From contig CM055108.1 in the NCBI GenBank assembly GCA_029204225.1, forward strand, positions 10,612,461 to 10,676,460: a DNA stretch of 64,000 nt, read 5' to 3'. The notes beneath the pieces are model-generated. The model did no database searches. It saw only the letters and a program-made list of their open reading frames with translations, and was not told where the DNA came from. The stretch comes from Diphasiastrum complanatum. Lineage: Eukaryota > Streptophyta > Lycopodiopsida > Lycopodiales > Lycopodiaceae. A program made the translations under genes and the position numbers. This document shows, piece by piece, positions 1 through 64,000 of the stretch (position 1 is the first letter of the stretch; each line of letters begins with the position of its first letter).

Positions 1-2
1 CA

Positions 3-2369
3 AGATATTGTTGGGTGTTCTTACTTTCCTTCAAGTCTCAAGTATTTGATACTTTTGTAAAGTTCAAGTTGTTTGTGGAAAGGCATCATAATCATAGCAT
101 CAAGATTCTTAGAAGTGACAATGGTGGAGAATTCATCTCCAATGAGTTCAAGGCCTTTTGTGAGGAGGAAGGGATCAAGAAAGAGACTTCTTGTCCTTAC
201 ACTCCTCAACAAAATGGAGTTGTTGAAAGAAGGAATAGAACATTATGTGAATGTTCTAAGGCTTTAAGATTAGATGCTTGTTTGCCCAAATCCTTTTGGG
301 GTGAGTCTCTTGTATGTGCAAACTACTTGATGAATAGGGTGTCTTGCAAAACAATTGAAGGCAAAACTACTTATGAGATGTTGTATGGAAAGAAACCCAA
401 TCTTAATCACTTGAAAGTTTTTGGGTGTATATGCTATGTGCATGTGCCATTGGAAACAAGAACCAAGGAGGATCCATCTTCCACAAGAGGGATCATGCTT
501 GGATATGCAAGCTCAAGCAAGGGCTACAAAGTCTATCTCCCATCCTTGAACAAATTTGTTGTTTCAAGGGATGTCATCTTTGATGAACATCATATGCATA
601 TGCTTGAAGAAGGCTCAAGTGCTCCAACAATCAAGAAGAAGACGGCCGAGGAGCAAGATCTTGGTTTTGAGGAGGAGCTCATGGAGGAGCAAGCACCAAA
701 CCCACCTATCACACCAAGGAGATCTTCAAGGGCAAAAGTGGAGCCATCAAGGCTCACATATCAAGGCAAAGGACAGCAAGTTGAGGGTATCTTATCCACT
801 TCTTATGCTTTATCTAGTTTTGAAGAATCGTCTAATGTTGAAGATGCATTGAACTCCAAAGAATGGTATAAAGCTATGTTGGATGAGTATGATGCCTTGA
901 TTGAGAATGAAACTTGGTTGCTTGTTGAGAGACCTCAAAGGAATGTAATAGGATGCAAGTGGGTCTTCAAGCTTAAGTTGAATGCAAATGGGAGTGTTAA
1001 CAAACATAAAGCAAGATTAGTTGCAAAAGGTTATGCTCAAGAGAGAGGGATAGACTATGAGGAAACTTTTGCACCCGTGGCCAAGATGGTCACAATAAGG
1101 CTAATCATTGCACTTGCATCACATTTTGGATGGATTCTATGTCAAATGGATGTCTTTAATGCTTTCTTGAATGGTTTTTTGGAAGAAGATATCTATATGG
1201 AACAGCCACAAGGGTTCATCAAGCATGGAATGGAGAACAAAGTATGCCATCTCCAAAGAAGCATCTATGGCTTGAAGCAAGCCTCGAGATCTTGGAATTC
1301 AAGACTACATTGCTATCTTATTTCACTTTCTTTTGTTCAAAGTGAATATGATCCCACTCTTTACATTAAGTTTGATGATGTTGGTATTGTACTTTTACTC
1401 ATTTATGTAGATGACATCATCATTAGTGGAAATAGTGTTGATGGTATTAAAAAAATCAAGATAGATCTATCCTTAGAGTTCAAGATGGTAGATCTAGGGT
1501 GTCTTCACTTCATCTTAGGCATAGAAGTACTTAGAGGGTCTGATTCTATCTTTATAAGTCAAGTAAACTATGCTCAAAGTCTTTTAAAGAAGTTTAAGAT
1601 GGAAGTATGCAAACGTGTTGACACACCAATGGAGCAAGATGTAAAAGTGCCAAATGAAGATGATGAAAGATCCTTCATGGACATCACTTTGTTTAGGCAA
1701 CTTATAGGTTCCTTAATGTGGATCACTATAACTAGACCAGATATTAGCTTTAGTGTATGTAGGTTGAGCCAATCCATGCAAAAGCCATTGAATATCCATT
1801 GGAAAAAGGCTAAGAGGATTCTAAGATACATCTCGGGTACATTGGATTTTGGGATTCTATATAGAGGAGATGTGATTAACCTTCATGCATTTAGTGATTC
1901 AGATTTTGCAGGGGACAAGAGGGATAGGAAATCAACAAGTGCCTATTCAACTTTCATAGGAGAAGGTGTGGTTTCATGGCTTTCAAAAAAGCAAGAAACT
2001 ATATCTCTATCTTCAATCGAGGCCGAGTACAAAGCTTTGACAACCACTACAAAGGAGGTACTTTGGATCAAGAGATTATTGGTGGAACTAAAGATCATGG
2101 ATTCAGAGGAGGCACCAATCATCTACAATGACAATATATCAGCCCAACACCTTGCATCTAACCCAATCTTCCATGCAAGAACTAAGCACATTGAGATATG
2201 CCATCACTTTGTGAGAGAAATGGTGCAAGCCAAGGAGATTGCTTTGGAGCATGTTCCAAGCCATGAATGTGTAGCTGATCTACTTACTAAACCACTTCAA
2301 AAGACACCTTTTATGAAGTTCAGATCATCACTTGGAGTGATTAGTAAATCAATGATTGAACCAAGCTAG
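3..2369 (+). CDS. copia gag-pol polyprotein, C-terminal part (integrase, RT, RNase H)
   Basis: The frame is open from base 3, so the true start is upstream of the window; no start codon is claimed. Numbering from the codon at 15, the integrase residues D35 and E71 are separated by 35 residues, matching the D,D35,E family; the first catalytic Asp is off-window. An integrase C-terminal region (SFWGE, FGC) follows, then RT with KARLVAKGY, QMDVFNAFLNG, YGLKQA and the catalytic YVDD at 464-467. RNase H follows with SDSDFAGD, a SSIEAEYKAL block and a conserved C-terminal LTKPL. No internal stop or frameshift is present. These domains make cDNA from element RNA and insert it into nuclear DNA. It is similar to, but clearly a different family from, the polyprotein at 47305-51258. 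Confidence 0.93.
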   Translation, partial: RYCWVFLLSFKSQVFDTFVKFKLFVERHHNHSIKILRSDNGGEFISNEFKAFCEEEGIKKETSCPYTPQQNGVVERRNRTLCECSKALRLDACLPKSFWGESLVCANYLMNRVSCKTIEGKTTYEMLYGKKPNLNHLKVFGCICYVHVPLETRTKEDPSSTRGIMLGYASSSKGYKVYLPSLNKFVVSRDVIFDEHHMHMLEEGSSAPTIKKKTAEEQDLGFEEELMEEQAPNPPITPRRSSRAKVEPSRLTYQGKGQQVEGILSTSYALSSFEESSNVEDALNSKEWYKAMLDEYDALIENETWLLVERPQRNVIGCKWVFKLKLNANGSVNKHKARLVAKGYAQERGIDYEETFAPVAKMVTIRLIIALASHFGWILCQMDVFNAFLNGFLEEDIYMEQPQGFIKHGMENKVCHLQRSIYGLKQASRSWNSRLHCYLISLSFVQSEYDPTLYIKFDDVGIVLLLIYVDDIIISGNSVDGIKKIKIDLSLEFKMVDLGCLHFILGIEVLRGSDSIFISQVNYAQSLLKKFKMEVCKRVDTPMEQDVKVPNEDDERSFMDITLFRQLIGSLMWITITRPDISFSVCRLSQSMQKPLNIHWKKAKRILRYISGTLDFGILYRGDVINLHAFSDSDFAGDKRDRKSTSAYSTFIGEGVVSWLSKKQETISLSSIEAEYKALTTTTKEVLWIKRLLVELKIMDSEEAPIIYNDNISAQHLASNPIFHARTKHIEICHHFVREMVQAKEIALEHVPSHECVADLLTKPLQKTPFMKFRSSLGVISKSMIEPS

Positions 2370-2371
2370 AT

Positions 2372-2383
2372 AGTGAGGAGGAG
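2372..2383 (+). other. polypurine tract of the left copia element
   Basis: A purine run (AGTGAGGAGGAG) lies just after the pol stop and directly before the TG of the LTR. This is where plus-strand DNA synthesis is primed. The same GTGAGGAGGAG tract precedes the related LTR at 60694 on the minus strand. Confidence 0.8.
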
Positions 2384-3024
2384 TGTTAAAAATTCACAAT
2401 TCTAGCTTGACTAGTTTTGGTCATATGACTTGTAAATAGTTAGATGGTCATGATGTGGCTTGTCACACGTGCCAAATAGCATAGGATTCCATTCATAAGG
2501 ATGTTCTCAAGTAGACCTAAGTGTTAGAACCTTTGGAATGAGTCCAAATTATGCTTAGATACAAGGGAGAAAAAATAGGAGCTATTTTTGGTAATTTTTG
2601 CATTGTTGAGGGATCTCCAAGATTCCAACCCTAACTTGGTAGGGATGAAAGATCCACCAAAATTAGCATTAGGGATAGATTTAGGGCTACTCATACCTGC
2701 CCAAAACCGTGATGGATCATGTATATATAGGTGATGATATCTCACCAAAATCAATCAAGCAATTTCATGTTTTTTCTCTCATAATGGTGCAATTGCTCTC
2801 TACGTTCATAATTGTTTGAGTACTTGTGATTACTAATGATTATAGGATTGAATGTAGGTCTGGTGTACAGTACTCAGACTGTGGGAGGCCGTACTTTCAC
2901 ACGTGTGAAGCCTTCTTCAAGGATTTGGGCCATTTAGTGAGGTTCAAGCATAGATTTTTGATGGATTTTGATGGTTCAACTTGTGCTAATCTTATGAAAT
3001 CATAATCTATTGTTTCCCTCATCA
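2384..3024 (+). repeat. 3' LTR of the left copia element (~641 bp)
   Basis: It starts TGTTAAAAATTC after the purine tract. The end at 3024 (CCTCATCA) was chosen by comparison with the related minus-strand LTR at 60040-60694, which ends CCTCCATCA and is 655 bp. Shared words include CACAATTCTAGCTTGAC and CACGTGCCAAATAGCATAG. A TATATATAG box lies at 2722-2730. A perfect 14-bp palindrome with a CACGTG core lies at 2896-2909. The right boundary is inferred. Confidence 0.75.
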
Positions 3025-4365
3025 TTTCAAGTGTTTTAGGATTCTTATTTGCTGTAATTTTTACAATCATTGCTGGTCCAGAGAAAGCCTATAACAAACT
3101 TTCTTGTCCACAACAAAAACTTGTCAACTTATTAGGTCCAAAGTTCGCCAGTCTCCTCGTGTGAGTATGGCTAGGTCACCTTGAATTTGCCCCCATTTTG
3201 ATCAACTTTCATTCAAAATTTGCCTCAAGAGAGAGGTGTGTGTGATAGTTCCCCTCCACTTATAAAATCAGCTGATCGGACTTAGAGTAGAGTTCTTCAA
3301 ACAAAAAGCCTTTCCAACACTTTGCTTCCCATCTGCTAGGATTATGGCTCGGTCCAGCTTGTTGCCAATCTCTGAAGAGGATCCTAGTCTTTTCACCTTT
3401 GAGGAAAAACCCAACTGATACTAGATATCACCCATGCTCAGTGAGTTTCAGTTCCGAAGGTGGCCATCCCAAAATGAAGACCAACTGCTCCATAGAATAT
3501 CTCCCTTGAAATTGTCCTTTCCAACTTTTGACTTCATGCTTGGGTCTTGTGGGCATTGTCGCAAATGAAACTAACCCAAGAAACAGGCTAGCCATCCATC
3601 CTTTGCAAACATTGAGTCGTTTTGTTGCCATTCACGTGCGAGTACTTGAACTGCAAATCCGCCCCACAGATTCTATAGTCCTCTTTGTTTGATGGTATCA
3701 GCCTTCAAAAGAAAGGTCCCTTCTCAAGCCATCAGCTCCTTGTATCACAAGCAATCATGCAAACCAGACAAAGCACGAGTACTAAGACTCACCACGAATA
3801 CATACAAGTAAGACACTCAGGCAAGTTTACTAACAAGTAACAAAGACAAGGTCCCCCTTTAGATGGTCTTGCCAACGGACCTTTGCCTGGCCGCGCCCAT
3901 ACAAATCAATCACAGAATCAGCCCACATAGGACACCCCTCCAATTATCTGTGCTTTCACCATTAAGCAACACATTGCCTCAGTCAGCTATCCCGCACCGG
4001 CAGCTAACCACCCGTGCTTTACACCCAAATTTGAGTAGCATCTCTGTATCATTGGTTAACTTGTACAGTTCAAATATGTCGCCCCGCACCCCACAAGGCA
4101 TAGACCGTGCTTACACCAACCTAATGGCAGCAGACTGCCTCATCTATCCTATGTGCAAACATCGCCAGGCCCGAACCGCGAGAACTGACCGTGCTTACAC
4201 CTCAAGGGCAGCACCTTGACTCATCAAGTCCTCCGTTCTGTCGACCACCCCGACCGTGGACGCACCCATGCTTACACTGTGGGCAGCACCTTGCACAACA
4301 GTTGTCTTGATGAACCCCAAACAGTGGCCATTTCCGTGAGATCCGCATAGCTGACCGGCCAGTCG
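3025..4365 (-). mobile_element. internal region of a minus-strand non-autonomous long-LTR element
   Basis: This stretch lies between the left copia LTR and a minus-strand primer site at 4366-4377. It has no gag, protease or pol. In element orientation, its distal half (3650 down to 3070) matches 15000-15430 in copy A and the equivalent part of copy B. The shared part is therefore a component of a repeat family lacking retroviral genes (LARD-like). The 3' LTR expected at lower coordinates is missing; the element is cut at about 3025-3070. The short open frames at 3863-4219 and 4195-4548 show no recognisable domain and are not called as genes. Confidence 0.55.
3255..3690 (+). pseudogene. captured gene-fragment-like block (TATA box plus short reading frame), function unknown
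   Basis: A TATA-like CTTATAAAAT lies at about 3259. It is followed ~85 bases later by an ATG at 3343 opening MARSSLLPISEEDPS. A frameshift then leads into TRYHPCSVSFSSEGGHPK and a long open stretch. A homologous frame (LLPIS-EDPS, DTRYHPCSV-FSSE-HPK) occurs antisense to the host element at 14959-15200 in copy A and at 34047-34290 in copy B. The TATA-spacer-ATG layout resembles a host promoter and first exon captured antisense inside a non-autonomous LTR element. I do not recognise the protein. It could instead be a decayed accessory ORF. Confidence 0.4.
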
Positions 4366-4377
4366 GCTCTGATACCA
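4366..4377 (-). other. primer binding site, initiator-Met tRNA type (minus strand)
   Basis: The minus strand reads TGGTATCAGAGC, the standard plant copia primer site complementary to the 3' end of initiator methionine tRNA. It is separated by 2 bases from the LTR end (GCGCTACA) at 4380. It fixes the orientation of the element on both sides. Confidence 0.85.
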
Positions 4378-4379
4378 CA

Positions 4380-6864
4380 TGTAGCGCAGGCATCCCAAAG
4401 GGAGCTGGGAACCACGACTTAGCTTCCCAGCCTTCAACTCTTGCCATCCAAACCCACTTGACATACAAGCAGCCAACTCACCAACCACGATCAGACTTAA
4501 CCAACTTGAAGCTCCAAAAACGAACATTGAGATCCAACCTGGCGCCATGCCAGATCAAGGGTCCCGATGTGGGTGACTTCCATCCAAGCAAGCCACTCGA
4601 CATACATCAAACTTAACCAACTCGAAGCTTCATTACAAACGAGAAACATCCATTCCAAGCAAGCGGTCTGATTTACATCAGACTTAACCAACTGAAAGCT
4701 TCGTCATGAGCGTTGGAAGCCAACCTGGTGCCATGCTAGACTGGACAACCATAAACATGTAACTTCCACCCAAGCAAGCCATTCAACTCAGTCGACATGT
4801 TAGAGCCCGTTCCCCAAGAGCTTAACCCATTCACGTTTATGCAAAGAACACTCAGAACCACAAGCCGCGACAGATATGGAGACAACCAGTTCCTGGACCA
4901 AATGGTCCCGACAGCATATCTCTGGCGCCACGGACCGAATGGTCCCAACGGCATACCGCTGGCGTCCCAGAATACGACCCTCAGCTATGTGCCAAGCTAA
5001 AAATTTTGAAGCGGCCTTACAACTGGCGCTTTTACCGAACACTGAAACCCAGAAGGTAATCAGAGTCAATTTGAGAAAAATCCCAATTTATTGATAAATC
5101 TAAGGAGGTTACATTTCAAGTGTGTGATCAACCCTAGTCTCCGGGGAGCTGGCATGCCAAGGCGAGTGCCAGGACAACATTCCAGCAAGGGAGGCTGAGA
5201 CTTGGTTGGAGCTCGTCCTGAGTCGCAACCCGCACTCCCCTATAGTATTGGTGGGATTCGGCACCCCCCCTCATACCAAGCACTCTACCCAAGGCTGGTA
5301 AAGCACGTTTTTCTCTCTCTAGGATTTTCTCTAGAAAGTCATTTTCTCTCTCTAAATTTTATTGATCCCCAGGCTTCCTTTAATCATGCCTTGATCGTGT
5401 GAGGTGATTGCACATCGATCTGAGCTCTCTAGACTTCGCTAGAACCGATCAAAGATTTTCAGCCATAGGAACTTAGCGCCGGTTGGATTCTAGTCACAGT
5501 GGCACTGTGTTGTAAAGCTATCTTTACAAGCTTTACTTCCGACGCCATCGGCGCCAGCTATGTCCCCGGCGCCAGCAGCGCCCCTGCTGCTCCCGGCGCC
5601 AACATGGCCGGCGCCTCTCCCGGCGTCACTGTGACCAGAATCCAGCCAGCGCCAAGTTCCTATGGCTGAAAATCTTTGATCGGTTCTAGCGGAGTCCTGA
5701 GAGCTCAGATCGATGTGCAATCACCTCACACGATCTAGGCATGATTAAAGGAAGCCTGGGGATCAATAAAATCTAGAGAGAGAAAATGACTTTCTAGAAA
5801 GAGAAAATCCTAGAGAGAGAGAAACGTGCTTTACCAGCTTGGGTAGAGTGCTTGGTATGAGGGGGGGGTGCCGAATCACACCAATACTATAGGGGAGTGC
5901 GGGTTGCGACTCAGGGCGAGCTCCAACCAAGTCTCAGCCTCCCTTGCTGGAATGTTGTCATGGCTCTCGCCTTGGCATGCTAGCGCCCCGGAGACTAGGG
6001 TCGGTCACACACTTGAAATGTAACCTTCTTAGATTTATCAGTAAAGTGGGATTTTTCTCAAACTGACTCTGATTACCTTCTGGGTTTCAGTGTTCGGTAA
6101 AAGCGCCAGTTGTAAGGCCGCTTTCAAAATATTTAGCTTGGCACATAGCTGAGGGTCGTATCCCGGGACGCCAGCGGTATGCCGTCGGGACCATTCGGTC
6201 CGCGGCGCCAGTGGTATGCTGTCGGGACCATTTGGTCCAGGAACTGGTTGTTTCCATATCTGTCGTGGCTTGTGGTTCTGAGTGTTCCTTGCATGAACGT
6301 GAATGGGTTAAGCTCTTGGGGAACGGGCTCTAACCTGTCGACTGAGTTGGATGGCTTGCTTGGGTGGATGTTACCTGTTTATGGCTATCCAGTCTGGCGT
6401 GGCGCCAGGTTGGCTTCCAGCGCTCGTGACGAAGCTTTCAGTTGGTTAAGTCTGATGAAGTCAGACCGCTTGCTTGGAATGGATGTTACTCGTTTGTAAC
6501 GAAGCTTCGAGTTGGTTAAGTTTGATGTATGTCGGGCGGCTTTCTTGGAGGGAAGTCACCCACATCGGGACCCCCGATCTGGCATGGCGCTACGTTGGAT
6601 CTCAATGTTGGTTTTCGGAACTTCAAGTTGGTTAAGTCTGATCGTTGTTGGCGAGGTGGCTGCTTGTATGTCAAGTGGGTTTGGATGGCAAGAGTTGAGG
6701 GCTGGGAAGCTAAGTCGTGGTTCCCGGCTCCCTTTGGGATGCCTGCGCTACACACTGGGAGAGGCGTCGTTGGTGCTGGGAGCAGTAGGGGCGCTGCTGG
6801 CGCCGGGGACAATGCTGCTGCTAGTGGCGCCGGAAGTAAAGCTTATGAAGATAGCTTTACAACA
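4380..6864 (-). repeat. minus-strand long LTR (~1.24 kb), split by a solo LTR
   Basis: The LTR runs on the minus strand from 6864 (TGTTGTAAAGC) to 6758 and resumes from 5507 to 4380 (ending GCGCTACA). The part at 6753-6864 is the reverse complement of the first ~112 bp of the plus-strand LTR starting at 5508. Removing the inserted solo LTR plus one target duplication gives about 1235 bp, close to the 1245 bp of the inserted copy. The primer site at 4366-4377 marks this as the 5' LTR of a minus-strand element. The start is rich in GGCGCC/GCCGGCGCC motifs. Confidence 0.82.
5508..6752 (+). mobile_element. solo LTR with 5-bp target duplication, same family, opposite orientation
   Basis: This 1245-bp unit begins TGTTGTAAAG and ends GCGCTACA. 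It is flanked by perfect CACTG copies at 5503-5507 and 6753-6757. No internal domain, primer site or second LTR accompanies it, so it is a solo LTR, normally left by recombination between the two LTRs of an inserted element. It lies inside an opposite-oriented LTR of its own family, giving a ~2.4-kb inverted-repeat structure. ORFs seen here, such as 6179-6499 and 6529-7053, are fortuitous. Confidence 0.85.
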
Positions 6865-9532
6865 GATATGCTATGGCATTTCAGACTTGGCCATCTTAAC
6901 TACAATAGTATTCAGCAAATGTCAGTTCAGAGTCTAGTACAAGACCAACCTTCAGTCAGCAAGCCAACTTCTCAATGCGAAAGCTATATTATCAGCAAGC
7001 ATGCTAGAAGTCCCTTTAGTTCGGACTCAGTTCATACATCCAAGGGGGCTTGACCTTGTACACAGCGACATTTGTGGCCCGATGCAAGCTGCTTCCATAG
7101 GGGGAGCTCTCTATTTCCTAACTTTCATCGACAACTTTTCTCGAAGGGCTACAACCTACTATATGAAGAACAAATCCGAAGCATTCGAGTTCTTCAAGCA
7201 GTTCAAGATGTCTGCAGAAAACCAGACCCAGAGGAAGATCAAGGCTCGAGTACATCTCCACAGAATTCAAGGAGTTTTACAAGGCCAATGGAATACTTCA
7301 ACAATACACAACCAGCTACTCACCTCAGTCCAATTGTGTAGCTGAGTGAAAGAACTGGACACTCATCAAAAGTGCCAAGAGCATGATGGCCCATGCCTCT
7401 CTTCTAAAGAAGTTATGGGCATAAGCTGTTACTACAGTTGTCTATTTACAGAATCGATCCATCACGAAAGCCCAGAATGGCAAGACACCTTATGAGGTGT
7501 GGACAGGATCAAAACCATCACTCAAACGTATTCGAGTATTTGGATGCATCGCTTTCGTTCAGATCCCTGAGGATCTAAGAAAAAGACTAGATGACAAGAG
7601 CAGAAAAACAATCTTGATCGGCTATTCCCCAGACCACAAGACATACAAGCTCTACAATTTGGATATCGAAGAAGGCATTCACTAGTAGAGACGTCATTTT
7701 TGTGGAAGACCAGTTCATCGACCACAAAGGAAAAGCTCCTGATAAATTCGACTCTGGGATTGAGCAACCAGTCAATTTCGATCCAGAGATTCAACTGCAG
7801 AATCTCGACGCTGACTCAGACAATGAGTTAGAATCTCAATGAGTCAACCCACATCAGAGGACCGAAGTTCAATCCAGAAGGTCAAACAGGTCTAGACAGT
7901 CTCAATCCATATTTATGGATGATCTGGCCTGATACTTTGTGAATCAATAATAGCTTTTGAGGCGATGTCTACTCCTCATGCTGACCAGTGAAAATAAGCT
8001 ATGGACACCGAATTCAATTATCTGTTGGAGAATCAAACATGGACACTCATTGAGATACCAAAGGACCAAAACCCAATTCCATGCAAATGGATATTCAAGA
8101 TGAAGTACGACGCTGAAGGAAGGCTAAATTGGTACAAGGCAAAGCTAATCACCAAAGGCTTTTCCCAGATTTCAGATCTAGATTATTCAAAAACCTTCAA
8201 TCCAGTCGTCAAACATGCTTCAATCTACCTAGTCCTCTCCTTTGCAGCTACAGCAGATCTCGAAGTCCATCAGATGGATGTCCGGACCGCTTTCCTCAAT
8301 GGAACTATCAAAGAGAAAATCTATGTGACACAGCCAGAGGGATATGAACTCAATGACAAGCAACAACACCTTGTATGCAAAATTCACAAGGCACTCTACG
8401 GGCTGAAACAATCACCCAGAGTCTAGTTCCAGAAGATCAATGTATTTCTGATGGAGAATGGTTTTATTCCAAACTCAACAGACTCGAATGTTTACTTCAA
8501 ATCTATATCAGAATACTTCATCATCATCACTCTCTACATAGATGATACACTCTTATTCAATAATAATCTGAATCTGATGAAAAATACAAAATGCATGCTG
8601 GCCCAGGAATACAAGATGACTGACATGGGTCCAACCCACTATTGTCTCGGAAACCAAATTCAACAAGATCGACCCAGCAGATTGATCTTTATCAATAGCA
8701 ACGATATCTCAACAACGTGTTGGAAAAGTATGGAATGGCCAACTCCAAACCCAATCTCTTTCCACTCGACCTTGGACTAAAACTATCAAAGGAACAGTCT
8801 CCTCAAACTGAGACAAAAATGGAGGAAATAAAGTGCTACCCATTTCAATCCATCATCAGCTCACTGATGTATGCAATGATCTACACGTGACCATACCTTG
8901 CATATTCAATCAGTACACTCAGCCAGTTCTTGTTAAATCTGGGACATAGTTCATTGGAAAGCGCTAACAAAGGTCATGAAGTACATCCAAGCAATGAAAA
9001 CTCTCATCATCTGATGGAGGCAACCAAACTGCCAACATCCTTGAACCCTACACAAATGCGGATTGGACAGCATATGTCGACACCAGAAAATCAACTTTTG
9101 GATTTGTATTTTTATACAACCAAGGTCCAATCTCATGGAACAGCCAGAAGCAGACCTTAGTTGCATTATCATCAACGGAATCCGAATACATAGCTGCCAC
9201 AAATGCAACCAAAGAGGCAATCTGGCTAAGGCAACTTCTCGCAGACCTGAACCTTGCACATTCGCTTCCTAGAACAATCTATTGTGACAATCAAAACACA
9301 ATAGCACTTTCTCTCAATCTGAGATTTCACTCTCGAAGCAAACATATAGAAATTAGGTATCATTACCTTTAACATAATGTGCACAACAAGGAAGGAGAAT
9401 TAATTTTTTGCAAATTAAACTACATGGCAGTAGATTACTTGACAAAGGCTCTATCAAATGAGCAACATCTCAAATTTAGCGATATGTTAAATCTGAAGAT
9501 CAAAGTTTTTCAAGATCCTTATTAAGAGGGAG
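6865..9532 (+). pseudogene. degenerate copia gag-pol (GAG-pre-integrase to RNase H)
   Basis: Fragments of copia pol follow in order across several frames. LWHFRLGHLNYNSI (GAG-pre-integrase) is near 6870, integrase core pieces lie at 7000-7350, and an integrase C-terminal/FGC block at 7497-7685. RT lies at 8001-8780 with KWIFKMKYD, HQMDVRTAFLNG, ALYGLKQSPR and a YIDD variant of the catalytic box near 8540. RNase H remnants extend to ~9480. Stops and frameshifts separate the blocks, so no full product can be made. Gag and protease are missing because the long-LTR element lies at the left boundary. The purine tract AAGAGGGAG joins it to the LTR at 9533. Confidence 0.88.
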
Positions 9533-10366
9533 TGTTAGATTTCTTACGCTCAGTCTTAAAAATTGATGAGCATCTTGAAAAGGTCGACAACATGATTTCG
9601 GACCTTCACATTTTTCCTTTAAGTTTTTTCTCATTTATGCCTTAAACGATTTAAGGCACCTTTGCTTTTTTACCTTCCTCGCTCTTTTTCTGTGCCTTCA
9701 CAAAAAAAATGACACACTGGCCAGAATGACTTAAAAACCATTTCTGGACCACCTTCGCCTTTTTCGCCTCTTTGCGAAAAATGTGACACGAAACCCAGAA
9801 TGCCTTAAAACCATTTTTGGTCACCTTCGCCTTTTTCGCCTCTTTGCAAAAAATGCGACACTAAACTCAAAATGCCTTAAAACCCTTTTTGGGCACCTTT
9901 GTCTTTTTGCTGCCTTAAACTAAGACACCTTTGACTTTTTCGTTTTTTTTTCTACATTGGCAAACTGACGTCGCCAAATGCATCAGCAATCCTAAAAATA
10001 GCTGGACAAGCAAATTTCCAAAAGGCGGTGAAGCGGTTACCAACTTTTTGTACATATGCAAAGACTTGCGTAAATAGCCTTAAAGGCTTGGAAGATATTT
10101 CCTCTCTTGTAAATCTCTATATTAGTTGAATCAAGCTATGTAAGTGTTAAGAAGAACAATTGGATTTCTCTTTCAATCAGAGTTATCTATAGCCAGCGTT
10201 ATCACGCTCAACAAGCTGAAGTTATTACTTCAAGCCATTGTATTCACTATTGATATTTATCAGAGTGCAATTTTTGTCTCACTACTGCGTTGTTCTTTTG
10301 CGTAAACTGTATAAATTTTTCTACTTGAATATTTATGCTGCTATCTGTTGCGTTTCCATTCCTACA
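9533..10366 (+). repeat. 3' LTR of the degenerate copia element (~834 bp, right end inferred)
   Basis: The LTR starts TGTTAGATTTC right after the purine tract AAGAGGGAG. The end is placed at CCTACA (10366), the best CA terminus roughly complementary to the start. Inside are 72-bp tandem repeats. No second LTR was seen, so the exact end is uncertain. Confidence 0.6.
9657..9965 (+). repeat. degenerate ~72-bp tandem repeats inside an LTR
   Basis: The word CACCTTCGCCTTTTTCGCC recurs at 9750 and 9822, with decayed forms at 9657 and 9894, giving a 72-bp period over about 3-4 copies. Each unit also carries ATGCCTTAAAAcc-TTTT and AAAAATG-GACAC. Repeats of this kind in a U3 region often serve as enhancers, but that is inference here. 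Confidence 0.7.
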
Positions 10367-10429
10367 AGCCTATGCTCTGAGCAACTGAGCCTCCACTGTG
10401 CTCACAACCACAATTTTATGACAATATAC

Positions 10430-12200
10430 TCCCTTTTGATCCCCATCACAAAAGGCCTTGAACTTGGTAGATATGTACTCACCATCATTGTCACTCCTTA
10501 AGCACTTGATCTTTGTGGAAAATTGGTTCTTCTTTGGGGAAAATTGGTTCTTCTGTGCATTCTTGAACTTGATAAAGACATCATACACTTCATCCTTGCT
10601 CTTTAGTAGGTAGATCCAACAAAATATACCAAAATCATCAATGAAGGTTACATACATCTTAACTCCACTATTGCTAATTGTAGTAAATCCATGAATATCC
10701 GAATGTACAAGTTGAAAAGGCTTTGTAGATCTAATATAAGGTAGTCTATGTGACTTGACAAATCACAAGACTCACAAACATGATTGATGCCACTTAAGGA
10801 ACTTGGAAGACCTATCACAACCTTCTTTCTAGCCATTACCTCCAATGACTTGAAGTTGAGGTGTCCATCCTTTTATGCCAAACCTCTGGAATAGGTATTT
10901 GCTCTCTTGCAACACATTTAACTTGGTTATCAATAGCAGAAGCATCTAGTTTGAACAACTTTCCTTGCCTTTTACCTTTTCCAATCAAAAAATCCTTCCT
11001 TTTGATCATACAAGCATCTCCATCAAACTCAACCTTGAGGCCTTTACTTAGCATTTGACTCACACCAAGAAAATTCTTGGTAATAGATGGAATAAACAAG
11101 ACATCCTCCAAATGAACATTCCTATTTGTAGAGAGAGAAATAAGAATTGTGCCAATCCCTTTGATTGCACAGTCACCATCATTGGCCGTGTAGATCACCC
11201 TCTTGTCATCTCCATATGCCAACAAAGAAGTGAAGTACTCTTTGTGAAAAGTCATGTGTGAACTTGCTCCACTATCAATCCACCATGGATCTAGATCTCC
11301 ATCATTAGCAAGCATACATGAAGACATAACAAAAGCATTATCATTTGCATCTTGAACATCCAAACCATCCTCATCAAGAGTAAGATTACCTTGCTTGTGT
11401 CCTCGATCTCTCTTCTTCTTGTAGCACTCACTTGAAAAGTGTTCTTTGATGCCACAATAGAAGCACTTGAGCTTTGATCTATTTTTATTTTTGCCATTTG
11501 AAGAAGCAACCAATTGATCTTGCCCTTTAGACTACTTACTTTTGCTTTTGCCCTTGAATTTGACCTTTATGAACATAGCCTCCTCTTGAAGTGTCGATGT
11601 AGATCCACCTCTTGCTTGAAGCCTATATTCTTCATTGATCAAGGTCCCGTGAAGATCCATCAAACTTGGCAAAGCCTTTTTAATAGCAATGCTTTGAACA
11701 ATGTTAGCATGAGCATCCAAAAATCCATTAATAATCACTTGAACAAGCTCTCCTTCCTTAATGCTTTCATCAATGCAAGCCAACTCATCATTCAATGCTT
11801 TCATCCTCAAAAGAAAAGTACTTGGACTTTCTTCATTCTTTAACAAGAAAAGATTATCCTTATTAGAGTCAACACTCTAGAAGTAGACTTGGATTCATAA
11901 AGCTTCTTCAATGAATCCCAAACGTCCTTAGATGAAGTACACTTACCAACTTCCTTGAGAAGCTCATTGGTAACATTCATCTTGATAATGTGTAGATCCC
12001 TTTTGGCCCTCTTATCATACCTCATTTGATCTTGTTGTGTTGCTGGTCTCTCCTCCAAACCTACAACAATTTCCAAAACATCATTCATCTCAAGAAGTGA
12101 TGACATTTTGACTTTTCACAATGAATAGCTACTTGACGTAAGCCTATCATTGTCTTCCAACATGACTCCAACTTGACTCCACTTGATGTTGTCATGTAGC
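10430..12200 (-). pseudogene. degenerate minus-strand copia gag-protease-integrase
   Basis: On the minus strand a gag region (MSSLLEMNDVLEIVVGLEERP, HIIKMNVTNELLKEVGK) lies at 12170-11530. A CCHC knuckle (CFYCGIKEHFSSEC) and a protease with WWIDSGASSHM lie within 11513-10836. The GAG-pre-integrase start (VWHKR) then breaks. Integrase pieces (FIDDF, CLRSDNDGEY) lie at 10657-10440. RT and RNase H are absent: the element stops at about 10430-10440. Several frameshifts and stops disable it. It is a close relative of the intact element at 45479-51907. Its primer site at 12778 and LTR fragment at 12790 lie upstream on the same strand. Confidence 0.88.
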
Positions 12201-12777
12201 AATGACCTGATCTTCTTTTCCAGCCTGTTTGCAAATCACTCCTTGAGAAACAACAAATGTTTTTAAAAGAAATAAAAAAGATTTGAAAGTATCTCAAAAA
12301 TTCTCTTCTAGCACTTATACCAAGCAAATCGACATATAGAATCATGAAATCTTGATCAACCTATGATCTATCCTCAACCTAATGAGTTTTGCCACTTTCT
12401 AAGATCGAAACACACTCAAGTGAAGTACAACAACCTCACTATCTAGAGATCCAATCAAAATTAGAGTTTTGACAAAATCACAAAAAATTGATTATTCCAA
12501 ATCTACATGCAAAGGCTGAACATTTGACATGCAATCTATTAGCCACCACTTAGGCTTATCCAATGATCCAAAAATCGGCCAAATCCAGTGTGTGAATTCA
12601 GAAATTGGAATTGATCAAATTTATGAACTAATATAGGGTTTTGATCTACAAAAGATCCAATCTACAAAAGCAAAAAACTTGATTTTGGTGTAGAATCCTC
12701 TCTAGCATGCTCTAGCCTTGATATCTTCAACAAATCATTAATAGATATGATTTCCTCCTTCATAACCTAAAACACAA
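12201..12777 (-). other. untranslated leader of the minus-strand copia
   Basis: This lies between the primer site and the first recognisable gag codons of the minus-strand copia. No coding domain is visible, as expected for the 5' leader of this family. Confidence 0.55.
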
Positions 12778-12789
12778 GCTCTGATACCA
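12778..12789 (-). other. primer binding site, initiator-Met tRNA type
   Basis: The minus strand reads TGGTATCAGAGC. It abuts the LTR terminus CA at 12790-12791 and marks the 5' end of the decayed minus-strand copia. Confidence 0.85.
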
Positions 12790-12860
12790 TGTGAAGGATT
12801 TCAGATCAATGATGATCCAATCCATAAAGTGATATTGGGTTACAAAAGAAGCTACTCTAC
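12790..12860 (-). repeat. 5' LTR fragment (~71 bp) of the minus-strand copia
   Basis: Only the end of the LTR next to the primer site remains (plus strand TGTGAAGGATTTC onward). Long-LTR sequence replaces it from 12861. Confidence 0.6.
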
Positions 12861-13385
12861 CGTATCCTGGGACAGCAGCAGTATGTCGTCGGGACCAATG
12901 GCTTGTGGTTCTGAGTGTTCCTTGCATGAACGTGAATGGGTTAAGCCTTGGGGAACGTGGCTCTAACCTGTCGGCTGAGTTGGATGGCTTGCTTGGGTGG
13001 AAGTTACTTGTTTATGGCTGTCCAATTTGTAGTGGCGCCAGGTTGGCTTCCAATGCTCGTGACGAAGCTTTGAATTGGTTAAGTCTGATGTAAGTCAGAC
13101 GACTTGCTTGGAATGGATGTTATTCGTTTGTAATGAAGCTTTGAGTTAGTTGAATTTGATGTATGTCGGACAGCTTGCTTGGAGGGAAGTCACCTACATT
13201 GGGGCCCCCGGTCTGGCATGGCGCTAGGTCGGATCTCAATGTTGGCTTCCGAACTTCAAATTGGTTAAGTTTGATCGTTGTTGGCGAGTTGGCTGCTTGT
13301 ATGTTAAGTGGGTTTGGACGACAAGAATTGAAAGCCAGGAAGCTAAGTCATGGTTCTCGACTCCCTTTGGGATGCCTGTGCTATA
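12861..13385 (+). repeat. 3' half of a long LTR (copy A)
   Basis: This matches the second half of the solo LTR (about 6155-6752), from CGTATCCTGGGAC to a decayed terminus GCTATA in place of GCTACA. No primer site follows. The matching first half of the LTR appears at 16431-16893, after the internal region. Confidence 0.75.
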
Positions 13386-13402
13386 GCATGCTAGCACCAA
13401 CA

Positions 13403-14144
13403 TGTAAGACATTTGACCAATAAGCTGAAGTACAAGAATTATTTAAGAAGATGAATTCATATTGTTTGAGTTATTTCAAAGTTACAAGACAACACAATAT
13501 GAAAAAATATAGTTCCAAACCACATTAGTGGATGAAATAGATCTTGGGCCAATTCGGTTGCACATCTAGAAATAGCTAGAAGATAGAAATCACTACTTTA
13601 TGCATGCTAGAATTTAGAAATGCACAAAAACTTAGATATGACTTAGAACTATCCCTGTCCATACAATAGCAGTCTGAGTATAGTACCTCACACATGTGGA
13701 TCCAAGATCTACAAAATCAATATTCTACACATAGAAAACCAAGATATCAAGAGAGAAACACATGAGATGGACATAGAAACATAAGAGATGAATTCTCCAC
13801 AATGAAAGAAACTATGATGATTATTTCTCCATGTAGGTACAGATATTTATAGCTTTCAAAATATCATTTGGCCACTTGCCCCAAACTTGACCTAATTTGG
13901 AAACTTCTCGATACTTCATCAAAAACCTAGAAAATCTAGTCTAGATGCAATGTACCAAAGTTAGCCAATTAGAATGGGTCCAAATCTGACCTCATCCACT
14001 TATCCACTTGCCAAAAATAGTAAATCCAATATTTAGGCCCTTATTGAAAAATATGAAACTATCTCTAGGTTGAGATTTCAAGTTGGCCTCCAAAAATGCC
14101 AATAAACCAACAAAACTAACAAAACTAGCTGACAAATTTTTATA
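13403..14144 (-). repeat. minus-strand copia-type 3' LTR (~742 bp)
   Basis: On the minus strand a purine tract GAAGAGGGAG is followed by TATAAAAATTTGTC; the TG start has become TA. A minus-strand TATAAATA lies near 13850. A CACACATGTG near-palindrome at 13689-13698 lies about 150 bp downstream of it. The right terminus at TGTAAG (13403) is inferred. The copy B equivalent is 32491-33232. Confidence 0.65.
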
Positions 14145-15430
14145 CTCCCTCTTCAACTAGTTTTACCACAAAACTTTGATCCATCTTTATGAATGATCTC
14201 CATCCTAAGTATATACCTCCTTCCTATGGTTTTATAGTAACTTCCATTACTGATATAATAGAGAATAGTGTTTCACTATTGGATGTTTCACTATTTCTTA
14301 CATCAATTTTGCACATCAAGATATAAGTAGAACATGAAGAGCCAAATAGAATGTAAATGTAATGATTCCTCCATGCTTCAAACTTTGAACTCTCTGGAAA
14401 ATAACAGTAGCCAAACAATAATTGATAGTTATCATCCAAGCTTGAATGTCTCCTCCATTTTTGTCCTTGAGATGTATCCTCCATGAAAATATATGTATGA
14501 GCCTCCATCTCCATCTTGCCATAAGATATCATCAACACTTAATGACTTGATCATGAATGAGTGATATAATGAGCCTCCAATAGCTTCATTTTCATCAACA
14601 AAACCAGCCAAGAATGCTAGTACAACTCCAACAACAAGATATTGCAAGACAATGTAGCTAGTTTCACCATATCTAAGAGTTGACAATTTGCACACATTCA
14701 CATGAAATAGCTCAAACCTGAGATAGAACAAGTAAAGTAAACTTTAACAACACTTCCTTGCTACTCCCTTGACCCTACTTGAGTCTTCAATAACCTGCAA
14801 AAACAAATCCAAAGTATATTTGCCACTTGACTTCCCTTGTTGCTCTTGACTTCCCTTGTTGACTTTCCTTGTTGCTCTTGACTAGCTCCAAATTGCCACC
14901 TTCTCTTTTGTGTAGTTGAAGCCCTTTGAGATCAACCTCTTGAACTTTCACTTGATCATCAAAGCCATTGAACAAAAAAAAAAGGTTTTAGATTCATTAC
15001 TTGCATCCATTCCTTGAAAACCATCGTCCACTTGGGATGGCTATCTTCGGAACTGAAACCCACTGAGCATGGGTGATATCTTGTGTCAGTTGAGTTTTTC
15101 TCAAAAGGCAAAGGACTAGGGTCCTCTTTAGAGATTGGCAACAAGTTAAATCAAGCCAAAATCCTAGTAGATGGAAAGCAAAGTGTTGGAAAGGCTCTTG
15201 TTTGAGAACTCTACTCTAAGTCCAGTCAACTAATTTTATAAGTGGGAGGAAACTATCACACACACCTCTCCCTTGTTGAAAATCTTGAATGAAAGTTGAT
15301 CAAAATGGGGGCAAATTCAAGGTGACCTAGCCATACTCACACGAGTAGGGACAAACTTTGGACCTAATAAGTTGACAAGTTCTTGTTGTGGAAAGGAAAG
15401 CCTGTTATAGGCTTCTCTAGACCAACAATG
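14145..15430 (-). mobile_element. internal region upstream of the minus LTR, with unknown reading-frame remnants
   Basis: Reading on the minus strand, the block ends at the purine tract 14154-14145. It carries short frames without known domains at 14731-14432, 14538-14224 and 14975-14787. A motif VKGVARK near 14755 recalls VKRKGVARK in the unknown ORF at 60799-61530, likewise upstream of a purine tract and LTR. This may be a shared non-pol accessory region, but the similarity is short. The captured-fragment block (15200-14959) is at the far end. Nothing here encodes a recognisable enzyme. Confidence 0.45.
14959..15260 (-). pseudogene. captured gene-fragment-like block, antisense copy (copy A)
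   Basis: This is homologous to 3255-3690: the same LLPIS-EDPS and DTRYHPCSV-FSSE-HPK peptide, preceded on the minus strand by a decayed TATA region (ATAAAATTAG at ~15228). Relative to the long-LTR element, the fragment is antisense here and at 3.3 kb, so it was probably present in the family ancestor. No protein family was recognised. Confidence 0.4.
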
Positions 15431-16418
15431 ATGAGGAGACATAATGAGTACGCTAACTTGTGTTATGTGTAAAGCAGCTGATCAACAAAGGAATTGTGAG
15501 AGTTGAATCTTGCACGAGAGACATGGTACTTCAAACAAACGCTAAGAGACAGTTCATATTGGAATCGGACTAGTGCAAACTCTAGTGTATGTGTCTGATT
15601 AAAAGAGAGCTACTTGAAAACTCTAGGTGCATGTGTCTGATTCAAAGAGAGCTGCTTGAAGCCAAGCGAGATGTACACTTCTTGTTTTGACTATGAGGAC
15701 CACCAATGATGGAATTGTGAAATTCATGTTTTGCGTGACAGACATGGTGCTTCAAACAAAAGCGAAGAGATAGTGTATGCGGATCAAACTGGTGCGTCCC
15801 TTCGCTCTCCACTAGGTCAATGGTTACATTTGGGTTGATTCAAAGACAACTACTTCAAGCTAAGTGAGAGGTGCATTGCGGAGTACTCAATCTTTGCCTA
15901 CCTTAAAGAGCCAAAAGAAAAAGTATCAAGATCAGGCCGAGACAACGGGATAAATCAAGGTGCAAAAGCAGAGCACAAGGTGGACCATAAAGTGGGCAAT
16001 CAACGATAAATCCTTTGGCTCAGGGAGTCCTGATACCTGCATAGAAATGATCAAATCTGGAGCTCAGGGACATCAGGACATCAGGACATCAGGAGCTCAA
16101 AGCAGTTCCAAAGTCAAAAGTCAGAAGCGAAAGGGAAAACATTTCAACAAAAAGCCTTTATCACTAGTTAATAAGGTTCTTGGGTTTTATGTAAGCGATA
16201 TAAAATCTACGCTTTTCCCAGACAAAGCAATTTTTTCAAGTTATGTAATTTTTCTAAATAAAAAGCTGAGCCTCCGAGTTGTGGTATACCAACTACAATT
16301 ATAATTAAATGTGGCCAGTAAATTGAGTACTGTGCCAAGTAGCTTAAATGTAGTTAATTTTAATTGGGCGGCACCTTTGTTTTAATATGACATCTGATGA
16401 GGACATCACATTTTATAA
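15431..16418 (+). mobile_element. 3' internal region of the long-LTR element, non-coding
   Basis: Short diverged direct repeats around GCGAAGAGATAGT and CAAAGAGAGCTACTTGAA occur, with no protein domain. The frame 15960-16304 has no recognisable product and is not kept open in copy B. A run of ACATCAGG repeats lies at 16066-16092. The stretch ends at the purine tract before the LTR start. Confidence 0.5.
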
Positions 16419-16893
16419 AGGTGGGGTGGATGTTGTAAAGCTAGCTTTACAATGCAAGCTTTGCTTCCAGCGCCACTGGCACCAACATTGTTCTCGGCAC
16501 CAGCAGTGCCACTGCTGCTCCCGGTGTCACCGATGCCGCTTCCGATGCCCCTATGACCAGAATCTAGCCAACACCAAGTTCCTATAGCTGAAAAACTTTG
16601 ATCGGTTCTAGCGAGGTCTAGAGAGCTTGGATCTTTGTGAAATCACCTCACACGATCTAGGCATGATTAAAGGAAGCCTAGGGATCAGTAAATTCTAGAG
16701 AGAGAAAACTCTCTAGAGAGAGAGGTATGAGAGAGAAAATGACTTTCTAGAACACTTGGTATGAGGGGAGGTGGTGAATCCCACCAAAACTATAGGGGGA
16801 TGCAAGTTGCAACTTAAGGCGAGCCTCAACCAAGTCTCAGCTCCCCTTGCTGGAATGTTGTCCTGGTGTCCGCCTTGGCATGCCAGCTTGCCA
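16419..16893 (+). repeat. purine tract and 5' half of a long LTR (copy A)
   Basis: AGGTGGGGTGGA (16419-16430) directly precedes TGTTGTAAAGC at 16431, the LTR start seen at 5508. The LTR sequence is recognisable for ~460 bp, then stops near 16893 at TGCCAGCTTGCC. The second half of the LTR is found instead at 12861-13385, before the internal region. Confidence 0.75.
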
Positions 16894-17230
16894 ATGTAGA
16901 AAAATTAGCATCTACACACAAACTGAGATGAAAACTCTAATAGGACTTGATCAAACATGAATCATAAGATAAAGTATTGTTGTTGTCCATACAAAACCAG
17001 CAAGATACTGTATTTCACAAGTGTGGATCCAAAAATAGCAAATATAGATCATTCTACACATATAATTGCATGCAATCACAAGTATAGTGCACCAATGGAT
17101 AGTAGAACCCAAGAGAACCATGTATAAGCATGAAATGAGATATATAAGAGAGAATGATCAAATTAGTTGAATCTTTCACACTACAGTCACTCAACTATGA
17201 TTCTTCTTAGGCTCGACCGGATAATATAGA
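16894..17230 (-). repeat. minus-strand copia LTR fragment
   Basis: It begins TGTAGAAAAATTAGC on the plus strand. It shares with 13403-14144 the order CCATACAA, a CACA-TGTG near-palindrome and GTGGATCCAA. No coding sequence is present. The right limit is approximate. Confidence 0.45.
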
Positions 17231-17369
17231 TGATATACCATGGCTTATGCCTCTTGATCCTATCCCTTGACTTGAAAGTTGTTAAGATGGAATTGGTCTA
17301 AAGAATGTGAGTGCGCACTCCAAAAGAAGCCTTAGCTCAATCCGCTATTCTAAAACCACCATTTTTCAT

Positions 17370-18960
17370 GTTCACCAACAGTGACTGAAATATGTATCAA
17401 CTATTGTCTAGCACATATATGGGAAAAAGTCTATCACCCAATTATCATTCATAGGAAGGAAGTGAAGGCATCAGAACTAAACTACACAAAAGTAGAATAG
17501 ATCTGTCTAGGCTTAGCATATGTGGCAATGAAGTCCCGTCATTACCTCTTGCATAGACGAATAACTTTCTTTACAAAAAGTGAAGCCGTCGCCCTATTAT
17601 TGAATAGGCTAGAGCCACTAAAATGCCTTATAAAGTGGATACTTTTGTTACGGGAATTCAATTATGATTTGTAGAGCAAACCCCCTCAATTAAAAAATTG
17701 GATGATTGTACGTGTGAACTAGGAACTCTCACTAGTGACAATGACATTTGGGAAGATGATCGCATGAAGATCTACTGAAGGTCAATATTACCATGATCCC
17801 TGAATGGTATGCCAATTTAGCAACTGACTTATCCACTCTAGAATTACCTAATTCCATGACACCTCAAGAAAAGAGAAAGTTACGATTAAAGCTTTACGTT
17901 TCTCATTGATTGGTGGAGCTCTATGCAAAAAAAGAGTTATATCACCATTGCGTAACCCAGAAGAACCTATGTTCATATTAGAAGAGTTCCATATCTCCGC
18001 TTGTGGGATACTGCAAGCTAGATACTGGTGGCCTACAATGTTCAAGAAATTCTTATGCATACAAGAAAAGCTGTGATATCTGTGGAGTAGAATCAAATGT
18101 CAATAGAACATGCACCCTAGTTCCTATACAAGCTCAGTTGCCATTTGAAAAGTAAGGAATAGACCTTATGGGAACTGTACACCCTGTCTCATCTCGACAA
18201 AAACACTATAGCGTAGTTGCTACTGACTATTTTATGAAATGGGCCGAAGCAAGGGCCATAGCTAAAGATAACATGAAAAAGACTGCTTGTTTTCTATTAG
18301 AATAGGTCATAGGACAATTTGGTGCTCTAAGGGAACTTGTATCAGCTAGAGGGACCCAATTCTTGAACAAAACTATGAAAGAACTAACTGATCAGCTGCT
18401 AATTAAGCATAGAAAGAGCACCCCTATCTTTCACAAGCTAACGGAGTGGCCGAGAGCACAAATAAACAACTGTTAGCTATTCTTAGAAAAACTATTCTTG
18501 AGAATCGCGAGACCGGGATAAGAAAATGTATGCAGCCTTGTGGGCCTACAATGTTACTTACAAGACAAGTACTATTCACAATATATGGCTGCTGATAGAA
18601 ATGATTCACTGTGGTCCATGATTTAGGAGAAAGAAAATCCTTACAATAGAGACTAGATACTTTACAAAACAAATGTCAATTGGCTTCCCTAATCCACCAA
18701 GAATCTTTCAAAAAAAGGATGAAAATCATGATAGGAAAATAATCAACTACAAGGTCACTACAGGATAGCTGCTACTATATGCTATGATATTAGACACAAA
18801 TTGATGCCACAAAAATTTGCAAAGAAATGGAATGGACCATATATTATATAGTGTCTTTATGAGAACAATACAACCAGATTAGCAGAGTTGAACGAGACAT
18901 CATTTGACAAGCTTATCAACATCAACAAACTCAAAGCCTATCATATGTGAATATGGGAAA
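17370..18960 (+). pseudogene. Ty3/gypsy pol remnant: RNase H to integrase (copy A)
   Basis: A decayed RNase H tail (KSRHYLL, NRLEPL-K-I-KW-LLL-EFNYDL; clearer in copy B at 36470-36748) is followed by an integrase zinc-binding region (ILQARYWWP). The integrase core then reads GIDLMGTVHPVS, VVATDYFMKWAEA, RELVSARGTQFLN and SQANGVAESTNKQLLAILRKTI. These are Ty3/gypsy, not copia, signatures. Several stops and frameshifts occur. The part after 18033 falls in repeat unit 1 and recurs in units 2 and 3. RT and protease of this strand are absent. Confidence 0.85.
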
Positions 18961-19194
18961 ACTCTTGTATAGTATAAAATAATCTAGTTATATTTTTCAT
19001 TTTGTCTTATAAAATTTAGGCACTAATCCTTTATGGTAGCAAGCGATGTAGACTTTAAGTTTTTCCCTCCCAACCATCAACATTTAATGCAATGGATCGA
19101 GAACCTGACAAGTCCTCCTTACAAAGACAGTATGTAAAGATTCAAGAAAAAGGACCTAGAATACTTTACCCATTAGCACAACTGCTCAACTTGA

Positions 19195-20310
19195 GTGTAC
19201 AAAGTTTTACGTAGAAGACTATTGATTCACTCTAAGGAGTTATGGCAATGGGATAGTACTGATGATGTGTCCTATTTAGCTTTTTTGTGGAGTGAAAAAT
19301 TGGTCAAACGCATCCTTGTGGATTGTGAGTATGAGAAGCCCTACCGATCACGTTACAACTTGGATAGTCCTTTCTTGTACATCAACATAATGACAAACAT
19401 GTTCTATGATGGAGATATTAATTCATGGTGGATTGATAGTGGAGCAAGCTTTCATATGACATGTCACAAAGAGTACTTTACTTCTTTGGTGCCTTGTGAA
19501 GGAGAGAAGAAGGTCATCAACATGGCCAATGGTGGTAAAATTGTTATCAAGGGGATTGATACTATTCCCGTTTTTCTCTCATCTACAAATTGGAATGTTC
19601 ATTTGAAGAATGTTCTGTTCATACCTTCCATTACTAAGAATGTGCTTAGTGTGTGTAAAATGGGATGAAAATGGTTGACAAAGGGTTCAAAGTGGAATTT
19701 GTTGGTGATTCTTGTTTGATCAAAAGGAATGGAGTCTTGATTGCTCAAGGCAAGAGACAAGGTGAGATCTACAAACTTGATGGATTTGTTTGGTTCTAAC
19801 CATGGTTGTTTGAAGACAAAGAAGCAAGTTGGTGAGATCTGTTCAATGTCAAAGTCACAAAGGTTTTCTTATTCTAGATTTAGTCCAAGATCTAAGATGC
19901 CTTTTCATTCAGTACATTTGGATGTGCATTGTACTAGTTCTTTGAGTATTGGAGGAGCAAAGATGTTTGTGACTTGCATCGATGACTTTAGTAGATATTG
20001 TTGGACTTATCTTCTAAAGAGTAAGGATTTCATATTTGATGTCTTTCTCAAGTTCAAGAATGTTGTGGAGAGTCAATTCAACATGAAGATCAAGTGCTTA
20101 AACATGGAAAATGAAGACCTATCAACAAGGTTCAAAAATGTGTGTGGCACATGGGATCAAGAGGGAGCTTTCAAACGCGAAGGTTATACATAGTGTGAAA
20201 GAGAGGAAGACCAGTCTTTTTGAAAGAGCTAAATCCATGAGGGTGAATGTAAATCTTCCTAAGTCTTTTTGGGGGGAGTGCATTAGCTTGATGAAGCCAA
20301 GGCCATCCAA
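19195..20310 (+). pseudogene. copia protease-integrase fragment (unit 1)
   Basis: The first open block reads INSWWIDSGASFHMTCHKEYF (aspartic protease) and PSITKNVLSV. After stops comes a block reading KMFVTCIDDFSRYCWTYLLKSKD and MKIKCLNMENEDLS (integrase core with a decayed second Asp region). A short SFWGECISL then ends the fragment. The zinc-binding GAG-pre-integrase segment is deleted. No gag knuckle, RT or RNase H is present. It resembles the intact element at 47305-51258. It is non-functional. Confidence 0.85.
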
Positions 20311-20319
20311 TTAAAACAG

Positions 20320-20535
20320 AATAGGATGACAAACCAAGAGGTTTGATAACAATAAAATCCATTGTAAAAGGCTTTGCTTGTATGTACATTGTTACATCCT
20401 TTAATTCACCAACAGGCTTTCTTCGTGTCGAATCAACTAATTTGATATGTCTTTGGGTTGGTTGAATATTTGTCAAACCCAAAGCATGAGCCATGTCTTC
20501 CGTTATTATATTGACGCTTGAACTTGAATCGATGG
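20320..20535 (-). pseudogene. gypsy protease fragment, antisense (unit 1)
   Basis: The minus strand reads MAHALGLTNIQPTQ and IDSTRR/VDSTRRKPVGELKD, the flap side of a Ty3/gypsy retropepsin-like protease. It is cut at the tandem junction 20535/20536. The uncut version is at 25705-25290. Confidence 0.75.
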
Positions 20536-23038
20536 GCTACAATGTCTAAGAAATTCTTATGCATACAAGAAAAGTTGTGATATCTGTGGAGTAGAATCAA
20601 ATGTCAATAGAACATGCACCCTAGTTCCTATACAAGCTCAGTTGCCATTTGAAAAGTAAGGAATAGACCTTATGGGAACTGTACACCCTGTCTCATCTCG
20701 ACAAAAATACTATAGCGTAGTTGCTACTGACTATTTTATGAAATGGGCCGAAGCAAGGGCCATAGCTAAAGATAACGTGAAAAAGACTTCCTGTTTTCTA
20801 TTAGAATAGGTCATAGGACAATTTGGTGCTCTAAGGGAACTTGTATCAGCTAGAGGGACCCAATTCTTGAACAAAACTATGAAAGCACTAACTGATCAGC
20901 TGCTAATTAAGCATAGAAAGAGCACCCCTATCTTTCGCAAGCTAACGGAGTGGCCGAGAGCACAAATAAACAACTGTTAGCTATTCTTAGAAAAACTATT
21001 CTTGAGAATCGCGAGACCGGGATAAGAAAATGTATGCAGCCTTGTGGGCCTACAATGTTACTTACAAGACAAGTACTATTCACAATATATGGCTGCTGAT
21101 AGAAATGATTCACTGTGGTCCATGATTTAGGAGAAAGAAAATCCTTACAATAGAGACTAGATACTTTACAAAACAAATGTCAATTGGCTTCCCTAATCCA
21201 CCAAGAATCTTTCAAAAAAAGGATGAAAATCATGATAGGAAAATAATCAACTACAAGGTCACTACAGGATAGCTGCTACTATATGCTATGATATTAGACA
21301 CAAATTGATGCCACAAAAATTTGCAAAGAAATGGAATGGACCATATATTATATAGTGTCTTTATGAGAACAATACAACCAGATTAGCAGAGTTGAACGAG
21401 ACATCATTTGACAAGCTTATCAACATCAACAAACTCAAAGCCTATCATATGTGAATATGGGAAAACTCTTGTATAGTATAAAATAATCTAGTTATATTTT
21501 TCATTTTGTCTTATAAAATTTAGGGACTAATCCTTTATGGTAGCAAGCGATGTAGACTTTAAGTTTTTCCCTCCCAACCATCAACATTTAATGCAATGGA
21601 TCGAGAACCTGACAAGTCCTCCTTACAAAGACAGTATGTAAAGATTCAAGAAAAAGGACCTAGAATACTTTACCCATTAGCACAACTGCTCAACTTGAGT
21701 GTACAAAGTTTTACGTAGAAGACTATTGATTCACTCTAAGGAGTTATGGCAATGGGATAGTACTGATGATGTGTCCTATTTAGCTTTTTTGTGGAGTGAA
21801 AAATTGGTCAAACGCATCCTTGTGGATTGTGAGTATGAGAAGCCCTACCGATCACGTTACAACTTGGATAGTCCTTTCTTGTACATCAACATAATGACGA
21901 AACATGTTCTATGATGGAGATATTAATTCATGGTGGATTGATAGTGGAGCAAGCTTTCATATGACATGTCACAAAGAGTACTTTACTTCTTTGGTGCCTT
22001 GTGAAGGAGAGAAGAAGGTCATCAACATGGCCAATGGTGGTAAAATTGTTATCAAGGGGATTGATACTATTCCCGTTTTTCTCTCATCTACAAATTGGAA
22101 TGTTCATTTGAAGAATGTTCTGTTCATACCTTCCATTACTAAGAATGTGCTTAGTGTGTGTAAAATGGGATGAAAATGGTTGACAAATGGTTCAAAGTGG
22201 AATTTGTTGGTGATTCTTGTTTGATCAAAAGGAATGGAGTCTTGATTGCTCAAGGCAAGAGACAAGGTGAGATCTACAAACTTGATGGATTTGTTTGGTT
22301 CTAACCATGGTTGTTTGAAGACAAAGAAGCAAGTTGGTGAGATCTGTTCAATGTCAAAGTCACAAAGGTTTTCTTATTCTAGATTTAGTCCAAGATCTAA
22401 GATGCCTTTTCATTCAGTACATTTGGATGTGCATTGTACTAGTTCTTTGAGTATTGGAGCAAAGATGTTTGTGACTTGCATCGATGACTTTAGTAGATAT
22501 TGTTGGACTTATCTTCTAAAGAGTAAGGATTTCATATTTGATGTCTTTCTCAAGTTCAAGAATGTTGTGGAGAGTCAATTCAACATGAAGATCAAGTGCT
22601 TAAACATGGAAAATGAAGACCTATCAACAAAGTTCAAAAATGTGTGTGGCACATGGGATCAAGAGGGAGCTTTCAAACGCGAAGGTTATACATAGTGTGA
22701 AAGAGAGGAAGATCAGTCTTTTTGAAAGAGCTAAGTCCATGAGGGTGAATGTAAATCTTCCTAAGTCTTTTTGGGGGGAGTGCATTAGCTTGATGAAGCC
22801 AAGGCCATCCAATTAAAACAGAATAGGATGACAAACCAAGAGGTTTGATAACAATAAAATCCATTGTAAAAGGCTTTGCTTGTATGTACATTGTTACATC
22901 CTTTAATTCACCAACAGGCTTTCTTCGTGTCGAATCAACTAATTTGATATGTCTTTGGGTTGGTTGAATATTTGTCAAACCCAAAGCATGAGCCATGTCT
23001 TCCGTTATTATATTGACGCTTGAACTTGAATCGATGGG
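20536..23038 (+). repeat. tandem unit 2 of 3 (2503 bp)
   Basis: This is a near-perfect repeat of 18033-20535. The junction reads GATGGG/CTACAATG. Unit 2 carries GTCTAAG where unit 1 has GTTCAAG, a change shared with unit 3. An extra A near 21900 breaks the copia protease frame seen in units 1 and 3. Confidence 0.9.
21699..22812 (+). pseudogene. copia protease-integrase fragment (unit 2)
   Basis: Same content as 19195-20310. The protease block WWIDSGASFHM is in a new frame from 21904 because of a one-base insertion, and three bases are missing before KMFVTC. Non-functional. Confidence 0.82.
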
Positions 23039-25528
23039 CTACAATGTCTAAGAAATTCTTATGCATACAAGAAAAGTTGTGATATCTGTGGAGTAGAATC
23101 AAATGTCAATAGAACATGCACCCTAGTTCCTATACAAGCTCAATTGCCATTTGAAAAGTAAGGAATAGACCTTATGGGAACTGTACACCCTGTCTCATCT
23201 CGACAAAAATACTATAGCGTAGTTGCTAGTGACTATTTTATGAAATGGGCCGAAGCAAGGGCCATAGCTAAACATAACGTGAAAAAGACTTCCTGTTTTC
23301 TATTAGAATAGGTCATAGGACAATTTGGTGCTCTAAGGGAACTTGTATCAGCTAGAGGGACCCAATTCTTGAACAAAACTATGAAAGCACTAACTGATCA
23401 GCTGCTAATTAAGCATAAAAAGAGCACCCCTATCTTTCCCAAGCTAACGGAGTGGCCGAGAGCACAAATAAACAACTGTTAGCTATTCTTAGAAAAACAA
23501 TTCTTGAGAATCGCGAGACCGGGATAAGAAAATGTATGCAGCCTTGTGGGCCTACAATGTTACTTACAAGACAAGTACTATTCACAATATATGGCTGCTG
23601 ATAGAAATGATTCACTGTGGTCCATGATTTAGGAGAAAGAAAATCCTTACAATAGAGACTAGATACTTTACAAAACAAATGTCAATTGGCTTCCCTAATC
23701 CACCAAGAATCTTTCAAAAAAAGGATGAAAATCATGATAGGAAAATAATCAACTACAAGGTCACTACAGGATAGCTGCTACTATATGCTATGCTATTAGA
23801 CACAAATTGATGCCACAAAAATTTGCAAAGAAATGGAATGGACCATATATTATATAGTGTCTTTATGAGAACAATACAACCAAATTAGCAGAGTTGAACG
23901 AGACATCATTTGACAAGCTTATCAACATCAACAAACTCAAAGCCTATCATATGTGAATATGGGAAAACTCTTGTATAGTGTAAAATAATCTAGTTATATT
24001 TTTCATTTTGTCTTATAAAATTTAGGGACTAATCCTTTATGGTAGCAAGCGATGTAGACTTTAAGTTTTTCCCTCCCAACCATCAACATTTAATGCAATG
24101 GATCGAGAACCTGACAAGTCCTCCTTACAAAGACAGTATGTAAAGATTCAAGAAAAAGGACCTAGAATACTTTATTCCTTAGCACAACTGCTCAATTGGA
24201 GTGTACGAAGTTTTACATAGAAGACTATTGATTCACTCTAAGGAGTTATGTCAATGGGATAGTACTGATGATGTGTCCTATTTAGCTTTTTTGTGGAGTG
24301 AAAAATTGGTCAAACACATCCTTGTGGATTGTGAGTATGAGAAGCCCTGCCGATCACGTTACAACTTGGATAGTCCTTTCTTGTACATCAACATAATGAC
24401 GAACATGTTCTATGATGGAGATATTGATTCATGGTGGATTGATAGTGGAGCAAGCTTTCATATGACATGTCACAAAGAGTACTTTACTTCTTTGGTGCCT
24501 TATGAAGGAGAGAAGAAGGTCATCAACATGGCCAATGGTGGTAAAATTGTTATCAAGGGGATTGGTACTATTCCTGTTTTTCTCTCATCTACAAATAGGA
24601 ATGTTCATTTGAAGAATGTTTCGTTCATACCTTCCATTACTAAGAATGTGCTTAGTGTGTGTAAAATGGGATGAAAATGGTTGACAAAGGGCTCAAAGTG
24701 GAATTTGTTGGTGATTCTTGTTTGATTAAAAGGAATGGAGTCTTGATTGGTCAAGGCAAGAGACAAGGTGAGATCTACAAACTTGATGGATTTGTTTGGT
24801 TCTAACCATGGTTGTTTGAAGACAAAGAAGCAAGTTGGTGAGATCTGTTCAATGTCAAAGTCACAAAGGTTTTCTTATTCTAGATTTATTCCAAGATCTA
24901 AGATGCCTTTTCATTCAGTACATTTGGATGTGCATTGTACTAGTTCTTTGAGTATTGGAGGAGCAAAGATGTTTGTGACTTGCATCGATGACTTTAGTAG
25001 ATATTGTTGGACTTATCTTCTAAAGAGTAAGGATTTCATATTTGATGTCTTTCTCAAGTTCAAGAATGTTGTGGAGAGTCAATTCAACATGAAGATCAAG
25101 TGCTTAAACATGGAAAATGAAGACCTATCAACAAAGTTTAAAAATGTGTGTGGCACATGGGATCAAACGCGAAGGTTATACATAGTGTGAAAGAGAGGAA
25201 GATCAATCTTTTTGAAAGAGCTAAATCCATGAGGGTGAATGCAAATCTTCCTAAGTCTTTTTGGGGGGAGTGCATTAGCTTGATAAAGCCAAGGCCATCC
25301 AATTAAAACAAAATAGGATGACAAACCAAGAGGTTTGATAACAATAAAATCCATTGTAAAAGGCTCGGCTTGTATGTACATTGTTACATCCTTTAATTCA
25401 CCAACAGGCTTTCTTCGTGTCGAATCAACTAAATTGATATGTCTTTGGGTTGGTTGAATATTTGTCAAACCCAAAGCATGAGCCATGTCTTCCGTTATTA
25501 TATTGACGCTTGAACTTGAATCGATGGG
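23039..25528 (+). repeat. tandem unit 3 of 3 (2490 bp)
   Basis: The third copy of the same unit. It is 13 bases shorter because a short stretch (AGAGGGAGCTTTC region) is lost near 25165. Its end runs on without a junction into the full antisense gypsy protease, so this is the original right edge of the unit. It shares several variants with copy B (for example GATATTGATTC and TATGAAGGAG) that differ from units 1 and 2. Confidence 0.9.
24201..25310 (+). pseudogene. copia protease-integrase fragment (unit 3)
   Basis: Same content as 19195-20310, with DSWWIDSGASFHM open. A 13-base deletion after GTWDQ changes the frame near its end. Non-functional. Confidence 0.82.
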
Positions 25529-27600
25529 CACTTTCTCAATCAAGCATCCAACAATTGTTAAATCAATTTCTGGTGTGCCAAGATCTCCCAGATCAATGGA
25601 CATATCTCGACATCTGGGAAGAAATTGTTTTTTCTTCTTAGAAGAAGTAAGTCTTTTCAATTGCTTACGATAGTAATTGTTGTCAGCCAGTAATTGCTCG
25701 AACATGATATTAGGGTGAAGAGAACCAATGTCGGTAACAATTTCGAATTTGAGATAGGCTTATCAATGATTGCCTCCAAAAGTTTTGTCTTTGCGATTTC
25801 CACGTCCCCTTCTTAAAAAATAACTTAGCTGCATCATGATCGTAATCATGATCAACTTTAAGATCTTCTTTCATTAAGGCTTTACTCGAAGATTTCTTTT
25901 TCGAGGACTTCCTTCGTTTCTTTGAGGGTACTTTCATGTCAGGTTTCGAGGAGCTTTTGCTTCTCGTCGTTACTTTAAACAGCTTCTCGCTCGGCCAAGT
26001 TTGGTCAATTGGCTTTGAATATTTGCCTTCAATGACATCAACCTTCTAGACAACAACATCGGCCAAATATTTTTGTTTCGTATCAACAGTAGCAGCAGGT
26101 GTAGCAACATATTGGTACTTAGGTCGCAGCTTCAACGGTTGTGGACAATCCGGATACTTATGGTCTGGTTCTTTACAATTTGAACATAAAGGAATAAACC
26201 CAATCGATTTTCGTGGTTGTGCACAATCGGGCGAAAAGTGTCTTGGTTCTCCACAATTGTAACAATTTCCCAAAACTTATTTATTCAAACTGGTAGAATC
26301 GACAAATTCTGGTGGGTTATGTCTCTTTGGTACAAACTTGGGTTTGGTTTGTTGAAATTGTGCTGTAGAACCTTGACCATTTGTCGATGCATCATCTAGG
26401 AATATAAACAATACTTCTTGAGAAGAATCTTCAACATATTTGACATTTACATTCTTCTTTAGAATGTCCAGATGCACCGCATTTCGTACACCACAGTCTC
26501 AAATTCGAAGAAGAAGCTTTTAGTCTTTTGTCTACGACTTCTGAAATCTGTACTTTCAAATCGTTGAACTTCTTATTAAGATTAGCCATATTACTCTTTC
26601 ACATCTTTTCAACTTTAGAAAGGATAGACTTATCCTCATAATTTTTATCGCCTTCTTTTCATTTAGACTTTCATTTCTTTCTACGATCAATATCATCAGT
26701 TTCTGAGTCTGATGAATCACTAGAATCAGATTTGGTACTTGAAGAACTTGAACTAGATTCTAATTTAGAGTGATCTTCACTGCCATTGGAATCATGCTTA
26801 GATTTATGTGTACGTCTAGTAGATCGTCTTTTACGTGCTAACTTTGATGTCTCATAATTCTCAACACTTGCTATGACTGTTGTTAAAGAAGTCATATTTC
26901 TTGTCTATAGTATCGGTCAATTTTCGATGGTAAACCTACCAAAATCCACTCGATCTGCATTGCGACAAGATACACACCAGTTAATTTTCCAATCAGATTC
27001 TTTACTTTTGGTGTGTATCTTTGAAGCGATTCTTATTTCTTCTTCTGAATATTATTAAGTCGTCCAAGAATTCTGGACGAATAACCAATTTCTCTAAACT
27101 AGTTTAAGAAGGCATCTTTCCGTAATACCCAGGTGGTGACACGTCCTGGTTCGACTTGACTGTACCATATGCTTGTTTTTTTAGAAGACCAGGAAAAATC
27201 CACAGTTTGTCTGCATCAGCACCTTCGTTATTCGAGTTGGCAATCGACTCGAATTGCGAAACATAACTGTCAGCATCATCTGAAGATGTCCCTTTAAAAT
27301 AATCATATTTGATCTTCGAGATTTAGGTAAAACGAGAAGCAGGGCCTTCCATAATTGGCTCTAGAACTGGATTTGATCAGGCTCTAGAACTGGATTAACA
27401 ACTTCGAAACCTGGATCAGCTGGGGATTCTCCGGATTGATATTTAGAAACGATGCTTCTCCTCTTTGCAAAGATTCCTATAAACTCCTGAAAAATTTGTC
27501 ACGAAGTTTTTGACATCTTTCTAGTCAAGCAGCTCTATTTGACATGCATTGGAGATGAAGATGGAGATGTCAGTTTGCATCAACCTATTTGGCGATCGTT
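25290..27600 (-). pseudogene. Ty3/gypsy gag-protease remnant (minus strand)
   Basis: Reading down the minus strand: a gag region near 27360-27080 (DDADSYVSQFESIANSNNE, FPGLLKKQAYG) and a Ser/Asp-rich linker at 26895-26671. Two CCHC knuckles follow in 26273-26046 (CYNCGEPRHFSPDC and CSNCKEPDHKYPDC), then a Lys-rich segment. A retropepsin-type protease lies at 25705-25290, where the catalytic DSGSS motif reads DSSSS, losing the Gly. Stops and a ~79-bp deletion relative to copy B near 25815 disable it. The order and the tRNA-Asp-like primer site at 27602 suggest a Tat/Athila-like gypsy group. Pol is missing on this strand. Confidence 0.85.
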
Positions 27601-27601
27601 T

Positions 27602-27616
27602 GGCAACGGCACCAAA
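27602..27616 (-). other. primer binding site of the minus-strand gypsy element (tRNA-Asp type, decayed)
   Basis: The minus strand reads TTTGGTGCCGTTGCC, one base from the TGGCGCCGTTGCC primer site common in plant Tat/Athila elements. It sits just upstream of gag on the same strand. The LTR should begin near 27620 (TGGTATATGTTGC) and extend right. Confidence 0.6.
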
Positions 27617-27619
27617 AAT

Positions 27620-28140
<521 letters not shown>

Positions 28141-30199
28141 CTATGGAGCAAACAAACACACCTCTTCAGATTCTTGGTGTGTTGCTCCATTTACAAATTC
28201 TAATTAACAGACAAATTATAAGTACATATAATTTATATAGTTGTCGATTCATTGTGACGATTCAAATCTAGTCGCTTCATATTCCAAGTGTCGTTTCGTT
28301 TCAGGAGGTCATGTCCTTTAATTAAAGACAGGTCCTTAAGCATTTATATCAAAAAATGATATAGGTCTCTTCAAAATATATAATTGTCCAGCACATATCC
28401 TCATTTCTAAGTATAAATTGCCATTTTATAGAAATATGTGGTATCACACATGAGAGTTATTTGTTGTGATACATGCACTTAAAGGAGGCATTACCTTTAT
28501 GGTAGTCAGTTTATAGTGTATACAGATCACCAACCTTTTAACCCAATGATCACATAGTTATTTGATTAGTTAGAAGTTAATAAAAGGACTTTCGACCTTT
28601 TGCAGAAATTAGATGTCGCAAGGCCTAATAGTCAAGTTAGTGAACAAAAACGACTCCTCCCAAATTTCAAATTTCAAATTTCAAATAATAAGGGAGGTGG
28701 AAATTGGCCAATAGGATTTAAGGCCAAAGCCCTAAAATCCACTATATAGAGTAGTGAATTGTAGTTCGTTTCTCACATTCACATGTTCATTTCAATAAAG
28801 CAGATTGAACCTCTTACGGATTGAATTGGATGTCCTTGCTCTTCTTTCTTTCTTCATCTCTCAAGCTTTATTTGGAATTCGCTATTTGTTGGATTTGCTA
28901 ATTATCTCTCTCAATCACTAAATTTCACCTTTTATTTCACAATGAAAGAAAAAAAAAACAATGAATTTTTCACGGTTGACTCCCCAGACATGAAGGATTT
29001 ACTGCCAACTGTTAGATTCTATCAATTTTCACATTGTTTAAGCAATTTGTTTGGAATCTATGTGGATGACCTACATGTGAAATAACACTTGTAATATTCA
29101 GAAATATAGAAGGTCAATACTAACCACCAATGGATAATGTGGCAAATTAGATAGATCTTATCCAAAGTGGATATGGATGAGTACAATGAGTTGTACCACA
29201 CGTGCTGGAAGCAACCTAGAGAGAGATTATGATGATTGTGTACTTGATCCATGATGGATCTATTGTGAGGTTAATCTTGAGAAACATTGATTTGGGAGCC
29301 ATCATTGTGTTTTCACTCTCTTAAGCTAGTTCTTTGTGGATGAATGCTTGGTATTTCTTTAGTAAACATATTTTCTGTTAACAAGCCGTACACATGTTGT
29401 ACTTCAGACGTGTGAAGCCTCTGGATCATCTTTTTTTATTGTTCTTTCTTGGATCAATAGAAATTGTCAAGTAGAAGCTAGAATTGGATGCTAGTCTTGA
29501 TATAGATCAAGATCCCAAGCTACCAATCACTCTAATTAACAATTTGTGGTCAAAATGAGTCCTTAACTCTAAAATTTGACAAACCTCCACTATTGAAACT
29601 CAGCTTCCTTCATACTTGCGCTTCACACAAGAATAGATGATGCATTTTTTTTAGCAAACACTAGTGAATGAGAGCAAGCAGATACTCCATGCATGCTATC
29701 AAGATAGATTCATGCAGGCAGGAAGGTTGGCACAACGAGGCAATTGTGAACATTCCTATGTAGCCCATCTATGCTTGATTTTAGATAAACTATTTAAGTC
29801 TCTGATGCTTGCAAAGATGTCCCATGTTATGATCATAGAGTTATTGGATCACCAACTAGAATGTGCTCATGGGTACTTTTCCAATTGGATCTTCCACAAT
29901 ATTGTGTTTGTTGGTTAGCTAATGGCATCTTGTTTCCACAAACTTGGCAATTGTGATAGCCATTATAGATATGGTCGATTCTTTGAAGGAACATGGTACC
30001 TGTAGGATGGCTATGAAGTGCAAAAGTAATGACACATATAGCTTCTTGTAGAAAGGCAAGAGTACAAATGGTTTGAACAATCATCTACTCATGCTTATGC
30101 CCTACAAGGCAAAGTAGTTCATGATATAGTACGCACAGTTACTTAAAATATGGTATACACAGTAACTGTGACTATGGTGGCATTCACATTAGGTTAAAT
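28141..30199. other. spacer with repeat-like pieces, no gene recognised
   Basis: AT-rich DNA without a convincing coding domain. The CAAATTT-type run at 28669-28690 and a TTCAGACGTGTGAAG near-palindrome at 29403-29417 (as in copia LTRs) suggest decayed LTR material around 28990-29520. Small frames such as 29664-29918 and 30084-29833 show no family I recognise. An inverted repeat CACAGTTACT/AGTAACTGTG with a 17-base loop lies at 30134-30170. Confidence 0.5.
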
Positions 30200-31369
30200 G
30201 TGATACAAAAAATTGAAATTAAGTATCATATCAGAGAGATTTTTAGCGCCCAAGCTTTGAAAATAGCAATGGCAAGGAGACCCAGATCTAAAGTTGAGTC
30301 TGTGATTTTTTACAATGAGAAAGATGAAGTTGATAACTGGAAGCCAACAAAATATACGAAGAATTCATGGGTGTTGCTGCATCCATCATCAAAGGAAAAT
30401 TTCCAACAAAACAAAAGAGCAAAAATGACATACAAATCTTATTGGAAAGCAAAAATTCTGGAGTTTAAGACTACTCCGGGAGATTGATTGATATCAAAAG
30501 TTCTAGTACAACATGTATATATGCATTCAGAAATCAAAGTACATGATATCAATCCTCATGAAAATCGAAAATGTGATTGTAATTCTATCAAAACATGTGC
30601 ACTCTACAACAATCATAGGTGATTTTCTTTATTGATTCTCTTTAAATTATAATTTAAATGCTTCAACATTGTTTTTTTCTTTTAGATTTATATCCATCAT
30701 GCATAAGTGAATGGGAGCCAGCACAATCACTTGTAGGAATATTGGATGTGATTCAGTCTGATGTTGGAAAGCTGCAATATAGAGAAAGAAGTCCAAAGGA
30801 ACTTGTAGATTGTGGTATCTATTTTTATGAAACTTCATATACGCCACAAACAGATGGCAAGCTCAAAGCATTTCCATTGCCTAAGAGTGATGAGTGGCCT
30901 ACTCTTGACAGTATTATTTCTGAATCCTTCAGATGCAAGCTACTCATTGATATTAGAAATGCTATGAAGATAAGCATAGGATCGAAAATTGTTCATCTAA
31001 GTTGGTTTATCTCATTACATATACTTGTTGATTTTTTTTCGAGTGCTAGTGTTCTTAGGACACGAACTTTATTTGTTTGCAAGGATTTATCAGATGAGAC
31101 TTTGTCGGATTTCATGGATCAAGGCTGGGATAGTAAAACAAATAATGACATAGAATGCAGGATTAAAAAGTCTTCAATGATCTTTTGTTATCATATCGAA
31201 AAGCAAATGCTCAGTCTCACATTTAGCTATCAGAGATACAAGAAAATTGAAGGTACATGGCTACCACTGGATCAAGACTTTGAGCAAAATGGTCACTCGA
31301 ACCGAATGGAGATAAGCATTATTTACAATGAAGAATATTTGACTATGGTTGAGGTGGAAGAGCATTAGA
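30200..31369 (+). pseudogene. unrecognised gene-like fragment with plausible introns
   Basis: A frame from 30200 reads MARRPRSKVESVIFYNEKDE onward to 30485. A second open frame, 30658-31368, carries 236 codons with FYETSYTPQTDGKLKAFPLP and FVCKDLSDETLSDFM. A possible 67-base intron (GT at 30619, polypyrimidine tract and AG at 30685) separates them, and a second candidate with GTAAGT lies at 31453-31526. A stop at 30485 interrupts the first exon. No domain was recognised. It could be a decayed host gene or a DNA-transposon gene. The same kind of DNA resumes at 41280 after copy B. Confidence 0.4.
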
Positions 31370-31868
31370 CGCTTGATTTTATCAGAATAGAGCTCATGCT
31401 ATTACAAAGCAATCTACCAACATATTTCAGATTTATCATCAACGGAAGACTCGTAAGTACTCTATGTTTATTGCCATTTCAAAATAGTACAAAATAATTG
31501 AAAATGACATAATTTACAATTGCAGATTCACTAATGTTTGTCATGTCACAGATGCGAAAAAGATAGGAGCTGATAACGTGCTGCAAAGATCTACCTACAA
31601 CAATCACCATTGTGGAAGAACAATAGCTTCAAATAAAGCTTGTAGAAAATCTGTGTATAGACTTTTTCATTCAATAAATCAAAGCCCAAGTTGGGCATCA
31701 GTACATGTATTTTGTGCTCCCAAATTCATAAAATGGAGCAGCATTTGATATATCAATGTATATTTTTCTATGAATTCTATACATGCGCAATTTATTTCTG
31801 TTCTATGCTATCTATATTGTTCTAATCTTTATTTAATATAATTACATCATCCTTTGCACCATCATCAA
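31370..31868. other. continuation of the unrecognised gene-like region
   Basis: It includes the candidate intron 31453-31526 and short open stretches. No family was recognised. It leads directly into the left 155-bp target repeat. Confidence 0.35.
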
Positions 31869-32023
31869 CAACGGGAGGTGAATCCTTGGTATGCTTAGGA
31901 AAATTTATTGTCTAAATCTGTACACCTAGTTTGATGTGTACTCAAGAAGTGTAAACTGCAAGATAGAACATTCATGTATTAGTAATGGCTAAAAAAATCA
32001 ACAAAATAGAAAACTAATCACGA
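31869..32023. repeat. left 155-bp target direct repeat flanking copy B
   Basis: CAACGGGAGGTGAATCC to AACTAATCACGA. The same 155 bases recur at 41125-41279 at a constant offset of 9256, with no indel and two mismatches seen (TTTGATG/CTTGATG and AAAAAATC/AAAACATC). It is absent from both ends of copy A, so it belongs to the target, not to the inserted segment. Confidence 0.93.
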
Positions 32024-32473
32024 ATGGGTTAAGCCTTGGGGAACGTGGCTCTAACTTGTCGGCTGAGTTGGATGGCTTGCTTGGGTGGAAGTTACTTGTT
32101 TATGGCTGTCCAATTTGTAGTGGCGCCAGGTTGGCTTCCAATGCTCGTGACGAAGCTTTGAATTGGTTAAGTCTGATGTAAGTCAGACGACTTGCTTGGA
32201 ATGGATGTTATTCGTTTGTAATGAAGCTTTGAGTTAGTTGAATTTGATGTATGTCGGACAGCTTGCTTGGAGGGAAGTCACCTACATTGGGGCCCCCGGT
32301 CTGGCATGGCGCTAGGTCGGATCTCAATGTTGGCTTCCGAACTTCAAATTTGTTAAGTTTGATCGTTGTTGGCGAGTTGGCTGCTTGTATGTTAAGTGGG
32401 TTTGGACGACAAGAATTGAAAGCCGGGAAGCTAAGTCATGGTTCTCGACTCCCTTTGGGATGCCTGTGCTATA
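32022..32473 (+). repeat. 3' half of a long LTR, truncated (copy B)
   Basis: Equivalent to 12934-13385. It ends GCTATA as in copy A. The start is the copy B breakpoint. Confidence 0.75.
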
Positions 32474-32490
32474 GCATGCTAGCACCAACA

Positions 32491-33232
32491 TATAAGACAT
32501 TTGACCAATAAGCTGAAGTACAAGAATCATTTAAGAAGATGAATTCATATTGTTTGAGTTATTTCAAAGTTACAAGACAACACATTATGAAAAAATATAG
32601 TTCCAAACCACATTAGTGGATGAAATAGATCTTGGGCCAATTCGGTTGCACATCTAGAAATAGCTAGAAGATAGAAATCACTACTTTATGCATGCTAGAA
32701 TTTAGAAATGCACAAAAACTTAGATATGACTTAGAACTATCCCTGTCCATACAATAGCAGTCTGAGTATATTACGTCACACATGTGGATCCAAGATCTAC
32801 AAAATCAATATTCTACACATAGAAAACCAAGATATCAAGAGAGAAACACATGAGATGGACATAGAAACATAAGAGATGAATTCTCCACAATGAAAGAAAC
32901 TATGATGATTATTTCTCCATGTAGGTACAGATATTTATAGCTTTCAAAATATCATTTGGCCACTTGCCCCAAACTTGACCTAATTTGGAAACTTCTCGAT
33001 ACTTCATCAAAAACCTAGAAAATCTAGTCTAGATGCAATGTACCAAAGTTAGCCAATTAGAATGGGTCCAAATCTGACCTCATCTACTTATCCACTTGCC
33101 AAAAATAGTAAATCCAATATTTAGATCCTTATTGAAAAATATGAAACTATCTCTAGGTTGAGATTTCAAGTTGGCCTCCAAAAATGCCAATAAACCAACA
33201 AAACTAACAAAACTAGCTGACAAATTTTTATA
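32491..33232 (-). repeat. minus-strand copia-type LTR (copy B)
   Basis: Equivalent to 13403-14144, with a CACACATGTG near-palindrome at 32777-32786 and the purine tract GAAGAGGGAG at 33242-33233 on the minus strand. The inferred TG terminus is mutated here (TATAAG). Confidence 0.62.
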
Positions 33233-35518
33233 CTCCCTCTTCAACTAGTTTTACCACAAAACTTTGATCCATCTTTATGAATGATCTCCATCCTAAGTAT
33301 ATACCTCCTTCCTATGGTTTTAAAGTAACTTCCATTACTGATATAATAGAGAATAGTGTTTCACTATTGGATGTTTCACTATTTCTTACATCAATTTTGC
33401 ACATCAAGATATAAGTAGAACATGAAGAGCCAAATAGAATGTAAATGTAATGATTCCTCCATGCTTCAAACTTTGAACTCTCTGGAAAATAACAGTAGCC
33501 AAACAATAATTGATAGTTATCATCCAAGCTTGAATGTCTCCTCCATTTTTGTCCTTGAGATGTATCCTCCATGAAAATATATGTATGAGCCTCCATCTCC
33601 ATCTTGCCATAAGATATCATCAACACTTAATGACTTGATCATGAATGAGTGATATAATGAGCCTCCAATAGCTTCATTTTCATCAACAAAACCAGCCAAG
33701 AATGCTAGTACAACTCCAACAACAAGATATTGCAAGACAATGTAGCTAGTTTCACCATATCTAAGAGTTGACAATTTGCACACATTCACATGAAATAGCT
33801 CAAACCTGAGATAGAACAAGTAAAGTAAACTTTAACAACACTTCCTTGCTACTCCCTTGACCCTACTTGAGTCTTCAATAACCTGCAAAAACAAATCCAA
33901 AGTATATTTGCCACTTGACTTCCCTTGTTGCTCTTGACTTCCCTTGTTGACTTTCCTTGTTGCTCTTGACTAGCTCCAAATTGCCACCTTCTCTTTTGTG
34001 TAGTTGAAGCCCTTTGAGATCAACCTCTTGAACTTTCACTTGATCATCAAAGCCATTGAACAAAAAAAAAAGGTTTTAGATTCATTACTTGCATCCATTC
34101 CTTGAAAACCATCGTCCACTTGGGATGGCTATCTTCGGAACTGAAACCCACTGAGCATGGGTGATATCTTGTGTCAGTTGAGTTTTTCTCAAAAGGCAAA
34201 GGACTAGGGTCCTCTTTAGAGATTGGCAACAAGTTAAATCAAGCCAAAATCCTAGTAGATGGAAAGAAAAGTGTTGGAAAGGCTCTTGTTTGAGAACTCT
34301 ACTCTAAGTCCAGTCAACTAATTTTATAAGTGGGAGGAAACTATCACACACACCTCTCCCTTGTTGAAAATCTTGAATGAAAGTTGATCAAAATGGGGGC
34401 AAATTCAAGGTGACCTAGCCATACTCACACGAGTAGACTGGCAAACTCAAGGTGACCTAGCCATACTCACACGAGTAGGGGCAAACTTTGGACCTAATTA
34501 GTTGACAGGTTCTTGTTGTGGAAAGGAAAGCCTGTTATAGGCTTCTCTAGACCAACAATGATGAGGAGACATAATGACTATGCTCACTTGTGTTATGTGT
34601 AAAGCAGCTGATCAACAAAGGAATTGTGAGAGTTGAATCTTGCACGAGAGACATGGTACTTCGAACAAACGCTAAGGGACAGTTCATATTGGAATCGGAC
34701 TACTGCAAACTCTAGGTGCATGTGTCTAATTCAAAGAGAGCTACTTGAAGCCAAGCGAGATGTACACTTCTTGTTTTGACTATGAGGACCACCAGTGATG
34801 GAATTGTGAAATTCATGTTTTGCGTGACAGACATGGTGCTTCAAACAAAAGCGAAGAGATAGTTTGTATGCGAATCAAACTGGTGCGTCCCCTTCGCTCT
34901 CCACTAGGTCAATGGTTACATTTGGGTTGATTCAAAGACAACTACTTCAAGCTAAGTGAGAGGTGCATTGCGGAGTACTCAATCTTTGCCTACCTTAAAG
35001 AGCCAAAAGAAAAAGTATCAAGATCAGGCCGAGACAATGAGATAAATCAAGGTGCAAAAGTAGGGCACAAGGTGGACCATAAAGTGGGCAATCAATGATA
35101 AATCCTTTGGCTCAGGGAGTCCTGATACCTACATAGAAATGATCAAATCTGGAGCTCAAGGAGCTCAACACAATGTGCATCAAGGACATCAGGAGCTCAA
35201 AGCAGTTCCAAAGTCAAAAGTCAGAAGCGAAAGGGGAAACATTTCAACAAAAAGCCTCTATCACTAGTTAATAAGGTTCTTGGGTTTTATGTAAGCGATA
35301 TAAAATCTATGCTTTTCCCAGACAAAGCAATTTTTTCAAGTTATGTAATTTTTCTAAATAAAAAGCTGAGCCTCCGAGTTGTGGTGTACCAACTACAATC
35401 ATAATAAAATGTGGCCAGTAAATTGAGTATTGTGCCAAATAGCTTAAATGTAGTTAATTTTAATTGGGCGGCACCTTTGTTTTAATCTGACATCTGATGG
35501 GGACATCACATTTTATAA
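33233..35518 (-). mobile_element. internal region, non-coding, with antisense captured fragment (copy B)
   Basis: Equivalent to 14145-16418. The LLPIS-EDPS peptide block is at 34232-34047 on the minus strand. A 42-bp tandem duplication (GCAAA-TCAAGGTGACCTAGCC) unique to copy B lies at 34399-34480. No recognisable enzyme is encoded. Confidence 0.45.
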
Positions 35519-35981
35519 AGGTGGGGTGGATGTTGTAAAGCTAGCTTTACAATGCAAGCTTTGCTTCCAGCGCCACTGGCACCAACATTGTTCCCTGGCG
35601 CCGGCAGTGCCACTGCTGCTCCCGGTGCCACCGATGCCACTATGACCAGAATCTAGCCAGCACCAAGTTCCTATAGCTGAAAAACTTTGATCGGTTCTAG
35701 CGAGGTCTAGAGAGCTTGGATCTTTGTGAAATCACCTCACACGATCTAGGCATGATTAAAGGAAGCCTAGGGATCAGTAAATTCTAGAGAGAGAAAACTC
35801 TCTAGAGAGAGAGGTATGAGAGAGAAAATGACTTTCTAGAACACTTGGTATGAGGGGAGGTGGCGAATCCCACCAAAACTGTAGGGGGATGCAAGTTGCA
35901 ACTTAGGGCGAGTCTCAACCAAGTCTCAGCTCCCCTTGCTGGAATGTTATCCTGGCGTCCGCCTTGGCATGCCAGCTTGCC
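35519..35981 (+). repeat. purine tract and 5' half of a long LTR (copy B)
   Basis: GTGGGGTGGA precedes TGTTGTAAAGC at 35531. The LTR half stops near 35981, as at 16893 in copy A. One GGTGTC-region indel distinguishes the copies. Confidence 0.72.
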
Positions 35982-36459
35982 AATGTAGAAAAATCAGCAT
36001 CTACACACAAACTGAGATGAAAACTCTAACAGTACTTGATCAAACATGAATCATAAGATAAAGTATTGCTGATGTCCATACAAAACCAGCAAGATACTGT
36101 ATTTCACAAGTGTGGATCCAAAAATAGTAAATATAGATCATTCTACACATATAATTGCATGCAATCACAAGTATAGTGCACCAATGGATAGTAGAACCCA
36201 AGAGAACCATGTATAAGCATGAAATGAGATATATAAGAGAGAATGATCAAATTAGTTGAATCTTTCACACTACAGTCACTCAACTATGATTCTTCTTAGG
36301 CTCGACCGGATAATATAGATGATATATCATGGCTTATGCCTCCTGATCCTATCCCTTGACTTGAAAGTCGTTAAGATGGAATTGGTCTAAAGAATGTGAG
36401 TGCGCACTCCAAAAGAAGCCTTAGCTCAATCCGCTATTCTAAAACCACCATTTTTCATG

Positions 36460-37990
36460 TTCACCAACAGTGACTGAAATATGTATCAACTATTGTCTAG
36501 CACATATATGGGAAAAAGTCTATCACCCAATTATCATTCATAGGAAGGAAGTGAAGGCATCAGAACTAAACTACACAAAAGTAGGCTTAGCATATGCGGC
36601 AATGAAGTCCCGTCATTACCTCTTGCATAGACGAATAACTTTCTTTACAAAAAGTGAAGCCGTCACCCTATTATTGAATAGGCTAGAGCCACTAAAATGC
36701 CTTATAAAGTGGATACTTTTGTTACAGGAATTCAATTATGATCTATAGAGCAAACCCCCTCGATTAAAAGATTAGAATGATTGTACGTGTGAACTAGGAA
36801 CTCTCACTAGTGACAATGACATTTGGGAAGATGATCGCATGAAGATCTACTGAAGGTCAATATTACCATGATCCCTGAATGGTATGCCAATTTAGCAACT
36901 GACTTATCCACTCTAGAATTACCTAATTCCATGACACCTCAAGAAAAGAGAAAGTTACGATTAAAGCTTTACGTTTCTCATTGATTGGTGGAGCTCTATG
37001 CAAAAAAAGAGTTATATCACCATTGCGTAACCCAGAAGAACCTATGTTCATATTAGAAGGGTTCCATATCTCCGCTTGTGGGATACTGCAAGCTAGATAC
37101 TGGTGGCCTGCAATGTTCAAGAAATTCTTATGAATACAAGAAAAGTTGTGAATCAAATGTCAATAGAACATGCACCCTAGTTCCTATACAAGCTCAGTTG
37201 CCATTTGAAAAGTAAGGAATAGACCTTATGGGAACTGTACACCCTGTCTCATCTCGACAAAAATACTATAGCGTAGTTGCTACTGACTATTTTATGAAAT
37301 GGGCCGAAGCAAGGGCCATAGCTAAAGATAACATGAAAAAGACTGCTTGTTTTCTATTAGAATAGGTCATAGGACAATTTGGTGCTCTAAGGGAACTTGT
37401 ATCAGCTAGAGGGACCCAATTCTTGAACAAAACTATGAAAGCACTAACTGATCAGCTGCTAATTAAGCATAGAAAGAGCACCCCTATCTTTCGCAAGCTA
37501 ACGGAGTGGCCGAGAGCACAAATAAACAACTGTTAGCTATTCTTAGAAAAACTATTCTTGAGAATCGCGAGACCGGGATAAGAAAATGTATGCAGCCTTG
37601 TGGGCCTACAATGTTACTTACAAGACAAGTACTATTCACAATATATGGCTGCTGATAGTAATGATTCATTGTGGTCCATGATTTAGGAGAAAGAAAATCC
37701 TTACAATAGAGACTAGATACTTTACAAAACGAATGTCAATTGGCTTCCCTAATCCACCAAGAAACTTTCAAAAAAAGGATGAAAATCATGATAGGAAAAT
37801 AATCAACTACAAGGTCACTACAGGATAGCTGCTACTATATGCTATGATATTAGACACAAATTGATGCCACAAAAATATGCAAAGAAATGGAATGGACCAT
37901 ATATTATATAGTGTCTTTATGAGAACAATACAACCAAATTAGCAGAGTTGAACGAGACATCATTTGACAAGCTTATCAACATCAACAAAC
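36460..37990 (+). pseudogene. Ty3/gypsy pol remnant: RNase H to integrase (copy B)
   Basis: The RNase H tail is open at 36470-36748 (VGLAYAAMKSRHYLLHRRITFFTKSEAV is split here only for description; key parts are SRHYLL, LLNRLEPL and EFNYDL). Integrase motifs follow: YWWP, GIDLMGTVHP, TDYFMKWAEA and GVAESTNKQL. Compared with copy A, an extra internal stop of RNase H is missing and a ~16-base deletion lies near 37150. Non-functional. Confidence 0.83.
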
Positions 37991-38254
37991 TCAAAGCCTA
38001 TCATATGTGAATATGAGAAAACTCTTGTATAGTGTAAAATAATCTAGTTATATTTTTCATTTTGTCTTATAAAATTTAGAGACTAATCCTTTATGGTAGC
38101 AAGTGATGTAGACTTTAAGTTTTTCCCTCCCAACCATCAACATTTAATGCAATGGATCGAGAACCTGACAAGTCCTCCTTACAAAGACAGTATGTAAAGA
38201 TTCAAGAAAAAGGACCTAGAATACTTTACCCCTTAGCACAACTGCTCAACTTGA

Positions 38255-39370
38255 GTGTACAAAGTTTTACATAGAAGACTATTGATTCACTCTAAGGAAT
38301 TATGGCAATGGGATAGTACTGATGATGTGTCCTATTTAGCTTTTTTGTGGAGTGAAAAATTGGTCAAACGCATCCTTGTGGATTGTGAGTATGAGAAGCC
38401 CTGCCGATCACGTTACAACTTGGATAGTCCTTTCTTGTACATCAACATAATGACGAACATGTTCTATGATGGAGATATTGATTCATGGTGGATTGATAGT
38501 GGAGCAAGCTTTCATATGACATGTCACAAAGAGTACTTTACTTCTTTGGTGCCTTATGAAGGAGAGAAGAAGGTCATCAACATGGCCAATGGTGGTAAAA
38601 TTGTTATCAAGGGGATTGGTACTATTCCTATTTTTCTCTCATCTACAAATAGGAATGTTCATTTGAAGAATGTTCTGTTCATACCTTCCATTACTAAGAA
38701 TGTGCTTAGTGTGTGTAAAATGGGATGAAAATGGTTGACAAAGGGCTCAAAGTGGAATTTGTTGGTGATTCTTGTTTGATCAAAAGGAATGGAGTCTTGA
38801 TTGCTCAAGGCAAGAGACAAGGTGAGATCTACAAACTTGATGGATTTGTCTTGTTCTAACCATGGTTGTTTGAAGACAAAGAAGCAAGTTGGTGAGATCT
38901 GTTCAATGTCAAAGTCACAAAGGTTTTCTTATTCTAGATTTAGTCCAAGATCTAAGATGCCTTTTCATTCAGTACATTTGGATGTGCATTGTACTAGTTC
39001 TTTGAGTATTGGAGGAGCAAAGATGTTTGTGACTTGCATTGATGACATTAGTAGATATTGTTGGACTTATCTTCTAAAGAGTAAGGATTTCATATTTGAT
39101 GTCTTTCTCAAGTTCAAGAATGTTGTGGAGAGTCAATTCAACATGAAGATCAAGTGCTTAAACATGGAAAATGAAGACCTATCAACAAAGTTCAAAAATG
39201 TGTGTGGCACATGGGATCAAGAGGGAGCTTTCAAACGCGAAGGTTATACATAGTGTGAAAGAGAGGAAGATCAATCTTTTTGAAAGAGCTAAATCCATGA
39301 GGGTGAATGCAAATCTTCCTAAGTCTTTTTGGGGGGAGTGCATTAGCTTGATAAAGCCAAGGCCATCCAA
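38255..39370 (+). pseudogene. copia protease-integrase fragment (copy B)
   Basis: Equivalent to 19195-20310, with the protease block DSWWIDSGASFHM open at 38255-38728 and integrase core block CIDDISRYCWTYLL at 38801-39253. Its variants are closest to unit 3 of copy A. Confidence 0.83.
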
Positions 39371-39379
39371 TTAAAACAG

Positions 39380-41126
39380 AATATGATGACAAACCAAGAG
39401 GTTTGATAACAATAAAATCCATTGTAAAAGGCTTGGCTTGTATGTACATTGTTACATCCTTTAATTCACCAACAGGCTTTCTTCGTGTCGAATCAACTAA
39501 TTTGATATGTCTTTGAATTGGTTGAATATTTGTCAAACCCAAAGCATGAGCCATGTCTTCCATTATTATATTGACGCTTGAACTTGAATCGATGGGCACT
39601 TTCTCAATCAAACATCCAACAATTGTTACATCAATTTCTAGTGCGCCAAGATCTCCCAGATCAATGGACATATCTCGACATCCGGTAAGAAATTGTTTTT
39701 TCTTCTTAGAAGAAGTAAGTCTTTTCAACTGCTTACGATAGTGATTGTTGTCAACCAATAATTGCTCGAACATGATATTAGGGTGAAGAGAACCAATATC
39801 GGTAACAATTTTGCATTTGAGATAGGCTTATCAATGATTGCCTCCGAAAGTTTTGTCTTTGCGATTTCCACGTCCCCTTCTTCAAAGGTAACTTTCTTCT
39901 CTGCAGCAGCTTTCTGTAACTCTGATTTGATGACTTCTTTTGCTTCGGCAGAAATATCCTTTGAAAGTAACTTAGTTGCATCATGATCGTAATCATGATC
40001 AACTTTAAGATCTTCTTTCATTAAGGCTTTACTCAAAGATTTCTTTTTCGAGGACTTCCTTCGTTTCTTTGAGGGTACTTTCATGTCAGGTTTCGAGGAG
40101 CTTTTGCTTCTCGTCGTCACTTTAAACAGCTTCTCGCTCGGCCAAGTTTGGTCAATTGGCTTTGACTGTTTGCCTTCAATGACATCAACCTTCTAGACAA
40201 CAACATCGGCCAAAGATTTTTGTTTCGTATCAACAGTAGCAGCAGGTGCAGCAACATATTGGTACTTAGGTCGCAGCTTCAACGATTGTGGACAATCCGG
40301 ATACTTATGGTCTGGTTCTTTACAATTTGAACATAAAGGAATAAACCCAATCGGTTTTCGTGGTTGTGGACAATCGGGCGAAAAGTGTCTTGGTTCTCCA
40401 CAATTGTAACAATTTCCCAAAACTTATTTATTCGAACTGGTAGAACCGACAAATTCTGGTGGGTTATGTCTCTTTGGTACAAACTTGGGTTTGGTTTGTT
40501 AAAATTGTGCTGTAGAACCTTGACCATTTGTCGATGCATCATCTAGGAATATAAACAATACTTCCTAAGAAGAATCTTCAACATATTTGACATTTACATT
40601 CTTCTTTAGAATGTCCAGATGCACCGCATTTCGTACACCACAGTCTCGAATTCGAAGAAGAAGCTTTCAGTCTTTTGTCTACGACTTCTGAAATCTGTAC
40701 TTTCAAATCGTTGAACTTCTTATTAAGATTAGCCATATTACTCTTTCACAGCTTTTCAACTTTAGAAAGTATAGACTTATCCTCATAATTTTTATCACCT
40801 TCTTTTCGTTTAGACTTTTGTTTCTTTCTACGATCAATATCATCAGTTTCTGAGTCTGATGAATCACTAGAATCAGATTCGGTACTTGAAGAACTTGAAC
40901 TAGATTCTAATTTAGAGTGATCTTCACTACCATTGGAATCATGCTTAGATTTATGTGTACGTCTAGTAGATCGTCTTTTACGTGCTAACTTTGATGTCTC
41001 ATAATTCTCAACACTTGCTATGACTGTTGTTAAAGAAGTCATATTTCTTGTCTATAGTATCGGTCAATTTTCGATGGTAAACCTGCCAAAACCCACTCGA
41101 TTTGCATTGCGACAAGATACACACCA
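39380..41126 (-). pseudogene. Ty3/gypsy gag-protease remnant, truncated (copy B)
   Basis: On the minus strand the Ser/Asp-rich linker lies at 41042-40746 and the two CCHC knuckles at 40420-40193. A Lys-rich segment lies at 40120-39780, and it keeps the ~79 bases lost in copy A. The protease lies at 39773-39380, with DSSSS in place of DSGSS. Gag is cut at 41126 by the insertion junction. The protease frame is open for 180 codons but lacks a normal active site. Confidence 0.84.
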
Positions 41127-41279
41127 ACGGGAGGTGAATCCTTGGTATGCTTAGGAAAATTTATTGTCTAAATCTGTACACCTAGCTTGATGTGTACTCA
41201 AGAAGTGTAAACTGCAAGATAGAACATTCATGTATTAGTAATGGCTAAAAACATCAACAAAATAGAAAACTAATCACGA
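41125..41279. repeat. right 155-bp target direct repeat flanking copy B
   Basis: Matches 31869-32023 without indels. It continues directly into TTCCAAAAATAAG at 41280, which is the natural continuation of the target sequence. Confidence 0.93.
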
Positions 41280-42310
41280 TTCCAAAAATAAGAATAAACA
41301 AAATTAATTACCTTCGAAATATCAACATCCTCCTGAAGTTTGAACCACTCAAAAAATAATCTTGCATTATATAAAGTGTACCACCCACAACTGAATCAAT
41401 CATTTTGCTAGGGTGACTGCAAAAAGATTCAACAAACAAGACATTGAATTCTCTGACTTTGTAGATTTTGAAACAGATGACTCTGTTGCTAGAGTTGATT
41501 ATGATAATGAGAAGGGACTTATGATCGGTGAAGAGTGGTTGACTAGGACTTTATCAAATATTGTTGAGCATGGACGAGGCAGACCATCCGATGAAGAATT
41601 CACTGTATTTCAATCCTAGATGGGCTTCCCTCATCCATCATTAATGCATTTCACAAATGATTCTACTTCAGTAGGTGGTCATAATATTGATCATCCTGAT
41701 CTGGTTGCCGCTGATGATGAAGAATGTGTAAGTGTTTAAACTTCCTTGCATTAGAATGTTCTTAACTGCTGAATGTATTTTTTTTCAACATATTTTTTAT
41801 TGCAGGATGCTCTCATAATTGATGACTTTGCTGCGAGATGAGGTGGTTACAAACAACATGCATCCTCGTTCCAGAGGGATAGTGGACTTGGCCACTAGCT
41901 TAGGCATTTTCTGAAGAATGAGATATGTATTGCTCATTCGAAGAATAAGATCATTTTCGTCAAAAGATCTTATGTTTTGAACATTCTAGGTTTTACAGAT
42001 GAGAATGTTCCTTTAAGGTGCTCCCATTATTCATTACACTCTACTTATATTGAACTTAGTGGAAATAAGGATAATGCACATCTATTACATGCAAACTCTA
42101 GCAGAGAATTTCTTCATGACAATACAGCCATATCTTCAAGATATTGCCCTTCATAGATTAGCAAGTATTAGTGTTTATGTAGGGCCTAGTCATATATCAC
42201 CGTGATCCACTTTATATAATCTAATCCAACATGATGCCAAATTTGAACTTGGCATGAGAGCATATTTGATTTCAAACAATTGGTAGAGCCAATAGACTTT
42301 CTTGCATTCT
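41280..42310. pseudogene. unrecognised gene-like fragments with candidate introns
   Basis: On the plus strand a 68-codon frame at 41413-41619 (MTAKRFNKQDIEFSDFVDFETDD) is followed by more open sequence. A candidate 78-base intron, GTAAGT at 41728 to TTGCAG at 41805, joins DDEEC to DALIIDDF. On the minus strand an open stretch at 41394-41312 (TLYNARLFFEWFKLQEDVD) ends at a GTAATT donor, with a TTGCAG acceptor at 41212, inside the duplicated target. No protein family was recognised. In-frame stops (for example at 41617) suggest decay. Confidence 0.4.
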
Positions 42311-42323
42311 TGTGAGTAGACTA

Positions 42324-42560
42324 TTATAGCCAATCTTGTTGTCGTTTGTCTGCGATGAGCTTATTTGACATGAAAAAAAAAAAATATATTGTTATATCCT
42401 TTAATTCACCAACAGGTTTTCTCCGTATCGAATCGGCCAACTTGATATTTCTTTGGGTTGGTTGAATATTAGTCAAACCTAAGGCACGAGCAGTGTCTTC
42501 AGTTATTATGTTGACACTTGAACTTGAGTCAATTGACACCTTTTCGATTAATCATCCAGC
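42324..42560 (-). pseudogene. gypsy protease fragment (minus strand)
   Basis: The minus strand reads IDSSSSVNIITEDTARALGLTN and RRKPVGELKD, homologous to the protease at 25705-25290 but more diverged. It shows that this gypsy family is present elsewhere than in the A/B mosaic. It is cut at 42380 by an A-rich tract. Confidence 0.7.
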
Positions 42561-42637
42561 AAAATATCACTCTTTTTTAGCCCAAATTCCCAAAAACAAA
42601 TGTCAACGCGTTACCATATGTTTTTGTTGTCCAAACC

Positions 42638-43084
42638 TGTAGTTTTCTTCATGTTTCTACACAGTCTGCAAAAGTACTCGGGAATCACTCTCAGGTGGAT
42701 CCGACTTAAAAATGTTCGGGCATGGTCTGACAAATATCTTATCAGGTGAAAGACAGTTTATTGTTCGCCTTAATTGTAGCTAAAAAAATTTCTGGAAAGA
42801 TTCAACTGGACGGATGCCAGCTCACTTTGGATGGATGCTAGCTCACTATCCATTATGATTGACGACCGAATTAGTTGTTCTACTATTGGACGTTGCCACA
42901 TTTGCATAGTTTAAAAGTTGCTCATATTCCTACAGTTTCAAGTTTTAAGTTTTGATCAATAGATCAGCAAGTATTGAATAGTTAGCTCTCCTTCTCTCTC
43001 AAGCCTGCGAGCTTGAACACTCCTGAACATTCTAGCTCACTTATTAGAGTTGTTTATATATGGCTATTGCGCTTACAGCTTATC
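42638..43084 (+). repeat. truncated 5' LTR of the old copia element
   Basis: It matches the 3' LTR at 52155-53132 from CC-ACCTG-AGTTTTCTTCATG to GCTTACAGCTTATCAG. The LTR start and its last part, the primer site and the leader are missing; gag follows at once. The CT-rich site here is short (CTCTCCTTCTCTCTC), against 59 bp in the 3' LTR. Confidence 0.75.
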
Positions 43085-43088
43085 AGAG

Positions 43089-45478
43089 TATGGAAATTCA
43101 AGATGAAGACCTTGCTAATCACCAATGAGTTGTGGGATGTTCTTATCGGTATCGAAGTGAAACCTGAAGATGACACAGATGACGGGAAGTCAAAGGATGG
43201 TAAAGCTTTCGCGCTTATTATCCTCAATATATCAGATACTCAAATTGGCCACATAGCTGAAGCCAAAACTTCGAAAGAAGTTTGGGACATCCTAAGCTCA
43301 CTATATGATGTGAGAGACGTAACTACCAAGTTACATATTCAAAAAAAATTCTTCACACTCAAGGTGTCAAACAATGATTCTCTTCAGAATCATATTAACT
43401 AGTTTAAGAATCTCTTGCAACAAATGGCCGCTGTCGGATCAGTCATAAACGATCAAGACGCAATTATGACATTGCTTTCAAGCCTACCCTCTATATATGA
43501 GAATTGGGTGATGATCATCACGACACACTCAAATTTAGCTCTTACCAAAGATATTACTATGTTGCTGCAAGAAGATAATCGAAGAAGTCAAGACACTTCG
43601 TCTACCTCTTTGTCTCATGCTCTATATGTCAACAAGGGCTCGAAACGACAGAAGCAGAAAAGCTCTAAGCAATCTGCATCGAATGAGAACAGAACCTTAG
43701 TCGAATCGACAAAGTGCATGTTATCACATGCAACACTTCCAAAGTCCTTATGGGCTGAAGCTGTTTCAACAGCAACCTATATTCAGAATAGATGTCCTAT
43801 TAAAGGTCTCTAAAAAAGAACACCATTCAAAGTTTGGACAGGTACCAAGCCTTCTATATCAAATTTAAAAGTTTTTGATGTATAGCTTACGAACAGATTT
43901 ATCATGATCTCAGGAAGAAGCTTGACTTCCAAAGTATCAAATGTATTTTCATCAGCTACACTCAGACCAAGCCTACAAGTTGTTCGATCCTATTGAGTCG
44001 AAAATATTCACTAGCCGAGATCATCTTCATCAAAGAGCAGTTTATCGACCTCAAAGGAGAAGGCAAAGCCCATGTAGCCGACTTGTCTGACTCGTTCGAC
44101 ATATTGAACTTCAAGGTTCCTCAGTCGAATATTCCTATTGAAGGTCCAAGCCCATCTACTTTCGATGAACAACATATTAACGGCGAATCCAAAGAAGATG
44201 ATGTAGTTCAGCTACTACAGTATGATGAAAATAATCAACTTCCTCCATTTCCCAGAAGATCATCAAGGACTAGCAACCAACCTGTGAGGTATATCGACGA
44301 GTCTGCAGCTTATCTTGTTCAAGAGCCGACGACTGTCAAAGAGGCACTCAGTCACTCCGATCTCTAGAAAGAAGTTATGGATAAAGAGTATTCATCTCTT
44401 ATCAAGAACCAAACATGGACAATTGTCGAATTATTTGCTAGTAGAAATGTAGTTGATTGTAAATGGATTTTCAAAGTCAAGTACAAAGTAGACAAAAGCA
44501 TCGACAGAAGAAAAGCCCAACTTGTCGCCAGAGGATTTTCTTAGGTATACAACATTGATTACACTGAGACCTTCAGTCCAGTAGTCAAGCATTCTTCTAT
44601 TCGACTTTTGTTATCGTTTGTTGCTGCAGCAGATTTGGAAATACATCAAATGGATGTACAGATAGCATATCTCAATGGAGTTATTGAAGAAGACATTTAT
44701 ATGGTATAATCCAAAGGTTATATTATCGAAGGTAAACACAATCATGTGTGTAAGCTCCATAAGACACTTTATGGCTTGAAACAATCTGCTCGAGTGAAGC
44801 TCATTTCTGGGTGAAGCTCATTTCTACCTTGGTATTCAAATCCACAGAGACAAAAATTGAAAGTTGATATACATTACTCAGCAAAGGTACATCTACAATA
44901 CTTTAGTCAGATAAAATATGATTAATTGCAAGTTAGCTCTCTCACCAATGGAACCAGGTCTCAAATTGTCGAAGGACCAGTGTCTCCGAACAATAAAAGA
45001 GAAGGAACTGATGCGAGAGTATTCTCATCATTCATAATAGGCTCTCTTATGTACGCAATGATCTATACCAGACCAGACATAGCTTTTGTAGTAAGTTCCC
45101 TAAGTCAGTTTATGACTAACCCTGGTATAACACATTGGAAATCTCTTATCAAGGTCATGAGATATCTTCAAGCTACTATGGACTTTTGCATTTGTTATGG
45201 AGCAGTCGACAACAACAAACTCAATTCATTCAATGGTTACATAGATGCAAGTTGGGCAAGAGATATAGACACTCGTAAATCTACTTTTGGTTTTACATTC
45301 TTCCTCAACAATGGTCCTATTTCCTAGAACAGTCGCAAGCAATCTTCAATAGCTTTATCTTCTATAGAATCAGAGTATATCGTAGCCTCACAAGCTACTA
45401 AGGAAGCAGTTTGATTGAGAAACTTACTTTCAAATATCAGTCTGAATCAATATGCTCCGACATTATTATTTTGTGATA
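43089..45478 (+). pseudogene. old copia gag-pol, part 1 (gag, integrase end, RT, RNase H)
   Basis: Gag (WDVLIGIEV, KEVWDILSSLYD, LLSSLPSIYENW) occupies 43089-43680. It is fused at SNE/NRTLVESTK to the integrase end (SLWAEAVSTATYIQNRCP); the zinc knuckle, protease and most of integrase are deleted. RT (KWIFKVKYK, HQMDVQIAYLNG, TLYGLKQSAR) breaks near 44794 and resumes at HF-LGIQIH, so the YVDD box is lost. RNase H (SLMYAMIYTRPDIAFVV, IDASWARD) runs to LLFCD at 45478. There the intact element interrupts it, and it continues at 51913. Multiple stops. Confidence 0.9.
45474..45478. repeat. target site duplication, left (TGATA)
   Basis: TGATA just before the 5' LTR, matching 51908-51912. Confidence 0.9.
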
Positions 45479-46132
45479 TGTGAAAATTGTCAACATTTCC
45501 TAGCTAGTTTGAGGCCTAAATTGGCTAAAATTGTAAATAGTTTTGGTTCTGGAGTTTCACACGTGTGAACCAGGCCACATGTTTTTATTTACTGTATTTT
45601 TTCAGTATGATGAAGTGTCAAACTTCATACCCTTCAAAATGAGACCATTTTGATGTATTTTGGTCATATAAGCCATTTTTAGCTATTTTTCCTATATAGG
45701 GAATATCTAGGGTCAAGTACCTTCTAGAGAGAGGAGAGAGAGTCATCTTCCTCATCCATAAATAGTAGGGAAGTCGTGGAGAACAGGTTGGAGAAACCTT
45801 TTGTATGCTTCATTGAGATCAATAGATCATTGTCATCGTTTCTTCCTCCATTGAGAGCATTGTTGTGTGTATTGTCTTCAAGCTATTGTGTATGATCTTA
45901 GGTGCTTTCCAAAAGTGGTAGGCTGATGTATTATGGACTGTATAATGCTATTTTGGGCCGCACTTGATGTTTATGGAAGTTTCCATTTGTGATAAATGCT
46001 TTTTGATCAAGTTCTTTGCATTCTAGGTAGCATAGAATGTGTTGCCAATTCCTAGCTTATGTAGTTTGGAGTGCAAGCATTCAAGCCAATGATTTTGGAG
46101 TTTAGATCCACTTAGGATCTGTATTTTTCACA
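45479..46132 (+). repeat. 5' LTR of the intact copia element (654 bp)
   Basis: Runs TGTGAAAATTGTC...TTTTTCACA. A perfect palindrome TTCACACGTGTGAA, with a CACGTG core, lies at 45556-45569 in the presumed U3. A TATATAG box lies at 45693-45699, so transcription probably begins near 45720-45730. Confidence 0.95.
45693..45699 (+). promoter_or_regulatory. LTR TATA box
   Basis: CCTATATAGGG in the 5' LTR, at a normal position for the RNA polymerase II promoter that makes element RNA. The same box is in the 3' LTR near 51470. Confidence 0.6.
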
Positions 46133-46144
46133 TGGTATCAGAGC
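46133..46144 (+). other. primer binding site, initiator-Met tRNA type
   Basis: TGGTATCAGAGC directly after the LTR terminal CA, with no spacer. It primes minus-strand cDNA synthesis. Confidence 0.93.
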
Positions 46145-47304
46145 TGGTTGGCTTCTATTTACAGTAAGTATTCCATTTTTGGTGATATTTGGATGTTTGA
46201 TCAAGTTCTAGCATGATTTTGCATTGCTTTGTTGATCAAATCTTACTAACCTTTGTTTTGTGAGTTGAACTTGTGGATCAAAAGCATATTTCAGGTCTAT
46301 TGAAGATCAGAGGCTGAAAAGAAACTATTTTGGATCAGATCATAACACCTAATCATTTGTGATTGTGAGGCTTGTGCATATTCAATACTAACAATGTTCT
46401 TTTCAATCCTATTGTTGACAATCTCCATTCTTGGATGAACACTCTCCTTAAGTGGATGAAACTTCTCCTTAAGTGGATGACAAATGCTCTTTTGAGTGAG
46501 TTGTAATTCTCCTAAAGGCTGAGCAAAGCTCCCATTTGGATGAAAGATCCCCTTTTTTTGGTGAACATATTGTAAGCTCCATTGTGAAGAGCATATTGTA
46601 AAGATTGTCATCAATTTTGGCATAAATTTTGGTGTACTTTGTTGAGCATGTAAGTAACTCTCCTTATGTAATTTGATTGGAGCATTTGCTGGAAGGTGTT
46701 AACCATTATGCAAGTGTGTTTTCAGGTTCTTAACAGGTTGAGGAACATTCTCATGTGAAGTGATCTTAGATCTACATCTAAACACCAAGATTTGACAAGA
46801 TAGTGAAGCTAGTCTTGTGATTCACTAAGTGTGCTCATTCATTCACCTCTAAATCTTGTATTTATCACTTGCTGGAGTTTATAAACTTTTAGAAGTGTGG
46901 TTTACATGTGGTTTTACAAGTTGAATCAATATCTTAGTGTGTTGATCATATGTTGATCAAGTTTGTTCATTACTAGGTAATCTTGGCATCCTAGTTTTGG
47001 GTATTTTCTAAGAATGCAAGTAACTCTTCACACCATAACTTGATTTGGTCACTTGCTGGAAAGTTTGAGAGCTTAAGCAAGAGTGTGTTCAGGTTGGTTT
47101 GATTTTGTAATCCATTCTTAGTGTGTGCAAAGTGTTGCATGTGTTTCAATCTTCCTTTCTATGCTTGGAAACCATCTAGGTTCAAGATAGAAGTGTTTTA
47201 GGGTCCTAAATCTTCATAGATCTCTTTATCTATCATTTGTTGAGAGAAAAGTGAGTGCTAAGTGCTTTAGGACAGAACCTAAAAGTTGAAGAAACATTAG
47301 AATC
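46145..47304 (+). other. untranslated leader of the intact copia element
   Basis: About 1.16 kb without a long frame. It contains imperfect long direct repeats: CAAGTAACTCT...GCTGGAA-GT-TT...AAG-GTGTGTT-TCAGGTT occurs at about 46650-46740 and 47014-47100, with a weaker copy near 46870. It also holds a small CTCCTTAAGTGGATGA duplication at about 46442-46480. Packaging and dimerisation signals would be expected here but cannot be pinpointed. Confidence 0.7.
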
Positions 47305-50300
47305 ATGGCTTCCAATGGTGGGATCATGCTAGAGTCTAGTGAAAGGTTGAGTTCATCAAACTACTCTACTTGGAAAGTGAGGATGGAGTCCTTACTTGAG
47401 TTGAATGAACTCATGGACATAGTTGCAGAAATTGAAGAGAGACCTCTCACACTTCAAGAGCAACAAAGGTTTGATAAGAAGGCCAAAAGGGCTCTTCATA
47501 TCATTAAAATGAATGTTACAAATGAACTTCTCAAGGAAGTTGGAAAGTGTCAAAGTGCAAGTGAGGCATGGAATGCCTTAAAGAAGCTCTTTGAATCAAA
47601 GTCCACATCTAGGGTATTGACCCTAAGGAGACAAATATTTTCTAGTAGGCAAAGAGAGGGTGAAAGTGCTCATGCATTTATCTTGAGAGTTAAGTCCCTA
47701 AGTGATGATTTAGCATGCATTGATGAGAACATAAAAGATGGTGAAATAGTCCAAGTTATGTTGAATGGTTTGCTAAATGAACATGCTAACCTTGTGCAAA
47801 GTTTTACCATTCAAAGAGTCTTGCCAAGTGTGGTTGACTTGCAAGAAATCTTATTGGCTGAAGAACATAGGTTGCAATCAAAGCTTGATGGTGCATCCTT
47901 GCAAGGTGGAGGTGAAGAGGCTTTCTTCACAAAAGGCAAATTCAAGGGCAAAGGTAAAGGCAAAGGGAAATGGTCCAAAGGTGGTAACTTTGATCATGAT
48001 GATCACTCTTCCTCTTCCTCTTCTACTAAGAACAATAAGTCAAAGTTCAAGTGCTTTTATTGTGGGATAAAAGGTCATTTTGCAAATGAATGTTATAAGA
48101 AGAAAAGAGAGCAAGGAGAGAGGCAAGGAAATCTTACAATAGATGAGGAAGAACATAACACATGTGAATCACTTGTTATGACTTCAAGTTTGTTAGCCAA
48201 CATAGATGATAATGATCCTTGGTGGATTGATAGTGGAGCCTCATCTCACATGACAAGACATAAGGAATACTTTACATCCTTATTGTCTTATGAGGGAGAA
48301 GGTAACATCATCTACACTGCAAATGATGGTCAATGTGACATCAAAGGCATAGGCACTATTCCTATTTCCCTTTCAACAAATAGGAAAGCAAATCTTGAAA
48401 ATGTTTTGTACATTCCTTCAATCACTAAGAATTTGCTTAGTGTAAGTCAAATGATTGACAAAGGACTTGATGTGGAGTTCATTGGAGATGCATGTTTGAT
48501 AAGTAAATGTGGATCCTTGATTGCTCAAGGTAGGAGGCATGGTAAACTTTTCAAGCTTGATGCATGTGTGATATCTAATTATGAAGGATGTATGGCTAGG
48601 GAGCAATTGACAAACCAAGAAGTTTGGCACAAGAGGTTGGGCCATCCCAACTTCAAATCTTTGGAGGTAATGGCAAAGAAAGAGCTTGTTCTTGGTCTCC
48701 CTAAAAGTCTTGTTGCAAACAATAGTGTTTGTGAACATTGTGCCTTGTCCAAATCTCATAGACTTGCTTATTCTAGATCTACTTCTAGATCTAAAGAAGC
48801 TTTTCAACTTGTGCATTCTGATATTCATTCTTCTAGTACAACTAGCAATGGTGGGGCAAAGATGTATGCAACTTTCATTGATGACTTTAGTAGGTATACT
48901 TGGATCTATCTTCTTAAAAGTAAGGATGAAGTGTTTGCTGCATTTGTCAAGTTCAAGAATGAAATGGAAAACCAATTCAATACAAAGATCAAATGCTTAA
49001 GGTCTGATAATGGAGGGGAATACACCTCAAATAGGTTCAAAGACTTTTGTATAGCACATGGGATTAAGAGGGAGATGTCTAGTCCTAGGACTCCACAACA
49101 GAATGGAGTGGCCGAGAGGAAGAATAGAACCCTTTGTGAATGTGCCAAGGCAATGAGACTACATGCTAATCTTGCTAAGTCTTTTTGGGGGGAAGCTTTA
49201 GCATGTGCTAACTATCTATGTAATAGATGGACAAGTGCTTCCTTGGATGGTAAAACTCCTCATGAGGTTCTTTATGGTAGAAGGCCGAGTGTCAAGCATT
49301 GTAGGATCTTTGGATGTACATGTTTTGTCAATATCACACTTGATGATAGAACTAAAGAAGATCCTTCATCAAAGAAGGGTGTGTTTGTTGGCTATAGTGA
49401 AGTAAGCAAGGCTTACAAAGTGTACATTCCTTCTACAAAGAAAGTTGTCATAAGTAGGGATGTCATCTTTCATGAAGAGAATGTTTCCAATGTTGTTGAT
49501 GTTGATGTTGATGTGCCTACTAATCATCATGATGTGCAAGATGTCTTGGATGAAGATGGACATGCCACTCCAAAGCAAACTTCAAGGAAGACTCAAAGGC
49601 AAAGGGCTAAGCCATCAAGGCTAACCTATGATGAAAAAGGAAAGCAAGTGGTGGACAACTCTAACTTTGCTTTTCTTACCTCTTTTGATGAACCAACTTG
49701 TGTAGGTGAAGCAATTCAAAAGAAGGAATGGATCCAAGCCATGGATCATGAGCATCAAGCACTCATCAAAAGCAACACATGGAGGTTGGTAAAGCTTCCA
49801 AAGGACAAGAAGGCAATTGGTTGTAAGTGGATCTTCAAGATCAAGACAAATCAAGATGGATCAATCAACAAGTACAAGGCAAGGTTGGTGGCAAAGGGGT
49901 ATGCTCAAGAATATGGTATTGACTATGATGAGACCTTTGCACCCGTGGCAAAGATGGTAACTATTCGAATCCTAATCTCTCTTGCAACTCTTTATGATTG
50001 GGATATGTGGCAAATGGATGTTACTAATGCCTTCTTGAATGGTGATCTTGAAGAAGATATTTACATGGAGCAACCCGAGGGCTATGTTTCACATGATGAG
50101 CCTAATCATGTGTGCTATCTCCAAAAGAGTTTGTATGGGCTAAAGCAAGCACCAAGGAGTTGGTATGCTAAGCTCAATTCCTTCTTACTTTCTCAAAACT
50201 TTGTTATGAGTGAGTATGATCATTCTCTCTACTTTAGATTGAATGAAAATGATATCACTTTACTTTTGATCTATGTTGATGACATTATCTTAAGTGGTGG

Positions 50301-51258
50301 TAACAATCTAGATATAGATGAAATCAAGATGGTACTCAAAAGAGAGTTTGAAATTCAAGATCTTGGTAAACTTCATTATATCTTAGGAATAGAGATTATT
50401 AGAACTTCTAAATCTACATTCATATGTCAAGAAAAGTATGTTAACTCTATTCTAAAAAGGTTTCATATGGAAGATTGTAAAGTTGTTTCTACTCCTATGG
50501 AATCAAATGTAAAGCTAACTACAAGAAGTAATGAAAGATCCTTCAAGGACATTACTCTCTATAGAAAGCTAATAGGATCTCTTATATGGTTAACCATCAC
50601 AAGACCTGATCTAAGCTTTGTGGTTGGTAAACTAAGTCAATTTATGCAAGATCCTAGTGAGGCTCATTGGAAGCTAGGAAAGAGAGTACTTAGATACATC
50701 TCGGGATCTAGAGATTTTGGCATCTTGTATGGAGGTACTACACCTAACCTTTGTGGATTTTCAGATTCAGATTTTGCAGGTGATCAAATGGATAGGAAGT
50801 CAACAAGTGCCTTTGCAATCTATCTTGGAGATGGAGTGGTCTCATGGCTATCAAAGAAGCAACCAACTATCTCTCTATCTTCCACCGAAGCCGAGTACAA
50901 GGCATTAACAACATGCACCAAGGAGATTCTTTGGATCAAGAGGATGTTATTGGATCTTCACTTGCTGGAACCAGAGAAGACTCCAATCATACTTTGTGAT
51001 AACCTTTCAGCCCAAAGCTTGGCAAGCAATCCTGTTTTTCATGCAAGGAGCAAGCACATTGAGATTGCTCACCATTTTGTGAGAGATCAAGTCATTGCCA
51101 AAGAGGTGGAGCTTCAACATGTCTCTTCAAAGGAGTGTGTGGCTGATATCTTCACCAAACCATTAGGAAAGGACCTATATTTAATGCATAGATCTAATCT
51201 TGGAATGTGCTCAAAGACTATGTTGAAACTAGCATCCAATGTTGAAGAGGGAGTGTGA
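47305..51258 (+). CDS. copia gag-pol polyprotein, intact (1317 aa)
   Basis: One frame encodes all retrotransposition proteins. Gag (UBN2-type) covers about residues 1-200. A Lys/Gly-rich stretch precedes the CCHC knuckle C250-C253-H258-C263. The aspartic protease has D309-S-G. GAG-pre-integrase and the zinc site show H442, H447, C476, C479. Integrase has D506, D568 and E604, with 35 residues between the last two. RT runs about 805-1050 with QMDVTNAFLNG and the catalytic YVDD at 990-993. RNase H has SDSDFAGD (about 1153-1160), STEAEYKAL and CDNLSA. The ATG at 47305 follows the leader and starts conserved gag sequence. The stop codon lies inside the 3' LTR, 3 bases after its start. No catalytic residue looks altered. 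Confidence 0.97.
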   Translation: MASNGGIMLESSERLSSSNYSTWKVRMESLLELNELMDIVAEIEERPLTLQEQQRFDKKAKRALHIIKMNVTNELLKEVGKCQSASEAWNALKKLFESKSTSRVLTLRRQIFSSRQREGESAHAFILRVKSLSDDLACIDENIKDGEIVQVMLNGLLNEHANLVQSFTIQRVLPSVVDLQEILLAEEHRLQSKLDGASLQGGGEEAFFTKGKFKGKGKGKGKWSKGGNFDHDDHSSSSSSTKNNKSKFKCFYCGIKGHFANECYKKKREQGERQGNLTIDEEEHNTCESLVMTSSLLANIDDNDPWWIDSGASSHMTRHKEYFTSLLSYEGEGNIIYTANDGQCDIKGIGTIPISLSTNRKANLENVLYIPSITKNLLSVSQMIDKGLDVEFIGDACLISKCGSLIAQGRRHGKLFKLDACVISNYEGCMAREQLTNQEVWHKRLGHPNFKSLEVMAKKELVLGLPKSLVANNSVCEHCALSKSHRLAYSRSTSRSKEAFQLVHSDIHSSSTTSNGGAKMYATFIDDFSRYTWIYLLKSKDEVFAAFVKFKNEMENQFNTKIKCLRSDNGGEYTSNRFKDFCIAHGIKREMSSPRTPQQNGVAERKNRTLCECAKAMRLHANLAKSFWGEALACANYLCNRWTSASLDGKTPHEVLYGRRPSVKHCRIFGCTCFVNITLDDRTKEDPSSKKGVFVGYSEVSKAYKVYIPSTKKVVISRDVIFHEENVSNVVDVDVDVPTNHHDVQDVLDEDGHATPKQTSRKTQRQRAKPSRLTYDEKGKQVVDNSNFAFLTSFDEPTCVGEAIQKKEWIQAMDHEHQALIKSNTWRLVKLPKDKKAIGCKWIFKIKTNQDGSINKYKARLVAKGYAQEYGIDYDETFAPVAKMVTIRILISLATLYDWDMWQMDVTNAFLNGDLEEDIYMEQPEGYVSHDEPNHVCYLQKSLYGLKQAPRSWYAKLNSFLLSQNFVMSEYDHSLYFRLNENDITLLLIYVDDIILSGGNNLDIDEIKMVLKREFEIQDLGKLHYILGIEIIRTSKSTFICQEKYVNSILKRFHMEDCKVVSTPMESNVKLTTRSNERSFKDITLYRKLIGSLIWLTITRPDLSFVVGKLSQFMQDPSEAHWKLGKRVLRYISGSRDFGILYGGTTPNLCGFSDSDFAGDQMDRKSTSAFAIYLGDGVVSWLSKKQPTISLSSTEAEYKALTTCTKEILWIKRMLLDLHLLEPEKTPIILCDNLSAQSLASNPVFHARSKHIEIAHHFVRDQVIAKEVELQHVSSKECVADIFTKPLGKDLYLMHRSNLGMCSKTMLKLASNVEEGV
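51241..51253 (+). other. polypurine tract of the intact element
   Basis: GTTGAAGAGGGAG immediately before the TG of the 3' LTR. It also encodes the last residues (VEEG) of the polyprotein. Confidence 0.88.
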
Positions 51259-51907
51259 AAATTGTCAACATTTCCTAGCTAGTTTGAGGCCTAAATTGGC
51301 TAAAATTGTAAATAGTTTTGGTTCTGGAGTTTCACACGTGTGAACCAGGCCACAATGTTTTTATTTACTGTATTTTTTCAGTATGATGAAGTGTCAAACT
51401 TCATACCCTTCAAAATGAGACCATTTTGATGTATTTTGGTCATATAAGCCATTTTTAGCTATTTTTCCTATATAGGGAATATCTAGGGTCAAGTACTTTC
51501 TAGAGAGAGGAGAGAGAGTCATCTTCCTCATCCATAAATAGTAGGGAAGTCGTGGAGAACAGGTTGGAGAAACCTTTTGTATGCTTCATTGAGATCAATA
51601 GATCATTGTCATTGTTTCTTCCTCCATTGAGAGCATTGTTGTGTGTATTGTCTTCAAGCTATTGTGTATGATCTTAGGTGCTTTTAAAAGTGGTAGGCTG
51701 ATGTATTATGGACTGTATAATGTTATTTTGGGCCGCACTTGATGTTTATGGAAGTTTCCATTTGTGATAAATGCTTTTTGATCAAGTTCTTTGCATTCTA
51801 GGTAGCATAGAATGTGTTGCCAATTCCTAGCTTATGTAGTTTGGAGTGCAAGCATTCAAGCCAATGATCTTGGAGTTTAGATCCACTTAGGATCTGTATT
51901 TTTCACA
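51254..51907 (+). repeat. 3' LTR of the intact copia element (654 bp)
   Basis: Near-identical to 45479-46132: five substitutions and two compensating one-base indels by eye. The palindrome is at 51331-51344. TGATA (51908-51912) follows. Confidence 0.95.
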
Positions 51908-52154
51908 TGATAATCAAAGTGTTATTGCCTTATCAACCAACCCTAGATTTCATTCTAGGAGTAAGCACATTGAACTCAAGTATCACTATGTCAGAAGCAA
52001 AGTTCTTGACAAAGAAGTCAGATTGTAGTACTGTCGAACACAAGATATGAGAGCAGATATTTTTACCAAAGCGTTAAGCTTGGATGCACACAGAAAGCTT
52101 TGTGCAGAATTAAGTTTAAAGGTCAAGGCATTAATGGATTCAGATTAAGGGGGA
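51908..52154 (+). pseudogene. old copia gag-pol, part 2 (end of RNase H) and purine tract
   Basis: Starting with the second TGATA, the frame resumes as NQSVIALSTNPRFHSRSKHIELKYHYVR, then a stop, then ADIFTKALS. This is the exact continuation of the RNase H cut at 45478. The sequence ends in the purine tract TAAGGGGGAG before the LTR at 52155. Confidence 0.9.
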
Positions 52155-52547
52155 GTGTTGGATTAATCTCCTACTAATCGACTAATCGACATTTTAATCT
52201 TCGTCCAACTTTTATCCAGACCTGCAGTTTTCTTCATGTTTCTACATAGTCTGCAAAAGTACTCAGGAATCACTCACAAGTGGATCCGACTTAAAAACGT
52301 TCGGGCATGGTCCGAGAAATATCTTATCGGGTGAAAGACAGTTTATTGTTTGTCTTAATTGAAGCTACAAAATTTCCTAGAAGATTCAACTGGACGGATG
52401 CCAGCTCACTATCCATTATGATTGACGACCTAATTAGTTGTCCTACTATTGCACGTTGCCGCATTTGCTTAGTATAAATAGCTGCTCATATTCCTACAGT
52501 TTCAAGTTTTAAGTTTTGATCAATAGATCAGCAAGTATTGAATAGTT

Positions 52548-52611
<64 letters not shown>

Positions 52612-53132
52612 CCTGCGAGCTTGAGCACTCCTGAGCATTCTAACTCACTTTTTAGAGTTGTTTAGAGATTGCTATTGCACTTACAGCTTATCAGCATTGC
52701 GCTTAATTCAGACTTTCATTTTAGCCGTTCAAAGATAGCCTAGAGTACACGACTTTGATCCACAACTTGTTGTACTCAATTACTTTTGTTTCGTTTTCAT
52801 ACTGAATCAATAATATCTTCTTATTGCATCCAGGTTCGTCTCAGAATGTATGCGTTTCTATAGTTCTTTGCAACTAATTATTTGTCTGATAATTCAATGC
52901 ATTAATGTTTGGTTACATAATCAATGTAGTACTGATGATTTCAAAGTTAGTTACTATAAGATTGAACGTGATTTCTATCACTATTGTTTTGTTTGAAATT
53001 GATAGGCGTAGTCATGCATAGAGAAAGAGGAGATATTTATTCCGCTGCGCACGATAAGTTTTTATTATTGTCGTTCGATTTCTTTTTATTCGAATCTTAT
53101 TCGACCTATCTTTCACACACCTCTTTCCAACA
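52155..53132 (+). repeat. 3' LTR of the old copia element (~978 bp)
   Basis: It begins TGTTGGATTAATC after the purine tract. The end is placed at TTTCCAACA (53132) because TCCAACA is the exact inverse of the TGTTGGA start. An earlier CA at 52828 is a less likely end. The 5' counterpart at 42638-43084 is truncated, so the terminus could not be tested directly. Confidence 0.65.
52550..52608. repeat. (CT)n microsatellite, 59 bp
   Basis: A perfect CT run inside the old copia 3' LTR. The matching place in the 5' LTR (42990-43005) has only CTCTCCTTCTCTCTC. Confidence 0.95.
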
Positions 53133-53399
53133 CACGTGACCAAGAAAATTCTTGTTCCATGCCCGGTCACGTATCAAACGCTTATTGGTTAGGGGCCAGA
53201 AAGGTCCTCGTGCCAATAAGCGAATACACATAGGATAATTATCCCTGCTTTTATTAATAAATGATGGGAAAACCCATGACCATACAAGAAGATAAAAGTT
53301 CATAAAATGATATTGTAGAATGGCAAAAATGAATTAAGCTAACAAAAAACTAGTAAGACAAAAAATAGTAAATTAAGTACTCAAAACCAATTGCTTGAT

Positions 53400-53990
53400 G
53401 TAAATCACTAACTAAAATAGATCCACTAATAGGTAATGCAAGAAGCTTTGAAGCAGTCGCTCTTGCAAATAGAGCTCGTCGAAGAATTGAAAGCGCATGT
53501 GAACGTTGTAATGCAATATAAATACGCTAACGGTATAAAGAAACAATGACGGCAGGTAAGGTAATACTTCATCCCTAGCATTAATGAAGACAACCATATG
53601 TTTCAAAGGCAAAGGGGATGAAATCTTCACCTTGTGCACGATCATTATAATCTCACTCCTTTTTTTGAGCTGCCGGAGATGCAACGGCCCCTTGCGTAGT
53701 GGAAGAACGACGAAGGAGGTATTGACGAGAGGGATCATCAACATCTTCTAGAGTGCGAATTCCCTCACACGAGAGAACAAGATCAACTCGACATCGAGAA
53801 GATTGCAAAGAAGGCCCTGGTAAAATGTGTGTTTGTTCTGGAACAACATGAAAACCACTATCATGAGCAATAGCAGCAAGGACATCACAAATGGATTCAT
53901 GTGAAACAATACGTTTTCCACCTTAGGGGCACCGCATAAGATGAGTATCCAAGGAATCCAACACATACATGCCCACATGAACACTTAGAT
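53400..53990 (-). pseudogene. remnant of a C-terminal domain found with plant reverse-transcriptase-like proteins
   Basis: On the minus strand, pieces read VLDSLDTHLMRCP, stop, GGKRIVSHESICDVLAAIA, HVVPEQTHILPG, RCRVDLVLSCEGIRTLEDV, EDFIPFAFETYGCLH, and in another frame ITLQRSHALSILRRALF. I recall this order (RCP-GG, VSH-IRD, RRVDI-I, ADVVIADP, DDFIPLAIETYG, YYRQRVSIALQRA) from repetitive plant proteins annotated as reverse-transcriptase-related, with a nuclease-like fold suggested by the D...VD pattern. At least four stops or frameshifts disable it. The family assignment is from memory and tentative. Confidence 0.4.
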
Positions 53991-54000
53991 AGACCAATTA

Positions 54001-54485
54001 ACATTGGATGTGGAAGTCCCAATATGATTTGAAATGAAATTATAAACAAATCATACGGGTGCCTTTGCATGGCAAAAAAAACTACTTTGCTTTTGTTGAC
54101 TTTTCACTCATGTTTTTACTTTTGAACATTCTCATTTGTGTGCTGGATTTGAAGTTAGACTAGTGGCGCAAACCAAACCAGGTGGGGGGACTTTTCACAC
54201 TTGACTTTTGAGCTATTTCAACTTCATATATGCTATAATAAACTATAAAATGCAGTCAAACATTTTATGATATCTATTTTTAAGCAAGAATCCAAATTCC
54301 ATTCTTATATTTTCCTAACTTCGTCACACGCTCGGATTGGACTTTGGAGCTTGAATAAATTCTCCAATATACACTTCATCTTTTGAGCTGCTGACTTTTT
54401 CAACCTTTGAAAATTTATGAAAGGTAGCACGCTTTCATGGATCGTTGACTATTGCTTGGTCCAGAGCCCAGACTCCAAGCTCGCC
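54001..54485 (+). promoter_or_regulatory. upstream region of the phospholipase gene
   Basis: No coding domain. W-box cores TTGAC lie at 54096-54100, 54201-54205 and 54445-54449. These would fit WRKY-type stress control of a lipase in jasmonate-related signalling, but short motifs occur by chance. Confidence 0.3.
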
Positions 54486-54493
54486 TATATAAA
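54486..54493 (+). promoter_or_regulatory. TATA box of the phospholipase gene
   Basis: TATATAAA lies 213-220 bases upstream of the ATG in CCTATATAAACC. It predicts a start site near 54515-54525 and a 5' UTR of about 185 bases. Confidence 0.6.
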
Positions 54494-54705
54494 CCATGAC
54501 CCTCCCATTATCCGAAACCCCTGCGTCGTGAGGTCATTAGAGGGTCCATCATTCACCTCTCTACTCCAATTTCCGACGGACAATTGTAATTCTATCCCCT
54601 CACAAACCCATCCATATATCCAGAAAACAGCAAGAAAAGTTTTTGATTGTCAGCGAGTTAAGCTATAGCTCAGCCCAATACAGAAGATCTTGGTGAATTG
54701 CACAT

Positions 54706-56400
54706 ATGGCTGTGTTGGCAAGAATACCTGCACAAGGCCTGAATGAAAGTAGAGCTACTGCAAACAGCGTGGTCAAATGTACAGGCTTGCATTCCACACA
54801 GTACACAAACTTAGCCGTTGCAGCCACACGAATTAAGAATCCGCAAAATAGCAATGGATCTGCCCCTTCCCTGGCTAGTTCGAATTCTTTCGTCCAACCC
54901 ATAAATTATGAATCACAGAAGCATGGCTACCATCATATTTCGAGAAAACGAGGCTCGTGTGTTGTTGTTGCATCCACGGCGATGACGTCCAGACCGGTGA
55001 TAGATCTGGATTTCGATTTGGCTCAATCTCTGGAGAGTTTCACATCCTCATCAGTGTCTGGAAGATGGAGGGATCTTCAAGGAGCGAATAACTGGGAAGG
55101 GCTTCTTGACCCGATAGACCCAGACCTCAGAGCAGAGCTTATCAAGTACGGCGAATTTGCGCAAGTCTGCTATGATGCCTTCGACTTCGAGAAGCACTCT
55201 AAATACTGCGGAAGCTGCAAATACAACAGAAGGAAGGTGTTGGTGAAGACGGGCTTGCAACGCTCAGCAGATTATGAAGTCACCAAGTATCTTTATTCAA
55301 CTTCCGAAATTAATCTCCCCAGTTTCTTTCACCGCAGCGACACAGCCGAAACGTGGAGTCGAGACTCGAATTGGTCGGGCTTTGTTGCAGTATCCACCTC
55401 CGCTAGTGAGATTGAAAGGCTCGGGAGGCGGGACATTGTGGTGGCTTGGAGGGGAACTGCCACAATTCCTGAATGGATACGCAATTTGCAGGACTGGCTG
55501 AGCCCCGCGGATTTTGATCCGGGTGAGGCAGTAGTGTCGCTTGGGAACGTGAAAGTAGAGAGAGGTTTCAGAAGCATCTATACCTCCAAGAAGAAGACTA
55601 GCCGGTACAACAAGGAAAGCGCCCAAGAGCAGCTTTTGTCCGAGATCAGGAGGCTGATGAAGAAATACGAAGGAGAGGATCTGAGCATCACCGTGACTGG
55701 CCATAGCCTAGGTGGCGCCTTGGCTCTTCTCAGCGCCTATGACATTGCAGAATCGGAGATCAATATCCGAAGATCTCAAGCGTCCACTGTTTCAAGCTCA
55801 ACAAACTACCTCAGTGACAGATCGACTCTGCCATATGTTAGAAATGGACTAGACCGAGGAGATGCCTCTGAGAGCGTCGTCCCTATCACTGTCTTCACGT
55901 TTGCTGGGCCACGGGTGGGAAACGATCTGTTCCGTACGAGGTGTGAGGAGCTGGGCATCAAAACTTTGAGGGTGGTGAACGAGAAAGATGTGGTGCCCCA
56001 CGTACCGGGCGTGGTTCTGAACGAGGACCTGCATGTCCTTCGTAGATGGATCGACAAGCTACCATGGACATACTCTCATGTGGGCGTGGAACTGGCACTC
56101 AACACCCAGAATTCGCCCTACTTGAAGTGGGGGTTTTTGGACTTCGCTAGTCATCACAACCTCGAAGCCTATCTGCACCTTCTGGATGCGTATGTCAGCA
56201 CCAAGAAAAGATTTTCCTTCTCTGGGCACCGCGATCTCGCTCTTCTCAACAAATTCTCGGAGCTTTTGAAGCCCGAATACATCGTTCCTTCCTACTGGTG
56301 GCAGCAAGAAAATAAAGGGCTGCAAAAGAATGAAGAAGGGAGATGGGCGCAGCGTGATAGAGAGGAGGAGGACATCCCTATCGTGTACAGGGACGACTAG
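54706..56400 (+). CDS. chloroplast phospholipase A1, PLA1-Igamma-like class 3 lipase (564 aa)
   Basis: The protein should remove the sn-1 acyl chain from plastid glycerolipids; relatives (PLA1-Igamma, DAD1 group) release fatty acids, including jasmonate precursors. The first ~90 residues are rich in Ser, Ala and Asn with few acids, fitting a transit peptide. The lipase_3 core has the oxyanion-side AWRGT (247-251) and the nucleophile elbow GHSLGG (332-337, Ser334). Asp428 lies in NEKDVVPH and His484 in HHNLEAYLH, completing the likely triad. The C-terminal VPSYWWQQENKGLQ-N-EGRW block matches the PLA1-I family. Residues ~358-391 are a Ser-rich loop that I recall as shorter in Arabidopsis relatives. 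No intron is visible. GC content is well above the flanks. The ATG is the first after the TATA box and begins the transit peptide. Confidence 0.95.
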   Translation: MAVLARIPAQGLNESRATANSVVKCTGLHSTQYTNLAVAATRIKNPQNSNGSAPSLASSNSFVQPINYESQKHGYHHISRKRGSCVVVASTAMTSRPVIDLDFDLAQSLESFTSSSVSGRWRDLQGANNWEGLLDPIDPDLRAELIKYGEFAQVCYDAFDFEKHSKYCGSCKYNRRKVLVKTGLQRSADYEVTKYLYSTSEINLPSFFHRSDTAETWSRDSNWSGFVAVSTSASEIERLGRRDIVVAWRGTATIPEWIRNLQDWLSPADFDPGEAVVSLGNVKVERGFRSIYTSKKKTSRYNKESAQEQLLSEIRRLMKKYEGEDLSITVTGHSLGGALALLSAYDIAESEINIRRSQASTVSSSTNYLSDRSTLPYVRNGLDRGDASESVVPITVFTFAGPRVGNDLFRTRCEELGIKTLRVVNEKDVVPHVPGVVLNEDLHVLRRWIDKLPWTYSHVGVELALNTQNSPYLKWGFLDFASHHNLEAYLHLLDAYVSTKKRFSFSGHRDLALLNKFSELLKPEYIVPSYWWQQENKGLQKNEEGRWAQRDREEEDIPIVYRDD

Positions 56401-57340
56401 ACCGCACAAACACCATCCATGATCATGAAGATGAAGAAGAAGAATGAACTAATGAAGACGAAACTTAAATCAACTTCTTCTCGTCAGCTTTATGAGAGTG
56501 GAGCAGAGCAGAAAAAGAACGAGGGCAAGATCTGAAAGCCTTTCATAACTCCATGTCGACATTAGCAATGGAGTCCTCTCTAATTGGACAACTTGAAGAA
56601 GGCCAAAAGAAAAGAAGAGAAGAGAAGAGAAGAAGAAGGGCACAAGCATTGCATCAAGGCCAACAATCTGCTGTAAGGGTGTGCATAAGTCCCTTTTTCA
56701 AAATAGACTTGTGCCTTCATTGAGCCAAGTATGAATCCGGCCAATCAAGAAATAGTATTACATTTCTACTTATGGGACCATTGTGAAAGAGGGGTTTTAT
56801 TTTGCCCATCATTGACTTCCCAAGGGGTTTAAGAAAAATGGGCAAGGCATTGGCACTTGATGAGACTCTAAAAATGGAATGTCAAAACCTCCCAACTAAA
56901 TTGGATGCGACATGGAACCACAAAGGGACAAGAATTCAAAAGGATGCATAAAGTTGCACATGATTTCATGTAGTGAGCACATCATTTTAGTTCACACAAT
57001 ATATTCTTTAACAACAAAATGCCATTAGATGAGACCAAATACTCTTCTTTCAACACCAAGGTTTAAGGGCAACCACATACTAAGGCGAAATGGCCTTATA
57101 CGAGAGTCTTGTCTTCACTACCACAAGAACCAATCTTACCCAACTCAACTACAAGTGGGGGATCTTGATGAAGCTTATATATGAGCTATGGAATGTTCGG
57201 ATTTTTTAGCCATAACATATATACTTTGGCTATATGGAAATTGTTCTAATTTCTCTATATTTCGTCACCAATGTATGTGATCTTTGTTATTTTTGGATTT
57301 GGCATCACTTAAAAAGGTCCTAGTACAACTATTTACATTG
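56401..57340 (+). other. 3' flank of the phospholipase gene, no further gene
   Basis: The first ~250 bases are purine-rich (GAAGAAGAAG and AAGAGAAGAG runs) and probably include the 3' UTR; no clear polyadenylation signal was chosen. The rest is AT-rich with no domain seen. Confidence 0.5.
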
Positions 57341-57344
57341 CCAT

Positions 57345-57591
57345 TTAAGCAACTTGCATAATACATGACACAAATCCATACACAAATGAAAGAGGAAAGG
57401 ACCTCTGCAATAGCATCACAAATACACACACTACATTGCTAAAAGGAGATAGATTACATAGAAATAGTGATTCCTAATCTATAACTATTAGACTCCTACT
57501 AGTCACCTAACTAGGCTCAATGTCAACATCAAGAATATAGCAAACAATATTGAACTAAGTTGATATATATAGATTAGTCATTACTCCTACA
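57345..57591 (-). repeat. copia LTR fragment (minus strand)
   Basis: On the minus strand TGTAGGAGTAATGACTAATC follows the purine tract AAGAGGGAGAA (57604-57594), as at a 3' LTR start. The far end is undefined. Confidence 0.5.
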
Positions 57592-57594
57592 ATT

Positions 57595-58020
57595 CTCCCT
57601 CTTAATGATTAATTATCTATTTCCTTTACACCCATAATAAGTAAATGAAAATTTTCAATTTATCCTTGCTAGGCTCTTTTCATGAGTATGCCACGTGCTC
57701 ATTTTTCAAACAAGCGATGAGCTCCACTTCTTTAGCTTAAAAATTCTCTAATTTGAAGTGGCAGTGGACCTCGATGTGTTGGGCATGAGCATGAAATACA
57801 GTAACTATGGTGTTAGCAATCTAAATGCAAGTTTGATAATCTGATTCATAAGAAATTGGAATTGTGTTATCTTTATTTTTTTCCATCAATTAGTAGTCAC
57901 CTACATACACATATTGCATTTACTAATGTCCTGTATTTTGCGTCAGTTGATGAGAGAGCAATATATGGTTTCCTTTTGGTTTGCCTGGAAAATTATTGAT
58001 GAACCAAGTCAAAATGCATA
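57595..58020 (-). pseudogene. copia RNase H remnant (minus strand)
   Basis: The minus strand reads RQTKRKPYIALSSTDAKYRTLVNAI, then SDYQTCI-IANTIVTVFHAHAQHIEVHCHF and KEVELI, with stops between. These match the end of copia RNase H (ALSSTEAEYRAL; FHARTKHIEVHCHF). The purine tract follows at 57604. It is badly decayed. Confidence 0.75.
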
Positions 58021-60039
58021 ATACATCAAATACTATACAACACAGGAAATGTATGGTCTACTGATGGTCGTATAAAGTGAGCCGTCTGTCTCTAAAGACT
58101 CTCATTTACGTTTTTTCTTGTATCTGAAGATGAAAGCTTCAAGCGCCCTTCCATTGTAACTCATCAAAAGTTTATAGTCAAACTTTTCATTTTGCATGTA
58201 TTACTTTGTCACTAATATTACCTTGAAAAAAAAATCATGACAACACTACAAAGAAAAATTATTAGTTTTTTGTGTTCAAATTTGGACATACGCAAAAATA
58301 AATTGAAAAGTAAAAATAATATTAAATTGAAATATTGAGATGTTTATTTTCTGTTTTTAAAAAATTGTTATGATATTGTATTTTTTACTGTTAAAATTTA
58401 GTTATTAGCTATAAAAATAATAATGTGGATGTTTGCAATATTGAAATTTGGTCTCATTTTCATTAGCTTTAAAAAAATTAAAAAAAATAAATATACAAAT
58501 TTTTAATTAGATATATGAAATTTAATTTTATTAGATGACGATTATTTTTAGAATTTATTTGAAACTCTTATAAAATCTCTTATCATAAATTCGTAAAATT
58601 TTGTGAGTTGCACTCTGTTTTTAATGATTTTTTAAGCTTATCATTTACAAAACTAGTCACTTAGATATTGTGAGGATTTATCGTTCTCCAAGCCAAAATC
58701 TCTAATTAGCGAATTAATTTCCAAACTACGGTCTTTGAGCATCTCAATATTTCATTGTGAAATTACCGTGGTTTTGAAATATGCCCATTCTTCGGTTGAT
58801 TATTGTGTGTTATTTTTATAGTTGTTTTGTAAAAATAAATAATTTAAAAACAAATGTGATGTTTTCCAGCTAAGTTTATTACTTTTTTTAAAAAGTGTAA
58901 AATACTATTGAAAAATTTAAAAATAACGAGTATACACACATTTTTAAGCTAGACAAAATTAGATATCAAATAAAATAACATAGTGACCCAAGAAGTAATT
59001 TATTTTTTGTATTCTATGAATCAACAATATCATTTATGTCTCTCAAAAGAAACATCAATAATTGGGTACTGTTATCTCATGTGTTAATGTATTCAACCTA
59101 CACATCATACTCTTGGATTATAACACTTGCTTCCATGTTAGCATTTTGCAGCTAGTAGGAGACTTTGTTGATAAAAAAAAATGACATTGCTTTTGTCATT
59201 TGTAATTTTTCTCATCTCTTCTAATTTGTTGGACTATTTTTTCTCATTTTAATAAATACCACTAATCTACTATCTACTTCTACAACAACAACAAGTCTGT
59301 CTTTTGAAAACCACATGTAATTGTCTTACTAACATTACTAAATATATCTAATACTCAATCTGCAGAGTGAGAAAAAATTTCAATTTATTGATTTATTATG
59401 TATTGTGACTTTTGATATGAACAAGCCACATGATCAGTCATGAGATCCTTCAGTTTCTTTAAATCAAATCGAGTATTAAAAGATTTTTTGCTATTGGTGT
59501 TATAGTGCAACATCAAACATTTGACATCAAAAGAATAATGACCAATTTTTACATATTCCACCTCAATACATAACCTCTCTCTATCAGCATTTTGAATGTT
59601 TGATTTATATTCGAAAACAAAAAAAAATTAACAAATTGATTTAAAAAAACTAATAAAACAATAAAGGTTAAACTAAAGTCTATGCAAAGCATAGGCACAT
59701 CAAACAAATCAAAATAGAATCAATGATCATTTACTAACATAACATATGATATTCTTAATTTGTGCATAATTGTAGATTTCTAGCTTGAGTGAAAAACATT
59801 TCCCAAATAGAAAAAATTGTGCATTCTACAAAACCTTGCATGAATAATTGAACTCCAATTTATTATAAGAGATATCAACAATGAAAATGGTGTGAACCTT
59901 TTCTTTTTTTTTAAAAACTAGAGATTTCCATACAACTTCCTTTCTAGATAGTATAGAAAGATGGTGGATCATCGACATTCTTTCAAATAAATGTCTTGAC
60001 AAAATTTTACAGAAAAATGAATCTCATCAATCCTAAAAG
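58021..60039. other. AT-rich spacer without recognised gene
   Basis: Very AT-rich, especially 58200-58960 and 59560-59700, with poly-A/T runs. No coding domain, RNA gene or clear repeat boundary was seen. It could contain old transposon debris or a matrix-attachment-like region. Confidence 0.6.
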
Positions 60040-60694
60040 TGATGGAGGATGCAAAAATCAAATATCTAGATCCAAACTATGAGCTGGAATCAAAACTAGT
60101 TACCAAAACTAGCAAATTTGGCATTTAACTCCACATTAGGCACATAGATTTGATCAAATGAACCAAAGTAAAGTACAACAAGTTTTTCAAATCTATAAAC
60201 AGGTTCGGTACCTTCCAAACCAAGCAATCAATGCATAAGAACACTCAAATCCAATAGCTAGAACTCGCCACCAAAAGACAATGATGATAGAAGTGAAAAA
60301 ACTCAATTTTTCTTGATATTTGGATGGAGATCCCATCATACATTTATACATTTCAAGCTTGGATCTGAACGTTTTAGGGCATCTCTGTACTTATCATAAC
60401 CTAACCCTAACATCTAACCTATAGGTCATTGGAGCCACCCTAATATGGGGTCAAGATCTCAAGATCCAAAAACAATGTAAAACATGCTATTTTAAGCTCC
60501 CAGAATTTCTCTAGCTAATCTAAGCACACTTTGGCCTCATTTCAAAGATGCTATCACAATGTAATATGAGGAATGAAGCCTTGGGAAAGCATTCTATGCT
60601 ATTTGGCACGTGTGGCATCTATTTACATGGCCATCTTGCCAATTACAATGCATGTGACCAAAATTGGTCAAGCTAGAATTGTGAAATTTCAACA
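60040..60694 (-). repeat. minus-strand 3' LTR, same family as the left copia element (655 bp)
   Basis: On the minus strand GTGAGGAGGAG (60705-60695) is followed by TGTTGAAATTTCACAATTCTAGC. The end is CCTCCATCA at 60040. It shares many words with 2384-3024. Confidence 0.8.
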
Positions 60695-60705
60695 CTCCTC
60701 CTCAC
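60695..60705 (-). other. polypurine tract (minus strand)
   Basis: GTGAGGAGGAG on the minus strand, the same tract as 2374-2383 on the plus strand. Confidence 0.8.
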
Positions 60706-60798
60706 AATTTAGCTTGATGAGACTATCATGGATCAATAATAATCACATGCATAAAAAAAACATAATTTACAGGTTCTTGATGTATGTAGTGAGTATGA

Positions 60799-61530
60799 TC
60801 ACTCATTACAATAAGAACATAATTTGAGCTCCAAGTTGGCAAATGTAGTGAGAGCTCCATAGAGGTTTCTCTTCAAGATCCAAGCTTTGTCTTTGGTAGG
60901 TTGTTGAATGATCACCTTGGGCTGCAAAATGTGAGTCTCCTCCTCAAAATAAATATGAAAAACAGTAGCTTTCCATAAGATCCAACTTTTGTATGAAGCA
61001 CATACAACCAAAGCTTGAGATATCACCATCTTGACAGCTTTATCCACCAGAACAATGAAATCCAACTTGGCATCCTTCCAATGAATTTTTTCATTCCTTG
61101 GAAATTCAAGAGTGAATGGATCACAAGATGAGGCCTTCGAATACATATTTGAAATTCTAATGAAAGTAGTAATGATCACTATTTCATCATCATAAGATAT
61201 AGGATGAAAAACAATGTTCATACTAGCATCATCAAAGGATTTTGTCAAATACATGACAGGTTTTCTATCAAACACAAAATAAGATGAGTAAAGGGAGATA
61301 TGGATAAACTTCCTTGCTACTCCTTTTCTCTTTACTCGAACCTTCATAATAAATTGATGTAGATTTAGGTCTCTTTTGCCTTGAGACAAGTGCTCCTTCT
61401 TGGGTTCCTCCTTGATGTCTTTTTTCTTCATCATGCTCACTCCCTCTTGGTGTTGATGATGAAAACATGGATCCAAACCATGATCTTCTTCAAGACTCTC
61501 AAGGACTTTGTTTTCAAGTCTAGTCCACAA
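60799..61530 (-). CDS. unrecognised 243-aa ORF inside a non-autonomous copia element
   Basis: An uninterrupted frame just before the purine tract and LTR, where RNase H would normally end. It starts MWTRLENKVLESLEEDHGLD, has a Lys/Glu-rich first third with VKRKGVARKF, then a folded-looking part (VMYLTKSFDDAS, YDDEIVIITTF, SWILWKATVFHIYF), and ends CSYCNE. None of the integrase, RT or RNase H motifs is present and I recognise no family. The weak counterpart VKGVARK near 14755 lies at the same place relative to a purine tract. It may be an accessory ORF of a non-autonomous family, a captured host exon, or chance. Confidence 0.45.
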   Translation of the reverse strand: MWTRLENKVLESLEEDHGLDPCFHHQHQEGVSMMKKKDIKEEPKKEHLSQGKRDLNLHQFIMKVRVKRKGVARKFIHISLYSSYFVFDRKPVMYLTKSFDDASMNIVFHPISYDDEIVIITTFIRISNMYSKASSCDPFTLEFPRNEKIHWKDAKLDFIVLVDKAVKMVISQALVVCASYKSWILWKATVFHIYFEEETHILQPKVIIQQPTKDKAWILKRNLYGALTTFANLELKLCSYCNE

Positions 61531-61593
61531 TTGCTTACCACTAGCAATCGCTTACCACAATTGACTAGTCCACAATTGCTTACCACTAGCAAT
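61521..61593. repeat. 45-bp-period tandem duplication
   Basis: TAGTCCACAATTGCTTACCA continuing to CTAGCAAT occurs at 61521-61548 and again at 61566-61593. It overlaps the start of the unknown ORF. Confidence 0.85.
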
Positions 61594-61644
61594 TTGCATT
61601 ACATACTTGTTGAACTTGAAACTAATGAGGCCAAATACTCTTGT

Positions 61645-62178
61645 TTAAATATAAGGGTCCTTCAAGGATGATTCACTTACTCTCATACAAGGTTCACAAT
61701 ATGCCTCTTTGAAAATGAAGTCAAAATCTTTCAACTTATGAATGAAAATGTCATGCTTACTTCTCTCACACTCAAGAGTAAGTAGATATGACAACCACCT
61801 TTCATTCCATACTTTAAAATTCAAAGGGACTCTCATTACAAAACTCAGCAAATGAAGTACAAATTGTATCCCCCTTTCCAACTTGCCTTTCCTTGTCCAC
61901 AAAAATGAGCATTGATAGATCCATCTTTGCTCTTGTGGCTCTCCTTGGAATAGTTGAAGCTCTCGATTTTGCTCCTCCTCTTGATCAAGCTCCTCCTTGA
62001 TCTCAACCATATCTTTGCCAATATGATTTTTAGAGGATTCATCATTCAAGATTACAAACATTTTGGCTCTACCATTGCTCTTTGTCCTATCAAAATGTAC
62101 ATAAAAATGAATCAACTTAAGAGGGTGAGGAGTCTTAGGGATAGTGTTAGAGAATAGCAACCTATAGCCAAAGCACAT
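61645..62178 (-). pseudogene. chimeric region between GAG-pre-integrase and the unknown ORF
   Basis: A 177-codon frame. Its middle (LNDESS-NH-GKDMVEIKEELDQEEEQN, PQEQRW) resembles the acidic linker between integrase and RT of copia polyproteins. Its end has no known match. The integrase core is absent. It overlaps the end of the upstream frame near 62112-62178. Confidence 0.4.
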
Positions 62179-63310
62179 GCTTCACAAACCTTTTCCTCCT
62201 TTTCCATGGATATTGGAAGGCCTAGAGCAAGCTCATCCTTGCACATGACTTCCATATACTTGATGTTGATGTGACCAAGCCTCTTGTGCCACAAATCATT
62301 TGTGGTCATCTTGTCCTCCTTGGCTACTATCACAAATTGGTTAGGATCTACAAAAGCATCAAGCTTAAACAACCTCCCAAACCTTCTTCCTCTTGATATG
62401 ATCTTCCCATTCTTCTTGATGTTGCATACATTAGTAGAGAACTCCACAATGAAACCATGATATAGAAGTTGACCAACACTAAGCAAATTCTTAGTGATGC
62501 TAGGAATGAAGAGAACACCATCTATCTTAGTCTTCTTGGAAGATCCTAGTCATAAGGGAATGGATCCCACACCTTCAACTTTACATTCATGTTCATTTGC
62601 TGTAAAAATGGACTTTATAGGTCCTACAAAAGGTGTGAGTTGAGAAAAATACTCTCTTTTACCCGACATGTGGGAGCTAGCCCCACTATCTATCCACCAA
62701 GGATCTTCACCTTTGACATTTGATGATGAAAAGGTTGACATCATGAGTGAGTCCTCATGATAGCTCTCTTCCTCCTCTTGTCCAATGTTGGCTTGGCTTT
62801 GATCTTGCTTCCTCTTGAAGCATTCCGAGGCATAATACCCCATCTTGCTACAATAGTAGCACTTTATCTTAGATTTGTCCTTCTTGGGCTTGACTTGTGA
62901 TGATGAGGATGTGGATCATCCTTGATCTCCATCGTTTGTTTGCTCCCTTTTGGAATGCTCCTCCCTTGGTCTTTGATTTGCCTTTGCTCTTGAGAAAATA
63001 AGGCTTTGTCATCACCATCATTGATGGAGAGCCACTCCATCCTTGATTTGATATGAGCCATCCTACTCCTCCTCGGCCATCAACACACTTTGAAGGTCTT
63101 CAATTGTAGGCAAGTTTCCCATGATGGCATAGCTTTGGACAAGGTTAGTAAAATCACTAGATAAGCCATTCAAACTATTTGCACAAGGCTCACTCTCTTT
63201 AATAGATTCACAACATAATTAAGCACTTTGTTCAAATCTTTTACTCTCAAAACAAATTGATGTCCACTCTCACTCTTTCCCCTGGAAGTATTGAAGACTT
63301 GAAGTACACC
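62112..63310 (-). pseudogene. copia gag-protease-GAG-pre-integrase remnant (minus strand)
   Basis: Reading down from 63310: gag pieces (VLRVKDLNKVLNYVV, WETCLQLKTFKVC) and RRMAHIKSRMEWLSINDGDD. A partial zinc knuckle (C-IVARWGIMPRNA, frame broken) lies near 62860. The protease has PWWIDSGASSHMSGKREYFSQL at 62700-62620. GAG-pre-integrase DLWHKRLGHINIKYMEVM and a zinc pair CEACAL occupy 62486-62112. Integrase, RT and RNase H do not follow. Frameshifts separate the blocks. Confidence 0.85.
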
Positions 63311-63319
63311 CAGCTAGAT

Positions 63320-64000
63320 CTACAAAGTTGACAGTAGTTTGGACCCTCAAATATTTTTGCAAATCTTTGAGAATGCATGTGATGTGTATGGCGAAACATC
63401 TCTCGATGCTGTGGTCCAACTATTTTCGATGACCATGGTCGCTAAAGCACGTGATTGGTTTTCAACCTTGATCGTGAAGATAAGACAGACTGGTCAATCT
63501 TGAAAGAGTCCTTTATTAAGCGTCTTAAGAGCCCTTTCGCTTGATCGAGAGTCCTTTTGTCAAATTGAGTAACATCAAGATGGCAACGAATGAATGTGTA
63601 CGAGACTATATCGAGTGTTTCAAACGCCTCAAAAGTCAAGTACAGGAACAACCCTTTGAACAGATGCTCATCATCTGGTTTTTAGTCGGCCTTTCAAGAT
63701 GGATTAGACGCGAGCTTAAATCAAATGACGAATATATGAGCCATCAAATTAGCTATGTCTAATGTCATCAAGGAAGAAGATGAAGGACCAGCTGTTGAAA
63801 GCGGGTCCAGGGAAAGACGAGCCACCACGTGCTCCTATCCATGAGTCAAATCCGATCGAGGACTCCCGAGATCAGCTTTTGGAAATCCAGTTGGAGTTGC
63901 TTAATAAGCAACATCAACTACGATGGAGAAACTCACCAATAATTTTCAAGCTACCCTGAAGTATATGCAAAGCAATGTGTCTGGTCAGCCAAACCCTGCA
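63320..64000 (+). pseudogene. Ty3/gypsy gag remnant, runs off the right edge
   Basis: Plus-strand pieces read PFRLIESPFVKLSNIKMATNE, CVRDYIECFKRLKSQVQEQPFEQM and IIWFLVGLSRWIRRELKS, the pattern of a Retrotrans_gag domain (DYI-RFK-L, P-E---I--F--GL---IR). Upstream parts are in other frames (DWFSTL, LKESFIKRL). Several frame changes show decay. The adjoining copia gag on the opposite strand stops at about 63310, so one element interrupts or abuts the other. Zinc knuckle and pol would lie beyond the window. Confidence 0.7.

Follow-up and report, generated by a model that had tools for sequence, protein, structure and literature searches.

The copy of a retroelement mosaic that lies between two direct repeats of about 155 bp in Diphasiastrum complanatum was most probably produced by two separate joints, namely a deletion joint and then an illegitimate joint that gave an adjacent duplication, so that the 155-bp repeats would not be a target-site duplication. 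We place the probability of this account at roughly 0.7. The account draws on what was directly observed in the assembly: the two joints and the places where they occur, the arrangement of four related loci, a tree of the copies and the contiguous relatives of the sequences involved. These observations suggest that ordinary cut-and-join rearrangements formed the two edges of the copy on separate occasions.

Under this account, an ancestral locus (F) would have carried, in this order, the left flank of copy A, the block, the rightward continuation of A, the left part of a transposon, the 155 bp and the right part of the transposon. A deletion of about 4.9 kb, comprising the continuation of A and the left part of the transposon and sealed at a 2-bp overlap, would have created joint 1 and thereby a locus C with the order A-left flank, block | 155 bp, transposon-right, whose copies would then have spread as segmental duplications. 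Later, the 155-bp end of the F arrangement would have been joined to a C-type block at its position 12934 (joint 2), again with 2 bp of overlap, either by illegitimate unequal exchange (end joining between two chromatids) or by a replication template switch. The adjacent duplication left by this step would read A-left, block A, A-right, transposon-left, 155 bp | block B | 155 bp, transposon-right. The 155 bp would thus represent the transposon stretch between two independent breakpoints, its length being set by the distance from the exit of F to the restart of the C deletion, and a homologous exchange would have given the left 2.4 kb of A their likeness to B and C. From the comparisons presented below we infer which kinds of event took place and in which order, that F was one locus, and how the ends were joined.

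Anatomy of the locus

Positions marked w are those of the window, the whole stretch of 64,000 nucleotides that we analysed (C17:10612461-10676460 of the 1.74-Gb assembly, which comprises 5,176 contigs). The segments w31866-32023 and w41122-41279 were direct repeats that aligned without gaps over 158 columns with three differences, two of them within the core of about 155 bp and the third in the edge overlap, in agreement with the original prediction of repeats on both sides of B with two mismatches and no indels. The interior (copy B) aligned to w12934-26979 (copy A), which upheld the claim that B duplicates A; the left part (7,660 columns) contained 121 mismatches and 140 gap bases, and the right end (1,163 columns) 29 mismatches. 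The repeats and the duplication are genuine, and a chance origin is excluded. The coordinates of all features are collected in Table 1.

Table 1. Features of the duplicated locus, in window coordinates.
Feature	Position	Strand	Remarks
First unit of the adjacent duplication (comprising copy A, the sequence that continues it to the right, transposon-left and the left 155-bp copy)	12934..32021	+	19,088 bp; B starts immediately after, at 32022
Copy A of the block, F-type apart from the left 2.4 kb	12934..26979	+	Sole F-type among 7 mosaic carriers; site patterns
Stretch of A resembling the B and C types, probable gene-conversion tract	12934..15301	+	Site patterns; left edge blurred
Three tandem 2.5-kb units of A (B and C1: one)	18029..25529	+	Middle unit hybrid between units 1 and 3
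Rightward continuation of A, missing in B and the C copies (lost at joint 1)	26980..30122	+	39 other scored family members cross 26979/26980
Target transposon, left part, left end truncated	30123..32021	+	Relatives align from 30123/30124 and extend further left
155-bp repeat, left copy	31868..32021	+	At neither differing site in the common family state
Joint 2: 155-bp end to block position 12934, GA overlap	32020..32023	+	2 places in the assembly
Copy B of the block, with a single 2.5-kb unit	32022..41126	+	Alignment to A
Joint 1: block position 26979 to 155-bp start, CA overlap	41125..41126	+	Found 7 times in the assembly, once with 1 mismatch
155-bp repeat, right copy	41125..41279	+	Common family state at both differing sites (23/26 family rows)
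Target transposon, right part	41280..42132	+	Internal deletion of ~3 kb at 41444/41445 relative to fuller relatives

Pfam analysis of the ORF pieces of the block returned a copia Pol_BBD match, a weak aspartyl protease match (0.008) and others at 0.03-0.06; among the pieces scanned near the right breakpoint, no Pfam support was obtained for the proposal that this breakpoint lay within gypsy gag. The Rfam search and the tRNA search gave no matches. The window also contained copia elements and a class-3 lipase ORF, as would suit a plant.

The 155-bp sequence and the two joints

The proposal that the 155 bp were sequence of the surrounding locus proved correct, as they lay inside a high-copy transposon. 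When the left repeat was searched against the assembly, 1,242 candidates were obtained, and among the 40 that were scored nine matched at 98-100%, two of them located at joint 2 and seven at joint 1; none of the other scored matches exceeded 96%, the best of them covering part of the length. We fetched 29 relatives (L009-L028 and L030-L038, the latter set found via the left flank; L009 and L030 denote one place). A single 155-bp copy with both flanks contiguous for at least 30 bp on each side was present in 21 of the 29, and in 20 of these 21 the contiguity reached at least 100 bp on each side; the other eight had lost one flank within or near the repeat. Regarding the concern that the sequence might be a dispersed repeat that was already tandem, it was therefore dispersed and, in those 21 relatives, single. 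The orthologous empty locus with one repeat copy was not found, and the 21 relatives holding a single 155 bp are paralogous transposon copies. Because the repeat is internal to a larger transposon that continues on both sides in these relatives, both a new mobile element with 155-bp ends and LTR-like ends of B were rejected.

In the family alignment, 22 of the 26 rows aligned over all 158 columns, each spanning 168-169 bases, and both window repeats lacked about 10 bp present in the relatives, indicating that they come from one original transposon copy. Each of the two bases particular to the left repeat occurred in one of the 26 rows. The clearest unexpected find of the analysis was a histone H3-like ORF, located in the target transposon family.

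The joints were then considered individually. Joint 2 (155 bp | block), which was searched for in the whole assembly using a 32-base pattern spanning the joint and allowing at most two mismatches, was found in window copy B and in one further copy, B2 (C17:10933349(-)). The pattern of joint 1 (block | 155 bp) occurred at seven places: window B, B2, C1 (C17:10767867(-)), C2 (C17:10960607(+)), C4 (C17:10839774(-), with one mismatch), C3 (C1097:30666(+)) and C24:4060011(-). Reversed control patterns for joints 1 and 2 gave no match in the assembly. Thus, five of the seven places carried joint 1 without joint 2, and the two joints do not always occur together. The ragged breakpoints with overlaps of about 2 bp that had been described were confirmed at both joints, and their break-repair appearance was supported; two-base overlaps are weak evidence on their own and fit end joining.

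At C1, C2, C3 and C4 (all four loci examined), the block was continued on its left side by A's own left flank, present from w12897 back to roughly w11500, instead of by the transposon. At these loci (C17:10767k, 10951k and 10839k, and C1097) the flank came with about 70 bp that A lacks, and in C1 and C2 the flank was followed to w7747 in sampled stretches. The interior of C1 was read fully and those of C2, C3 and C4 near their ends only, with lengths that fitted the block and a 3.9-kb deletion in C3. In the C24 copy the block ended after about 90 bp.

The order found in A was contiguous across w26979/26980 in 39 other members of the repeat family (40 scored of 1,775 candidates, ranked by score over the whole query, which favours contiguous members), and LTR relatives within the window crossed 12933/12934, C1 matching one of them from further left. 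The order of A is therefore original at both block ends and that of the transposon at both 155-bp ends, so that both joints of B are derived.

Relationships among the copies

To place B among the other copies, a tree was built from w38905-41126 of five sequences (A, B, B2, C1 and C4) under the HKY model, with A as the outgroup. Among the variable sites of two states, B, B2, C1 and C4 stood together against A at 46, and seven sites grouped B, B2 and C4 against A and C1 with no conflicting site (bootstrap 100/100 for B+B2+C4). Seven sites were specific to C1, two to C4 and two to B2, and C2 and C3 sided with C1 where they were read. The transposon flank to the right of the repeat agreed, since B differed from C4 at 3 of 1,278 sites and from C1, C2 and C3 at 11-14 of 1,358. 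On the right (w38905-41126 and the right flank) the nearest relative of B was consequently C4 and not A; in the left 2.4 kb B was close to A too. Divergence between B and C4 was lower on the right (5 in 2,593 and 8 in 1,921 columns) than on the left (8/1290), and some degree of homogenisation between them, which would weaken the nested tree, is possible; extensive homogenisation would leave room for the insertion reading with later A-by-B recombination that is discussed below. B and B2 differed by 26 mismatches over 11.2 kb. Since it falls within a group of copies that possess joint 1 and A's left flank but lack joint 2, B would, on the simplest reading, descend from a C-like ancestor that gained joint 2 later; most simply, then, its right joint appears older than its left joint.

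The history of A was examined through a search with w16900-17500. Among the 40 scored of 3,047 candidates, seven places carried the mosaic, the one on C1097 partly, and the six other than A were about 98% identical to A, which was the only carrier of its own type. A second F-type locus, or F without B, was not found among these 40 or among the 40 scored of 1,775 matches; a single-unit F ancestor could be lost, polymorphic or unscored. In the left block, 53 A-specific sites lay to the right of 15302 and three to the left (Fisher p 2.5e-11, using rounded site totals), eight A-specific indels were located to the right of w15316, and the switch of relationship was sharp, falling between 15301 and 15316. 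Over the left 2.5 kb (2,489 sites), the differences were 5+11 between A and B, 5+21 between A and C1 and 11+21 between B and C1. Between w14361 and 15301, where A, B and C1 were compared, A shared the state of B at 14 sites at which C1 differed and that of C1 at one at which B differed, and at five left-end sites A shared the state of C1-3 against B and C4. These site patterns suggest that the low-divergence stretch of A is probably a gene-conversion tract, and a patchy one.

The left flank of A was distinct from those of the C copies (18-25 of about 1,387 sites), with 25/1383 differences between A and C4, 18/1387 between A and C1 and 9/1389 between C1 and C4. The left flank of A being farther from C4 than those of C1-3 are, a one-event takeover of the left part of A from a C4-like chromosome was dropped. 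Within the 2.5-kb units of A, the left of the middle unit matched unit 3 and its right matched unit 1, a pattern that fits what an unequal crossover would leave. Hybrid products of unequal crossing over have been described in wheat (PMC6097286).

One of the copia elements (w45479-51907), flanked by a 5-bp duplication (TGATA), was absent from C4 and C2, which showed clean empty sites, and its presence in B2 was inferred from the collinear spacing of sampled stretches. Its LTRs differed at 5 of 653 positions, compared with 21 of about 5,804 between B and C4, a difference that was not significant (p 0.18), and the suggestion that these LTRs were too diverged for the B-C4 split was withdrawn. This element neither supports nor upsets the order of events.

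Alternative readings and comparison with known systems

The original prediction, in which B was inserted once and 155 bp of its target were thereby duplicated, did not find support, given that joint 1 stood alone at four loci with A's flank and that B was nested in the tree. In its fuller form, this reading supposes a break in the transposon, its ends staggered by about 155 nt, that was filled in and repaired using a copy, 9.1 kb long, of the A block 19 kb away; the C loci would be later recombinants between A and B. It would yield the same final anatomy, with the same target sequence to the left and right of the insert, and recombination of A with B that deleted the intervening DNA would give exactly the C order. 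However, it predicts that the joints occur together, which was not observed, although later loss of joint 2 by recombination is conceivable, and it requires that the C copies arose twice or were homogenised with B. It also makes A the presumed donor, yet the nearest relative of B on the right was C4. Moreover, A and B were 1.6-2.5% apart in the F-type parts, which would make joint 2 old, and yet it was present in B and B2 only. C1 carried none of the eight A-specific indels to the right of 15316 and, in the left block to the right of 15434, it sided with B at 51 sites where A differed and with A at 11 where B differed, so that any A-by-B crossover would be confined to the left end. A simple origin of C by recombination between the A and B copies of the window was likewise disfavoured, as C1 was not closest to A in the left 2.5 kb and B was nested among the C copies. 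Altogether, we regard a single insertion as unlikely; if true, both its filler and its target duplication (about 155 bp) would be unusually long.

Processes that would suit such an insertion have been described. Synthesis-dependent patching of plant breaks with filler DNA has reportedly been treated by Wicker et al. 2010. The available accounts of filler DNA made by synthesis-dependent repair of plant breaks (PMC4423477, PMC3445842) resemble the present locus in having a repeat-derived segment between duplicated flanks and short overlaps at the joints, and differ from it in that joint 1 occurred here without joint 2 at five of seven places. For rice, patch-mediated tandem duplication (Vaughn and Bennetzen 2014, as summarised in PMC7407515) involves asymmetric nicks that are proposed to duplicate the target. 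The resemblance lies in this proposed duplication; the insertions in that summary measure 10-1000 bp, in contrast to the 9.1 kb found here, where two separate events were probably involved.

A single MMBIR-like replication-repair event with several template switches, in which joint 2 and a homologous switch near 15301-15316 arose together, appears improbable. The sharpness of the switch in A and the 2-bp overlap of joint 2 would suit it, but it predicts that the left flank of A is closest to C4, which was contradicted by the distances given above, and a separate conversion tract therefore fits better than one hand-over. Finally, an artefact of collapsed or misjoined repeats deserves very little credence: the region is repeat-rich and B2 contains a cluster of about 25 small indels with the look of local sequencing error, but misassembly is unlikely because joint 2 recurred at a second place and joint 1 at six further ones, and the flanks of these places differ.

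In contrast, the account of a deletion joint followed by an adjacent duplication agrees with the second unit starting where the first ends and with the GA overlap, itself weak alone, while the loss inside the second unit is independently attested by the C-type loci (joint 1 together with A's left flank) at four of the seven joint-1 places. A close analogue is described for maize centromere 10 (PMC4806543), where an adjacent duplication of 22.7 kb starts within a retrotransposon CDS and stops inside an LTR. It shows internal deletions and a 5-nt repeat at the joint, and alternative end joining was proposed as its cause. In both cases one short sequence (5 nt in maize, 2 nt here) recurs at the joint and at the outer ends of an adjacent duplication; unlike in maize, the second unit described here has a deletion joint common to other loci, so that the 155-bp end flanks B twice.

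The locus is probably a commonplace rearrangement scar, ordinary in kind though intricate, and it gives no pointer to a new class of mobile element. Two ordinary joints in nested repeats, probably of different ages, can mimic a long target-site duplication, and scans for insertions that rely on flanking direct repeats should test whether each joint stands alone elsewhere in the genome.

A histone-fold reading frame in the target transposon family

The high-copy dispersed transposon that holds the 155-bp repeat (window pieces 30123-32021 and 41280-42132) carries, within its fuller members, an antisense ORF with two Pfam Histone matches (1.1e-10 and 6.8e-6). The best solved-structure matches of this ORF were histone H3 (3.7e-11) and a centromeric H3-like protein (0.0016). 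Using tblastn, we detected the ORF in 20 out of 29 fetched loci of the family, several of them short, and did not find it inside the window. Among the titles listed by one literature search, none described a histone-fold ORF in such a transposon.

Coordinates of the ORF and of the repeated structures in the window
Feature	Location	Strand	Details
Histone-fold ORF	L014 (a fetched locus of the family):4680-5810	minus	Pfam Histone and structure matches
Full-length copia element	window 45479-51907		1,322-aa ORF at 47290-51258; TGATA duplication
Tandem array	window 18029-25529		three copia-derived 2.5-kb units
Inverted arms	window 4380-6752		a pair of 1.1-kb arms that are 94% alike and separated by about 125 bp

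Segmental copies around the window

Segmental copies were clustered over about 0.3 Mb (10.64-10.96 Mb of C17, CM055108.1) in both orientations; beyond this cluster, one further copy lay on C1097, an unplaced contig, and C24 carried a fragment. The copy resembling copy B at C17:10933349 (minus strand), B2, presented around C17:10931868-10933500 some 25 small indels of 1-3 bp each across 1.2 kb, which were absent from copies A, B and C1. This indel cluster is probably a local sequencing error in the assembly.

Repeated structures inside the window

The LTRs of the copia element differed at 5 out of 653 sites, every one C/T, and sites empty of this element were found at copies C2 and C4. Copy A starts in an LTR, and the inverted arms were related to this LTR. 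In the tandem array, the middle unit was a hybrid of the two outer units, a pattern such as unequal crossover would leave.
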